A stretch of DNA of 64,000 nt from Plumapathes pennacea (Eukaryota; Cnidaria; Anthozoa; Antipatharia; Myriopathidae), in assembly GCA_964036295.1 (NCBI GenBank), contig OZ038468.1:5328501-5392500 (forward strand), given 5' to 3'. The translations under genes were made by a program, and so were the position numbers. Below are positions 1-64,000 of this stretch, one piece after another. Below the pieces are notes generated by a model that searched no databases, was not told the origin of the DNA, and saw only the letters and a list, made by a program, of their open reading frames with translations. Position 1 is the stretch's first letter. The number at the start of each line of letters is the position of its first letter.

Positions 1-2056
1 ATTCAAACCGATATCGCAGCGCGACAACTCAGAGCGATGCCGTAAAAAGAATAGAACCAAGGCTAATTTCAAAGCAACGAGCCATGTGGCAACTGAACGA
101 TGAAAAGCATGTGCAATGTCATGGTGTTGCGCTGCGTTCAGACACTCATATAGATTTATTGGCCGCTCTTGCAAAAGAATAGATAAAAACAATTATAAGA
201 GACTTGCTGAGAACATTTCGAGCGGAGAAAAACATGTGCACCGATGTAAGAGAACATGAAAAAAGGAATCACGTTATTCATTGTGTTCCCGTGTGAAAAT
301 TATAAATTCAGACGTAGACTCTGAAATACAAACCCCGGCCAGTGGCCAAATGATGGACGTCTGATCATCAGGAATTGTTTAAAGTCTCTGATATGGAATG
401 ATAACCCACAATTGAATAGTGATACTATTATTGACGCACAAATGATATTAAATGCTTGCTGTGGTTTTGATGGAGAAAATGCTCTGAGTTATAACCACGC
501 GTCGATCAAGAACATAAAGACGACTTGCAGTGATTTCACGTTCGCGTCATTACCCAAGTTGCTTCTTTGCATCTTTACGAAACAATATGTGTACCGTAAT
601 GTAATTCCAAGAGAATATATCACTACAAAACCCCTGTTCTTTGTCCAGCTGAATTAGACTTCTTTTAGATAAAAACCGTAATAGGATATACGGAATTTCC
701 GCAATTACGTCCGGGCAACTAAAATTGTGTTACAGGCAACTAAACCCTTTAGGTTGGTTGCCCAAAGGGCAACCAACCTAAAACCTTAATGTCGAGCACT
801 GAGTTAAAGCTGAAGAGCACTTGGGAAATGAAAGAGTACTTGGAACATCTTCTCATTGCAACCTAGTTACTACTGAAGAGTATGGAACATATTGGTGTAT
901 ATGCTCATTTCATTTTCATTTGTTTCCAGGTTGTCCCTACAAGAACAGTTAACTAGTGAAGGTAAGATCAGTTTTGGACAAGTCTTAGTGTGACAGATTT
1001 ATTTGATGGTGGTTTTATACCATGAGGGATCCATTGCTAGTGACGTCACATGTAGCGTTATTTGTTTTCTTGGCAGTCAGATCAAACAACTTCTCTTTAA
1101 CCCATTTATACCTGAGGTTTCTGAACAGAAAAGCTCTAATGTCTTGAACTAATTAGTGTATTTGGTGACAAGTTCAAATGTATGCTGAGTACATAGATTT
1201 CTGGACAGCACAAAGCAGTAAAATATTTGAGACACAAAGTTGGTACTTTATTTGTTATATTAAAATGCTGGAGTAAATGAAGTGAAAAATAATCAATGAA
1301 GGTCATTGATTTCAAGAGATTTAAATTTGCTGTAGTGTCACCTTATTTGGAGACTCTAAGCGGGTTGCCATCTCGAAATTTAATGTTTGTCTGTCAGTCT
1401 GGTGTATGACCTCGTTCCCAGGCTCTTAGGCGAGAACTGTAAATCGCCAAATTTTTTTGGTGACATGCGAAAGAGTACGAATGGAAGTGAGTTTGTACAA
1501 CAAGATGCAGATGCAAAGCCAAGAAGTTTGACGGACTGCTAGTAGTGAATGGTGAGGTCGACAAGCGAACGAAACTCGGGTCATATTTCATGTAAATAAA
1601 TTCTTTAATGCTGTGCCAAAGTCGATTCGCTAATGTGTCAAAGTTGATTCGCTTAACAATTTGTATCACAGAAATGGTATTATTGAAGCATCTGGCGTAG
1701 AAGCAGTGAACTGAAACAAACAAAACTCTGCAGTAAATTCTAGTCGATTCCGAGTAAATACAAAACTTAAGAAAAACAATATTCTCTGCCAACTTATTTA
1801 TTACAGTTTTTTAATTTACAAATGAATGTTTTCATCTAAACTGAACTGAACTGCCTATTTACATTTACCGCAAGACCGAGTTCTTGCACCGACATTGACA
1901 AGAAAATTATTACGATTATTATTAGACATATATATATATAAGGAGTTCAGAACTCGACTAGCGTACTGGTCTGTTGATGTGCGAGCAGTACTTCAGAAGT
2001 TGTGCTGCGGTCTTTTGCTGATCCTTGTACATATCCCAGTACATGAAAAGCTTTGC
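1..2056. other. Unassigned AT-rich sequence
   Basis: No recognisable coding region. Short open frames in this stretch resemble nothing I know and have no coding-like motifs. The only clear structure is the perfect hairpin at 750-780. The phrase CCTCGTTCCCAGGCTCT near 1410 recurs in related form near 51230 and 51355, so part of this region is probably repeat-derived. Confidence 0.5.
750..780. repeat. Perfect 14-bp hairpin with AAA loop
   Basis: The arm TAGGTTGGTTGCCC is followed by AAA and then by its exact reverse complement GGGCAACCAACCTA. A perfect 14-bp stem with a 3-nt loop is far from chance. It may be the terminal or foldback part of a small DNA element. No associated ORF is visible. 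Confidence 0.85.
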
Positions 2057-2380
2057 CTAAAGCTGGCAGTATCTTTTTCGCTGTATGCACCTCAGTTTCC
2101 GGCCCGAAACAAGCCTGATGTTGATAGCGGTCAATCTCGCCTCACGGTCGAGAAGTTCGATAGTTAAATATAGTGGCAGGCTGCATCGCCCCCCGGCGCA
2201 TTGATTGAGGGCATTGTGCAACCCTTTGATGTCATTGTTTGTTCTGACTGGCTGTCTGTAAACGCTCCAGTCCTTTGGCGAGAAGATCGAGTTTTCAAGC
2301 CACTGCCGCTGTGCATATTGGACGAGCTCGCGGATGATGTTGTTTTGTCTTACATCACCGGACAGATCCTCCAAAGGTCT
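2057..2380 (-). pseudogene. MULE-type transposase, C-terminal fragment
   Basis: The frame reads a segment of the kind seen near the C-terminal end of animal Mutator-like (MULE) transposases: a Trp-rich start (RQWLENSIFSPKDWSVY), then VRTNNDIKGLHNALN, then LPLYLTIELLDREARL and a basic tail LRCIQRKRY. The RTNN..GLHN.LN block is the most diagnostic part. Only about 105 residues remain; the DDE catalytic core and zinc finger are absent, so this cannot encode an active enzyme. The open frame runs on upstream to 2665, but that part reads repeat sequence shared with the region near 58 kb. Identification is from motif memory. Confidence 0.6.
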
Positions 2381-2414
2381 TTTGGCAGCGTCTTGGTTAC
2401 TATTCTCAACTAGA

Positions 2415-4110
2415 CTGGCCTTGCCAGTGAGCTCGTGGCGTGAGTTGGGTTGAGACCAGAATATAAAATGGAAAGTAGGGGACAAGAGCGGAACTCCCAA
2501 GAGAGACTTCCAATTTCTCACCATAAAAATATCACACAGTATAGAGAACTTGGCTTTTGACACCTTGATTAAACTAAAAATTATTATTACAACACTCATA
2601 CACTTGCTTCTTAAAGGTTGAGCGACCTTGCATCTTGAGAATGCGTGATATATCTTTTTATGCACAATCGATTATGACAGTTTGACCTTGACTCATATTT
2701 CTAATCAGAGGCCACGATTAATCCAGCCTTTGCTTCACTACTTATGTGTTTTCTTTTGTTAACTCAATACGTTTCTTCTATCAGGCTTTCGAGTATTCAT
2801 GCTCTGTAACAAATATAAAATTGAAAGCGAGGAATGTCACATGAGAGATGTTTACAATATTATTGCGCTTTTGTTCACAGTGTGTTCAGTCCATTTGTGA
2901 CTGCAAACTCAATCCTCAGAATTATTTCGGTGTATTTTTCATTTCTGGTATTTAATGAACATTGCGAAACAAAGACTACATGATTGAATGAAAGAAACAC
3001 TTCAACAGGCAATGTACGATATGCAGAAGAATTTTATGAGGCAACAGATGTCATGTACAGAGTAAAGCATAAAGCGTCATTGTTTTACGTATAAAGCTCA
3101 CCGTAGCTTTGGTTTCTGTTTTCGCCCTGTTATCTTCCCAAAAGTATTTCGTGTCGCCACAGAAAGTTTCGTCGGGACTAAATACTTATCGGCGACAGAG
3201 ATATATTTCCAATACCCCAGAAGTACCATCAAACATTTGTTTACGGCTATTCTCAGAGCTTGTGCGGTGAACGCGAGCCAAAATCTTTTCCTAAAAGCCA
3301 GTTTATCTGTGCATATTCCACAGAGCCAAATGGCGTTGAGTTTGAATGGGATGCAGTTTACTTTTTTGCTTCACTACTTATGTGTTTTCTTTTATTAACT
3401 CAAGTTTTTTCTATCAGGCTTTCGAGTATTCGTGCTCTAACAAATATAAAATTGAAAGCGAGGAATGTCACACGAGAGATGTTTACAATATTATTGCGCT
3501 TTTGTTCACAGTGTGTTCAGTCCATTTGTGACTGCAAACTCAATCCTCAGAATTATTTCGGTGTATTTTTCATTTCTGGTATTCAGTGACCATTGCAAAA
3601 CAAAGGCTACGTGATCGAATGAAAGAAACACTTCAACAGGCAATGTACGATATGCAGAAGAATTTTATGAGGCAACAGATGTCATGTACAGAGTAAAGCA
3701 TAAAGCGTCATTGTTTTACGGCTAAAGCTCACCGTAGCTTTGGTTTCTGCTTTCGCCCTGTTATCTTCCCAAAAGTATTTTGTGTCGCCACAGAAAGTTT
3801 CGTCGGGACTAAATATTTATCGGCGACAGCGGTACCATCAAATATTTGTTTACGGCTATTCTCAAAGCTTCTGTGGTGAACGCGAGCCAAAATCGTTCCC
3901 GAAAATCCAGTTTATCCGTGCCTATTCCACAGAGCCAAATGGTGTTGAGTTTGGATGGGATGCAGTTAACTTTTACACACAAGTAACGAGCAATTCACTG
4001 GCCACATCTCGAGTTGTTTAGCGAAGTCAATTACGTCATCGCCGAGCACGTGATAATATGAACCAATCACCGTCTGCTGATTCTCGACCCACAAAAAGGA
4101 AAAAAAAAAA
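2415..4110 (+). repeat. Dispersed repeat family, copy 1 (with internal duplication)
   Basis: Most of this stretch matches, as reverse complement, the sequence at 56903-58720. Shared landmarks include the strings around 2546 (agagaacttggcttttga), 2793 (gtattcatgctctgtaac) and 4050-4090 (gtgattggttcata on the opposite strand). The translation KSFPKxQFIxAxSTEPNGVEF recurs in all copies, so a conserved stretch exists, but I do not recognise a protein. A diverged or rearranged copy lies at 50220-51130, and a short piece near 37763-37810. It probably is a non-autonomous DNA element; whether the adjoining MULE fragment belongs to it is unclear. Confidence 0.7.
2729..3973. repeat. Tandem duplication, 637-bp unit
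   Basis: Unit 1 starts at 2729 (ttgcttcactacttatgtg) and unit 2 at 3366 with the same words. They stay nearly identical through the blocks around 2783/3417 (ggctttcgagtattc) and 3246/3856 (attctcaaagcttctg-like). The related copy at 56.9-58.7 kb has only one unit, so the duplication is specific to this locus. Confidence 0.85.
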
Positions 4111-4649
4111 TAAATAAAAATGTCCATTTTTAAGCTCGCTTGGGCCCCAGGCCCCTGTGAGCAATTAAATCTTTGAACGTTCGCAAATGTGCATGCATAT
4201 TTAGAAAAAGCATGTGGGATTTGCTGGGTTGGGTACTATATAGAATATAACAAAGTACTAATCCACGTGCTTGGTTGCCAAAGATGAATTTTCAGTCGCA
4301 TTGGTGACTCCCTTGTTGCAATTTTTGACCCTGGACAGTTCTAAATTTGTTACACTTGAAGAAATGTATTAACTGGTGACGTCGCTACACAACTGTGGTT
4401 TGTTTAAAAAAGGATTTTAAAATAATCTCCAAATAGAAAATAAACAAGAACCCCGCTTTCTCAAAAACCCACTACAGAGTGAGGGGATATCTGCGATTAT
4501 CATATTTCTAGTAAACAATTTATCATTAGTGAGTTGTCTCTCACAAGGTTGAAGGCACCACAGTGTTCTAGCTGGCCTGAAAAAAACGACAGGGTGCCCT
4601 AATTTGCATATATTTGATATTCATAAAATCTCATTAATATTCATAAAAG
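4111..4649. other. Unassigned sequence
   Basis: It starts with a poly-A run near 4098-4110. I see no coding signal or structured repeat beyond AT-rich words such as repeated attcataaa near 4620-4645. Confidence 0.4.
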
Positions 4650-5030
4650 TGTACACAATATTCTGTTGACCAGCATTCTGCCAAAAATGACCAGCTGTTT
4701 GAGCATCGAAACATAAGTTGATTCATCCACCATTAAAGCAAAGGTTGGTCTATCTTTCAGTTCTTTCAAGATATTGTCCTAAATGACTTGTGAAATGGTG
4801 ACAATGAACTTTTGGATTAGTTCCTCTGAAGTATAAGTAGCATCTGCTAGTTGCCCAAGTAAGAGGACCATTCTGACCTTATTTTGTGCTTTGTACAAAT
4901 CGAGCAATGCATTGCATTGCTTGCACTGTCAAATGTTAGCCATGACAATCGGCCTTGCTTCCTCGCATTGGAAAATCCAACCTTCTGGCCAATGGTGTAA
5001 TGCCAGCTCTTAAGAGAACTAGGTTGACTG
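4650..5030 (-). pseudogene. hAT-like (DUF4371/ZNF862-like) transposase fragment
   Basis: Read on the minus strand, 5030-4850 encodes a TTF/BED-type zinc finger segment (SWLTFDSASNAMHCSICTKH). Next come SEELIQKFI and, around 4780-4700, LKELKDRPTFALMVDEST, the block holding the first catalytic Asp of hAT transposases with DUF4371-like domains. An in-frame TAG separates the two parts and the rest of the core is missing, so the gene is dead. Its 5' side is cut by the Penelope-like element that begins near 5031. Confidence 0.6.
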
Positions 5031-5106
5031 CGTCGGCGAGGCGGAACAAACTGGTGTATCAACTGTGTGTTGATGAGGGTAATGGAACGCCGTGAATGAG
5101 ACAATA

Positions 5107-5140
5107 ACTGACGTTTCGAGCACTAGCCCTTCGTCAGAGT
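5107..5140 (-). ncRNA. Hammerhead ribozyme motif in Penelope-like element
   Basis: On the minus strand the core CUGACGA (complement of 5131-5137) is followed by a GGGC..GCUC stem II with a UAGU loop, then GAAA (complement of 5114-5117) and CGU C. Predicted cleavage falls after the C at 5110. Stem III would be the palindrome ACGU without a loop, so it must pair between two copies. Stem I shows three pairs (AGU with ACU). The weak point is an extra A at the start of stem II. Hammerheads with loopless stem III are known in Penelope-like elements. Confidence 0.6.
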
Positions 5141-5237
5141 GAATGAGAGGTTTATGGGTTTAAAAGGAGATTAAAGAAGAAACTTATCTCAGAGGAAACT
5201 TAATAATTTTAGATTGGCTGTTGTGAAGAGCAGCCAA

Positions 5238-5759
5238 TTAGAAAATATGGTCAAAGGTTACGGAGCTATGAGAGAGAGAACCGCTCGTTGATTCCTGCGG
5301 GAGATACAGTAAGGTACCAATTTTGAAAATCAGGCGCTGTTCTGTGCACTTGTGGGATTCGGTGTTGCCTTGGTGAAGAGATAAACTGAAAATGGTCATG
5401 TTGTGGGAATGACCAGGTTGATTAAAATGACGAGCTACTGGTTTGGAGATGTCCTGGCTGTTGTTTTTCACATCCAAAAGATGTTTGCGGAAATGATCTC
5501 CCAACCTCCGTCCTGTTTTGCCGATATAAAGCTGGCTGCAGCTGGTGCACTGTATGCAGTAGATGACATGGCAGGAAGTGCAGTCAAAATGATCGGTGAT
5601 TTGGGTGGAGTTCTTAGGGCCGGAAATTGAATTGGTGTTTGTGATGAATGGACCTGTTTCATCTGTAATTTTGGGGTTTGGAAAATGAAGCCTACCTTCA
5701 CATATAAACCTATTTTCACCCTCAGAAATGCTTAACATTTCCCCAAATAACTGAGGCAT
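5238..5759 (-). pseudogene. Penelope-type GIY-YIG endonuclease domain
   Basis: The 173-residue frame has the paired Cys block CTSCHVIYCIQCTSC followed by YIGKTGRRLGDHFRKHLLDV. This is the GIY-YIG nuclease signature of Penelope-like elements, in which a Cys-rich motif precedes the nuclease core. The conserved Arg (GRRLGDHFRKH) and a downstream His-rich stretch (VARHFNQPGHSHNM) are present. The domain would nick target DNA to prime reverse transcription in the nucleus. The frame is open to its stop but lacks the RT domain that should precede it, so it is a remnant. Confidence 0.75.
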
Positions 5760-6466
5760 TGCAAATTTTCTGTATTCATGGCACTGGAGTCAATTTTGTC
5801 TGCCTTTGCTTTATGACAGGTACCTATTTTTTAATAGCATATTTTATGTTTTAATAATTATTGGTTGTTTTGTCTGTCAATCAGCATTCTGCCTGGCCCA
5901 TGGGTGCTTACAGTTTTTTATTTAGGTTTTAGCACCTAATCTTTAATGGCGGGATAATAATATATCACTAGGTGTTATTAGAGCTGGAAACCACGAACCA
6001 TTATAAGTGTGGTTTTCCTCTTTTTCATGTGACAGGTAGCACCCTGTGGTATCAAAGAGTAGCTGGTCAACCTAGCCGGGTGAGGTCGGCCCACACAGTT
6101 TGAATGAACGTTTGAATAATTGTCACTAGGTGAGGGGCCGTGGGGATTCAAATTGACACCAACGTTTTTCCTGGTCCATTTATAACTGTCCGATGATCAG
6201 AAATTGAAGTTGACTAGCTTTTGCTGGCATTTTCGCATCGAGAAATTGCTCTTATTGTTCTATTCTGTGCCGGAATTGGATGGTGTTTAAGCAGTGATTT
6301 TGGGGAGAAATCAGTGATTATGTTCAAGTGAGTTGGGAATTCTAGACTGTTGGCTTCCTGCCTTTTTCTTTTTTAGTACATACACAATCACCACAACCAT
6401 TAATCCCTAAATCAGCACCAAATCACCTCGAAAGTCAACATAAGCGGCAAGTAAGGACTCTGTTAT
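5760..6466. other. Unassigned sequence
   Basis: No ORF or repeat structure that I can name. A short phrase near 6037 (gtggtatcaaagagtagct) is echoed near 8945 beyond the piggyBac element, too short to interpret. Confidence 0.4.
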
Positions 6467-6930
6467 CCCTTTATAGCCCAAGACAAAAAACGGAGGGGTG
6501 GGGCCTGTGCCCAAATGAAAATGGCAGCCATGTGTAAAATTACAACAACATCACCCAAAGTCTTTTGTTTCTGAAAAGATATTGTGTCAATGACAACCAA
6601 AAAAAATACAGCCATTCAGGGATATTTAATAGACCACATCAATATGTATACAAGCAAGGACACAACCTGTCAGCCTACAAAAAAATTCTGAAATTCGAGG
6701 TTGCATCTGAAAATGACTTTGCATTTCACAATTTACAGTAAATAAATCACTCTAACATGCAAACAAAACAGTTCTTAGCCTTGGAGAAACCTAATTTAGA
6801 ATGATGAATTCTAAATAAAGCGATAAAAACATTCCAAAGTTCGATAAGGGAACAAGAATCCAAGTAATTCCGTTTCTTGCTCAGTCACTGCAATTTGAAT
6901 TTCGCGTGCGCCATTTTGATTTGTCCTCCT

Positions 6931-8574
6931 TCACTGCATGTGGAAAGGCTCAAAGCAGCCAACGCAGAGAGTAACATCACACAAAGCACAAGCCCAGCTT
7001 GACCTGTGCCTTTGGCCGATTGATGCACAATAAGCGCATCGATTTGTCGGCACTCGGGTCGGGAAATGCGACATTCCGTCCCTGACTTCGATGCCAACAT
7101 CTCGTCTCCTCTTGCGACAACTGTAATTTCCGACCCAAATGGTGATAAGTTCGAGGCGAAATTTCAGTTGTGTTGTAGTTGGATGGTTTGGCGAAAGCTG
7201 GCGTAGAATAAATGCATTCACCAGAGCAGTCTCCAAGAAAAAAAAGGCCAAATAGCGGTACCAGCGACGAGATTTTATAGGAATCCTATAGTCCCCTCTC
7301 TTCTGGTCGGTGTAGTCTACTCCACCCATGTGTTTGTTGTACGATACAACACATGGGGGCGCATTTACTTCTTGCATTCTGCCATCTTTTGCCTTTCTGG
7401 TGACTGTGTGGTTGCCAGTGGGTTGGCAGTTGGTTGTCAAAAAGTTCACCTTTTTCTTGTCCTGCCAAGAACAGGCGGTGACGCCACTGCGTTGCATGGT
7501 AAGTGATTCTCCGCGGCAAAGCTTTGCGTTCTTCAACTCAAGCAGAAATCCTTTCCTGTTGGGATGCGTCGTCGCCGTTGCGTAAATACTGTCATTCAGG
7601 AGGGATTTCATCAGCCGAAAACTGGAGAAAAAATTGTCAAAATACAGGTGGTATCCACCATTGACAAGATCTCGCGATAGATCTGTAACCACTCGATCCC
7701 CATGGCCTTGTTCCTGTCCTTGCTGTGGACGGCCAGTGTAGACTTGGAACCGGGAGACGAAGTGGGTTTGGGAGTCGGCACGCAACCAAACTTTGATCCC
7801 TTGCTTGGTTGGCTTCATAGGCATATATTGCTTGAAAGACAAGCGTCCCTTGAACTTGACAAGACCTTCGTTGATAGCACTCTCACGGTTTGGCTTGTAT
7901 TCTGCGGCGAACGTCTCGGACAATCTCGAGATCAGTGGTCGAATATGGTGAAGCTTGTCATGATCTCGGTGCTCATGTGGAACAGCTGTCAAGGCATCGT
8001 TGAAGTGGAGATATTGACCTATTTTCAGGTATCGATTTCTGGGCATAATGTCCTGAATTTTCTTTACTCCCAACAGCTTGTCCTTTGACCAGTAGTGGCG
8101 TTCTGATGGCAGTGTTTTGATGCCTTGAAACAGGTGTATCGCCAAGTACGCTCTGATGTCAGCGCTGTTCATGGGTTCCCAGTCGCGGTCGTTGCCTGCT
8201 CGTTGTTGTTTTTGTTGAGCGTTTCGATTTGTCTCTCTTACAATCAAATCAAACAGATCATCAGGAAATACTAATTTGGCGAATTCGGCTGCATTCGCTT
8301 CGGCTGGGAGGATAGTTGCCGGTCCAGTAGCTCTGTCGAAGGGAGTCACGTTCACGTTGTGAAGATCGCGTTGCCATTCATCGTCTTCCTCCACTTCTTC
8401 TTCGTCTTCATCGCTAGATTCACTGCCAGAATCATCTCCAACGGAAATATCACTTTCCCCAGACGCTTCTCGGTCACATTCTGGTTCTAATCTAGCAATA
8501 TCTTCCCTTGTAAACCCCAAAAACTCTTCTTCACTATCGCTGCTATCAAACAAGTTTCCACCCAACGCCGCCAT
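6931..8574 (-). CDS. piggyBac transposase (PGBD-like), D-to-N at catalytic site
   Basis: An uninterrupted 547-residue frame starts at an ATG and has an acidic N-terminus (residues 10-67), then the DDE_Tnp_1_7 core. Core landmarks are FKGRLSFKQYMPMKPTKQGIK (near 241-261), YFDNFF with Asp313, and MGGVDYTDQ with Asp420 and Asp423. A C-terminal cross-brace zinc finger follows (C513, C516, C529, C532, C537, C540, H545). Length is normal for the family. The first catalytic Asp, expected in the IDEG motif, is Asn235 (INEG; codon AAC at 7872-7870). The enzyme would cut and paste DNA at TTAA in the nucleus; with Asn235 it is probably inactive for strand transfer. It could alternatively be kept as a DNA-binding protein. 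Confidence 0.92.
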   Translation of the reverse strand: MAALGGNLFDSSDSEEEFLGFTREDIARLEPECDREASGESDISVGDDSGSESSDEDEEEVEEDDEWQRDLHNVNVTPFDRATGPATILPAEANAAEFAKLVFPDDLFDLIVRETNRNAQQKQQRAGNDRDWEPMNSADIRAYLAIHLFQGIKTLPSERHYWSKDKLLGVKKIQDIMPRNRYLKIGQYLHFNDALTAVPHEHRDHDKLHHIRPLISRLSETFAAEYKPNRESAINEGLVKFKGRLSFKQYMPMKPTKQGIKVWLRADSQTHFVSRFQVYTGRPQQGQEQGHGDRVVTDLSRDLVNGGYHLYFDNFFSSFRLMKSLLNDSIYATATTHPNRKGFLLELKNAKLCRGESLTMQRSGVTACSWQDKKKVNFLTTNCQPTGNHTVTRKAKDGRMQEVNAPPCVVSYNKHMGGVDYTDQKRGDYRIPIKSRRWYRYLAFFFLETALVNAFILRQLSPNHPTTTQLKFRLELITIWVGNYSCRKRRRDVGIEVRDGMSHFPTRVPTNRCAYCASIGQRHRSSWACALCDVTLCVGCFEPFHMQ

Positions 8575-8743
8575 CGCAAAACATTTCGTTTAGAAAATTT
8601 ACATAAAATCGAACATGCGGTCAAATGTGACGTTTGTGGTCTCAAAGGAATGGTCTATCTTTCCTCTGATTGGTGCAAATACAAAAGGGCACATTCCTTT
8701 TTATAGCCGGCCAATTGCGTCGCTGGAAGTAACACTTGTTTTT

Positions 8744-8802
8744 GGCCACTGCAGTGGCCTGCGGGCGCCTGGTAACAAGGCCACTACAGTGGCCTACGGG
8801 CT
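8744..8802. repeat. Paired palindromes at piggyBac right end
   Basis: GGCCACTGCAGTGGCC (8744-8759) and GGCCACTACAGTGGCC (8779-8794) are near-identical palindromes, each followed by CCT(G/A)CGGG, so a ~24-bp unit is repeated directly just inside the right terminal repeat. The left end has none. Asymmetric subterminal repeats are typical transposase-binding sites in piggyBac elements. Confidence 0.7.
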
Positions 8803-8810
8803 ATAAAGGG

Positions 8811-10098
8811 ACTGACCAATTTCAAGAATAAGGTTTTTTTATTTTCACGTGTAAAATGTGATTTGAAAGTCTCTCATACAAGTCCTTATTAACCGATCGG
8901 CTGTGACGTCATCAGACTTTGTGGGCTGCCTGTGGTAGCACTCTGGTATCAAAAAGTAGCTAGCCAATTTGAAAAACTCTTTCGCAAAGCTCCTTTAATT
9001 TTGCCTCTGTTGCTTGGACACTCTTGATGTTTTCAGTGATAATGGCCACATCACACTGTTTCAAAGTGCCAACTCTTAACAGTGCTGCCAGTGGCCCCAA
9101 GACTTGCTGATTTGGAATGATATCCCATTTTTTGGTTCATTGTCTTGATTTAAATTCTCTGTTGTCCATTGTTACCTCCTGTCAGCCACAAACGCTTGAC
9201 AGAAACTGTCTCTAGCCAAACCTGCCACACACTTGGGTAGAATAGAGGTAGATGTAACAGGTCAGTAGTGAAATTTGCGTCTTTTGTTTTCCCATGAGAG
9301 AGCCAGCCCAAACTGCCATTTTTTTGTTTTCAACCACCATCCCTGTTTCCTTTTGTACCACCTCTGCTCTCTTGTCCTTGGTGTTTTCAGTTCCCCATTT
9401 GGTTTGTTCATGCTGTGCTGGGAAACAGCTGCAGTATATCCACACTTGTGCTATCCGGCCTTCACTTTATATTCTTTAAACGCACATGTGGAGCAATTTG
9501 CTCACACTATGCTCTGTGTACAGTATAGCCCAGAGTTAAGTTTCCCCAAATGAGCGATTGATGCATAACATGTGCTTTACAAGCGCGCATTATGCAAAAT
9601 GTGTTCACATTACTGATCACCTCTGTGCCTCTGTTGTTTCTAAACACAATTAATTTTTCGTCTCATAGAACTTTAGTGCTTGTTTTGTGCTAGTTTTTGG
9701 GATCGCTTGGGCTGGGGAACCATTTAGACAGGTGCAAGGTTCAACTCTGGTTTTATTTACAACTTCTTGTAAAAGTAAACATTCAGTGAAGTTCTGCTAG
9801 CTTGTCTTGCATAACAGCAAGGTTCGGCTAAGAGTTGCTGGCTTGTCTGGGTTTTGGTCTGGTTTGATTTGCAGCTCGGGAAGCGGCTGACTTGATCTTG
9901 TTTTGTTTTGGATCTAAGTATTTTTTGTTTAGTTGCTGTTGTACAGCCTCAGTGGCTTGTTGGTCTGCAGCTACATTGGTATTTTGTTGCTCAATCATTA
10001 GCGACAGGAGATCTGCTTGAGCACAGTAACAAATCTTGTTCAGATTTTCTTGAAACTGCTAATTGTGTTTCAGTTGTGGCTTGGGGCTGTACTGAAGG
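8811..10098. other. Mostly unassigned; possible hAT scrap near 8985-9140
   Basis: On the minus strand 9140-8985 reads LGPLAALLRVGTLKQCDVAI and KLKELCERVFQIG, which could be an internal piece of the ZNF862-like hAT family seen elsewhere in the window. Support is weak. The rest, including T/G-rich DNA from 9640 to 10098, shows nothing I can identify. Confidence 0.3.
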
Positions 10099-10359
10099 TT
10101 AAATGGGCAAGTTAACTTGCTTGCGTCTTTTTTCAGTGTTTGTATGGACTGCTTGCACGTTGCTTCTGGTTTCAAGGCTGGTCAGGCGATTCCACAGTTG
10201 TTTAAAACCCTTGTCAGTCATTGGATGTTTGGAGGGTGTTGACTGGGCAGAGTCATGGTCATGGGGCTGTTTTGGTGATTTGATTGGAGAGATAGCTGGA
10301 CGGTCCTGTGTCTCTTTTATGTCTGCAAAAATTGCTGTGATTTCTTCATCTGATGCCAT
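10099..10359 (-). CDS. Unrecognised 86-residue ORF
   Basis: The frame starts MASDEEITAIFADIKETQD and continues with a Pro/Ser-rich linker and a basic end. It has protein-like composition (polar, helix-prone start) but no motif I recognise. It might be the N-terminus of a broken retroelement or hAT protein. No partner frames are evident next to it. Confidence 0.25.
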   Translation of the reverse strand: MASDEEITAIFADIKETQDRPAISPIKSPKQPHDHDSAQSTPSKHPMTDKGFKQLWNRLTSLETRSNVQAVHTNTEKRRKQVNLPI

Positions 10360-10708
10360 GGTAGATAAAAGTTCCGAAGTAGAACTGGTAGAAGCAAGAC
10401 CAGTTTTGGAGACTAACAGTTAGTTTCCTTTGTCAATTGTGATTGATAGAGTAGCTCGATAATGTGGAAAGCTTTTGCCAATAGTGAGCAAAAAGTTGTC
10501 TTATATAGATCTCTTTAGATCAACCAAGCAAGTATTTAGTTCATCTAAAGTAAAAAACTTTGTCTGTGTGCAGTGTTCTCCCAGGATTTTTTCCCAGAGC
10601 AGTGCCTCATTAATATTTATAATACCACCTCATGAATATTCATATTAAACAACTCCAAACCTTTTGTAATACACACTTGTATTTAATGGTAGTAATGCAG
10701 TAAATAAA
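10360..10708. other. Unassigned sequence
   Basis: No coding signal. AT-rich words such as cctcattaatatttat and cctcatgaatattcat near 10605-10645 form short imperfect repeats. Confidence 0.3.
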
Positions 10709-10950
10709 TTATGATCTAACCACAGAAATTCTTCCGTTTCTAAGTGAAGTCCACATGTCCACAGCAAAGTCAAAGTCAAAGTTCTCCAGCTCTGGACCTT
10801 CTGTGGCAATCCTGATCACATGGTTCAATGTTTTGTTCTTGAGATTGCTTCTCAATCTTATCTTCACTCCCTTTAATGTTGAGGACACCCTCTCACTCTG
10901 CATTGCTTACTGGGGAGGTGAGGCAGATAGTGGCCAACTTAAAAAATAGG
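10709..10950 (-). pseudogene. hAT C-terminal dimerisation fragment
   Basis: Minus-strand reading gives LATICLTSPVSNAE, then ERVSSTLKGVKIRLRSNLKN and IRIATEGPELENFDFDFAV. This matches the layout of the C-terminal hAT dimerisation domain in ZNF862/C17orf113-like proteins (Pvsna.cER.FS..k..lRs.l). An in-frame stop replaces the Cys before ER, so it is decayed. The missing upstream parts of such a gene occur at 19440-19730, on the other side of the Helentron, suggesting the Helentron split one hAT gene. Confidence 0.6.
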
Positions 10951-11429
10951 CCTGCAATGCCTACATGTGGATACTGCAAGGCTTTGAAAATGACTTGTAA
11001 TGTATGTTGTGTTTTTCATTTGAAAACTTCTGACTGATATCAACAGTTTACTGAGAGAATTCAGGCCTTTGGCGCACACTGGAAATGTACAATAAAATAG
11101 TTATGGTGAATGAAAATCCCCAGCAATCAGAAAACATGACTGATAATAATTTTTGAGCTGTCATATAGCACAGGGTTTGATGAGACAGGCAATTATAACA
11201 AGGTAAAACAATAATATTGCTTTTAATTTTCTAAATTTACAAACTTGCATTCAACTACAATGTTACTTTTCAGTCAAAAGTTCAAGGGAAACTACAGTAT
11301 TTAGCAATGTAACAAATGCTCAACTACAACTATAACATAAGTAATGTAGCACTGCAAATAAGGTGTACTAACTTCTTGTGCTTTTACTTGACCAACAATA
11401 TCAACTGCATGGCAAATGGTAATATAATA

Positions 11430-12715
11430 TCAACTGCATTGTTGTGAACAGTACATGTAGATGTGCAAAGCTAAACTTTGATTGAAGACTGAAAAAAAGC
11501 AAAGCAGCACTTGTACTTCAGTAACTGTAAAGTACAGTAGAGCAATCCTTAGTTCCAGCACTGTAATGTTTTTCACGATTTTGGACTTTCTGTTGAAAGT
11601 TGCTTGCAGATTTGGTGGCAAAGACAGGGCTGCTTCAGTCAGTGAGTTTTCTGACCAAGAATTAGGTGTGCCAAAGGTGGCTTCTAGCAAGTGTTTCATA
11701 AGATCTGAAAACACAGTCAGCTCAACTTTGTCATGCCCAGACTTGAACAGTACCTGGACAAACCAGTTGCTGGGACAGGAAGACCTTTTTTGCTTGAGGT
11801 GGCAGTTTTGGCATTCTACAAAGGCTGACTGAGTGGTTTCCATTTTCTTGGAACACTTACAGCATGTGAGGTAGCAAGTTGCTTTCTTGATGCCCAAGAT
11901 CTCGCCTGTAATTGTGGTTGTGTCAGACTTATGTGTGGTAATGGCAAATACTTCTGTAAATGGGTCAGTTGCTGTAATGGTAGTACCATACTTGGCTGTA
12001 TTGACATATATCTCACTTGTGTAGCTGTCTTTCTTTACCCTCATATTGTGAAACATGTATGTGTTTCCATCTGCAACTGCATCCACAAAATCTTCCCACA
12101 AGATAACTTTCAGTGTTGCTGAGGGATCGACAAGGTCTGCTTCAACCATTCGTAGTTTCCCAGACTGGACATGTTGAACAGAGGTAAGGTGTATGACTTT
12201 CGCCCTGATAGTTATGAGTTGACCAATGCAAACTGAATTGATGGTGGACAATGTTATGGTGGTTGGTATTTCAATTCTTGTGAAGTCAATGTCTGGAAAA
12301 TGTTCGATTGAGACATCCTTCCCCATCCTTCCCCATGATGAGGTCTTCTATATTGGAGTTGGTGTCAACTTTAAACTTTTTCACTTTGACTGGGCTGTTG
12401 TTTTTGCTGTACTCAGAGAATTGTTTCCTTTTTGGAGGTGAGAAGCAAACTCCTCTCACATTTTTGATTTTCGTTTGTAACTGAAAATCAAAGTATCTTC
12501 CGTTTTTCAATGGAGATACATTCTGAAGATACCCTATGGCGACTCCATCTTTCAATGTTTCAATGTTTCAACAACAGACGGTTCTTCTTGCTCAATGTCT
12601 TCTTCGTGGCAGCTAGGGAGACCAGCAGACTTGTTGGCAGTTTCATCCAGATTAGAACCACTGGTGGCGGAGTCAAGATGTTCTACCTCATTTTGACTGT
12701 TGGAGGCCATTGTCG
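11430..12715 (-). pseudogene. Helentron RPA-like ssDNA-binding protein
   Basis: The gene begins with an ATG at 12715 and an acidic N-terminal tail. A first OB-fold follows (GYLQNVSPLKNGRYFDFQLQ, then VCFSPPKRKQF and SPVKVKKF), then further OB-fold parts (VEADLVDPSATLKVILWEDF) and an RPA1-C-like zinc ribbon with CCKC and CQNC pairs. RPA-like genes accompany many Helitrons and probably protect the single-stranded transposition intermediate. Two frameshifts break the frame. Each is a perfect short tandem duplication: 8 bp at 12553-12568 and 10 bp at 12315-12334; removing one copy restores the frame in each case. The C-terminus after about 11540 looks non-homologous. It lies downstream of the helicase gene in the same orientation. 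Confidence 0.8.
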
Positions 12716-13055
12716 TTACTTGTTAACTGTTAAAATGTGAAGCATACAGAAAAACATTAGGAAAATGTTACACAAAAAAGCTGCTAGACAAACAATATGA
12801 TACAATAACTATAGCTACGTGACTATAATATAAAACAGTACTTTTTTACATACCATTGTTTAACTGCTGGTGACTGGGATGAAGAAGCAACTAGGCATTC
12901 AATAGTAATAACATTGAATGTGCATATTTTGTGAGGTCTTTTTGCAAGCTCCATTTATTTCTAGCTCAAAACAGAAAAGTATGATGATACCTGGACTCTA
13001 GATTATTCTCTTATTTGAACTGTTGTCACCAAAAGTATATCAAGCTTGTGTTAAT

Positions 13056-13850
13056 TTATATTGTGAATTTTGCACGAAAATGTCTTTTTTTAAAATCTTC
13101 AAATAGTAATGCACATACTGATTTATGGTCAGAGAAGGTTTCTAAGATGTGTAAATTTACCTGAGAATCAGGCAAATTGGTATAAATGTGATCAATTGCT
13201 GTTCTGTTGTCTGTTGTATAAGAACATACTAGCTGTCTGTAATTATGATCCCTAATAAAAAGATTATACAAAGGAATTATGTGTATTTCACTTAACCAGT
13301 TTGCATTGAAATCTTCAATGTATACATTGTACTGGGAAGAAGAGGCCAGGATATTTCTTAAAGCTAAACACTTCTGTCCAACAGGGACTTTTGGCGAGCG
13401 ATAAATACATGTAAATGTTACATATGGCAGTGTCATGACTTTGAAAACAGTCATTTCTATCCCATTAGTGTTGGCACGGTATGGATACCCAGGGCAAAAA
13501 GGGATTCGACTGTATACTGCTGTACCTCCATACCCTCTAAAATTGCCACTAGAGTGACTGTCATTTCTAAATAAAGTATATCCATCAATAGCATACATCA
13601 TTATCTAAATGACTAAACTGTGTTTCTGAAAAGACATTTACATCAGTATTTGAGTAGTTTAGATCTTTGCGTACATCATCAATGTGTTTGTGCAGTGACC
13701 TTGCATTAAGAAAACAAAGCCGAAAATAGCTTTGGTGTGCCCTGTAAAGAGGGGACACAGAAAGCTTGAGGCGTGCTTCTGTTCGTAAATGCTCCATTTC
13801 AGCTTGCACATCTGTGCTCACTGTTATTTTGGCTTCACAAAGCTCAGTGA
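13056..13850 (-). pseudogene. Helentron endonuclease domain (EEP fold)
   Basis: This follows the helicase C-terminus (VTELCEAKI) in one frame. Catalytic landmarks of the exonuclease/endonuclease/phosphatase fold are present: Asn in LCFLNARSL, Glu in FSETQFS, GGTAVYS, EDFNANWL in place of the usual GDFN, Asp in AIDHIYTN, and SDHK. A frameshift between 13585 and 13601 splits it into two frames. In Helentrons this domain is thought to nick target DNA. Apart from the GDFN change the active-site residues survive, so the frameshift is the main visible lesion here. Confidence 0.8.
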
Positions 13851-16080
13851 CATACAGCCCCTCAATTGTAGTAACTCTACTTAGGCCTACATATGTATGT
13901 GAGGTATTGCTCTTCTAGTGTCAAAGTTGACAACAATGCTAGTCTCAGTATCTCCTTGTGATCTGTGTATTGTTTTTGCAGCTGCAGGGTGCAATGGAAA
14001 CTGTTTTCTGACTACCTGTGCAGTTCTATTTCTACCTACTGCAAATTTAATAGTTTAAGGCATAATTGGAGTCCATGTAGCTTCAATACCTTGCACATAT
14101 AGGTTTCTGTTTTCATGGCGAGTTTTTTCTCCAACATGAGGATGGTCAAACTGTACACATATGATTCCAGATGGTTTATCACTTTGATGTAGTTTTATCC
14201 TCTTAATGACGTTACCAGCACCATTTGTCATGCCATCTTCAGTTCGCACATTTATGGCTATTTCTGTTCTTTCTCCTTCTGCCAGCTGAAGGTTGGAAAT
14301 TATTTGTTTTGTTTTCCTGGGGTCATGTGGTATCTGCTTCATGGTTTTATCTTTAAGCTTTGCAGAGTTGGCTCCTACAACACTATCTTGTGCTTTGATG
14401 GTATACTTGTCACCACATGCCGCATGGTGGACTATTATTGAACTCATTAACCTTGATGTTTTGAATGAACAAGTGAGGTATATGTATCGGGTAGTTAACA
14501 TGTATCTGTCATGTCTTCTCATATGCTTCTTTCCTTGATTTTCAGAATATCACCTTGGGTATGTTTACCTTCTCGTAATCTGTAATTTCAGCAAACACTT
14601 CATTTTCCTTTTGCCTCATAATCTCTTGAAGCTCAAACATTTTGAAATGTTTTTTGTCACAGATTAGGAGCGAGAATTGCATATTCTGAGTTGTCCATGT
14701 TTTTAAATATGTACCCATCCATAACAGGTTGAAGTTAAAATAAATCACCAATTGCAATTATACTAACACCACCAAAGTCTTCTTTTGCTGCCTTTGATAT
14801 CTTTCAGTATATTGTTGATCTGTACATTAAACATGGTATTGCCAACCATTGAAATTTCATCAAGGAAAATTAGTTTTACACCTCCTAGTTGAGTTCTGAG
14901 AGTATTTGGTCTGCTTGAATCAAGAGGTTTGTAATTCTTAAGAGACTGGCATGCTGGTATTGCCAGAGAGCTGTGTATAGTATTACCCTTGATATGGTAA
15001 GCAGCTTTTCCAGTTGGGGCTAGCAGTGATACTTTGACTTCATGGAAGTCATCACCAGCTCTAGTGTTGTAATACTTCAGTGCAGCCTGATATAGTGCTT
15101 TTGTTACATGTGATTTACCCACCCCTGCTTCTTCACTCAAAAAGCAGTGGAATGGTTCATCTGATGTTTTAATGAGATGCAAGATATGATAGAAGAATTC
15201 CTTTTGCTCTTTGTTTAACATTTGCACAATTTGTCTGTACTCATGGTCTTGTAACTCATTTAATATAAGTTTGTCACTATTTGAGGCAGTGGAAGGAATT
15301 CCAATGTCCAAATCATAGCCTTCATTGAAATCAGGGTGCAAGTCTTGCATGCCCTCAGCATTATCTTGGTATTCCATGTTCTGTGTAACCGGTGCTATCA
15401 GGTCATAATGATCACCAGACTCTTCAATATCATTCAAGTGTTCTTGGATGTCATTAAGGTCTTCATCACAAACTGCATATAGTTTCATTTGTTCATCTAT
15501 CATATCTTTCAGAAGAAAGTAGTGTTCTTGATATGAAGAATAATTACCAATCAAGTCAGTTTCTTCATTTCTCCATGGGGTGAACAGCATGATCAGTTCA
15601 CGGTAATGCTTCTCTGGATCTACTTGTTTCTTAAAGTGAACACTTCTAATAATTCTAGCTTTTGATCGTTTCTTGTTCTTTGGAGGTTCACAGCTCAGTT
15701 CATCATAAGCATCATCATCATTTTTTTCATCAACAGCTGTTTCTACTGGCAGATCATCAATATCAACTTGATAGGGCTTCTTTAGATATGGTTTCCCAGT
15801 AGAGTCATACCATGCTGCCCAGTCTGCAAGTGTCACATGTTCAAGGCTTAAGTGACGCTTTGTGTACCTCTTTAACAGCCCACTAGTGTAAATTTCCTCA
15901 CAATCATCTTCCATTTCTTGGATGTCATTTATGGACTTCAAAAGTTGAACTCTCTGTTCAGGAGGTGATGTATTAATGAATATAACTTGATGAGATGATT
16001 TTCTCATTGGTAGCTGTAATACGATATAGACAGCTTCTTGTGCACTGATTTCTACATTAAGAAATTTATTGCCAATGTCT
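13851..16080 (-). pseudogene. Helentron PIF1-type helicase
   Basis: The main frame (14763-16007) contains Walker A EEAGVGKSHVTKAL (Lys298, Ser299) and Walker B LIFLDEISM (Asp383, Glu384), plus the LLAPTGKAAY motif. Downstream pieces in other frames continue the family: MFELQEIMRQK (14600s), AINVRTEDGMTNGAGN (14250s), and after 14050 the motif-VI area (TIHRSQGDTE and VGLSRVTTIEG). The helicase would unwind DNA during rolling-circle transposition. At least two frameshifts fall between 14757 and 14040, and a stop near 14055, so it cannot be made intact. The GG normally before AGVGKS is EE here. Confidence 0.85.
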
Positions 16081-16945
16081 CTTGTTGTTTTATGGTAGAA
16101 TTTCCTTTTCTAGCTTCATCACATACAGTTCGCAAAAGTTCACTCATTACTTTCTGTGCTTTAGAGATATGTGATGCAATGTACGTAGCACATGCATAAA
16201 CATCTAAAACAAACTATATGTCCATGTTTGCTCTCCATGCACCAAGACAAGCAGTATTGTAATTATTGATTCTCAACTCATTTGGCTGTCTCTTTAAAAA
16301 TATTGTTGGAGTATTAAGATGTGATCTCACAGCAAGCAGATAATTTTCTTCCGTTACTTTCAACTTTACCTGTAACTGGTTAAATGATATATTTTAACCT
16401 TTCATGTCATTTAATTGTTTCTTGATAGATTTCCAAGTATCTTTGTAACATTTTAATTCACTTTTTTGAATATCACTATCAAGAGGATAGAGAATTTGTG
16501 TACAACTCATAGGTGGCTGTGGGTAATTAAAACGACATTCAGTTTTAGACTTTTTTTGACATGTGTGTGAATGCCTGTGGGTTTGGTTGTTTACAAGTTC
16601 AAGTAGTTCAGGTTTATTAGTTGGTTTTTCACAGCTAATTATTTTGTCAACAAATGCTATGACTTTATCATCACTATCAACACCAAATACTGGTGCATCT
16701 TCCAGCCATATCAACATATGGATATGAGGTGAACCTCTCTGCTGATACTCAACTCTGTAAAACCACTCTGCAATTTTGCCTAAAGGGGCAAGATTGCTTA
16801 TGAGAAATTTTTTTAGAAATTGACTTACTTGATAGTCAAAATGTCTTGCACATGTGACTGGATCACTTTGAATAAGCCTACACTTTTCCTGCCAGTTCAT
16901 ATTTTCTAGTTCAGTGTTATATTTTCTAGTTCAGTATTCTTTATT
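16081..16945 (-). pseudogene. Helentron Rep (HUH) domain
   Basis: The frame 16394-16900 has CARHFDYQVSQFLK and the HUH motif RGSPHIHMLIW (His59, His61), then the His/Cys-rich THRHSHTCQKKSKTEC region. Beyond a frameshift, about 16270-16140 reads AWRANMDI, a stop, then FVLDVYACATYIASHISKAQ, the tyrosine-bearing motif. The Rep would nick and ligate single strands at the transposon ends. A nonsense codon (TAG, plus-strand 16214-16216) sits just before the Tyr motif where the sister element has CAG. A 20-bp tandem duplication at 16899-16938 sits at the broken N-terminal junction. Confidence 0.85.
16899..16938. repeat. 20-bp tandem duplication in Helentron Rep
   Basis: atattttctagttcagtgtt is followed directly by a second copy with one mismatch. 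Being 20 bp it changes the reading frame. Confidence 0.9.
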
Positions 16946-16946
16946 A

Positions 16947-17954
16947 TCAAGAAGTTTCCCAAGTATTTTCAGGAGATGAGGCCACTGTGTTTCTGCTGAA
17001 GAGACTACAAAACAATGAGGCAGGACCCAACTGTCTGATCATTGCAAATATATCTTTCTTAGCCTTTTCAAAATATGGGGGTGAACCACGCAATGCTCGT
17101 AAAAACTTAAAACCCTCATTATGGTGAATTAATTTCTCCAGTGCTCCTGGGTTTTTCAACTCCCCTGCTTTCATTGTTCTGTTATTTCCTTTGCATTTCC
17201 TTAGGGCAACTTGAGATTTTCCCAGCATAATCTTCATTTGCAGCTTTTTTGTTTTAAAGAATATATTTTTCACACACATAGCGGCTCTTCGGTCTGAACG
17301 TCTTAATTCAGATTTACAAATGTCACTATAATGAACAGCTGCAAGCCTATTTTCACTATCAGGTCTTTTCTGGCCTAGGAATATGCCAGGATACGCTAGT
17401 TCTTCAGAATATTTATCTCTGAATACACTAAGGGGTGTGCTACCCTCAGCTGGTGCAACACTGAGAATGTGCTGACGCTCACTATCTTCCATGAAATCTT
17501 TGGCAGTTAACAAAGTATCAATAACACCAGCAGGTATTTCTGTCTCATCTTCACTCCACTCCTCTTCATTGTTTGTTTCTGTTGCACTGTCAACATTTGT
17601 ATCACAATCCATATCATTTGACTTGTCCTCTTGTTGTTCAATATTGCATTCATATATATTAGCATTATTGTCTGCCCAATTTTGATTCAACTTAATGCCC
17701 TCTTCTCTGTAGAGACTACTGTTACCCACAAGATAGTTGGCTGCTTCCAGTACTTTGTGTGGTCTAACATTTAAGGATAATGCTGCACTCTTATACTGTG
17801 ATCTTTTTAGGTTGACTTTGATTGTTCCAGTTTCATCTGGTAATCTGGGCAACATGCTTATACTATTTGTGACATTCACTGGTACATTTACATTATTCCC
17901 ACTGATTTTGAATTGCTTTCTTCTTGGAGCTTGCATGAGTTTTTGAAATGCCAA
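16947..17954 (-). pseudogene. Helentron N-terminal (Helitron-like N) region
   Basis: A 335-residue open frame matches the region before the Rep core in Helitron/Helentron proteins: YPGIFLGQKR, VHYSDICKSELRRSDRRAA, then FLRALRGSPPYFEKAKKD and FAMIRQLGPASLF. The first half (MLPRLPDETGTIKVNLKR) fits the DUF6570-like part. The function of this part is not well known; it precedes the HUH nuclease. The frame shifts near its end (after FCSLFS), where the expected sequence continues in another frame. Confidence 0.8.
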
Positions 17955-17975
17955 TCGAGGAGCAAGTAGTCTACA

Positions 17976-18676
17976 CTACAACTCATTTAGGTCAAAAAAT
18001 GCAGGTTTTGGTGGGAACTGCATTCCATTCGCAGCAGCACAAGGTGGAACTTTACTCTTTGCTAAGAAATGATGGCATGACCTACACAACCATTCCAAAT
18101 TATTCACACTTTTCTTATTTAGTAGATACTTGTCAATATCAGGATTAGAATGTCTCAGCGTTTCAGCAGGTTGCACACTGTGTTTATACCACAACTGGTC
18201 ACAGGAAGTGCATATGTACATTGGTCCTTTAGAAACAATATCATGAAACTTTGATATCAAGTTTTGTTGAGATGCTGATTCTGTTGAAGCTGAATATTAT
18301 GTTGCAATGCACTTTGTTCCAATCCGTTATCATCACCATCAGTAGCATTTAAATGAAAGTGCTCATTTTGAGCCTTCTTCTGTTTGGACTGTTTTGTGTT
18401 CCTATATTTCCTCATGTAAGCATTTTTCTTCTGTTTATCCTCAGTTTGCCGTTTTGTTTTTAAGTATTTCCTCATGTAAGCATTCCTTTCAGTATTTAAG
18501 GCATACATCTGGTTATTGTCAGCTTGCCGTTTTCTTTTCTTATATCCTCTCACGTAAGCGTTCCTCTTATCCTTAATTGCTGGGTGTGATTTATTTGTAA
18601 AGGCACTTTCCTTTATTTCAAGTGTATTTGAATCAAAGAATAATGGTACTGTTGACACAATGGTATTCATCCACAT
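17976..18676 (-). pseudogene. Helentron linker with NAYMRKY repeats and Cys pairs
   Basis: Two overlapping frames form this part. The first (18257-18676) carries three imperfect copies of the motif NAYxRxYxxxKR, each encoded by a DNA repeat with words like tttcctcatgtaagcatt near 18408, 18468 and 18545. The second (17976-18260) has GPMYICTSCDQLWYKHSV and LEWLCRSCHHFL, Cys pairs typical of the DUF6570 region. A frameshift near 18265 separates them. The basic repeats may bind nucleic acid. Confidence 0.7.
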
Positions 18677-19130
18677 GACCTAAACAAGTAACTCTTGGTT
18701 CCTGTATTGGACTTACTGCTTCTATCACATTAAACTCTGCAAAATGCTGATGTGATTCAACAATGTGTATTCGTAAATTCAGTTTGTCTGCAATAGCCTG
18801 TATCATGAGCCCATCAGTCCATGTTCCGTGTCTAGAGATATTAGCCAGATATTCCATCCAGGAATTATTGGTGTTACTTTTGATGAAACGTTTAGGATTT
18901 TCATTCAAGTACTCAATGCCAGCAGCTCGGATATCCAAGTGAAAATTTGAATCAGAATATAACTGATGTGAAAGAGCTTTAAAAAAACAGTCGCCTGCAC
19001 CACCAACATCAAGTGGTCTTAAACCCAGTTGATGTAACCTTAATCCCCAAACGGGGCTCAATATCGATTTGCATGTGTTCTTTGGTCCTTCTTGCCATAA
19101 GATTTGGCGTTGTTTCTCATTGAATGCATC
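18633..19130 (-). pseudogene. Helentron OTU cysteine protease domain
   Basis: The frame reads VGGAGDCFFKALSHQLY, containing the catalytic Cys (GDCFF), and ends with VDEYHC, which holds the catalytic His. OTU domains are deubiquitinase-like proteases carried at the N-terminus of many Helentrons. The frame is open upstream to a splice acceptor at 19131-19132. Right after the His motif a small indel near 18660 shifts the frame. The active-site residues themselves look intact. Confidence 0.8.
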
Positions 19131-19216
19131 CTATTAGAACTTGAAAGATATTTTGGAAACCTTTCATTTGACCAGTTTGGTACATGCTAGCAAAATTCAT
19201 TCATAAAATTACTCAC
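19131..19216 (-). other. Predicted 86-bp intron of Helentron gene
   Basis: On the minus strand GCTTTG|GTGAGT forms the donor at 19216 and CTAATAG|GATGC the acceptor at 19131. Joining the two exons gives a continuous frame from ATG 19234 (MVFAAL then DAFNEKQ) into the OTU domain. Upstream the same frame stays open to 19375. GT and AG are both present; splicing is inferred. Confidence 0.6.
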
Positions 19217-19439
19217 CAAAGCAGCAAACACCATGGACCGAACAAAAAGCAATGCCACGCCACGCCACGCCTGTGGAACCTTCGTCTGTTGTTCGCGAAA
19301 CTTAGGCTGTTGTTCGCCTCCAGCTCTGATTGGGTTACTTGCGCAGGTGAAATGTTCTGACGGGATTATCTTCACTTCGATTGGTGTTCCGATTTATCCA
19401 TTGTTAGCTTATCTTACATTCGGAAACTCGCACGATGAC

Positions 19440-19730
19440 AGTTGCAGTATCCACAAAAAGGTTTGGATCCTGTAGATGCTTGGGATAAAAAATTGTGAAG
19501 GCTGTCAGCAAATCCACATCAGGATATCTCTGGTCCAGGTTGACCAGAAGAGCATCAACGAATGGCTTCTTAATCTGAGAGAAAAAATTTCATGTTTCTG
19601 GAGTTAAATTATAGCATTGTACTTTTACCTCATTAACAAAAGTTTCTTTTGCATTCACTTGGACTGTGATGTTAACATCCTTGAGCTCTTCTCGTAGCAA
19701 GTGATCTGCTTGTCTCTCCTGGGTTCCGGC
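19440..19730 (-). pseudogene. hAT (ZNF862-like) fragment with two exons
   Basis: The minus strand reads ERQADHLLREELKDVNITV and KETFVNE up to a GTAAAA donor. After about 55 bp with a TTTTTCTCTCAG acceptor it continues IKKPFVDALLVNLDQRYPD and LLTAFTIFYPKHL. This layout resembles the central part of ZNF862/C17orf113-type hAT proteins (pf.dall.nL..Rfpd). The matching C-terminal part lies at 10709-10950 beyond the Helentron, in the same orientation. Confidence 0.5.
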
Positions 19731-19739
19731 ATGGCCCCT

Positions 19740-20154
19740 CAATACCAAAACTCTAGCTCAGGTGGCTTGCAACAGGGGGTGCACTTAAAGCAAGTCCAAA
19801 CTTTCTGCCTGGAATAGACAACTCAGATTACTGAACTGGGGTATAGTGTCACACATGCGAAAACTGGCTTAGTTAAATAAATGTGTAATTTCCTAAAAAG
19901 ACACCAGCCAGCTATGAACAAATCTATCATGGCTATGATTACCAATTGAGTTTAAACTTCCGCTGTGCCCCTAGTGGCTGATGGTATTCCTTGACTTTAC
20001 CATTTCTATCTCTAAAGTACGAGCCACTCGTCTCTTAACTCCAAGAATACCGGGGCTAGAGGTGATAAAGCTGCTCAAATCTTCTGCGTGGAAAATGCAT
20101 TTGAGTCTTGAAAAAATATTCATTGTTGTAAAGTGAAAAAGAAATTTAATCCGA
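19740..20154. other. Unassigned sequence
   Basis: Nothing recognisable apart from short frames. It may hold decayed upstream hAT or Rep-like sequence. Confidence 0.3.
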
Positions 20155-21767
20155 CTAAAGGGAGGTGTCATTAACCTCTTTCAGCCATTGGAGGAAAGTT
20201 AAATCTTCCAACAAAAGTGGACGTTGCCTGTTAAAGGAGTTTAAAGCAGTTTTGTTTTGAGCAGCTTGATCATTCCTTGTTACAGGATACTGTTTTGTTC
20301 TACTACAAGTCGAGGCTGTCTGACGAAAGACAAAGAAAACCACATTGTCGGTTAACAAGGTTTTAGGCAGTAAAGATATTGAAAGCTGCTTGAAACGGGT
20401 TTACATGCTTTGAGTACAGGCTGTAAATGTCGATGGCATTGTGCCATTTGGAAACATGATTACACGTAACATAGGACCATAGATTTGCCATTATTTGTCT
20501 GAACATTTGTGTGACATTGCAAGGTAGGCAGAATTGTGTTAATGTATGCCCAGAGGTTCCGTTCAAATGCGTCTATCGGATGGATAACCTTAATGGAGTG
20601 ATCTTCATCTTTACCATGTGAGTTGCTCAATCTTCCACGTTAAAACAGGGACTTTTATCTTTCGACTTTTAAATTCTGTAGGCAAGAAAGGCGAAGTCCA
20701 CATTGTCCTGCTTCAGAATGTCAGCTTAAGTCTTGTTGTTTCCTTTGCGGATGATGGGAATTGTTGAACAGGTGTGTAGTCCACCAGGCGGAGTTGGACC
20801 CACAAAGATAGCCTCTTATAATCTGTTCAAGGCTGTTGGCTATGTGAATCGTTTTGGGTCCAGCTATCTGTGTAGGTCCAAGACCCGATTGTTCTCGAAT
20901 TTGTTGTAACCAAAGAGGAAAAGGAAAAGACCATCGAATGGTGAAATTGTTATAAAAATAGAGAAGGAAGGCCGTACTGTGAAACTGCATCTAGCAGAAG
21001 GCAATGCTGCCACTGCCAGTAACTGGAAGAGAAGGTTTTGCTGTCAAGGACCCTATGGGGTGAACACTTTAATACCCTGGCACTTTGTATGGCCCATGTT
21101 ATGGTCTTGAACAGCCACCGATCGTGTTGAAAATGAACAAGTTCAAAGAAACAAGTATAGTCCAAAATGTTGGAAAATGCTTTGTACAAAAAAGGTATCT
21201 TTCCACTTTCACAACTTTCTCTCTTGGTTTAGAAGACTCGCACCAAGAAGTGAATGGATGCAAAGAAGGCCAAAGCATACATTCCAACCCCTCCATCTGA
21301 AACATTTCAGAAATATTTATTCTCTTGTTTGATGACAATATTTCAATACCTAGATCTATGAACTTTTTGTACAAAGACCTAGAGCATATCTCAGTAGGAA
21401 ATCGTAAGCAACTGAGCATCTTTGAAAATCATTTCGATCTGCAGGGCCAGTCTGCTTGCTTTGGCCTTGCTTTCTTTGTAAAATTAAAAGGAAGGATTTG
21501 CCTTTGTAATAAATGGCAGTTTTTGCAGTACGACCATCAAAGAAATTTAATCCAGAAAGACAAGTTATGCACAGTGGTTTGTCTGACATTACTTCGTTCC
21601 AAGTGATTGACTTTGTGTGACTCCAGGAATTGCTGTTTCTCTGTTGCAATTCTGTTCTGGTAAGCCTCATTTTCTTGAGTAAATTTGAGTTGTAATTCTT
21701 GCAGATTAGGTTTCTTTATGATCACATTTATGATCATATTTGTTTGGCGTTGGGACCAATGTGTCAT
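20155..21767 (-). pseudogene. Rep-like protein family (FPFPxWL type), copy 1
   Basis: Overlapping minus-strand frames give one broken protein. In order: VHNLSFWIKFL; LSSNKRINISEMFQMEGLEC and LWPSLHPFTSWCESS; FKTITWAIQSAR, VLDSKTFSSSYWQWQHCLLL and AVSQYGLPSLFL; WSFPFPLWLQQIREQSGLGP; GYLCGSNSAWWTTHLFNN; then IHPIDAFERNLWAYINTILP; and a late VSKWHNAID block. The same series occurs at 29403-30453, so this is a real family. The late block resembles the Tyr-bearing YVSK motif of Helitron-like Rep proteins, so I infer a rolling-circle replicase relative; no clear HUH motif survives. Many frameshifts make it dead. Confidence 0.5.
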
Positions 21768-22529
21768 TGCATCATACTCAGAGAGGACATGTTCTCAGCA
21801 TGATTGTCTGGTTTACTAAGTTGTTAGATGCTGTCGATTACCAATCTTATTCTAAAAAGATATTAAAGGGCTTACGGAAGGAGAAGATTTTAGAAATGGG
21901 AGGCATAGCATAATAATAATAATAAATGAAAACCTTATTTCCGGTGGCAGCTTCCTTTCCTTTTTTCATGGTTTTCATAGATACTCTTGTTTCTGATAAC
22001 ATCATGTCATTAGGAAGGCAAAGAAAAGAATGTATGACTTTTAAAATTAACTTTTTATTACGTACTGAAGATAATATCCTAACATTAACAATACAAAATA
22101 ATTTCAACCTTTTCCAAAAGTACAATTATAGCTATTTCATTAGACTGGATATATGTGGTTTGAAATAAAGAGAAGTTTAAACCTGAAAGTCCATATTTTT
22201 TCATCAATTCATTCTAAAATGTGGAAATTTTCAGGTTGTCACAAATATCAGAGGCATCACTTGGTACAAACATACAAAAGACCATATTTAAAATTAAGAT
22301 TTTAGAAAAAATGTTTTATGCCTTTCCAAAAGTAGACATATATTATTTACTTTATGAAGTCATGTACCACCTTAAGAGATTTTATGTTTTGAAACTTTAA
22401 CAGGAAAATATTAGAATGAAAATTGCCCAAAGTGTTCTTTTTGTGGTTAAGAAAGTGGTTTTGATATTATATACAAATAGTCTATACATAGGGAAGAATG
22501 TAATAATTGTTAGACTGGGTTCTTGCGCA
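21768..22529. other. Unassigned AT-rich sequence
   Basis: No recognisable coding or structured sequence. A short (TAA)n run lies near 21911-21924. Confidence 0.4.
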
Positions 22530-22985
22530 CAAAAAGAACTTTGCTGACTCGAAGTTGCGCAAACACCTTGCCGAAAAAAAAAAAACTTTCCAAATTAGAT
22601 TACTACGACACTGTTTTACCCACTCCCACAATTTCTTGTACAACGCTTACAACGGGTTCAGTTTGCCGCAGCTAGTTTTGTCACAGGTAAATATGTTAAT
22701 GATATTAGCATCATTCTTAAACTGGGGTGGCCACCAGTTAAGGAAAGAAGGGACTGGCACCTTAAACTAGCTTTTAAGGCAATGTATAACCCACTATAGC
22801 CCTCGTATCTGCCAATTAATACTGTAAAGAACACTCGAAATCTCCATTTTAACACAGCACCAAGACTGACCATACCACTAGTTCAGGGCACCTTCCAGGA
22901 CTCAGCCTCCAGATTATTGAACTCCCTATCAAGTAACATAAGAGCATGTAGTAATTTTAAACAATTTTGCAATTTATCTAAAAAA
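22530..22985 (+). pseudogene. LINE reverse transcriptase, C-terminal tail
   Basis: Across frames the plus strand reads SKLDYYDTV, QRVQFAAASFVTGKYVND, ILKLGWPPVKERRDWHLKLA, then PRLTIPLVQGTFQDSASRLL and SSNIRACSNFKQF. This is the post-RT tail of CR1-like LINEs (LqrvQnaAarfv..LgWLPv.eR...K). Several frameshifts and a stop show decay. The catalytic domain is missing upstream. Confidence 0.65.
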
Positions 22986-25067
22986 TTTTTGAGTCAAAAA
23001 GATGATGTAGATTGCTCGGTTGTGTTGAATGTATCAAGTTTCAGTCTTCACTCTTTTGAGCATCCGGTTATCAATACCATGTTTTTTGTAGTCTGAACGG
23101 TAATAGCTAGAGTTCATCGTCTTAGTTTCCTTTTTAAACATTCACAGAAAGCAGATGTGGCTGCAATTAGCCATTCTCTATCAAAAATTCTTATACAAAA
23201 TATTTAGGATAATATATTTGCATAATATTTTACAATAATTCTATTATCCACGTGTTGTAAATATTTAGGTCCATTTCTAAAAAAATTCTAGTTAAAGATG
23301 ATCTCTGTTGCAGTAAAAATTGGCAAGTTGATAGTGAACCAGTAGCAGGTCACAAATTATGTGATAGATGACAGCCACACCCAATCACAAGGAGTACAAG
23401 GAGCGTCACACCACCTTTCACTTCCCTTGAACAATCAGAGCAAGAAAGCAGAAAACTTACAGTAACCATCTGAAATTACTATTTCCATATCTGTGATTTA
23501 GATCTTGAAAACATCTTTCTCATTTATCAATCACTTATGAGGGAACTCAGGCACCAGATTTACAGAGTCCAGTTGGCCTGGCTGTCATGGACTTGAGTGT
23601 TATACCAGGAAAACCTTGCATGTAGCTTGTTCAAACTGCTTTATGTAAATATTATAGACTTGTATACTGTGCAGCACAACCTCTAAATAAACTTGAAGAC
23701 AGCAAAACAGAAAGTCTGCTGTTTGAAAGGAACATTTTGAGCTTTGTTTTGTAGAAGGCCGAAAAGTGTTAAAAGTGCATAGTTTCATTGTGGCTGCAAT
23801 TCAGGTGAAATTGCTTGTAGAAATGGCAGACTGGTATTTATGGTCAATTTATGTATTTGTATGTATTTTTATTGATGTGTGTGAACTGAGAAATAAACAT
23901 GCAAGGCTTGAATGATTGCGTGACAAATTGAACAATGGCTCAGCAGGGATCATTCCAAATTAGAAAAAATGTCAGCAAAAAGAATATTTTGTTTGATATA
24001 TTCCCCAAGAACAGAATTATAGTCATTTCATCTCAGTAAGGTGTATTCAGATCCTTTTCAAACAAGCAATCTCTGTCCATAGTAAAATCTGTGATGAAAA
24101 GTGTTACTGTTTTGATGCCGTCTGTCAATCACACTAAATGACATCTAAGCACCATTTTGCATCCAGGTACTTCACATGACCAGATGCCTCCTTGGATTAT
24201 TTGGCAAGCTCCCAGCTATCTTACTTTGAGCTACAGCTCACAAAGTGTTGCGAAAATGGGAGTCCTGCAACCAAAACATTTGTGACAATTTACGTCGTAG
24301 AACCACAGGGTCACCTGTCAATCAAATTCGCCCAAATGAAAGTTCATTCCCTCTTCTCAAAAACCATATATAGTTTATATGCTTAAAACATAATCCAAAG
24401 ATCCTATGCATAGTTTAAGATGCCTGCCTCAAAAACGCTAAAATAAAACCTAGTGATAAAGGTTTTGGAAAGTTTGGCCCAGCATAAAAAACACAGTTCA
24501 AATAACATTTGACTTATAGTACTTATACAGTGTTATACTGTGCATGGTAAAAACAGCTGAGTAAAAAAAAAAAAAAAAAAACTGCCTGTTTAAACCAAAA
24601 CTCACAAGTTTTTGCACTGCACAATTTCACAGAGGACAAATATTTTGATCTGTTCTTTGATAAACTGAAATGGTTTCTGGTGCTGCAATTTTAATGAAAA
24701 CAGTTCTCTCTAATCAAATGCACAGAAACTCCAAATTTTTCTGTGTGAGTGATGCATGTCGTGATTTTGTCTATAAAGCAAGTTAACAATTAGCAAATTA
24801 ACCTCTGCACTGTATGACACTGGAAGTTGATTTAACTGTCGGTCGAAACAGTTTTCTGTCGTGAAAATTTATAGCATCACAACAAGAAAGTTTTATCGTG
24901 GCCACAAAATGTCCGATAAGCTCGAAGCAATGCATGACGGATGAGTTGAGTGAACAAAGTAAATAGACGTGTCTTACCTGTCCCTTGGAGTTATCAGCTG
25001 GCCTTCAAGCATTATTTTAGCTTATTTTCTGTCCTCCTGCTGTTCGTGCAGAGCCTGGTTGTCAGGG
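22986..25067. other. Unassigned sequence
   Basis: No gene or repeat structure that I can support. A 19-base A run lies near 24563-24581. Short ORFs here lack recognisable motifs. Confidence 0.4.
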
Positions 25068-25460
25068 TTAGCCCATGCAGATATTGTTGCTTCTGGAAGT
25101 GCTGTTCTTTGACAAGAGATGAATGCAAGAGGTGTTGATTGTGCTGCTCTCTTTCCTGGGTTGTCTCCTGAGCTCGTTTCTGCTAGTAATGCTCTCTATT
25201 GGCATTGCTGTTGTTTTTGTCTGGTGGCTGTTTGCTGTCTGCGCTCGAGATGGATACATCACTCTTGTCTGACAAGACACCTTGACAGCTCTGGACTTGT
25301 TCTTGCCACATGAGCAACCCTTTGACACTGGTTCTGGTTCTGGAGTAGAGTGAGAAAATATGTGAACCACTATTGTAAAGTACAGTGCACATAATCCAGC
25401 ACAGTTTCCTTTGTTCACACAGCAGTTATAACATGTCTGGGTGTGAAATGACTTGCCCAA
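25068..25460 (-). pseudogene. Cys-rich (CxC-like) fragment
   Basis: The frame contains KGCSCGKNKSRAVKVSCQTR followed by VMYPSR, then loses similarity. The spacing resembles the CXC/tesmin-like Cys-rich modules at the C-termini of some transposon proteins. It lies downstream of, and on the same strand as, the OTU-containing transposase remnant at 26503-27650, so it may be that protein's end. Only three Cys of the module are visible in this frame. Confidence 0.3.
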
Positions 25461-25750
25461 ATGAAAGTCAGGTTATGTCTCATATGTAGTCATGTACTTA
25501 TTGAAATGGCAAAACCATATGCTTGAAACATTTTCTGACATGATTAGTCACTAGCTGAGTCTGAGGGATGTCCCGGTTTAACTTAGACTATAATTCTAGC
25601 ATTTTCACCTGTCCATCAGACACCATCTGACTCCCTACAATAGCTATCCATTGGGGTGTATTGGACAGCACGATTGATCAAATCCCAGGGCATTTTATCC
25701 TCTCCCTTGCTTGGGGAGGAGGACATTTGACATGCCTGGTTACATCAAAG

Positions 25751-25832
25751 GCTAATGCCTGGGACTAGGCATAAATATCAATAGGAATAACTTAACTCCC
25801 ATTGTTATTAACGCCCAGTCCAGGGCATTAGC
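25751..25832. repeat. Imperfect inverted repeat, 20-bp arms
   Basis: gctaatgcctgggactaggc at 25751-25770 is answered by gcccagtccagggcattagc at 25813-25832, with about 18 of 20 positions paired and a 42-nt loop. No gene is associated with it. Confidence 0.7.
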
Positions 25833-26050
25833 GTTTTATGCAACTGGACCCATAAGTGATAGATACCCCACTCAAGACTCCTGGTGGGAATAACAGGACC
25901 AAGAAAGAGGTCCCTGTTCAATACACTAAAGCCCTGTTTAGTCAGAGAACCCTGAAAACCCTACCATATCCATGGCACATCCCTGTATAGGAAATTGAGG
26001 GATACTCCCTCCCTTCAAAATGCGGATTTTATACCGCGTCACCCTATACT

Positions 26051-26301
26051 AAAATGAGCAGGAAGCTGTGTTCAAATCAATATCACAAAGGCACTTGGGA
26101 TCGTTTGGATTGACAACATCCTGGCCATAGCTCGATATCTTTGGGATCCAAGAACACGAAGACTTGTCATTTCTATAGCTGTTTGTGCCAGGCACAACAT
26201 TTATAACGATGCGGCATGTTTGTTACTCCACTTGTCCCTCCAAATGATTCCAAGTGCCTTAGTTTGCGCTATTGATTTGAACCCAGCCTCCTGCTCATTT
26301 T
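26051..26301. mobile_element. Foldback MITE
   Basis: The left end aaaatgagcaggaagctgtg and following ttcaaatcaatat are mirrored at the right end by attgatttgaac and cagcctcctgctcatttt. The inverted arms extend about 55 bp with some mismatches and enclose ~140 bp without coding capacity. Size (~251 bp) and structure fit a non-autonomous MITE. Target-site duplication is not obvious. It lies inside the decayed transposase/OTU/Cys-rich element. Confidence 0.75.
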
Positions 26302-26502
26302 GTATTGCCTAATGTGTGAAGTTGGCAATAAGTTTCCTGCATTTTTGCAGATAACTTATGATGGTTGTTTGCATTTTGTCACACAAAATGGGCAAAGTCA
26401 ACACTTATTTTTCTCCATGTAAAATAAGTCCGGATGCAATGGAGAGCAAATGTTCACTTTAGTATGGAATGAGTTACTTTGACATGAAGAGCAAAAATGA
26501 AT

Positions 26503-27110
26503 TCACTTGCTAATACCTTCTCGAAGCACATTATTTGCCAAGTCATTGCATAGCATTTTGTGTCCAGGAGCACTTGCATTAAGTGCAAGGATCAGTGATG
26601 ATGTAACAATTGCACCATGGGGAACAAAGGTTGTGTGGGGAAATGAATTCAGAGAAGTAATGACAACTATAGGGACTTGGAGGATATCAGAGCAGACCCT
26701 GATAACCAAATCACCCAGATTTCCACTGAATGTTCTAGGTTTTCTGAAAAGTTCTATCTCATCATTTAACCTTTCAGAGGTATTCTGGTGACAAACTGGT
26801 AATGTTTACTGCTTTGTGCCTTGTCCACAAAGAGCTGATGCAATTGAAATGTGTCCTCCTGTACCATCTTAGCGAGTCCTAAGTTAATTATGTGCTGCCT
26901 CAACCATGACTCTTCCTGTTTAAACTCTGCGATCTTGTGCAGTTGTCTGATTATGCTGGCAAAAGCACAATCACCATCTCCATCTACAGGGTCAGTTGTC
27001 AATCCAAAGGCTGCCAGGTTTCTATTTGTTTGGGATCTGAGAGAGCTCAGTTTCAGTGGTGCATGACTTGCAAGACTTAATGGATTAGAGCGTTCTTCCT
27101 GGACGGGATG
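26503..27110 (-). pseudogene. OTU protease domain of a transposon protein
   Basis: The upper frame reads VDGDGDCAFASIIRQLHK, containing the catalytic Asp and Cys of OTU proteases. After a frameshift the lower frame reads VIRVCSDILQVPIVVITSL and SAPGHKML, which contains the expected His in the GPGH position. The domain is fused after a transposase-like region (27110-27650). The frameshift near 26770 disables it. Confidence 0.65.
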
Positions 27111-27650
27111 ATGGGCTTCTATAGGTACAGTAGGCACCACACGTGCATTCTTGGAATGTCTTGCACCTTTGTGTTTAAAATTTAAGCAGTAAAATAGTGT
27201 TGTGAGAACTGCAATAGCCAAGTCCGGACTCAATACACTTGCTCCACACAACAGTGATCTATTCAGACTCTGATGAAGTCTCTCATTTCCAGCTGTTCCT
27301 TGGCCTGGTTGAATTCCTGATAAGCGTACTTTCTTTATGTGTTGCTTCAGTTTTAAAATTTTCATTCATTGTACTAAAAAGTTCGGCTCTAGTTAAAACA
27401 TTTGTTCTGCATTCCACAAGGGAGTCCAGATTCTGGACATGGTACCCTCATTGGGAGTTGGCAAATCACATTCTTCTCTAACATCACCATCATGCCTAAA
27501 CACGAGCGAAAACTCATTGCAGAACTTTTTGGAAAATTCTGTTCCTTTAGGGACTGAAGATGTTACCCTCTTGACAGCGTGACATAAGTCCAGTTTGACA
27601 GGTACATTACCCACAACTTCTTGGTACTGATTGCAGGTTGACACCTTCAC
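27111..27650 (-). pseudogene. DDE transposase-like fragment (OTU-linked family)
   Basis: Two frames remain. 27650-27393 reads KLDLCHAVKRVTSSVPKGTE, FSLVFRHDGDVREE and LPTPNEGTM. 27365-27110 reads VRLSGIQPGQGTAGNERLHQ, LNRSLLCGASVLSPDLAIAV and LFYCLNFKHKG. The GTxxNExxHxxLN pattern is typical of the C-terminal part of several eukaryotic DDE transposases. I cannot name the superfamily with certainty. It is joined to an OTU domain, and a decayed Cys-rich part lies beyond. Confidence 0.5.
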
Positions 27651-27947
27651 GTTGCTTGACGTTTCTCAAAAGCTCTCTTATCTCAGAGAAAGCACTTGAG
27701 CTTGTGAGTCTCCATTCAATTACTTCGTTTTTTTTTCATTTAACAGAATAAACAAAACCTTCAGGGTTGATCATACAATACTAATAACGGTATTCAAACT
27801 AGTTACAATCCATACTTACAACTATTCCTATCTATTTATTTAACTATACCATTTACATCCAAATATTTACACGTTATGGTACAATATAAAAAGGAATCTA
27901 AGAGTAAAATAAAACATGTTTTACAGGGATGCCGTGTGTAGCTCTTA
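27651..27947. other. Unassigned AT-rich sequence
   Basis: No motif seen. Confidence 0.3.
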
Positions 27948-28500
27948 TCACTCGGAAAAATTATCCCTTCGGAGGTTGTTTTTGAAATCCTTCAGCGATG
28001 GCGCTGTTCTGACGTGCATTGGTAGGGCGTTCCACACAGCCGCTTCACTGAAACTAAAACTTCTTTTACCGTACTTGGTATGAGGTAGCAGCAGGTAGTC
28101 CGGGGTTTGGTTATGCAACGTTTTGTACATCATGGATTTATCAAATGTGCGGATGACTTAATTTTTTCCAGCCTAAGTTCTGAAAAAGTTCATCTGCATT
28201 GCTAGCGCGATTTTGGAGTTTTTGAAGTTTCTCGGAAAAGCTTTTGGCACAGTTTCCCCAGACTACACTGCAGTAGTCGAAGTGAGGCTGGACAAGTGCA
28301 TTATAGGCTGTAAGTAATGTTTCATGAGGAACAAAGTGACGTATGCGTTTGATTGCACCGATGCCAGAAGCGATTGTTTGGGCATTAATTCTATTTAAAT
28401 CCTTATTGATATGCTCATTTATATCACCTATGTCATTACTGGCTAAAGTTATGCTTGTGTTATCTGCATACATCCTTGGTTGGAAGTGCAATAAACGGTT
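27948..28500 (-). pseudogene. LINE reverse transcriptase, 3' part (split by retrozyme array)
   Basis: The frame 28141-28491 starts just after the retrozyme insertion with PRMYADNTSITLAS, the RT active-site block, where the usual YADD is YADN (codon AAC at 28461-28459). It continues through INAQTIASGIGAIKRIRHFV, NALVQPHFDYCSVVWGNC and LQKLQNRASN. After a frameshift, 28133-27948 reads MYKTLHNQTPDYLLLPHTKY and FSFSEAAVWNALPMHVRTA, the usual LINE tail. The frame continues on the far side of the insertion (29200-29235) as YINDLPNCLL. Confidence 0.8.
28489..28500. repeat. Left 12-bp target-site duplication of retrozyme array
   Basis: CAATAAACGGTT matches CAATAAACAGTT at 29200-29211 in 11 of 12 positions. 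Both copies are LINE RT coding sequence, and they bracket the hammerhead array exactly. Confidence 0.8.
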
Positions 28501-28526
28501 AAAATCGTAAGGCTATGTCATGCCAT

Positions 28527-28571
28527 GCCATGCTGACGAGGCCCAAAAAGGCTGAAACAGCTGCCCATGGC
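28527..28571 (+). ncRNA. Hammerhead ribozyme, array unit 1 (core change)
   Basis: Stem I GCCAUG/CAUGGC, core CUGACGA (28533-28539), stem II GGCC/GGCU around CAAAAA, GAAA (28554-28557). The expected U before the cleavage-site C is C (28564), which would disrupt the A15.1-U16.1 pair; stem II closes with a G-U wobble. Probably slow or inactive. Confidence 0.75.
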
Positions 28572-28774
28572 TGCTATTACTTGGGCTCACAATTTTTTTT
28601 GGTAGATCAAGGGGTAATGCCCGCTACCACTGTGGCCTTTGTGCCCTACTCTGTGGCTTCAACTTACCAGCACATTGTGCAGTATTCTGATTATGTAATT
28701 AAGCCACATCCAGAAGCCTTGCGATTTTACAGCTTGTTACCTGAATGTGGGAACCCAAGCCCAACTATAGCTAT

Positions 28775-28819
28775 GCCATGCTGACGAGGCCCAAAAAAGC
28801 CGAAACAGCTGTCCATGGC
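28775..28819 (+). ncRNA. Hammerhead ribozyme, array unit 2
   Basis: Stem I GCCAUG (28775-28780) pairs with CAUGGC (28814-28819). Core CUGACGA is at 28781-28787 and GAAA at 28802-28805. Stem II keeps three pairs with one C-A mismatch next to the loop. The palindrome ACAGCUGU supplies a loopless stem III. Cleavage is predicted after C28813. All core bases fit the consensus. Confidence 0.85.
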
Positions 28820-29025
28820 TGCTAATACTTGGGCTCACAATTTTTTTTTGGTAGATCAAGGGGGTAATGCCCACTACCACTGTGGCCTTTGTGCCCTAAT
28901 CTGTGGCTTCAACTTACCAGCACATTGTGCAGTATTCTGATTATGTAATTAAGCCACATCCCACAAGCCTTACGATTTTACAGCTTGTTACCTGAATGTG
29001 GGAACCTGAGCCCAAGTATAGCTAT

Positions 29026-29070
29026 GCCATGCTGACGAGGCCCAAAAAGGCCGAAACAGCTGTCCATGGC
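29026..29070 (+). ncRNA. Hammerhead ribozyme, array unit 3 (consensus match)
   Basis: Stem I GCCAUG/CAUGGC (29026-29031, 29065-29070), core CUGACGA (29032-29038), stem II GGCC-CAAAAA-GGCC (29039-29052), GAAA (29053-29056), stem III palindrome ACAGCUGU, cleavage after C29064. Stem I continues outward as GAGCCCAAGUA-UAGC against GCUAUUACUUGGGCUC with small internal loops. Every conserved hammerhead position is met. Confidence 0.88.
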
Positions 29071-29199
29071 TGCTATTACTTGGGCTCACAATTTTTGTTT
29101 TTTGTTTTGGTAGATCGAGGGTAATGCCCGCTACCACTGTGGCCTTTGTGCCCTAATCTGTGGCTTCAACTTACCAGCACATTGTGCAGTATTCTGATT

Positions 29200-29211
29200 C
29201 AATAAACAGTT
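29200..29211. repeat. Right 12-bp target-site duplication of retrozyme array
   Basis: CAATAAACAGTT is the partner of 28489-28500. On the minus strand it encodes part of NCLL in the LINE frame. Confidence 0.8.
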
Positions 29212-29290
29212 AGGTAAGTCGTTGATATAGATTTAAAAATTTGGTGCTCTTACAGCACAGATTGCTTCCTTGTTGCCACTCAGGTACAGC
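29200..29290 (-). pseudogene. LINE reverse transcriptase, part upstream of the insertion
   Basis: Minus-strand sequence reads QQGSNLC and, after a frame change, YINDLPNCLL, corresponding to the PQGS...LLYINDLP block that precedes YADD in LINE RTs. It joins the frame resumed at 28491 when the array and one target-site copy are ignored. Confidence 0.65.
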
Positions 29291-30648
29291 ACCTTCTCCA
29301 TTATATTATCCACACAGGCACTAGAATCCCCGTTCTCTTATGGAGAAAGCAGCCTCGGGGTTTCCTGTTGGTACATCTGCGCGAAAACGCTTAAAATCCA
29401 TCTTAGAAATATCGCGCAGCCATACCAACAAATGCATGTTGGCTGTGGGCAACAGCGTAGGTTTCAGGACCCGCAATTTTGGTTGGTGGTTGTCCTACGC
29501 GATCACGGACAACATCAAGCCAATTTGGAAAAGGAAATAACCACTCGTATGGTGAGAATGTCAAGAAGAGGCTTGGTTTTCCAAATTGGCGTAATGCGTC
29601 CAGGAGGAAAGAATGTTGCCATTTCCAGAATCCCATCGAAAAAGTTTTAGTGTCTAAAGAATGGTATGGAGAACAATTCTGCATTCGAGCAGTTTGTATT
29701 GCTCCAGTGACCGTCTTATACACCCATCTATCGTAGTGAAAATGGACTAACTCAAAACAGAGAGTAGTCTATAATTTCACTCAGCAACTTGACAAAGAAG
29801 GAGGACTTCGCACTTTGGCGGTGCTCGTGACCGGTGAAACTGGTATCACACCAGTTACGAAAAGGATAGAGGTGTGGCCAGAGAGCACATTCTATGCCAG
29901 GCATTTGAAAAATATCTAAACATTTCAAACTTTTTTCATTTGTGATACATTCCTCACGAAGGGAAACCATTTCGGAATATGCGCTTCCTTCTAAACGGAT
30001 AAGTCCATTGTAGATGCGTATCAGAATGTTTTTCCTGCCTACATCAGGAATAGCCAACAGATTTTCTTCAACAGTTTGAGGTGTAGGATAGAGAGTAAAC
30101 GCTACCATTTTGATTCGATAATCATGTTGGTGACATTTGTAAGGGCCAAGATCAATTACAAAAGGTCTTAGAGTATAGACATCCTCCAGAGGTAAGGTTT
30201 TTAAGAAATCAGGTACATTGCAAAACTTAGGTACAATGTACATCTCGGCACGACAAACGCAATTGCTAACACTTGGCTTATACCTTTGTTTAAAATTATA
30301 GGTCATTGTTTGCCGTTGTAACAAATTACAATTGGGACAATAGGCCCAAGAACAGAATTTCAACCAAAAAGTGAGGTCGTTTACTGTGGAGGTATAAGAG
30401 GGTGTTGTTATATTATCCTCAAGTGTACCATTGTAAGAATTGGAAAAATTCAAAAAAGTTCTTTCGCGCTGAGCAGCGTGGACATTTTCTGAGTGATAAG
30501 GCGTTCATTGGCTCCTAATGGGGCGATTACAGTTTTATAGTTGATACTCACAAATTCACTCATGCTCCACAAAATTTGGTGCTCTTACAGCACAGATTGC
30601 TTCCTTGTTGCCACTCAGGTACAGCACACTCAGGCACTAGAATCCCCG
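29235..30648. repeat. Direct repeats (~58 + 19 bp) flanking a Rep-like fragment
   Basis: aaaatttggtgctcttacag and the following bases through gtacagcac occur at 29235-29292 and 30571-30627. Each is followed, after a different spacer, by caggcactagaatccccgt (about 29315-29333 and 30630-30648). The repeats enclose the Rep-like pseudogene at 29403-30453. They could be a duplication made at insertion or by later recombination. Confidence 0.75.
29403..30453 (-). pseudogene. Rep-like protein family (FPFPxWL type), copy 2
   Basis: The frame 30453-29752 has VNDLTFWLKFCSWAYCPNCN (Cys-containing), CNVPDFLKTLPLEDVYTLRP, FQMPGIECALWPHLYPFRNW and LLSEIIDYSLF. The frame 29723-29403 continues MYKTVTGAIQTARMQNCSPY, LDTKTFSMGFWKWQHSFLLD, FGKPSLFLTFSPYEWLFPFP and ETYAVAHSQHAFVGM. 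It matches copy 1 at 20155-21767 block by block and is better preserved. The nuclease end of the protein is missing. I infer a Helitron-like Rep relative, but I cannot name the family. Confidence 0.55.
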
Positions 30649-30649
30649 T

Positions 30650-33334
30650 ACATTATTGTTTTAGAGATGTGTAAAAATAGTTTAGCTGGTTACTATTAAA
30701 TATTGTTCATACACACTCAGCGACAATTTTGCTTTTTTGTTTTCCTTTTTCGATATGCATATTAATTACAGTGTACGTGCATGGTATGCACATGAAATTA
30801 CAGTATACTGACCTATTTGCTTGCAACCAAATGTGATGTAGGCTGTGGTTGAAGAGTACAGCAGGGGCATGTTTGCAATCCTCCAACACATCCATAATGG
30901 CATAGGTTAGGCCAGTGCTTGGGTTGTGGAGTAAATACTTAATGCAGCCACCTTTTGCTCATCTCCTGCACTTTTAAACAGGACTGCAAAAGAAATTATT
31001 TTCTGCCTTCTTGTGGTACCATTTGTTGTTGAGAACCATTTTCTGGCATTTGTTAAGCACTGCTCCCCTCTTAAAGGTGTTTTTTATGCTGGCTGGTGGA
31101 ACAAGCTTTCCAACCAGTCTACAATTTTCCACTTCCGTGACATACTTTGGCCTGGCCAATCGAAACGAGCATTAAATTGATTAGTAGAAATGTCTGATAT
31201 AGTCATTTTTAGAATTCCGTACACTTTACTTTTAATATTTTTGTAGTAATACGCTACTTGCGTCCGTCCGTCTACCTGCAACACTCTTTCCCAGGCGTCC
31301 TCATCATAAAAATGTCGAAGATGGCCGCCACACAGAGTGAAACTCAAGTATAAATATTGGCCTCATATGCAAACCACAGTTCTTTTAGAAATCGGAAATG
31401 AGTTTTAAAAGAGAATTTGTGCTCTCAGGTGAGTGGATGCTGTGCGGATGCTGGTTAATGTTTGAGAAATGGGGAGATTTTGATGTTGATCAATCGGCAC
31501 ATTGCAGAGAATTTTGTACTTTGGCACTGTAAATTGCATTCGAGTTGTTTGAAATGGACTTCAGAAAGGAAGGAAAAAGTCCGCTTACCGTGTTTACACT
31601 AATCTCGCTAGTCATATAACATTGCCTTATTTACCTCCTGGCAGAAGGTGCATCCTGTGAAAAAAACGTGCATCTGTGTCAGCAAGTAATGTTCAATGCA
31701 TCAGCTCCAGTTTGTTATCTGCGAAGAACATCTGCATTATTTAAAAGTAAGATAAAAAAATAATCCAAGTAAACTAAAGTAAATATGGATTGACAGCCAC
31801 GCACAGCATACCGTTATACTAACAGTAAATTTATTATACTATTGAGGAATAGCTCAGCTAGTAGTAGTAGTTTCTGCAACACTGATAAGGCACTAACGGA
31901 AAAGGAAAGAATAATGGAGAAAATTATACCTGACAGTAAGCGTTCCGAACAACCACGCTCGTAGCTGATAAAACAACTGCAGCAATCTGACCAATTATGC
32001 GCCAAGAAAACCAATGTAACAATGGAAGATAAACCAATGAAAATAGAGTAGAGGACAATGAAGCCTATAGAAAATTACCGAGTAGGACAACACAAAGCAA
32101 ACGAGGACAATACCGAAAAGGTAAGCTAATTGCGGCCTAGATAAACAAAGGGTATGAAATGCTGTGCGTGCTTGCACCTGCGAATCTAACAGTATTTGTA
32201 TTTTTAGAGAAAAAGTACCACCCTCTTTAAGTGATGTTCTAATGAGCAAACCATGTACTGTAGAACACTTGAAACAGAAATATGTAAATGCTATAAACAG
32301 CTTTTACTCATCTCCAACATGAGCAAGACTTAGCGTAGGCATCAAGTGGTTCAGTATAAGTTCGTTTTCTTGAGTGGCTACCACCTGTTTGAAGCTGTAA
32401 CACCGTGCATACTTCTCTCAACTGTGCTAACTTAAGCTAACTGATCTTTCCAGCATGCAAAAGTTCACAAACGTTTACTGCTACGACTTGAATAGGGTGA
32501 TTGGGACTTTATGTCTCTGTATACCTCTTGGCATATGGCTTGAATGCAGTCTTCTGATTCAAGGGCTTTGAGATCTTCCTCTGTAACTTGTTCCTCCTGG
32601 CTGTCGATTTCGTCAGCTTGTCATTGGCGCTGTAACGCTGACATTCATGAGAAAAAGTTGCCAATTTGTCGGGCAGTCCACCATTCCTCGAGCTTGAATT
32701 GGAGTTTCCCACTCCTATCTCTGGTGCAATGTCTGGAAAATTGAAAATTGAAATTTAGGCATTTTTCCTGGCGCTGTAAAATGTTCTATTTGCATTATCT
32801 TGCAATGAATTGTATATCGAATTGTTCATAAGGCTCTCTAGTTTTCTAAGAGAGTAACAAGTTTCACCTCAATTTAGCTGGTAAGGGGAAATCAGGCATA
32901 TTGTGACCCCTGCTAATCGCCATCGAACAAAGGGCAGAAATTGCCTTGATTTAGAAGCTATTTTTTTTAAACTTGGGACCTAATTCATAGTTAGAACCTA
33001 CACAGCCGAAAAGTTTAGTTCTTTATTGGCAAAACTGTGCAAAAACTTTTGTACGATTTCAGTATTTCAAAAGTTATGACCGTTTGTATCAGCACATGTG
33101 CGAGCATTTACGATATTTCCGGTTATTGCAAGATTGGTCCATCTCAAGCAGATTTTGCCATAATACAGCTTACCTGCTTCGCAACATGGGCATATTTCCA
33201 ACTTGAGCCATTTCCAACCCCTCAGATGGCTGAAGACCATAATCACAGCCGGTAAATAGGTATTGCCGTTGAACCTTCGAATTAATAGCTAGAGCACAGC
33301 CTCCATCGAGTCTCTTGTTTAGCGAACCAGAGCT
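30650..33334. other. Unassigned region with small ORFs
   Basis: A minus-strand ORF at 31084-31347 (YYYKNIKSKVYGILKMTISD, FDWPGQSMSRKWKIVDWLES) and one at 32509-32712 (basic, RRNKLQRKISKP) have protein-like composition but no motif I recognise. They could be exons of an unknown gene or transposon. The rest shows no signal. Confidence 0.3.
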
Positions 33335-34126
33335 TTAAACCATGACTACGTTTTGCGCTAAATAGCCTACTAAAACAGACAATAAGGTATTGCAGTCGGT
33401 CTTTAGGAAGAAAATCGAGATTGGAGGGCTTAAAAGTTGAAAAATTATCCCCATTGATCGACTCTGTTGTGACACTGCTTCCACCGAGGTCCGCTTAAAT
33501 TCAGAGCCCTTTGCTTCCAGGGACCCCGTCAGCAGTGCCTTCCACATGTTGTTGGGAACGAACTGAACCCTTGCACAGAAAAGAATGGCATACTTGGCTT
33601 GGTCGTCTTGTTGGTAGGACGTGGCTGCTCCAAGCTTTCTCAGCTCCTGCCAGACCTGTGCCCAACCCCCTTTCAGTTGGGGCAGCAATTGCACCAGATG
33701 TCCGACGTTGAGTATGCTCAGAAGCTTGTCTTCAGAACAACACAGAAGCTCTGCCCAAATCTTCTTAAGTGCATTTGTTTTCTCTTTGAAGGTCTGGACA
33801 TCTGGGTGCCACATCGCTGTTGTCAGGCTAGGTGCCATGTCGAGCAGGAACTGCAATCGGAGGTTCTTGTTGCCAGAGAATTGGATGGCATGCCTGCCGA
33901 ACGTGGAGAATTCAGTGAAGAAGGTGCACAAGACACATCCTGTTTCCAGACATTGCTGCGACAGCATCACAGCCCTACCTGCCCCCCTCAGTGGATCTGT
34001 AAGGGCAGGCGTTGCTAGCTGATGCATCACAGGTGCACTGCGTTTCTTCCAGGCGCTACAAGTTTCCAAGCAACTCGTACACTGTGGACTTCCTGTGAAG
34101 ACAGTGTAACCACCAAGCAGCTTCAC
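33335..34126 (-). CDS. Unrecognised 263-residue ORF
   Basis: A long uninterrupted frame with balanced composition. It has two Cys pairs near the N-terminus (CTSCLETC; TGCVLC) and a Leu-rich middle part (WAELLCCSEDKLLSILNVGH). No known domain is apparent. It may be an exon of a larger minus-strand gene together with 35052-35474. The plus-strand ORFs at 33599-34022 are its shadows. Confidence 0.35.
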   Translation of the reverse strand: MKLLGGYTVFTGSPQCTSCLETCSAWKKRSAPVMHQLATPALTDPLRGAGRAVMLSQQCLETGCVLCTFFTEFSTFGRHAIQFSGNKNLRLQFLLDMAPSLTTAMWHPDVQTFKEKTNALKKIWAELLCCSEDKLLSILNVGHLVQLLPQLKGGWAQVWQELRKLGAATSYQQDDQAKYAILFCARVQFVPNNMWKALLTGSLEAKGSEFKRTSVEAVSQQSRSMGIIFQLLSPPISIFFLKTDCNTLLSVLVGYLAQNVVMV

Positions 34127-35051
34127 CGGCTTCTATCCACTGCTCTTGGGGCACTGCCTGTTGCCTTGCAGCAGTCACCTGCACAGGACAACAGGATGTA
34201 ATAATTTGGTATTTACTATTATGGGAGAGATCTTTTGTGTCACACTGCAGGGATCATGGGTTCGTTGGCTGTCTGTCTGCTTTGACTGTGTCTGTGCGAC
34301 TGCATAGGCTGTATCCGACTCACCTCTCAACTAATGGGCTTGTCTTTTTGCATGAACTCACCGATGCGCCTCAGAGCTCCTTCAGGCACTCTGGTCATGT
34401 TCGCACTAGGGAATGTGGCCAGCTTGGCTCTGATGTCCATTTCCACCCTGGCAGCCCCCCCCCCCCCCCACATCTCTTTGTCCTCCCGCTGCTGGCCTCG
34501 ACAGGTAGGGTTCAACGAGCATGGCGTGCTGGTGCATAGTCGTCGTCGTCGTCGCCACCGCCGCTCATGTGAAAAGGCCATAGCCAGTGTCCATATTCTC
34601 CACAGCAACTCTGCTCTTGAGGATTTTAAGGGCGCTTTCTTGAGGCAGGAGCTCATTATGCAAACCAGTTATTGAAGGTGTTGTACCTTTTGTACTTTGA
34701 TGTAAGCTATTGGTTATATGAATGTAATATAGATTGATGGTTTTGGAATTTAAAAAAATGCCACAAATTTTATTTTAGTTTTGTGCAATTATAGGGGTGG
34801 CTTCAATAAGTAGTAGACACTGTTACTGCTCTACAGGTTGCAGCCTCTAACAGGTCTTTTGCTCTGCCCTAAGGTATCTTTCGAGATCCAATATTTTAAA
34901 TCCATACAGTGATGGACTCGTGGTTGGCTTGTTGTCATTTGCTGACCTTCCTCGTCCATGCTGTAGGTCTTTAAGATCCTTTCATTCCTGCCACAGGAAG
35001 TTCAATGTAATGGTTTCCAGCCTTGAGCATGGTAGGAAAACCTGTGGGATA
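34127..35051. other. Unassigned, with poly-C and (GTC)n tracts
   Basis: A 15-base C run lies at 34455-34469 and a (GTC)n tract at 34539-34554. Minus-strand frames here (for example QESALKILKSRVAVENMDTG around 34640-34570) look protein-like but are short. Confidence 0.3.
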
Positions 35052-35474
35052 CTAAGACTGGATATCATTAACCTGAAAAACAGAAAACAGTCTATTGACT
35101 TGTTGTTCAGTGGGATTATTTTTGGCCAGGTTATGGCTTGCTCCTGACCAATTGCCACCAAGTTTATTTTCCTTTGCAATGGTTTGCAGAGACAACAGGC
35201 ATTGATCGAGATAGAACTTTGTAAAAACAAAACTGGTTCCTGCAAGGACAAGGAAAGCATTAACATTCAACAGAAAGGGGTTATCCGAACTTGCATTGAC
35301 TGGGTTTGCCAGAGACATCACCTGTTGTCGTAATGTATCCGACAAAACCAATTGAGTGTAGTTGTGGATGACTTGAAGTGCTTCTTCAGATGGCCTTGCT
35401 GACCACGAAATCCAGTAATCTTGGATTAGCTGCCCAAAGGGGTCTGTTGGCACAGGAACACCACCTTTAGGCAC
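35052..35474 (-). CDS. Unrecognised 140-residue ORF
   Basis: The frame reads TDPFGQLIQDYWISWSARPS, LVLSDTLRQQVMSLANPVNA and YLDQCLLSLQTIAKENKLGG. Composition is protein-like and helix-rich. I know no family for it. It might share a gene with the ORF at 33335-34126. Confidence 0.3.
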   Translation of the reverse strand: MPKGGVPVPTDPFGQLIQDYWISWSARPSEEALQVIHNYTQLVLSDTLRQQVMSLANPVNASSDNPFLLNVNAFLVLAGTSFVFTKFYLDQCLLSLQTIAKENKLGGNWSGASHNLAKNNPTEQQVNRLFSVFQVNDIQS

Positions 35475-35912
35475 TTTGCTACACAGCTGGCCATTGCTTG
35501 TTGAAACAAAAGTGTGAAGGAAAAAACATTAACGTCGACATGCTGTGTTGTCGAGTACATTTATAATAATGAAGACTTTATTTAAGTGTCAGAAGGTATA
35601 TAGCTGAAGGGTAATGAACTGATTGGGGACACTGTCTACTAGCTTTTCTATCCTATTTAAAATAACTGGGACATTATATCTGATTAAACTATCTAAACTT
35701 TATGATTTAGAAGCTAATGCGGACTCTATACATCAAAATGTTCCGTATAAAAAAGTTAAAAACTAGTTAGAAAGACCTTAATGTGTGACCTATATTTAGG
35801 TAAGAAAATAATAGAAAAATAATAGGAAAATAATAGAAACCAATAAATATTAATTAAAACCTAACCTAGATTGTACTAATTTGAGGATAAAAACAATTAC
35901 TGCATGCTTCGG
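35475..35912. other. Unassigned AT-rich sequence
   Basis: Repeated words such as aataatagaaa near 35805-35840; no coding signal. Confidence 0.35.
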
Positions 35913-36330
35913 TTAGGAGTTCCGTGATATTGCACTGTCTAATGCATTTAAGGAAACTGTAGCATCTAATTTTGACCACAATTTTGGTCCCAGGTACTTA
36001 AGGCTATGTTTTCCGTACGAAACGGTATTAAAACGTGATGTGATAAAATCTGCGTTCCTCAGGTCGTAGGAGCTATTATTTTTACAAAATAGATTTTGTA
36101 TGTACTTAGGGATTAGGTTATTTTTCACTTTGTACATTAAAATGGCAATATCTTGGAGTCGTCTGTTTTGTAGTGTTGGCAGGCCAGCAGTTTTCAGAAG
36201 TTCTTCATACGGTGCTGTCTTGTTGTGGTAGACTGCATGCAGCGCCCTTTCCTGCACTCTCCAGCTTTCTACTGTCTGATGCATGGCAAAAGTGCCAGAC
36301 CATATGGCAGTGCGTCAGGTGTGGAAGGAT
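35913..36330 (-). pseudogene. LINE reverse transcriptase tail
   Basis: The frame reads WRVQERALHAVYHNKTAPYE, LLKTAGLPTLQNRRLQDIAI, LMYKVKNNLIPKYIQNLF and SYGKHSLKYLGPKLWSKL. This is the C-terminal tail of a CR1/L2-like LINE (lervQeRAlr.vy...s.yeeLL). It is truncated before the catalytic domain. Upstream to 36330 a second frame reads HMVWHFCHASDSRKLE, so a frameshift is present. Confidence 0.75.
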
Positions 36331-36406
36331 TGCAGATCAGTATATCTGCAGTTTGGCTTGTGTTGGTATCAGATTTCAAAGACGCGTCAGAACCCCGACT
36401 TGTTTG

Positions 36407-36601
36407 CTAGCCTTCTTGCATACATTTATGATACAATGTTTGATTGTTATCACGTATATACTGGACAGCATACAATTCTGGAGCATCTATATGAGCCAGC
36501 CTGGTATATAGGCATGACTCCATTGGGTCTGGCTTAGTTGGGTCAATGTTTAGCACCAAACCGTCGCCATTCACAAGAACCTGGTCCACTGGAATAGGCA
36601 C
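36407..36601 (-). CDS. SNase-like (staphylococcal nuclease-type) fragment
   Basis: The frame contains GDGLVLNIDP and YTRLAHIDAPELYAVQYI, which resembles the D-G-D...vRl.gIDaPE core of thermonuclease-like domains. The Arg and the IDAPE motif are present. Only about 60 residues remain, so it is an exon or remnant. No known partner is adjacent. Confidence 0.35.
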   Translation of the reverse strand: MPIPVDQVLVNGDGLVLNIDPTKPDPMESCLYTRLAHIDAPELYAVQYIRDNNQTLYHKCMQEG

Positions 36602-38929
36602 TGACAGGACTGGCAGTTGTCACCCAGGCAGAATGGGGAGCTGGTGACAAAGGCCTTGTGTATCTCTTCATCAACTTTTGTTGTGATGAGACATGGAGAC
36701 ACTTGTATTAGTAAGTGGAGTACATTCCTTCGATAAACCATGTGTGAACTGTTTTTTTATTTAAATATTTTTTATGGGGTTATCGAAATTTGGAATGACT
36801 TCTGTTTTCTTTTAGAATTTTTTATATGTAAAAATTGGGGTGTGTATAGGCATGATACTGTTCACTTTTAAAATTTCTCATGACCTCCCTCAGCTGAGGA
36901 CAGAGTGGAACCCTGCACACAGCCAAGCAAGGGTTATTGATCTCACTAAGTAATGCACAACAGATCAAAAGACAATCCAGTTGCAGAAATATCTGTACCC
37001 CATTTTTTCAAAGACCCCCTCCCCTCTAAGAATTTACGTTTCCATGGGATTTCCTTTTACCACCCTCTGGAAAATTTTAAACTTTGTTGAGCCCTCACCC
37101 TTGGAAATTTTCAGCTACCAGACTGACCCCCAATCCCTTGGAACTATCTTGTCCCTCCAAGGTGGGGTATATATAATTTCTGGAATGTTCTAATTTGGCA
37201 GAGAACAACTTCCTTTTTTGGAAGACCATACATTAAGGCTTGCCTTTCCCGCTTGTACAAAGAGGCGAGCTGAAGTTTCTTTTTGTTTAGGTTCACAATG
37301 AGGAATAAAAAGACCACAAATACCAACCTGTTTGGCAAATAATGTCTGGGAGGACTTACTGCACTTCGAACCTCTCCACTGCACAGGTGTTTCACCGGTT
37401 CGTTGACATGTTAAAGTATCGGGAATGAAGACACTGTGCGGTGGACGAACATTGTCTCTTGAAGTGAGCTGGTAGAGCATCCAATATTTATGGTGTCGGC
37501 CAACATCGTCAGAAGACTGTTACCTCTTGGACGACCCCGGGCTGGTAGCTCTCCCTCTGGAATGGCCGTTGCTCCAATCTTATTGCTAGTGATGCTGATC
37601 AGCTGGCCAATCTGCTGCTGTTGTTGTATTGCAAGCCGTTTGCATTGCTGAAGGGCTAAGCGCAATTGTGTCAGGACCTAAACAGGAGCTTAGAAGAATC
37701 TTTGTGATAGTTGACCAATATCTTGTTCATTTTTTTATCAACTCAATTTTCTCCTTAAGTTTCTCACCAGAAATATATCATACAAAAAGGAGAACTTGGC
37801 TTTTGATAAGTTGCTCAGGTGAGAGTTGACAGAAATATAAATTCTCACTACATTGCTCTTGGAGAATCTGTGTGTGAAAGGATTAAGCAAGTATGGTCTG
37901 GCGTACATGTCTATATCTTGTCACATTTCATGGCTGCTAGTGTTTGGCTCTGGAATGTTGCATTTATTTATGTTATTTTTTTAATGTTGCATGCATTTAT
38001 GTTTAGAGTAAGTTTCAACAAGAGATAAATGTACATACTGCATTACTTGCTTGATTGACCGGGAACTTCCTGGTGAATATTCCATGCCATGTCTGCAAGT
38101 TGTTCAGTGTCATCTGCAAAAAAGGGTATAACACTACGAGGAAAATATGAAGAGTTAAAGTCACAATTTCTAAGACAGGTTAAATAGATGTGAGCTTTGT
38201 CTAAAGAGCTTGGGGATTCCTTAAGAAGGTTTTCTAAGTGATGCAAACTTCTGTTGTTGGCAAAGTCGGCATCAACATCTTGTGGTATCCATGGTGGTGG
38301 AACTTGGACCTTTTGAAAAATCAAGAGTGACATTGTTAGTAGGTTCAATCCATGAATGAGAGATGGATGAATCACATCCAGGAACTTATAATATTAAAGT
38401 ATTTCATGCTGACAATGTGCAGTATGTTTTCAGTATTGAGTTTCTTTCAAGCCTATACCACTTAAGCCTCTGGCTTTGGCTCTTAATTTCAATATGTACA
38501 AAACATAAAACAATAAAGGCGATTGTTATGTTATGTTATTTTATGCTTGGCTCTTATTGGTTTAAACTGATCCTGCCAAACTGCAAATATCATATACAGT
38601 TTGTTTTTGAAAGTCTTTCTGCTCAAAGATTATAAATAGGGAGCAAATTATTTTTGTACTAGAGGCATGTTAAATGGTCACTATTTTGACGAGCTTGTAA
38701 AGGCATCTCAAAGGAATTGTGTGCTTGATACCCAGACTTTTCTGTGTGTTCCAGTGGGTTAAATACTGAAACAAGTTGTGACATTGAGTGTGCAATAGAT
38801 TCCTTCAAGCTTGACATCCATAAAGTCTCATTTTTCTGACTTTTTAACATCGTGTTTGCCAAAACGTTCTGAAACTTGGTAGAGTTGGGATGTGTTCTTT
38901 CTTGTGACTGGGTGCATTTTTTAATTTAA
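36602..38929. other. Unassigned region
   Basis: Several short minus-strand frames (37190-37665, 38043-38375, 38659-38862) with no recognisable motifs. A ~45-bp piece near 37763-37810 (tctcaccagaaatatatcat, gagaacttggctttt) matches the dispersed repeat at 2517-2560. Confidence 0.3.
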
Positions 38930-39546
38930 TTAATTTTGCACATTCGGTCCCAGTCCCTTTCCATGTCTAAAGTGGCTAACTGCAGGTGTTTTACAACAAA
39001 CGGTAGTGCCTAAAGTGGCAATTGTTTCAAATTGTTGTTCTTGCTCAGAATATTTTTGAAATATACGATGCCTGGCGATAGTTGTGGACTCGTAGCTTTC
39101 TTGCCACCCTGCGTGTTTGCCGAGTGAGTTTTCACCTGCGACTTTTGGTGGAAGTGCCCTCTCCTTGCTCTTCTTGTTCTTGTTCTTCCTCGTCAATTTC
39201 TTCCTCTTTGTCTGGTGGTGGTGGTGGTGGTGGTACTTCCACACGTTCCCGCACTGGCCGGGAGTTGACAGCAGACTGGGGACCCGTAGCTACAAACGTT
39301 AGTATTTCACTTAAGTTTCTTTTAAAAGAATCAAAGTTCGTCCAGCTTTCGATATTTGGAGCAATAAATCGTTCTAAGGCGTCCGAACGGTGCACGAGTT
39401 CTTTGAGCAAATGCTTGGGAACATGGATTATTTCCGCAATTATGACCTTTAGCTCTGGTCAGCAGGTCAACTGTTACTAGACCGGTTGTGGAAAAGCAGG
39501 GTGAAAGATGGCCGGTTTTGCAAAGTCGTACAGAACGCAGGATCAT
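38930..39546 (-). CDS. Unrecognised ORFs with Pro-tract and acidic linker
   Basis: One frame (39410-39132, open upstream to about 39457) reads VPKHLLKELVHRSDALERFI, then NSRPVRERVEV, seven prolines and an acidic stretch EEEIDEEEQEQEEQGEG. The heptaproline is encoded by a (GGT)n tract at 39214-39234. A second frame (39244-38930) overlaps. This might be an exon of an unknown protein. No family recognised. Confidence 0.3.
39214..39234. repeat. (GGT)7 microsatellite
   Basis: Seven consecutive GGT units. Confidence 0.95.
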
Positions 39547-40417
39547 GTATGTGTGATGTTTGTTTTTTTTGGTTTAACTACCCCTCCTCTTAAAGCAGAA
39601 AAGGCCAACTCTTACTGCTTCTGTGAGAACAAGCCTTCATTTTATATAAAGAGACGGGCTGACGTATTTCGGTTCCTTGAGTTGTTCTAAAGTCCCACTT
39701 TAGAATTTCTTGTATCCCTTTACATATGTACGTACCCCTTATTTAAACACGGATTTTCAGTGTAGCTGAAAAACAGCTAATATGTTCTTGAAAATGTAAT
39801 TTTGACGCTACTTATGTTAGGGGTAAGTAGATGACAAGTGTCTTTCTGTGTAAAAATTTAACCGAAATAGCTGTAATAGCCTTATCAAGGTTATTTGTGA
39901 TAAAGAATTTATAAACAATATCAAAAATAGTAATCAGCTTTATTAATCTGTCAATGACTGCTACTACCTTGAGCAAGATCACTGCAAGATCACTCAATTG
40001 TTTCTCCTAAAAAGATGTTGAACCTCGAATAGCAGACCTCCTTCCGCAAACTACACTTGTGATATAAGAAAATATGCCATTTACTTTAATGAAAAATTAA
40101 GTGAAAATTTTCTACACACTTCAGCTAATTTCTCAATATCCGAGTAGAACTTAATGAGCAAAAAAATTTTAAAACAGAATTAGCGGTATTTAATTATTTA
40201 TTGAATGACCAGAGTGCGCAATCCTAACTGCGATCAGAACTAACAAGTTCTGACTTACTCCAGGCTACTAACGCCAGCCAAAAGGAGTACCAGCAAAGTC
40301 TTAAATCTGACCATGATGGCTTATTGAATGACCAGAGTGTGCAACCCTTACCACGCCTGTTGACATCATAAAAAAGCTGGGGTGGTTACACGCTCAAATT
40401 AGACTCTCAGCCTTAAG
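39547..40417. other. Unassigned; short direct repeat
   Basis: ttattgaatgaccagagtg occurs at 40198 and again at 40320, each followed by similar bases (tgcgcaatcc, tgtgcaaccc). It lies just upstream of the Crypton-type remnant. Otherwise no feature. Confidence 0.4.
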
Positions 40418-41420
40418 ATGCAACAAGAAATTGAGGATCTAAAAGAATTTTATGTCTTTAATTACGAATACCAAAGAGACACAAGTGCGTTGACTGAATC
40501 CACAGTCAACAGATTGGTCGAACGCTTGCTGTGCTTTCTCTGTTTCGCAAAACATCAAGAAACTATGCAGTTAGAACTCTTATTCTAAACCTTCCACTGG
40601 TGGAAAAGTATGCTCACTGAAGTCCTCAACACTGAGTGTGCACTTAGGATCTCTGCTGCACGTTGCAAAGATTTTATACAGGCACAGGCTAGATAACACA
40701 GCTGAGTATGAAAATGGAATTAAATCGCTGCAACGTCAGCTAGATGAGTCTGCCCAAAAGGAGAAATAGTTGTAGTCTGCACCGAAGGAAGTGAGCAACG
40801 CCAAGGAAGTTGTGTTTCCTGAGCTCTTAGAAATTTGCCACCAGCTTCAGCAGGAATTCGAGGAATTCCCCTCCAAGTTCAAAAGGGCCAGACTGGTTCA
40901 TGACCTGCTGGTGCTGCTGATTTACTGTACCGTCAATCCAGGAAGGGCAAAGAATAGGTGACACTGAGGATAGCGACAGAAAAGAGCAAGGTGTCAGAAA
41001 ATGGAGACAAGAAGTACATCCTCTTCCTGAATGATGGGTCTGAAGTTCAGTTGTATGAGGGCGCATATAAGACCAGCAAACATGGCCCCAGCTATTATTT
41101 GAAGCTGTACACTAAAACCTACCGCTTTGTACTGTTGGCTGACAAAAACCACAGTTTCCTCTTCTGCAACACAAAAGGAGATCCTTTCACAGAATCGTCC
41201 TACCACCGATACTTAAGCCGTTTCTTCGAGTAACGCTGTTCGACTCGTTTAACCACCAACGACCTTAGACAAGTAATGGTCACATACTTCCTTTCGTTGC
41301 CCAAGAGCAACAATCAGGTCACGAGAGAAAGTGTTGCAGCTGTCGTGAAACACAGTGTGCAGGCCCAGAAACGCTACTACGACGAGAGACTGGCCTCCCA
41401 GAAAAGGGCACGAGGTTTAA
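40418..41420 (+). pseudogene. Crypton-type tyrosine recombinase remnant
   Basis: An N-terminal part reads EIEDLKEFYVFNYEYQRDTS and TESTVNRLVERLL. Later parts read CTVNPGRAK, FLNDGSEVQLYEGAYKTSKH, NTKGDPFTESSYHRYLSRFF, TTNDLRQVMVTYFLSLPKSN, VVKHSVQAQKRYYDERLAS. The series NPGR, LR..VTYF, KHSV and RYYDE fits the Arg, Arg/His, His and Tyr residues of tyrosine recombinases as in Cryptons, which integrate DNA by recombination. Stops and frameshifts (near 40590, 40770, 40955, 41232) disable it. Family is assigned from motif order by eye. Confidence 0.6.
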
Positions 41421-42099
41421 AGCTCAAGATGACAGGCTTTATGATCTGTGCACTCCTAAAGTCGACATCCACAAGAACGTCAGGGGAAAAACACGCTAGT
41501 CCATGGTCATGTTCATTGATAGATTTTATTGTTAGATTTTGTTTCATTAAGCTTGAAGTTGGCTTTGATTTTCTGCATTTTCAAAGTCATATCAATAGAC
41601 CAGTTTCTCGAGATTGCGTGCGCCCAAGCTTGACAAGCCATAGCAACAGGACCTGGTCACATGACCCTCAGCAAATTCATCGCTTCAGGCTTTTTGAGTG
41701 CCAGGAACGAAAGAGCATGAACAAATAAGTAGAAATGCAAATTTCAGGCTCACAGCATTTATAGATCAAATTTGGCAGCACTTTAAATTTACAAAAAAAT
41801 AAGATTTGTATGGGAAAAGTTGCTCGTGAGGAAGCTGAAGTGATGAATATTTAGTAGCCAGGTCCTCCAAAGGCCCCAATTACCAGCCAGTGCTTTCAGT
41901 ATGCCATGTTATTGTTAATAACGTATACACATGTACCTGAATTTGCAGAGGTTTCTATTGGAAGAACTTTATTACTTGTATGTTACTATTGTCATTAAAT
42001 AATGCACAATACCATTTTCCCCTATTTTCTGTTTGCAAATTCTTACTTTGTGAAAGCTTATCTTACAGTGTTTGCTCAAACATTTTTAATTTAATTGAT
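41421..42099. other. Unassigned sequence
   Basis: No recognised coding signal after the recombinase remnant; the frame to 41728 does not resemble a known protein. Confidence 0.3.
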
Positions 42100-43850
42100 A
42101 GGAACTTGGCAAATGACACTGAGAGGAGAAAAAAAAGTTGAAAAAACATGCAAGTTTAAGAACGGCAAACATGTTCTTTTCAGCAAGAGCTTCGGTTTTG
42201 TCTATCTCTGGAGCAGGTTTTTCGGGAACTGGTTTTGGTGTCGTAGTCGGCGTTCCATTGGTCGGAGTGCTCTCTGGTCTGGCTTCTCTTGTGACTATTG
42301 CCTTAGACAAAGGTAGTTAGGAAATTGACCATATATGAGAAGCTCATATCTCTTGGTCAAGCAAAAGTGAGCAGTGTTCAGGTGATTGTTAGTAAGGCAC
42401 TTTCTGATGGAAACATCTAATGAAGAATTTAAGAAAATAACTGATGAGCAATATAATTATGAATTACAAAGATCAGAGATACTTAAGGTTCCAAAAAAGT
42501 TAGAAAGTTTATTAAAAAAAATCACGAAGTGTGAGAGCTATCATGGAGGAATTGGTGGTTACTTTGGCAATCGAAAACTTAGACATTAACATAAACATCA
42601 GGATTAGAATGCGAGAGCCAACACTAGATCCTAGTGCTCCACCATCATACGAGATTTAAATGTTTGTCGTTTTGTATTAAATAACACAAAACATGAGCAA
42701 AAAAGCAATACTAAGCGAAAGAGACAAACTAAGAGCATTAAGTTCTGCTCAAAACTTTGGTTAAGATCCTTCTGGTGGGCCAACAACAGATGAAGAATCT
42801 ATTTTTCATAAGATGTTTCCAAAGATAAACATGCAAGAATGGCTTAATAAGAAAAAAGAGGCTTACGAAAAGTTCAAAAGACATTTCCCTGATGCAAATC
42901 ATGAAACGTTTCATGAAAGCGAAGGGGATGGTAAGTACATCACTACTTACAAAGGGGAAGACGGAATGAAACGAGAAATTTGGAGTGATGGGAACTTCTT
43001 AGTAGATCCAAACACTATCAGAAAGATTGAAAAAAAAAAAAGATTTAGGTAGAAGAGTTTTAGTTCCGTTCACATTATTATTGAGGATGGAAACTTATAG
43101 TTTACATCCTACTCCTTTCAATCACTCAACGAAACCAGTGTCCACAGATCTCAATATCTGTCACACCTGACAAGTTCTTCATAGCAAAGATGAAAAACGT
43201 TTTCATGAATGAGACACTTTTATGACTGCGAAGCAAGCCAATAAATGGTTAGCAGGACTTGATATCTCTTTTTGGCCACAACAACTAAGCTTTGCTGTGT
43301 GGTGTGCTACTTGTGGATGTGGTATTGGTTTAGATGAAAATTATTCGAAAGTAGTTCAAAGTTTGATAGTTTCATGTGTATTTCGCGATAAGAAGAATTC
43401 TTTATGAGTTTGGTGTTGCCTTGCCTAATACAAACGCTTTCGACGTGATGGATAATCCTGTAGACAAAGGAAAATATCAAGCTTTGTGTAAAACATGAAT
43501 GGTTCGCTTTGAGAAATTGTAAGGAAATTACGCAAGCTGGACTTGGAAGACTTGACAGAAGTATCAAAGCTTTTGTATATTGTGTCTTGGGTGCACAAGC
43601 GAATGTGAGAAATCCCATCATTTGGTGACGGAGGTTTGAAAGTGTTGTGATTGAATAGGACATCTCAAAAAGTAATTCAAGATATCAACTAGCGGTACAA
43701 AACGCGGAAGTGAAGTTAGACTTTGCTATCATTACGGGAACATGATTACTTCCTTACGAGTTAGTTATCAATACTGGAAGAGTTGATGGTTACAACAACA
43801 AATTACGAAAAGCTACGAATTACATGAACTTTGGAGTATAAAACGATTCA
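42100..43850 (+). pseudogene. Multi-ORF virus-like or Maverick-like remnant
   Basis: Several small plus-strand frames follow each other. One is hydrophobic and glycine-rich (ISGAGFSGTGFGVVVGVPLV, near 42180-42290). Next is NEEFKKITDEQYNYELQRSE (42415 on), then a charged frame (42813-43052: YEKFKRHFPDANHETFHESE), then AKQANKWLAGLDISFWPQQL and WCATCGCGIG (43222 on). Broken frames run to about 43840. The order (membrane-like protein, small helical proteins, a larger structural-looking protein) suggests an integrated viral or Polinton-like block. I cannot assign a family. Many stops show it is inactive. Confidence 0.35.
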
Positions 43851-46280
43851 GTCAACAAAAAGACCAAAGAAGATTCATCTTGGAACATATACTCAATGAT
43901 TCCATGTTGTGTTGTGACTGGCTGGAGACTGCTGGCAGATACCAATGGAGTGCTGGGTTCTCCAAGTGGGGTGACCCTCTCTTGCTGCTCTGTAAAAAGT
44001 TCACGAGTGAGTGTGCCATTAGCAGCAGGAACAGATGACGGCTGAGGAACTTTGCTTGTTTGGCTGCAAATCAGCTGCTCTATTTCTTCACTCATCCTTT
44101 CCATCTCCTGTTGTGTGAACTCCACCATCTTCGAATTTGGCTTTCCTTCAGGGGCTGCAGCCCACGCTCAATCATTACGGCAACTGCATCAGAAGGGTTC
44201 ACCTTCCTCTGTGTTATTGCCTGCCTGTTGTAGAATTCGAGCATAGCCTCTTTTTGGGCTTGGGTGAATGTCACTCGCTTTCCTGAAGGTTTAAGGCCAT
44301 CTGAGCTGCATCTGAGTTGTGTTGGGTATAGCGGATGCTATATACCTCATCAGTGGTCTGCAATGCTGTCTGACCAGCAGTACATGGCATTTCATCTGTA
44401 GTTGCAGCCCCTGTTGCCCCAGCTATAGGATCACTCCGCCCTGAGAGGATTTGCAGGATTTGCACAGGTTCTCTCTCTGGCTTTTCCAGCACCAGCCAAT
44501 GATCTGCAAACCAGTCCCCCAGCATTTGAAGCAGTCAAAGGAAATTCATAACTGGCAAACAAAGAAATATCTTTGATGGTCCCCACTTTTTCTGGTGCTC
44601 TCCTTCTGTCAGTCAGAAGCTTGCGACAAGTGACATCTTTCATAGCCTACAGTAAATGAATACAACAAAAAATAAAATACAGTAAGAGAGCTGCAGTAGG
44701 AAGGACTCCACTTATTTGGATTCCCAAGGGAAATGTAAAACTGCCAACTTTACTGTAGTCCCTAAGCACAATTATTATTGTTTTAAAATGGAAGGAAGAC
44801 ATACCCCAATAAGGTAGCCTAACTTCTGTCCAGAATCAAGATTGTTGCCAAACCGAACCCATCGAACAATTTTGTGGCTGTGGGCGAAGTGAGTGTCCAG
44901 AGAAGTTTTCCCTGCTGCTTCAAAATTGTAGTACTGGTGCATTTTGAAGTTGAGCACTTTGCTAACCTCGGCCAAGTGCAGGATGAAAGCAGAGTTGCCA
45001 TTGTCTGCATAAAACAATCACAGAAACAACATTACAAAGGATCATTCTTTTCAAAGCCAAATATTTTGATGCTTGACACAAATTTACCAAATTTTATTAT
45101 TTATCAACCATTGGATGGAACCTTAATTTGGATGAAAATCTGAAAGATGTAATAAATGTACACTTAAAATTGAACACTCTTCAATGTGTACACACCTGAG
45201 AAGAGATGAACTCTGTAAGAAGGGAATGTCTCTTCTGTCCACTTCAGAATCACATACATACACTCTGGGTAAAGCAGCCATCTTGCTTTGTGTCTTCACT
45301 CCACAGATCCAAAATCTTCACACATCTCTGTTTCATTAATCTGGGCTACCACGAGACAGCCATGCAGCGAAATACCCCTCTTCCCATACCAGTCTCGTTG
45401 AGTTTCACATGCGTGATCCCCAAGCTCAAGCTTCATCTTGTAATCAATTATTATCACAAGCTGCCCTGGCTTCAAATTCTTCAGGACAAACTGATAGTAC
45501 TCCCCTTGGTGCTTTGTTCTTAGCAAATGTGCCACGTATTCTGTGTGTGCAACTCCTATCTCATGAAGTGTCTCGCTTAACAACGCCTGGGAGCTGTCTC
45601 GTGAAATTATTTCCCTCAAGTTTCTGAAAACTTCGTATATCTTCATGGCATCGACAGAATGATGAGTGTAGGTTTCAGGGCACTCTGTGTTAAATGCATG
45701 TGACATGCACAGTTCCAAGTATTATGAATTCTTCTCTGCCTGCTTGCTAAACTTTGTTTTCAGGTGGGACTGGTACTGGTACAACATCTTCGACAAGTGT
45801 CATGAAAAGTGCAAAGTTCCCATGCCCATGTTCATCACAAATGTTGCAGAGGCCAGCCAGCATGGTGTTTCTTCTGAAGTTTGAAGGCAGATGTGTGTGT
45901 ATGTACGACCTCTTAATTCCCCAAGGAGATTCAAAGCAGTACCAAACAGGGGTTTCTTTACCATTGACAACTACACTTCAGCATGAGGAAGCCCTGGACA
46001 CTTCATCTCTCTGGAAAAAAATCAGACAGTTCCTCCAAAATGTGAGGGCTCACCCTCTGACTTTGGAACTTGATATTGGCATGGGGGATACCACCTCCAA
46101 AAAGAATCCCGTGCACTTCTGCTGCTGCAATTGTATGAGAAGAACAGCCAAAGGATTGTTGCAGGAACCAGTATGCGTACTCCATTGCAACTATGGCAAG
46201 GAGCCTATTTTCATCACCATACTTTGTTATTCTTCCCAGGGAAGCAGCTGCCACATCACGGTTACTGAACGTCCTCACTT
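43820..46280 (-). pseudogene. Multi-exon transposase-like gene with homeobox-like end
   Basis: In gene order: 46278-46003 (GRITKYGDENRLLAIVAMEY, PHILEELSDFF); about 45900-45750 (NFRRNTMLAGLCNICDEHGH); 45718-45296 (LVIIIDYKMKLELGDHACET, QRDWYGKRGISLHG, Asp92); an intron with GTGTGT donor near 45196 and TTTTATGCAG acceptor near 45010; 45017-44806 (ADNGNSAFILHLAEV, YYNFEAAGKTSLDTHFAHSH); GTATGT donor near 44806; acceptor near 44645, then AMKDVTCRKLLTDRR; and 44274-44092 (FTQAQKEAMLEFYNRQAITQ, KESQIRRWWSSHNRR, helix-turn-helix or homeobox-like). Scattered acidic residues (IDYK, DNG, FEA) suggest a DDE-type transposase. The 5' end is cut by the Gypsy fragment and there are frameshifts. Superfamily not recognised. 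Confidence 0.5.
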
Positions 46281-47649
46281 ATTTTGTGGAGCTCGGGGCT
46301 TCTTCCGGGGTCCCTTCCTGGCAGCGCAAGGGTCACACTTTGTACACCACTCCGCTACATCCCTCCTACAGTTTACCCAGTAGAATCTCACACAGACCTT
46401 GGCAAGCGTCTTGTTTATCTCCAGGTGTCCCCCGGTGATGTTGTCATGGAGTTGTGTCAAGAAGTCCTGGCGGAGGACTTTGGGTAGGACGAGGTGCAAG
46501 GATTGACTTCGATTGTCTGGTGCTTCCCAGCAGTGATAAAGCACTCTATTAATCATTTGTAAAGAGTCCGACTATGCCCAATATGCTTTCATTGTTGGGC
46601 TGTTTTTGGCTCTGGTCTTCCAAGGTGGTTGTTCCCCTTCTGCCTTCCATCGGCTGATGGGGCTTATGTCAGGGTCCTCTAGCTGCACTTGCTCTAGATC
46701 TCTGCTTGACCACTCAGTCTTGCCCAGCACACTGCGCGGCGTCATACCAAGGTCTTGGCTTGGCTTCCTGCCTTGGCCCACGTCAGCCCTGGCACTGGTA
46801 GGCTCTGGTTTGTTTAAGCCCACTTCAGATTCAGAGGACCGTTGCTCGCGTTCTTGTTGTTGACAGTTTCCACAGCCGTCAGTGGCACAAGGCTGGCAAG
46901 ATATGGTGTCAGCATTCTGGTGGCTTCTCCTTGGGCGGTGCTGTATGGTGAAATCATAATATTGGAGCTTCCCCAACCAACAAGCAGTCAGTCCTTCCGG
47001 GTTGAGAACTTTAGTAGCCATTGTAGTGCGGGGTGATCCATTCTTATGGTAAAATTTCGCCCATGCAAGGTAGACATGAAAGTGTTCAACTGCCTTCATG
47101 ACTGCCAACAGCTCTCGCCGGGTCACACACTTGGCGTTGAAAGAGCGTGCACTTCTTGGGGTTCAGCTTCAAGTTGGCTGCACGCAGTTGGGTGAAGACT
47201 CATCTGAGGTCCTCGACTTCTTCCTCAAAGGACTTTGTATGTGTGATGATGTCGCCAAAGTACACTGGCAAAAGGATCTTTCCAAGGATACCAAAGATAC
47301 TTTCAAAGGTCGCTGGTGCATTGCATAGGCCAAAAGGCATGACCACGTATTGCCATAGCCCATTTCCTGCAGTGAATGCTGTCTTCTCCCTGTCAGCCAA
47401 GTCAACCTGCACTTGGCAGTATCCGCTCGCCAGGTCTAATGTTGAAAAGCAGGTGGAACCGGATAGCGTGTCCAGGATGTTGTCTATGCGTAAAATTTGG
47501 ATAGTGAACTGATTGCCAGTCAATTGAGCCTGCACTGAATCCATTGTCAGGCCTCGTAAACTATCTGGAACTACAAGATGGCCTTTAAAGGCTTCACATG
47601 CTTCTATGGAGCTGTGGGTTCTGGCAGTGTTCACGTGTGTTTCTCCCAT
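46281..47649 (-). pseudogene. Gypsy (Ty3) pol fragment: RT, RNase H, integrase zinc finger
   Basis: 47649-47200 reads RIDNILDTLSGSTCFSTLDL, ASGYCQVQVD, MPFGLCNAPATF and LPVYFGDIITH. That is Ty3/Gypsy reverse transcriptase, with YFGD in place of the usual YLDD (plus-strand 47251-47262). 47126-46572 reads TRRELLAVMKAVEHFHVYL and YYDFTIQHRPRRSHQNADTI (RNase H). 46556-46275 reads QLHDNITGGHLEINKTLAKV, FYWVNCRRDVAEWCTKCDPC (HHCC integrase zinc finger). No LTRs, gag, or integrase core are visible, and frames are broken, so it is a dead internal piece. Confidence 0.85.
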
Positions 47650-47683
47650 GGACGTTTTCTTTTACAGATACTTCTTTAAACCA

Positions 47684-48200
47684 CTAAGTTTTGCCTTGTT
47701 CGGCAACCTCCGTAAATTGTTCCCAAAATACGATTTTGATACAACCACTAGGATTAACGATATAGCCTGTTTGGCTCTTCAATTGTCCGAAGTGTGTTGC
47801 ACGGATTTTTTCTCTGAAAAGCTGGCATAGTTTTGCTTTGATAGTGACTCTTTCCAAGTTTGTGAGCTCACTGATGTTGCTTATATTAACATTGTCTTGC
47901 AAGTCTAAACCTTTAATGAGTTTGAAAGACAATTCCTTTGAAACTTTACTCACTTTGGTTCTTTTATCCAGAATGAGGTCCAGTCGGCCAAATTTGTCGC
48001 TTGTACGGAACTGTGTGATCTTCACTGCGCTTTTCGTTTTTGCAAGTTCTTTGAACTGCGGCTGGTAATCAGCATTGAAGCACACCATCTTAGTCTGCCC
48101 ATTGTTTGCTTGTAGTACTTAGTCGAAGTATCTTGTTGTCTTTGAACTTTTCAGGTGAGAAACGCGATGAATATAGCCAGTGATTTCTTTCTTACCTGCA
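47684..48200 (-). pseudogene. Second Helentron-type RPA-like fragment
   Basis: After an acceptor-like TTTTGCAG|G near 48195 the frame reads KKEITGYIHRVSHLK and RYFD, then a TAA (plus-strand 48119-48121), then MVCFNADYQPQFKELAKTKS, VNISNISELTNLERVTIKAK, GYIVNPSGCIKIVFWEQFTE. These are OB-fold blocks like those in 11430-12715 (GYLQNVSPLK, VCFSP, SATLKVILWEDF). It is a fragment of another Helitron/Helentron RPA gene; no Rep or helicase adjoins it. Confidence 0.75.
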
Positions 48201-49024
48201 AAATTAAAATGGAGACAGATAGTTTTATAAAACTGAAAGTGATATTTCATAATGAAATATTTTCAGTAAACCATACCTCCAATGTTTGGATCAGCTTTTT
48301 TCTGCATGCCATTTTTCTCCATGTGTAATTCCTGTGTTAGAAATACAAAAAGGAAAAAATTAAACAAAGCTCAAGGGTTTACATGTATATATATTGAAAT
48401 CTCCATTGCATCACACAGTAACTGTCCTGTCTTGACATCATTCAAAATGCTGTCTTCCCAAATATGGTTCATTCAAAATGGCGTCCTCCCAAATATGGTA
48501 TGTTTGGAATTAAACTGTAACATTGTTTAGAAGCGAACAAAAGTAATAAAATTCAGTAGTATTTAAGATCATACATGCACTTTATACACATTCATCAATT
48601 TTTGTATTTTTTTACCTTATCTCAAAAAAGACTTATCTCGTATTTCTTTGTTATCCAGAAATGTCTTAACTGATTTAATGAAATAAACATTGGAAGTCTT
48701 CTGAAGACTTATTGAGTTTGATGAAAAATAGTGGCTCGAAAATATTTTAGAACTCCACGCTCCAACGTTTTGGGTCTAAATGCATCATCACATGACAACA
48801 TCTTGTGGAAAATGTACAAGCAGGAAATTTGGTATTTTGGAAAAATTGTACCCTCAAAGAAGACATTAGCAAGTGTGCGGTTTCACGACCTTATACAAAA
48901 ATAGCAACCCAGGTATTTCTGTAGATTGTGTTCTGAAGTGCACTTCTATAGAAAACAAGAAACAGATCGAGCAACTTTTTTCAAAGTCATCTCACAAAAC
49001 GTTTTACCAATGCATAACCGTACA
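48201..49024. other. Unassigned, with 31-bp duplication
   Basis: Units at 48438-48468 and 48469-48499 (tcattcaaaatg.. ..cccaaatatggt) are a tandem pair with three differences. The rest has no recognised feature. Confidence 0.45.
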
Positions 49025-49480
49025 TCAATTTCTTATGATGCACTTGCCTAGTGAGTTTCCAGGACTGAAATTCCTCCCTCCAAAAGGAGTTCTGCAAAGA
49101 AATAAGACATATTTAGCTACTCCGCCATACTTTTAGTAACTTAACACATCAAAATGTCTCATGATGGACATTAATTTCTTATAACGCACTTACCCGGTAA
49201 ACAAGTTTTCAGGATTTTTGTTGAAATTCAGCTCTCGAAAAGGAGTTCTGGAAAGAAACAAGATATTTTTAGCTACTCCGCGTACTTTTAGTAATGTAAC
49301 GCATCAAAATGTTTCATGACGCACATCAGTTTCTTATGATGCACCTAGTGAGCAAGTTTCTGGGGTTTTTGCTGAAATTCCGCTCTCAAAAAGGAGTTCT
49401 ACACTCTTAGTAGCTTTACAGCTCAAAACTGTTCAATTGCGTGCTGAAACGCATATCAATATCTTGTGACGCATTGACTA
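49025..49480. repeat. Imperfect tandem repeat, ~150-bp unit
   Basis: Units begin near 49025 (tcaatttcttatgatgcac), 49171 (ttaatttcttataacgcac), 49326 (tcagtttcttatgatgcac) and partially 49456. Shared words include aaaaggagttct, tagctactccgc and acgcatcaaaatg. About 3.2 diverged copies. No hammerhead core is seen in them. Confidence 0.75.
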
Positions 49481-50219
49481 ATTTGAACCACACCCTGAGT
49501 GCAAAGCAAAAAAGTTGTAAACAAGTCTTCTGAGTGATTGGTCATTCCCATCGCTCTTTTGATTGGCTATCCAAAAAAATCTGGTAAAATGATTAGTGCT
49601 TTTCGATGCAATGTTTTGAGCTTGGTATGGAGGAAATTCGCAGCTCCGTAGAAAGTGTCAAGGAGTTGGCAGCATCGCATCAAAACGCTGACAAGGCCTC
49701 GCGTAGTTGATTTGTTCGTGCATGAACAATACAAGTGATCAAATTCTCGCAATAGCTGGGCTTCGTACTGTTCTAGCAATCAAAAGTTGTTCCACAGCCA
49801 TTGTATAGCAATTGCTTGACAGTATTTCACACTGACAAATTCAGTAACACCACTCTCAAATCCCCATCAAAGTATGTTAATCCGCAATTAAAGCAGTGAT
49901 GCTGCTAAAAGGTCTTGTTAATAGTACATTTGCATGATGCCGTGATTTGACTACAACTACCAGAATGCTTTGAGGCAAGCTATTATATTCAGTATTTATT
50001 TATTTTGTGAAGAATCGCTCGTGCGAGATGCAAATGTATGTACAAAGACTGCAGCGAAGTGCACTCTGGTTGCCAAATGACGTCATCATACAAATGTCCT
50101 ATTGACATATTTTGTCGCATTTGTCAGTAGGGTTTATGTAAAGTTATGTCCACAATAATGCGTTTTTAAAAGTCTTCGTTTTTTATGTCACCCGTTTATA
50201 GTAATTATGAGGGCTCCAC
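49481..50219. other. Unassigned sequence
   Basis: A minus-strand ORF at 49567-49779 has no recognisable motif. Nothing else supported. Confidence 0.3.
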
Positions 50220-51130
50220 TTCCTCAAAAATTCGAGGCCGGTTTGTTAGTATTTGTGGGGTCGAGAATCTGATTGACTGGAGCGTCGCTGGTCACTAAAC
50301 CGTACATGGCGATTGGTTGGCTCGGTTCACGATGGCAGAGAGTTGACTGTTTTTTATAAAATAGATAATTTGTATCGCTTGCAGGTGCACTGCAAAGGTC
50401 TAGTCATTCCTGAGACCTCAAAAACGTGAGCCAGTACAGCGGGACATGGCATGGAAGAGCAACAATCTAGTATATCTTCAAAAAATTGAAAAGACCAAAA
50501 GGAGCAGCACTGCTTGACTCATTTCAGACTATATCTCAGGGTGCAGAACTTGGCCTTTGATCCTTTGTTGAGATAAAAGTTCTAGCTATGCACATTTTCT
50601 GTTGACGGGGCTGGGGTGGAGCAATTACGATAAAAAATTACTCCTAGCTGGTTTTAGACGAAGTTTAGACGAAAATTACTAGCTGGTTTTGCGTTGTTGA
50701 GTTTAGCCATCGGAAGCTTTGAAAACAGCCGTAGACAAAGCTTGATGGATTAATTTGTGTACATGACATTTGTGTTGTCTCATTACCGTAGCTGTTTGGT
50801 AACGTTTTGTGCCAAGGTAATGTTGAATTCTGTCCCGAAAGCAACGAAAAAAATCCATTCCCGGCCCGCAAGACAAATTCACATTGCGCTTTGATTGGTT
50901 TTGAACATATTTTGATAGGTACTGCTACGGAACAGTCACAAATAACTCTCTCGCCATTAAATTGGTGTAGAGTAAATTTTGTATGGCGACACAAAATACC
51001 TCTTGGAAGATACTGGGCTGAAAGCATAACGTAAAGTCAGAAAACGGGAGCTTGTTGGCCACAAAAGCAATGAAGAGCCATAAAACAATGCATGAGGAAA
51101 AATGAGATATGCCTTTACACATTTTATGTT
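50220..51130 (-). repeat. Dispersed repeat family, diverged rearranged copy
   Basis: Pieces match 56903-57400: ggtactgctacggaacagtcacaaataac (near 50921) with the block near 57190, acatgacatttgtgttg (near 50762) with 57345, and gtcgagaatctgattgactg (near 50262) with 56915. The order of blocks differs from the other copies, so the copy is rearranged. Confidence 0.55.
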
Positions 51131-51199
51131 TACACATTCAGGTTAACCGCTATGAAAACTATATTGGGGTTTCCTGCGTGAAACACCGGAAGAGAATGA

Positions 51200-51437
51200 C
51201 GCATGGGGTTTGCTGGGCAGAACACTCTAACCTCGTTCTCAGGCTCTTTCCTCTGCAACCCCATATCTCATGTTTTAATGTTTTTCATTCATGGGGCGAC
51301 CTGCCGGCACTGCGGGGTTTGCTGGGTAAAACATTGAAACACTGAATCTCTAACCTTGTTCCCAGGCTTTTTCCTTTGCGACTCGAAATCTCGGGTTTTA
51401 ATGCTTTTCGTTCACGGGGTGACCTGCCCATACCGCA
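51200..51437. repeat. Diverged tandem pair, ~110-127 bp
   Basis: ggggtttgctggg..., taacct(c/t)gtt(c/c)(t/c)cagg and tgttttaatg...ttcattcatgggg recur as ggggtttgctgggtaaaac, taaccttgttcccagg and ggttttaatgcttttcgttc. Two units in tandem. Confidence 0.65.
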
Positions 51438-51518
51438 TGGTTGATCACATGGTGTTGTGCTGGTCTGTTGTGAAGCAACAGACACCAGGAATTTTACACT
51501 CTTGCTGAAGAAGTAAAT

Positions 51519-51830
51519 ATGGCAAGTATGAATGAAGCAAAGAATCAAACCGACCACTCTTACAAGAAGAAACAAGTTCATCTTCAAAAACGAAGAGAAC
51601 AAGCGAGACTAAGACGAATTAACAGGCAGAAGCAGGCCCAAGAAACAACTCGGGCAAAAGAACAGCGCATGAAAGCCACTTGACAATGAGCTGCTTCCCA
51701 ACGCCACAGTGAAACGAGTGCACAAAGGGATAATAGGCTTCAGGCTCAAAATAAGGCCAACAATTGACGCCGTGAGCAACATTCGTCTCTTGTCGAAGAA
51801 CGGCGCTTCCAGAGTGTTTCTTTCAGAACA
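51519..51830 (+). pseudogene. Arg/Lys-rich fragment like a Helitron N-terminus
   Basis: From the ATG at 51519 the frame reads KKKQVHLQKRREQARLRRIN and RQKQAQETTRAKEQR, a stop, then ASQRHSETSAQRDNRLQAQN and RREQHSSLVEERRFQ. Repeated RxxxExxEQRxxRL patterns are found at the start of many animal Helitron proteins. Two stops interrupt it. The link to Helitrons is a guess from composition and spacing. Confidence 0.35.
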
Positions 51831-51889
51831 ATATTTGATATTAATTTGGCACGTGCTTTGCCAAATTAGTATCAACAGCTACAGTAACG

Positions 51890-52677
51890 AGACATGATTG
51901 ATTCTTGTTTCTAACACAGTTAAGTCAGCTTTTGTATGTTTTCCTTCCCTTAGACGATTAAGAAGTTCAGCAAAATTCTTATCATATTTTTGTCTCATAA
52001 TGGTTGAAAGCTCATATAATTTAGTGTTGTTGCCAGACATTAGTTGCAAGAGGACCATAATCCACTCTCAAGTCTTGAAATATCCAGCCAGCCATGACAG
52101 GTTTCAGTTGGAACAAATTTCCTACAGCTATGATAAGTTAACTTTATTATACCACCTTGGGTATCTCAATAATTCATAAGACATTACAAAAATAGTGTAA
52201 TCAAACAACTAGCAATAAATTATTATAGTATAAATAGATGATACAGTATTATTATTTATATACCAATACGCTAACTCACTTCCGTCTGTCGGTCCGTCCG
52301 TCCGTCCGTAATGCTTTCGGTTCGAGATCCTAATATGGAGATAACCTATTGTTTTGGGAAAACCTTATAACGAGGCAGCCATTGTTTTGGGAGGAAAGTA
52401 TTATGGGTTTGATAATTATCAATTTAATTGCAAAGGATTTTCACTGCAAACGAAATGGAGAAGGTTTCCACCCATTAGGTAACCAAATCACGCCGTTTTC
52501 AACACCAAATATCGTCATGGAGTTCAAATGACTTCAAGTCAGTTACCTTGGACCCTGTACTGAAGTGCTTACTCGGACAATTGTCATACGGGCAAGATCG
52601 CTGGTAAAATCAAGTTGAGTTTCTGGTAACTGAGCAATGCAAATGCAAATAAGCCTTTATGAGAATACAAGGTGACA
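51890..52677. other. Unassigned, with short (GTCC)n tract
   Basis: gtccgtccgtccgtccgt lies near 52293-52310. No coding signal. Confidence 0.4.
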
Positions 52678-53339
52678 TTTACATTCGCCGAATTTGCTGT
52701 ATTTGTAGATTGCCGTGTAAGTTCGATCGGATTGAGATCCTTAAGTGTTTTCTGAGTTTTTAAACGCTGTGGTGACTGCTGAGCATTTGTGAACTGTAAT
52801 ATAGAGGTCATGTGGAAGTGGAATGATATTTTCTCGCTTTGTTTGTACTGTACACTGTAAACTGTATCGAAGATGAAATATAAACAGATTGATGCTGTCG
52901 CTTTTTGAATGTCTCAAATAGCTTTCTCTTGGTTTGTATTTCGATATGTTCTCGGTTGTCAGCATGACGTTTCCCAAGCGATAAAAGCCAGAACAATCAG
53001 AAATTGCAAAAACAAATCACTGTATTTTACATTCGCCGAATTTGCTGTATTTGTAGATTGCCGTGTAAATTCGATCGGATTGAGATCCTTAAATGTATTC
53101 TGTGTTTTTAAACGCCTTGGTGACGGTACTGAACATTTGTGAGTTGTAATATAGAGGTCACGTAGAAGTGGAATGATATTTTCTCGCTTCATTGGTACTG
53201 TACACTGTAAACAGTATCGAAGATGAAACAAACTGATATAAATGCTGTAGCTATTTGAATGCCTCAAGTTTGTATTTCGACATGTTCTTGGTTGTCAGCA
53301 TGACGTTTCCCAAGCGAGAAAATCCAGAACAATCAGAAG
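52678..53339. repeat. Tandem pair of ~320-bp repeats
   Basis: Unit 1 (52678-53001) and unit 2 (53026-53339) both start tttacattcgccgaatttgc and end near agaacaatcagaa. They differ at about one base in ten and by one small deletion. The family is unknown; no ORF. Confidence 0.85.
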
Positions 53340-53705
53340 TCCAAGTATACCATGTCCAACTTATCACCACTCTCTAGAATCCTGATAATTTCTTGTGTGG
53401 TTTCTAATAAATTTGAAAGACAAGACTTTCCATGGACAAATCCATGTTGATGGATGTTGATGTACTCCTCCACATGGGAATATAGATGACCACCGTATTT
53501 TTTCAAACAATTTGCATAGGATGCAAGTAAGTGATATGGGCCTGTAGTTGCCTGCATCACTGACTGATCCCTTATGTAGGGCAATTATGACTGCTTGCTT
53601 CCATGATTTAGGTAAGCCACGAGTGAAAGCAGAAGGAATCTCATTACAAAGTTGAAAGAGAAAGGGATACCAAATTAACAAAAAGGCTTTCCACAGAAAA
53701 TCAGA
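53333..53705 (-). pseudogene. LINE reverse transcriptase fragment
   Basis: Frames read LPKSWKQAVIIALHKGSVSD and AGNYRPISLTCILCKLFE, then after a frameshift HQHGFVHGKSCLSNLLETTQ and GDKLDMVYLDF. This is the fingers/palm start of a CR1-like LINE RT (P..WK.A.v.pi.KkG....NYRPISLt). It stops at YLDF, before the second catalytic Asp pair. It abuts the truncated Harbinger Myb gene. Confidence 0.8.
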
Positions 53706-53998
53706 TGCTATCTCTTGGAAAAGAGGAACTATTCTTGAAGAGAAAGATGATTGAGCAAATGGATGCATCAGATAAGAAATACCATGAAACCATGGCAACC
53801 TTTGCAAACAGCTTGTCTTCTCTAAGTACTACATTAAATAATGGGTTTAGTATACTTGGAGGCCTCTTACAGCAACAAACTGAGCAAGGTCATTCTCATT
53901 ACCAACAACCTCAGGGTTTCCAGTCAAGCAGTTATGGGTCGGCTGACACATCAGCTGATTTCACATGGTACGGCAACCGATGTACAACATTATAGAGG
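53705..53998 (+). pseudogene. Harbinger Myb-like protein, C-terminal part
   Basis: The frame reads KEELFLKRKMIEQMDASDKK, then a Ser/Leu helix (SLSSLSTTLNNGFSILGG) and a Gln/Ser-rich end. Position, convergent orientation and the charged-helix-then-Gln-rich layout match the DNA-binding partner of Harbinger transposases. The Myb/SANT domain itself is missing, replaced by LINE sequence upstream. Without it the element lacks its DNA-binding helper. Confidence 0.5.
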
Positions 53999-54000
53999 AA

Positions 54001-54528
54001 CTGTCCAGTAGTTATACATGCAATTTGTTACAATTATGACTGGATTTTTGTTTCATGTTTTTTTAACTGCAAATATTTGCATAACATTGTGTTTCAAACG
54101 AATCTCCATTGGTTCAAACAGCTGGAGAATTTGAACATAATTACATTTGTTTCAGTAAATCTGATTGGAATGCATGATAATTCAAAGTTATGCCCATATT
54201 TAATGCTTGTATTATGTTGGAGTTTTCTTGTTTATATAAACAACTACTTGGAATCATTTCAAGACTGAATCACATTTGTAAGAAAGCACAATCATTTATT
54301 TCAGAAACAAGCTATTTCAGGATTTTTTTACTTTAGGATTTACCTCAGTGTATGTTCTGAAGTTGTTGATATTAAAGTGAAGATTTTTTGTTGGATATGT
54401 TTAGTTGCTAACACAAGTCATTCAACAATGCCTATCTACAGTACATGAACTCCAAACAGTCACTTGGGCAATAATATGCAAACAATTCTAGCACAACATG
54501 ATGTGGGCCAAAATTCGTAGGGAAGGTC
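54001..54528. other. Harbinger intergenic sequence
   Basis: Non-coding spacer between the convergent Myb-like and transposase frames. It probably holds both 3' ends. Confidence 0.5.
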
Positions 54529-55665
54529 TTAGTCGAAGTACTGCACAAAAATATTTTGTATTTCCTTGCTTCTGACTTCCAAAGCTTGATTTCTGGCACA
54601 TGTAGCCACAGATTGGAAATGTCTCTCATAACGAATTCTCCTTTCTACTGTCTCATTTAACAATTTTGCATTCTTCATTTCCCAGTAGTTGTGTAACACA
54701 AAGCAAGCATGTATCACTTCTGGGAGGTTTTGTAGATTAATGTCCATGTCACGCCTGAGGGCTCCAAATCTACCCTTCAGCCTTCCAAAGGCACACTCTA
54801 TCACCATGCGAGCTGAACTAAGGCGCCAACCAAAGAATTGTTCTTGTGCAGTGTTACCATCCCCTAGAAACTCTTTCATAACATATGGCAGCAGTGGATG
54901 TGCTGGGTCTCCCAAAATACAGATAGGAACAGGGTCAGCATCTGGGACTATTGCTTTTGGCATAGATGGAATTGAACCTTCTTTTAGCATTTCATTGACT
55001 TTGGAGTTGTAGAAAATTCTAGCATCATAAACGCTACCAGGACATTTTACTACAACGTCCATGAAGCAATATCTATAGTCACACACTGCCTGGATATTCA
55101 AGGAATATCTGTTCTTTCTGTTGAGATAATCAGTAGGGTTCTCAGTGGGTTGCTTTATGAACACATGGGTACCATCAATGGCTCCAACGCACTGTGGAAA
55201 ACCGTGCTTTTCATAAAACTTTCCAGATGCCTGCTGAACCTCCTCTGTTGTTGGTAATTTGATATACTCCGGTCCCAGCACAATATTAATGACGTTGAAA
55301 ACTCTACGAATAGTTAAAGACACAGTTGATTTTGCAACTCCAAATGCATTGGCAACTTTTCGAAATCTTCCCTCATCTGCTAGATAGTACAAAGTTATTG
55401 CCACTTGTTTCTCAACCGATATGGGTATTCTCATATTTGTCACTTGTTTTTGAAGTAAAGGTGTAGCCTGTTGGCACAGCTGCATAAAATTCCCCTTCGA
55501 CATTCTAAAATTCTCGCACCATTCATCTACCACAACATTCAAGAAATTGTCCCACCATGTGCTTGTTCTGCCTGGTCTGATCCAATACCTCCCATTTCTG
55601 TGGTGGACATTCCTGTTCCTGGTAACTGCTTGGAAGAAATTATCCGAGTCTAACAGAAGGCTCAT
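54529..55665 (-). CDS. PIF/Harbinger transposase (DDE_Tnp_4)
   Basis: An intact 378-residue frame. A helix-turn-helix region ([20 protein letters not shown], residues 101-120) precedes the DDE core: Asp164 in [16 protein letters not shown], Asp253 in [12 protein letters not shown] and Glu290 in [20 protein letters not shown] follows. Length and motif spacing are those of complete PIF/Harbinger transposases, which cut and paste at 3-bp TWA targets and need a Myb-like partner for nuclear import and end binding. No frameshift or stop is present and all three catalytic residues are kept, unlike most elements here. The family also includes the domesticated protein HARBI1, but here the gene sits in a transposon context. 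Confidence 0.92.
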
Positions 55666-56104
55666 ATACCTTGGCTTTTTTGCTTCGATAAATGATAGTA
55701 TTTATCGCCATTTGGAGGATGTTCAGTTCCATAAGAGCAGTTAAACCTAAAACCAAGGCAAGCAAAGTACATACAACTCTCATGTTTAGAGCAGCACAGA
55801 AAGATGAAAACAAAACATTTGAGCACAAACCGAGCTAGGTAGCCAAGCCAAATTTAACTAGTACCCAAGCCTCAACTCAGCGCAGTAGATAGAAAAGAAG
55901 GCGGGTGAAAGAGTTTATATGATGCCGGCCTAATTTGGAACCAGTACAGGTACAGAACTGTACCTGTGTTTCTGCAGGTACAAAACTTGTACAAATAGGC
56001 GGTACAAAATTCCTTCGGATAGAAGAGATCCGTGTAAATGCAAGGCCTATTTGGTACGATTTTGTACCGGATCCAAATTGATCCGGTACCGTGTAAACTT
56101 AGCC

Positions 56105-56900
56105 TAAGCTATTACTTTGTAGAGCACGATATCGAAATGCTTGACTAGTAGGAATTTTTAATGCTGAGTGAATTGTATTGCCAGAGATATTAAATGCTGC
56201 TTTCCTAGTTGGAGCAATTTTAACAACTTTGACATCGTCAGGTTTTTCCCAGGGATGCTGTTCAGATATTTTGTCAGTGCCATCATACAACGTTTTGGTG
56301 ACCAAACGTTTGCCCACGCCAGCACCACCACTCAGAAATACATTTAATGTTTGATCTTTTGTTTTTATCCAGTGAAAAACATGGTAGAAGAATTGTTTTT
56401 GTTCTTTGTTGAGGGACCGCATTGTTTCTTGATAACAGTCATCAGTCATATTGTTAGTTACCATTTCTTCAGAGCTATGATTTCTTGGATAAATACCAAG
56501 ATCATTGGCAAGGTCATATTCTTTGTGTTGCTTGTATTCTCCTGGATTGAAACAACCAAACGTCATGCTTACTGTGATTATATCAGACTGGTCTAGTTGG
56601 TTTTCATGTTGGGTGTATGGAGCACAGTGATCAAAGGCACTGTCAAGATCCTCTTGATCTTCTAGAGATGAAAATGCTTTTTCTATCTGTTCAGCATGAA
56701 GTTCAAACTGAGCCCGTTTAAGAACGATCATCTTTTCAAGCTGTTCAAATTTATCTTGAAAACTAACAGTTACCCAAAATATCTCTATTCTCATTTCTCC
56801 ATGGAATGTAAAGCATGATTTGCTCCCTAAAGTAGTTTTCTGGATCTTTTTGCTCGTGGCAAAGCAACAAGTTTAGGCTTCCAAATCATGTCTTCATATT
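56105..56900 (-). pseudogene. Helentron 2 helicase, N-terminal part
   Basis: The frame reads MRSLNKEQKQFFYHVFHWIK and FLSGGAGVGKRLVTKTLYDG, Walker A with Arg in place of the final Ser (GKR for GKS), then VVKIAPTRKAAFNISGNTIH where the family has PTGKAA. It is cut after IPTSQAFRYRAL by the Harbinger end. Two substitutions in nucleotide-binding motifs plus the truncation make it inactive. Confidence 0.8.
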
Positions 56901-56902
56901 TT

Positions 56903-58720
56903 CGTCTGGGTTACGAATCAGCACATGGTGATTGGGTTCACATTGTCACGTGATATGCGATGACGTAAGCTGATCGCGAACAACTTGAGATGCGGGAGAT
57001 TGAATTGCCTTTAAGACTTGTGTTTAAAAAGTTAGTGGCATCGCATCCAAATTCAACACCGTTTGGCTCTGTGGAACATGCATGGATGAACTGGATTTTA
57101 GGGAATGATTTGGTTTGCGTTCTTAAGTTCACCGGCGGAAGCTTTGAGAACAGCCACAAACAAATGTTTGATGGATTCGATTATTTGATGGATACTGCTA
57201 CGGGATTGCAAATAACTCTGTCACCGCTGATTATTTAGTCCCGATAGAACTTTCTGTGGTGACACGAAATACTTTGAGAAGATACTAGGCCGAAAACGGA
57301 CACCAAAGCTACGATGATTGTTTAGCCATAAACATTTTACACTGTACATGACATATATGTTGCCTCACATACTGTGGCTGTTTTGTACAGTTTTTTGCCG
57401 AAAATGTATCCTTTTGTGTGACGAAAATATATATCCTCGTAGCTCAAAACTCCACCAATGCGGCTTTGTGAGTATATTACATGTATCATGCTGCGAGCCT
57501 GTGCCGTCAAAATGTTTCTTCAATTTGATCATGTAGCCTATGTTTTGCAATGGTAACTGTATGCTACAAATGAAAAACACCTAAATAGTCCTGAGCATTG
57601 AGCTTGTTAGTCACAAATTGACTGAACACGCTGTGATAGAAAACCGGGAGAATATTGTACACAACTCTCGTGTTACATTCCCTGCTTTCAATTTTATATT
57701 TGTTACAGAGCGTGAATACCCGAAAGCCTAATAAATGAAACGCATTCAATAAAAAGAAAACAGATAAGTATTGAAGCAAAGGCTGGATCGGGATTAATCA
57801 TGGCCTCTGATTAGTAATAAGTGTTCAAAGTCAAACTGTCAAAATCGACTGCATAAATACAGTAAGTGTCAAAGTCACGCACAGGGTCATGCATTACTCT
57901 TTTCTTGCTCGCTGACCCTTTCACCCTTCAGCATAAAATGTAGTCTTTAACCTTGAAGCAAATCTATAAGTGTTGTATGAAAATTTATAACTTAATCAGG
58001 TTTCATTTGAGCAAGGTCTCAAAAACCAAGTTCTCTATGCTGTATATTTTTCTGGTGAGACTGAAGCTAGGTGGGTGTGGCAGCATCTTGGTTGGCAGCG
58101 ATGGATCACTGACACGTTTAACTCAACAACATTTAATTCCACATGGCGAACAGAGACAAACATACACACTCGGAAATAAATTTGTAAAACTTGTAGTAGA
58201 CTTTGTGAAAGTTTTAGGTAAAAACAGTTTGAAAAAGCAGTTACAGTTTGTCGTCCAGGTTTTGCCCCAAAATCCGCTTTAAACAGCGTCGTGTCAACAC
58301 ACTACAGTGCCATCTTGGAAAAAACCACAAGTTATCCCCACCACGTAATGCATGATGGGAAATGGTAAACCACTGAACACTTAAAATAGAAACGAATCGC
58401 AGCGAATCTGTTTTACAACATTCTAGCACAGTGGGGTACTCCGATATGTGAGCCATATGTAGGTATGTGCCGTATACATTTTTGAAGTTAGGTCTGAAAT
58501 AGGGTATTGAAAATCAAATATCTTTGTCTGAAATAGGCTAAGGGTTTTCAGGACTGGGTGGCACACAAGTACCCCCCTCCCCCCCTCCCCCTGGACTCAA
58601 AATATCTCTTGGGAGTCTCACTCTTGTCCCTACTTTTAATTTTAGTTTATTCTGGTCTCGACTCAACTCACGCCACGAGCTCACTGGCAAAGCAGTCTTG
58701 TTCTTTATTGAATCTGACAA
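56903..58720 (-). repeat. Dispersed repeat family, copy 2, inserted in Helentron 2
   Basis: This is the reverse-complement counterpart of 2415-4110, with a single copy of the part that is duplicated there. 57000-57860 is well conserved. 57990-58060 matches 2480-2560, and 58601-58690 matches 2415-2500 in inverse orientation; about 520 bp between them is extra, including C-rich DNA near 58575-58592. It separates Helentron linker sequence (58930 up) from helicase sequence (56900 down). Confidence 0.75.
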
Positions 58721-58724
58721 TTCT

Positions 58725-58929
58725 AATGATTTTTGGCCTTTTCCGTTTTTGTAAGATTATACCGCCAGGGAGTACATTTGTCTTTTTATAATAGTTTACT
58801 GGCAGTTCTTCATCCATAGTATTATCAAGTACTTCCTTTAAGTTAAATGAATCTAATGTGATTTAAAAGAACTTGCCTGTTTGGAAGATCATTTAAGTGG
58901 TATTTTACAATTTTAAAATGCAGACAAAT
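58725..58929. other. Unassigned sequence between repeat and Helentron 2
   Basis: No motif recognised; the Helentron frame becomes readable only above about 58930. Confidence 0.3.
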
Positions 58930-59233
58930 CAGCTAGGCACAATTATTGCAGTGATTTAGGTCGTCTTTGATACCTTTTTATTTGGTTATCTGATTCAATG
59001 TCATTAGAACTATCTGGAAGCTGCTATATCTTCTCAAGTGGTTTAAGTAGGAATGTCCCTTCATTTTCTGAGCTTCTATTGATTAATAAGAAATCACGAG
59101 ATCTCAGAGGAATTTGTAAAAGAAGGTAGAACGCTTCTTGTGCACTAATTTCTACATTGTTTAGAAAGTTGATGCCAATGTGCCGCACCTGATTTTTTGT
59201 CTTTGTTAATTTTCTGGCTTCTTCACAAGCTTT

Positions 59234-60109
59234 CTAAATGAGTTTAGTCATGCCCCTTTGACCTTTAGTAATGTATAAAAGAATGTACATTGCACAGGCA
59301 TACGGATCTAGCACATACTGTATGTCCATGTTGGCACGCCAAGCTTTTATTACATTTGTATTAAAATTATTTATTCTAATTTTAGAAGGTGACCTCTTTA
59401 GAAACAATGTGTCACGAGTTAAATTGGATCGTATAGCCTGAATATACTGATGTTCAGTTAGATTCAATTTTTGTAGAAATTCCTCAAATGTTATATCATC
59501 TCCAAGTTTCATTTGTTCAAGTAAAACTTCTGTTGGAATAATTTATTTAGTGTTGCTGCCACTCATTTGTGTCCTCTGTACTTTGTGCTAGTGTTGTTAA
59601 GATAATTGTTCTGGCCATGGAGGGGATAGGGAAGTTAAAACGACATACATTTCCGCCTCTTTTTTGCAAGTTTTTGCATGTCTGTGGGTTTGAAAGTTGA
59701 CAAAAGTTGTCATTTCTTTTGACGAATCATCTTTGCACGTGACATACTTGTCTACGAAGTGAGCAATTTCTTGTAAAGAGTTAACTCCATATTGTGGAGT
59801 GTCTTTAATCCGGAAGAGTGCATGAATGTGTGGATACTGAAATTCAAGTCGAGAAAACAAATCTGTAATTTCTCCTACAGGAGCCAAGTTGCTCTTTAAA
59901 AATTGCTTCATGAAGATCTGAACCATATGATCAAAATGTCTGGCACAGGTCACTGGGTCATTTTGACTCAGTTTATCTTTTTTCTGCCGAGACATTTCTT
60001 CAATCTCTGTCAGTATAACTTTTGTTGTCAACAAGTTTGCCAAGAATTGGAAGATGAGTCCATCTTGTTTCTGCTGCTGAAAATGAACAAAACCATGTTG
60101 GGTTGCCAA
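59234..60109 (-). pseudogene. Helentron 2 Rep (HUH) domain
   Basis: 59597-60109 reads NDPVTCARHFDHMVQIFMKQ and FQYPHIHALFRIKDTPQYGV. The HxH pair is kept, but the RGS usually just before PHIH is missing. THRHAKTCKKEAE follows. After a frameshift 59234-59512 reads NLTEHQYIQAIRSNLTRDTL, AWRANMDIQYVLDPYACAMY and ILLYITKGQRGMTKLI, with the Tyr motif. Compared with Helentron 1, the Gln before YVLD is intact here. Confidence 0.8.
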
Positions 60110-60720
60110 TTTGCCTTATCATAGCAAGTAGATCTTTTTTGCATTTTTCAAAATACGGAGGTGAACCTCGTAACCCTCTGTACCCTACGTCTATGTGTAT
60201 TAGTTCCTTAACTGCATAATCAGATTTGAAGTCCTTTGCAGTGAATTTTTTTCCTTTTGTTTTGCACTTTCCTAATGAAATTGAAGCAGTGCTCTGAATC
60301 TGTTTAATTTGTAATTTCTTCAGCTTACAAAAAATATTTGGAATTGATTTTGCTGCTCTTCTATCTTGCCGTGTTAATTCTGATTTTTGCAAATTGTGCT
60401 GTACTGTACAGGCACTGTTCTGTCTTTATTATCAGGCCTACGTTCACCACAATAAATCGTTGGAAATGATAAGAGTTAGAGTCTTTATCATAAAACATGT
60501 TTCCAGATGGGCGTTCTTCTGCTTCACACCATTTGTCATCATCATAACCTTTTTGATTAGCACTTCTGTTTAATTGAGAATTGGAGCTTGAAACATTCTT
60601 GTCACATTCATTTTCAATGGTACAATCAGGTGAATTTATGTTTGTTTCACTTGTTGGACATTTATCATTATTACTTTCCTCAGATGGTGACTTACTTTTT
60701 TGTTTCAAAAAATTCAGACC
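60000..60720 (-). pseudogene. Helentron 2 N-terminal region
   Basis: 60361-60708 is acidic and Asn/Ser-rich (NVSSSNSQLNRSANQKGYDD) and leads into the conserved end. 60000-60392 reads MQKSELTRQDRRAAKSIPNI, GLRGSPPYFEKCKKDLLAMI and WFCSFSAAETRW, which parallels Helentron 1 (KSELRRSDRRAA, ALRGSPPYFEKAKKD). Three frames are needed to read it, so it is broken. Confidence 0.75.
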
Positions 60721-61373
60721 ATTCTACAGAGTAAACTATTTTCTGTTCCAATGCTATTTGTTAGAGTATCCAGATGAATACCCTGTTCCTTGAACAGGAC
60801 ACTTGTTTCAACAAGATACCTTGCAGCATCTAAATCCTTTTGGGTCTAATAGTCTGGAAGTGATGGTAATGCTTGTTACTCATGTGTCTTTTCAATTTAA
60901 GGGGTACAATTTCAGCATCACTTATACACCGAGGCAAAACACTGACTGTAGTGTTCACATCTGCAGGTACATATACAACATTACCATGAAAACTGCCTTG
61001 ACCTCCTCTTGGCAGTTGACGGAGCTGCATAAATGGTATTCTTGGTGACACAAGTCTTTCTTCAAGTTCAATTCTAACACTGGTGGTTTAGGTGGGAATG
61101 TCATTTTATTTGCCTTTGCACAACTAGGCAACTTACCTCCTTTGATGTTTCGATGTCAAGTCCTAGAAATCCACTGAGTATTGTTCACACTTTTTTTCCT
61201 GATGATGCAAATTTTGACCAGTGCATCAAGATCTTAGTTGTATGAATGTTCATTACATGCGATAACACTAGATTTGTACCAAAGTTGATCACAACAAGTG
61301 CAAACATACTCAAGTCCACATTTAACATTTTCATGAAATCTCTCTATTAGGCCTTGTATGCTTTTGAATATCT
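60721..61373 (-). pseudogene. Helentron 2 decayed N-terminal sequence
   Basis: Parts such as RQLPRGGQGSFHGNVVYVPA, VLPRCISDAEIVPLKLKRHM (61051-60830) and the Cys pairs readable near 61330-61250 (VCTCCDQLWYKSS-like) correspond to the DUF6570-like portion of Helentron 1. Frameshifts are frequent. Confidence 0.55.
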
Positions 61374-62336
61374 TTACTGTTTGTTTTGCTTCTTCTGTTT
61401 TTCTTTTAATCTCACTAAGTGTTTCTTATCATTTTGTACTGCACCATGTATAGGATTGTGACAAGTATGACTTTGTACATGATTTGTCACCAGTGGAACA
61501 GTGGAGACAGTGAACTTCATCCAGGTGTCCAATGTACAGAATTCTTGTTTGGAAATTCCTGGGTTCAATTAAAGTGCGTTTGCAAAGTTTTGAGCATATT
61601 CTGTTATATAACTATCCACATTGAATGGATTTGCAACAGCTTGGATAATTAATGCATCAGCCCAAGTTCCATTTCTAGACATCATCTCAATGTAATTGCT
61701 CCAAGAATTTTCAGTGTTGTTTTCAGTAAACAATTCAGGATATGCACAAACGTACGAAATACCACATGCACGTACTGTAGCATAATGTTCAATTGTTCCC
61801 CACAATTGATGCGACACTGCAAAGAAAAAGCAGTTACTGTCTCCAGGTGCTGAGTGTTCTCTCAAACCCAGCCAATCGAACCTTTCACACAATGTTTGAG
61901 AAGAACTACGATATAATGCCAGAGGCCCAAGATTTTCTTCATTGTCTCCGGAAATACGGAGTCTATATTTATTGTGGTAAAATTCGTTATTTGCATCACC
62001 GATAAGAGTGTGCAAACCTATGGTATCCTTTTTATGTTTTCCATTTTGCCGTTGCTTACAAACATAAACATGCTTACGAACTTTGTCTTTTTCGGCACGT
62101 TTTGCTAAATGCATTGTGAAAGAGTAATTAGCACATTTCCTGCTATTTACGACAACAAAAACAGATGACTGGAAGAATTCTAGCAAAGTAATAACATACC
62201 CTACGTCGCACACGTTTGCTCTTTTGCAAAAGTCTTTGTAATTTGCGTAAAGGTATATGCGGCTGCTGGCTCTGTTCCGAGTAACCTTACCTTTACTAAT
62301 CCACGCAAAATAGTAACGCCACCGGCCATCAAGCAT
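61374..62336 (-). pseudogene. Helentron 2 OTU domain with 2A-like motif
   Basis: The 255-residue frame has a basic N-terminal part, then YRLRISGDNEENLGP (residues 124-138), which resembles a 2A ribosome-skipping motif except that NPGP is NLGP. The OTU start HSAPGDSNCFFFAVSHQLWG follows (Asp166, Cys169). The OTU end, with GHLDEVH, lies in a second frame near 61530, and KFTVSTVPLV in a third. A 2A signal would have released an upstream peptide from the protease-Rep polyprotein; Leu136 (codon at 61931-61929) should abolish it. Confidence 0.7.
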
Positions 62337-63410
62337 TTCAAGTTTAGATAATAGCTCAGTGTCTCAGTCTTTGAGCATCACCCCTTGTGGTCCAATACGA
62401 CAACCTAATTCCTCTGTGTCAACTTCGAGATGCATTACAGCTGTAGAAGCACCCTCGTTAACTGAGTGGTTTTCGCTTACGAAAGAGCACAATGGCTGCG
62501 TTTCATCTTTTTTTGTTCGTCCCAACATTCTCGCTCAATTGCGGTATGCTTTTGTCATCACAGTACAGTGAGTGCCCTACAACTGTAGGAACACTCAGGC
62601 TCAACAACAAACTTCAGATGCTTGACATCCATGATAAATCAGAAGAAACTACCTTTGACGAGTTTACCTGTTCGTCACACCCAATTTGCAATACCCAAAT
62701 TTGGATAGAACACAAAAGAACACATCTTTATATGGATTTCCATTGTGGACGCAGAGTGAATGGGGGACAAATCAATCCCATAAAGTCGCCTCTCCACGAA
62801 GTGGAGTGGGCGACCATAAAAAAGCCATACATGACACCAAAGGTCATGTATTTTGTCACGTTTGGAATGCACGCTTGTCGCGGTAGTTCGGACGTGTTGG
62901 TATTCACTCTGTACATAGTTGTGAAGCGTGCATGATTATTCGTGAGAAGGTACGGTATATATAAGGCTTGTTTCACAAGCAAGTGTCACTCGACGGCATC
63001 TCTCGTTTACCTTCCGTCAAATTTCTTTAGTTTGTTACAGTGTACAAGTTAATCATTATTGCCTTTGTTAAGAATTACTATTCTGTGCTAGATATCAATG
63101 GATATTGTATTAATCTTCATATATTGTTAAATAGCTACTGTTTCACTGCCCATTATATAGTAAGCCTGGCTATCAATAAACCAGATGCCCATTCCTGATT
63201 CTTGTATGTTTGATGGTAATTAGTGTCAAAATGATTTGTTCTCGTTTCACTGCAGAGTGATTAGAGAATAAAGTTGCTTAGAAATATTGTCAGCCCGACT
63301 GACAACAGTACTATATAGAATCTCGTGTGGAATTGTGTTTGTGTAAAAACTTTAATAACATTTGAGACAACAAGAGAAACAGAAAACAATCACACAACAT
63401 TGTCTTTGTA
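62337..63410. other. Region between Helentron 2 and terminal ORF; TATA-like box, hairpin
   Basis: A 147-residue plus ORF (62492-62935) is unrecognised. A hairpin at 62785-62814 (GTCGCC, CTCCAC, GAA loop, GTGGAG, GGCGAC) lies within it. A TATA-like tatatataagg is near 62955-62965, and AATAAA signals follow at about 63176 and 63268, which could make a short transcript. No function is evident. Confidence 0.35.
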
Positions 63411-63920
63411 TCATTGACGTGCGCGTTGTACTTGTCTGGCTTCATGCCTAGCAGTGGGCGTATCATCTTCATCTTGTGCTTGTGGCTGCTTTGCAACCGG
63501 GTGAAGTACAACGGATTCTTGGACAAGACCATCTTGAAATCTGCCTGATGCGTTCCTCATCTGGCGCAATTCGTCCAATAGGTTACGGCGAGGTACTTGC
63601 ACTTCCTGCTGCTGTCGAATGCAGGTGGCATGAAGATATGTCATCATGGCTTGAACATTGCGTTCTTTCTTGAATGTGCTGTCCGTGCCATCTGAATTTC
63701 TGGAGATCTGCGCAAATTGATCACGATTGTTAAGAAGCATGTCTGCTACCTTGAAGTGAATTCCCATGGTAAATAACGCTCTGCCAACTTTAATAGCATC
63801 GCTGAAAAACCGATCAACCTTTGTTTTCTCTTGCAGAAACCCTTCCAGTACTCGGTGTAGATGTCCAACAGTTGCTGGCTGCTCCTGTTGATTTGACTTC
63901 GTCAGGGTTTGTGTCAGCAT
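63411..63920 (-). CDS. Unrecognised 169-residue ORF
   Basis: Starts at an ATG and runs without interruption: MLTQTLTKSNQQEQPATVGH, VLEGFLQEKTKVDRFFSDAI, MGIHFKVADMLLNNRDQFAQ, QQQEVQVPRRNLLDELRQMR. It is Gln-rich and helix-prone with a polar C-terminus. No known domain. An ATTAAA signal on the minus strand (near 63351-63356) lies ~55 bp after the stop, a plausible polyadenylation site. It may be an intact accessory gene of a transposon or a small host gene. Confidence 0.4.
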   Translation of the reverse strand: MLTQTLTKSNQQEQPATVGHLHRVLEGFLQEKTKVDRFFSDAIKVGRALFTMGIHFKVADMLLNNRDQFAQISRNSDGTDSTFKKERNVQAMMTYLHATCIRQQQEVQVPRRNLLDELRQMRNASGRFQDGLVQESVVLHPVAKQPQAQDEDDTPTARHEARQVQRARQ

Positions 63921-63965
63921 TTACAGGAGAGGTTCCATTTGACCTCTCGCTTGGTGCACTGCGAT

Positions 63966-64000
63966 GATCTTAGAGGAATTTGTAAAAGAAGGTAGACAGC
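63966..64000 (-). pseudogene. Start of another Helentron fragment
   Basis: gatcttagaggaatttgtaa and the following bases match 59098-59132 in Helentron 2 with one internal difference and a small change at the window edge. On the minus strand both encode YLLLQIPL. The fragment continues beyond the window. Confidence 0.7.

Follow-up and report, generated by a model that had tools for sequence, protein, structure and literature searches.

A hammerhead retrozyme with Penelope-like insertion scars in the genome of Plumapathes pennacea

The window analysed here is a 64,000-nt stretch of the Plumapathes pennacea genome (contig OZ038468.1, positions 5,328,501 to 5,392,500, forward strand). One receptor gene of this genome, in L076, places the host among the hexacoral cnidarians: its two best protein matches are 71–72% identical, one from Stylophora is 58% identical, and those from Oculina and Desmophyllum are 53–55% identical. 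Tandem Repeats Finder identifies within it an array at 28525–29199 with a period of 251 and 2.7 copies, which carries three hammerhead ribozyme (HHR) motifs. A sequence-only reading had set this element at 28501..29199; its right end holds, and the insertion proper occupies 28502–29199, flanked by target duplications. Units are numbered below from window position 28775 (unit position 1), with the ribozyme cut after position 39, and the window copy is L019. The features of the insertion are as follows.

28489..28501, no strand: left target-site duplication, CAATAAACGGTTA, identical to 29200–29212 at 12/13 bp
28500..28514, minus strand: inverted 5′ arm, TAAAATCGTAAGGCT, 15 nt, the exact reverse complement of the unit at 28966–28980
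28522..29199, plus strand: direct array of the 251-nt unit, ~2.7 copies, with its 3′ end at start site 1 (unit position 168)
28527..28571, plus strand: hammerhead 1, 27.9 bits, under the gathering score of 34; degraded
28775..28819, plus strand: hammerhead 2, 37.3 bits; stem II of 3 bp; predicted cut after C28813
28814..29064, plus strand: 251-nt unit between two predicted cuts, as deduced from the HHR positions
28943..28980, plus strand: 38-nt optional tail (unit 169–206), as in the second unit, between the two 3′-end sites
29007..29018, plus strand: distal stem I, 5′ side, a 12-nt complement of 29077–29088; a similar pairing appears in the unit fold
29026..29070, plus strand: hammerhead 3, 42.2 bits; intact core; predicted cut after C29064
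29077..29088, plus strand: distal stem I, 3′ side, pairing with 29007–29018
29200..29212, no strand: right target-site duplication, CAATAAACAGTTA, pairing with 28489–28501

The sequence-only reading had overlooked the inverted arm. Its first 2 nt overlap the left target duplication, and since the arm is the reverse complement of 28966–28980, its outer edge lies at start site 2 (unit ~206). The array had been described as non-coding, in agreement with the 46.6% GC content of the insertion and its longest stop-free run of 93 codons. Fusion of the flanks at the target duplication gives a single continuous LINE-like frame (...YINDLPNRLLHFQPRMYADNTS...). The retrozyme landed in a decayed LINE (28200–28501 and 29213–29400, minus strand), which we take to be CR1-like from the motif ...HFDYCSVVWGNCAKS....

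Other mobile elements are present in the window, all on the minus strand. An open 552-aa transposase frame at 6931–8589 matches DDE_Tnp_1_7 (E = 1.7e-80), is presumably of piggyBac type and is possibly a recent insertion. A 390-aa frame at 54529–55701 matches DDE_Tnp_4 (E = 1.2e-28), which we assume to mark a Harbinger-type element. Several long frames at 14763–19130 and 56099–62363 resemble, by eye, pieces of Helitron rep/helicase.

The three hammerheads of the array, which start at 28527, 28775 and 29026, are all of type I, and their 248- and 251-nt spacing is as the sequence-only reading gave it. Two of the three exceed the gathering score of 34 of the Rfam model Hammerhead_1 (RF00163), hammerhead 3 with E = 2.1e-7 and hammerhead 2 with E = 8.6e-6 in a scan of the whole window; hammerhead 1 gives E = 2e-4 in a 1.1-kb scan. 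A core visible in all three motifs had been claimed. It is intact in hammerhead 3, but in hammerhead 1 the cleavage triplet reads GCC instead of GUC, and stem II begins with a G:U, its first pair having acquired a U. Because of these two defects, only the 28814..29064 unit is bounded by two plausible ribozymes. The residues predicted to be cut, C28813 and C29064, are those initially proposed. Stem I, in contrast, is longer than the 6 bp first assigned to it, being extended beyond an internal loop by a 12-nt perfect complement. Stem III, ACAGCUGU, is palindromic as stated, but on inspection of the letters its full closure within a single molecule is impossible: a monomer would form 2 bp and an AGCU tetraloop, and the full helix would form in a dimer only. 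By the same inspection, the HHR has an internal loop in stem I and a loop 2 of 6 nt, which might take part in the loop 1–loop 2 tertiary contact expected of a metazoan retrozyme. An energy model favours, for the 45-mers, a competing fold in which GCUG is paired with CAGC.

Further copies were found when the genome (290 Mb in 24 contigs, of which 12, C1–C12, are large) was searched with the unit. With 40 of 362 candidates scored, the search gave at least 93 matches in at least 40 regions, every large contig having some, and arrays of up to 3 units occur among the 40 regions. A 23-nt motif from the unit, with two or fewer mismatches allowed, matched 183 + 185 = 368 times, and its reversed control 0 + 0 times. 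The dispersal of these short arrays and single partial units over C1–C12, together with their target duplications and fixed 3′ ends (below), refutes the idea of a satellite-like, immobile array, for which the tandem organisation itself might speak. A search of the genome with RF00163 gave at least 37 matches, at least 34 of them over the cut-off with 74 of 41234 candidates scored, and 11 of those 34 have a score equal to that of another repeat (described in the final paragraph). No hammerhead matches to RF00163 were found in 14 control genomes. The core and a 4-bp stem II are intact in 34/54 pattern-matched copies; the ribozymes of the other 20/54 inspected are not intact, some through truncation of the arm there. 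The loss of key residues in hammerhead 1 and the 20 defective copies would suit a chance likeness or a dead relic carried by an ordinary transposon, but given the matches over the cut-off, the clean control genomes and the 34 intact copies we regard this as very improbable.

The scars left by insertion were read in all 40 regions that the unit search gave. In 40/40 the 3′ end falls on either of two sites, separated by 38 nt, and not at the ribozyme cut (39): 18/40 end at ~168, after ...TATTCTGATT, and 22/40 at ~206, after ...ACGATTTTA. Aligned 3′ ends span 163–176 and 202–217; that of L020 aligns at 185, yet its target duplication puts it at ~167. L042 and L043 have a flank in common and represent one event, which leaves 39 independent insertions. 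Target duplications of 9–19 bp (median 13), with boundaries chosen by eye, flank 37/40 copies, with none at L025, L042 and L043; the assignments at L029, whose left copy runs into unit sequence, and at L047, which is of low complexity, are weak. The target motif is likewise weak, consisting of an AT-rich duplication with C before T at the boundary.

Many copies also carry, as in the window, an inverted 5′ arm. An arm counts as firm if it is 10 nt or longer and its outer edge falls on one of the two sites. Two arrangements are observed: 8 firm cases in which the arm edge is at ~206 (range 197–218) and the right end at 168, and 10 in which the arm edge is at ~168 (range 157–176) and the right end at 206.

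Left 206/right 168: L019, L020, L021, L024, L034, L044, L052, L058
Left 168/right 206: L028, L032, L035, L038, L041, L050, L051, L053, L054, L056

The left and right ends therefore use opposite sites in 18/18 firm arms of the 40-region set. Three further arms of 7–9 nt (L022, L046 and L055) agree with this rule but are near chance length; among 3000 random flank 16-mers used as a control, the longest inverted match was 7–9 nt in 515 and 10 nt or more in 18. The inverted arms of L027 and L030 have outer edges at neither site (~75 and ~131), and 17/40 copies have no inverted arm. A test set, for which the predictions were fixed before the sequence was seen, comprised 12 places on C1, the first exact matches to the motif that lie beyond the 40 regions; with a tandem pair counted once and L079 and L083 being duplicates, it amounts to 11 loci. 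Seven of their right ends are at 168 (L077 ambiguous), three at 206 and one at neither (L081, ~180), and target duplications are present in 7/11 and absent in 4/11. All four scorable arms use the opposite site, L080, L086 and L087 with left 206/right 168 and L088 with left 168/right 206; the arm of L081 is unscorable because its right end lies at neither site. Pooled, 22/22 firm scorable arms are opposite, 11 in each arrangement (Fisher p = 2.8e-6).

Target duplications of ~13 bp and 5′ inversions are also known with LINEs, and the window copy itself lies inside a LINE remnant, which together would allow a SINE-like element moved by a LINE, its inverted arms arising by ordinary twin priming. 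In twin priming, the inverted piece begins at variable internal positions. The arms observed here instead have their outer edge at a fixed, opposite site in 22/22 cases, L027 and L030 being the only arms at neither, and by eye there is no poly-A or short-repeat tail at any of the 40 right ends. Moreover, two alternative 3′ ends are a published trait of Penelope-like elements (PLEs; PMC11167929). We therefore disfavour the LINE and consider it an improbable mover.

PLEs occur in the same genome, and a relic of one lies in the window.

5108..5137, minus strand: minimal hammerhead-like motif in the terminal repeat of the PLE relic; an exact pattern match, found in 0/100 shuffles
5238..5789, minus strand: PLE relic, endonuclease part; not part of the retrozyme, but a trace of PLE machinery in the genome

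The relic has at least 150 genome matches, itself included, with 150 of 492 candidates scored. Its GIY-YIG similarity (E = 0.018) and that of the frame in its relative L066 (E = 2.5e-4) are both below the Pfam cut-off, L066 just below. Around such endonuclease matches 14 loci were sampled, from which 14 hammerhead-bearing ends at 12 loci could be aligned. The minimal PLE hammerheads were found by pattern; Rfam recognised none of them at E ≤ 1 in 8 loci. The ends, those of PLE family 1, again fall into two classes. Seven short ends lie at ...CACCAGTTT or within a few nt of it (L060, L063, L064 and L070, and the inverted ends of L066, L067 and L068), and six long ends run 56 nt further, to about ...GGTATTACATT (L065, L066, L067, L069, L071 and L072). 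The end of L061 is irregular, L067 and L071 have a flank in common, and a tail is present at the right end of L068 as well. The inverted arms of L066, L067 and L068 are thus of the short type, opposite to their tailed right ends, and L066 has a 13-bp target duplication, ATCCGTATGTAAA. A second PLE family (L073, L074 and a piece in L059) likewise shows a short end and one longer by 30 nt; L073 carries RVT_1 and GIY-YIG above cut-off, and L074 has a short right end, the tail on its inverted arm and a 10-bp target duplication. The short end lies 62 nt after the predicted cut in both families, judged from one locus each (L066 and L059), with sequences that differ. Two PLE families with minimal HHR-like motifs thus coexist with the retrozyme. 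Nucleotide comparison of the retrozyme with PLEs gave no similarity below E = 0.5 in L009–L018, and none at E ≤ 1 in L059–L072 or in L073–L076, which include PLE family 2.

In 3′ ends, inverted arms and duplications, the retrozyme scars match what the published passages considered here describe for PLEs. In vitro, an Anolis PLE protein in purified form was found to cut both target strands and extend them, with two neighbouring internal start sites that mark the limits of the tail seen in genomes (Frangieh et al., 2024; PMC11167929), and the PLE tail is found on one of the inverted terminal repeats, with target-site duplications (TSDs) of 8–10 bp where given (Arkhipova et al., 2013; PMC3846280). 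Like the Penelope/Poseidon-type PLEs of these accounts, the retrozyme has two adjacent start sites and an optional tail (30–40 bp in print, 38 nt here), signs that both strands are cut and extended to leave an inverted 5′ terminal repeat, short TSDs and partial tandems, and its HHR has a counterpart in the PLE terminal repeat (PMC11167929; PMC3846280). In contrast to PLEs, it is non-coding, with no RT or endonuclease, is 251 nt long and has a fuller HHR with a long stem I and an internal loop. Its start sites are 129 and 167 nt after the cut, compared with 62 and 118 in the L066 PLE and 62 and 92 in L059.

These insertion scars, as read from DNA, support PLEs as the mover of the retrozyme. It is highly probable, in our judgement, that this is a non-autonomous animal retrozyme inserted by PLE machinery, and we propose a self-cut, circularised RNA of ~251 nt as the template. 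That the enzyme was that of a PLE is inferred from likeness to the PLE reaction in print and to PLE copies in the same genome. In the proposed sequence of events, the retrozyme transcript would cut itself at its hammerheads, and the ~251-nt RNAs would be ligated into circles, as described for retrozymes of other species in the published account drawn on here (PMC7229834). A PLE protein would then capture the RNA. The later steps are read from the DNA. The target is cut on both strands with a stagger of ~13 nt, and the freed 3′ ends are extended by reverse transcription with internal starts in the RNA, at ~168 for one strand and at ~206 for its opposite. Copying passes the ribozyme cut site and may span more than one unit; one cDNA becomes the tandem array, and from the second comes the inverted 5′ arm. 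In the window copy, the left arm derives from site 206 and the right end from site 168. Several observations speak against this reading: the edges at neither site in L027, L030 and L081, the copies that have no target duplication or no inverted arm, the discordant alleles of L028 (below), the few direct arms that start close to the cut (below), the lack of nucleotide similarity between the retrozyme and the PLE loci compared, and the use of uncleaved RNA, with no need for the ribozyme, in the published PLE reaction (PMC11167929).

The subfamily structure of the retrozyme bears on the identity of the template. Two subfamilies differ at unit positions 18, 21, 107 and 125, and the direct and inverted arms of the same insertion have matching subfamily alleles in 14/15 informative loci, three of which (L041, L053 and L058) are scored from one position; activity of the two subfamilies in different periods would confound the test. 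Divergence within loci is 2.9% vs 4.3% between loci, and less than 1% of permutations are as low, yet the nearest neighbour lies in the own locus for only 23/54 and 14/26 segments. Subfamily alleles were used for template identity because distance alone gave so few own-locus neighbours. From the opposite-site use in 22/22 arms and the matching alleles in 14/15 loci, it may be argued that a single template molecule serves both strands. Specifically, a PLE protein dimer would hold one circular RNA, the two staggered 3′ ends of the cut target would each take a different one of its adjacent start sites, and rolling-circle target-primed reverse transcription would yield array and arm; we put this forward tentatively, at somewhat short of an even chance. 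L028 is a counter-example: its arms match at 107 and 125 but differ at 18 and 21, the loop II alleles. This difference suggests that the template was switched or that a single event involved two RNAs.

The direct arms read through the cut site in 39/40 cases, the exception being L054. None starts exactly at the cut, and 4/50 independent arms (L043, L049, L079 and L082) start within 6 nt of it, which is about chance level; a cut linear template would also yield such starts. Since direct arms cross the cut and near-cut starts are at chance level, the template was probably, in most cases, a circle or an uncleaved multimer. The sequence-only reading assumed spread through circular RNA; the DNA is consistent with a circle but also with an uncleaved multimer, and stop positions do not separate the two. 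PLE-type insertion from an uncleaved linear multimer, with the ribozyme not needed for insertion, would accord with an in vitro PLE reaction that, as published, used unprocessed RNA and in which ribozyme mutations were without effect (PMC11167929). Genomic arrays of up to 3 units would be available for such transcription. Against a multimer, the ribozymes have been kept, as the 34/54 copies with an intact core and a 4-bp stem II indicate, and the direct units within an array agree at the loop II positions 18 and 21 in 9/9 loci with several readable direct units. Furthermore, four whole-unit insertions begin and end near 168 (L021, L022, L023 and L025), as expected if a circle were copied back to the start, although copying of a multimer could likewise halt there if every unit carried a bound protein. 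On balance, we think insertion from a multimer rather unlikely, and prefer the circular template.

The assignment to animal retrozymes proposed from the sequence is upheld by the type I HHR, the ~250-bp non-coding tandem unit, its dispersal, TSDs of >4 bp and the HHR-bearing PLEs in the genome. Cervera and de la Pena (2020; PMC7229834) give the same traits for metazoan non-LTR retrozymes, citing type I HHRs, non-coding tandems of 170–400 bp, GC content <50%, TSDs >4 bp and coexisting PLEs, and record such elements from corals, jellyfish and sea anemones. The passages of that account considered here contain no description of the pair of fixed 3′ ends, of inverted arms or of the opposite-site rule, and an incomplete search of the retrozyme literature likewise found no description of two 3′ ends or inverted arms in retrozymes. 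Plant LTR retrozymes share with the window element an HHR-flanked non-coding unit that is thought to spread by circular RNA, and are described as having type III HHRs, LTRs, PBS/PPT and 4-bp TSDs (PMC7761336; PMC7229834). The window element, in contrast, has a type I HHR, TSDs of ~13 bp and no LTR arrangement; none was found in the 40 copies.

The interest here lies in the link to PLE integration. The enzyme that moves animal retrozymes is treated as an open question in the published work considered; one paper (PMC7229834) names PLEs ‘a strong candidate’, another (PMC8969392) mentions elements that ‘may rely on PLEs’, and PLEs are the candidate mover also in PMC7761336 and PMC11722881. The scars tie retrozymes to PLEs without a partner being named, and provide a fingerprint that can be scored in any retrozyme-bearing genome. 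With the two start sites placed to ~10 bases, the question is open to in vitro test. The scars further suggest a single RNA for the priming of both target strands, a step that is not resolved in the relevant passages of PMC11167929.

A second hammerhead, scoring 38.5 bits, is found in at least 11 places, where it lies within a different, longer dispersed repeat without long frames (six places fetched, L089–L094; e.g. L093:451–498). This score class was considered as a second retrozyme family and rejected, as a lone HHR inside a longer dispersed repeat that is not part of the retrozyme. Each of the six has a single HHR. Five of them are 97–99.7% identical along the entire 1051 bp, and L091 is ~94% identical with deletions; because five are near-identical throughout, the repeat is young and extends past the fetched stretch. 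A half-hammerhead beside the second hammerhead suggests a captured, shrunken retrozyme unit.
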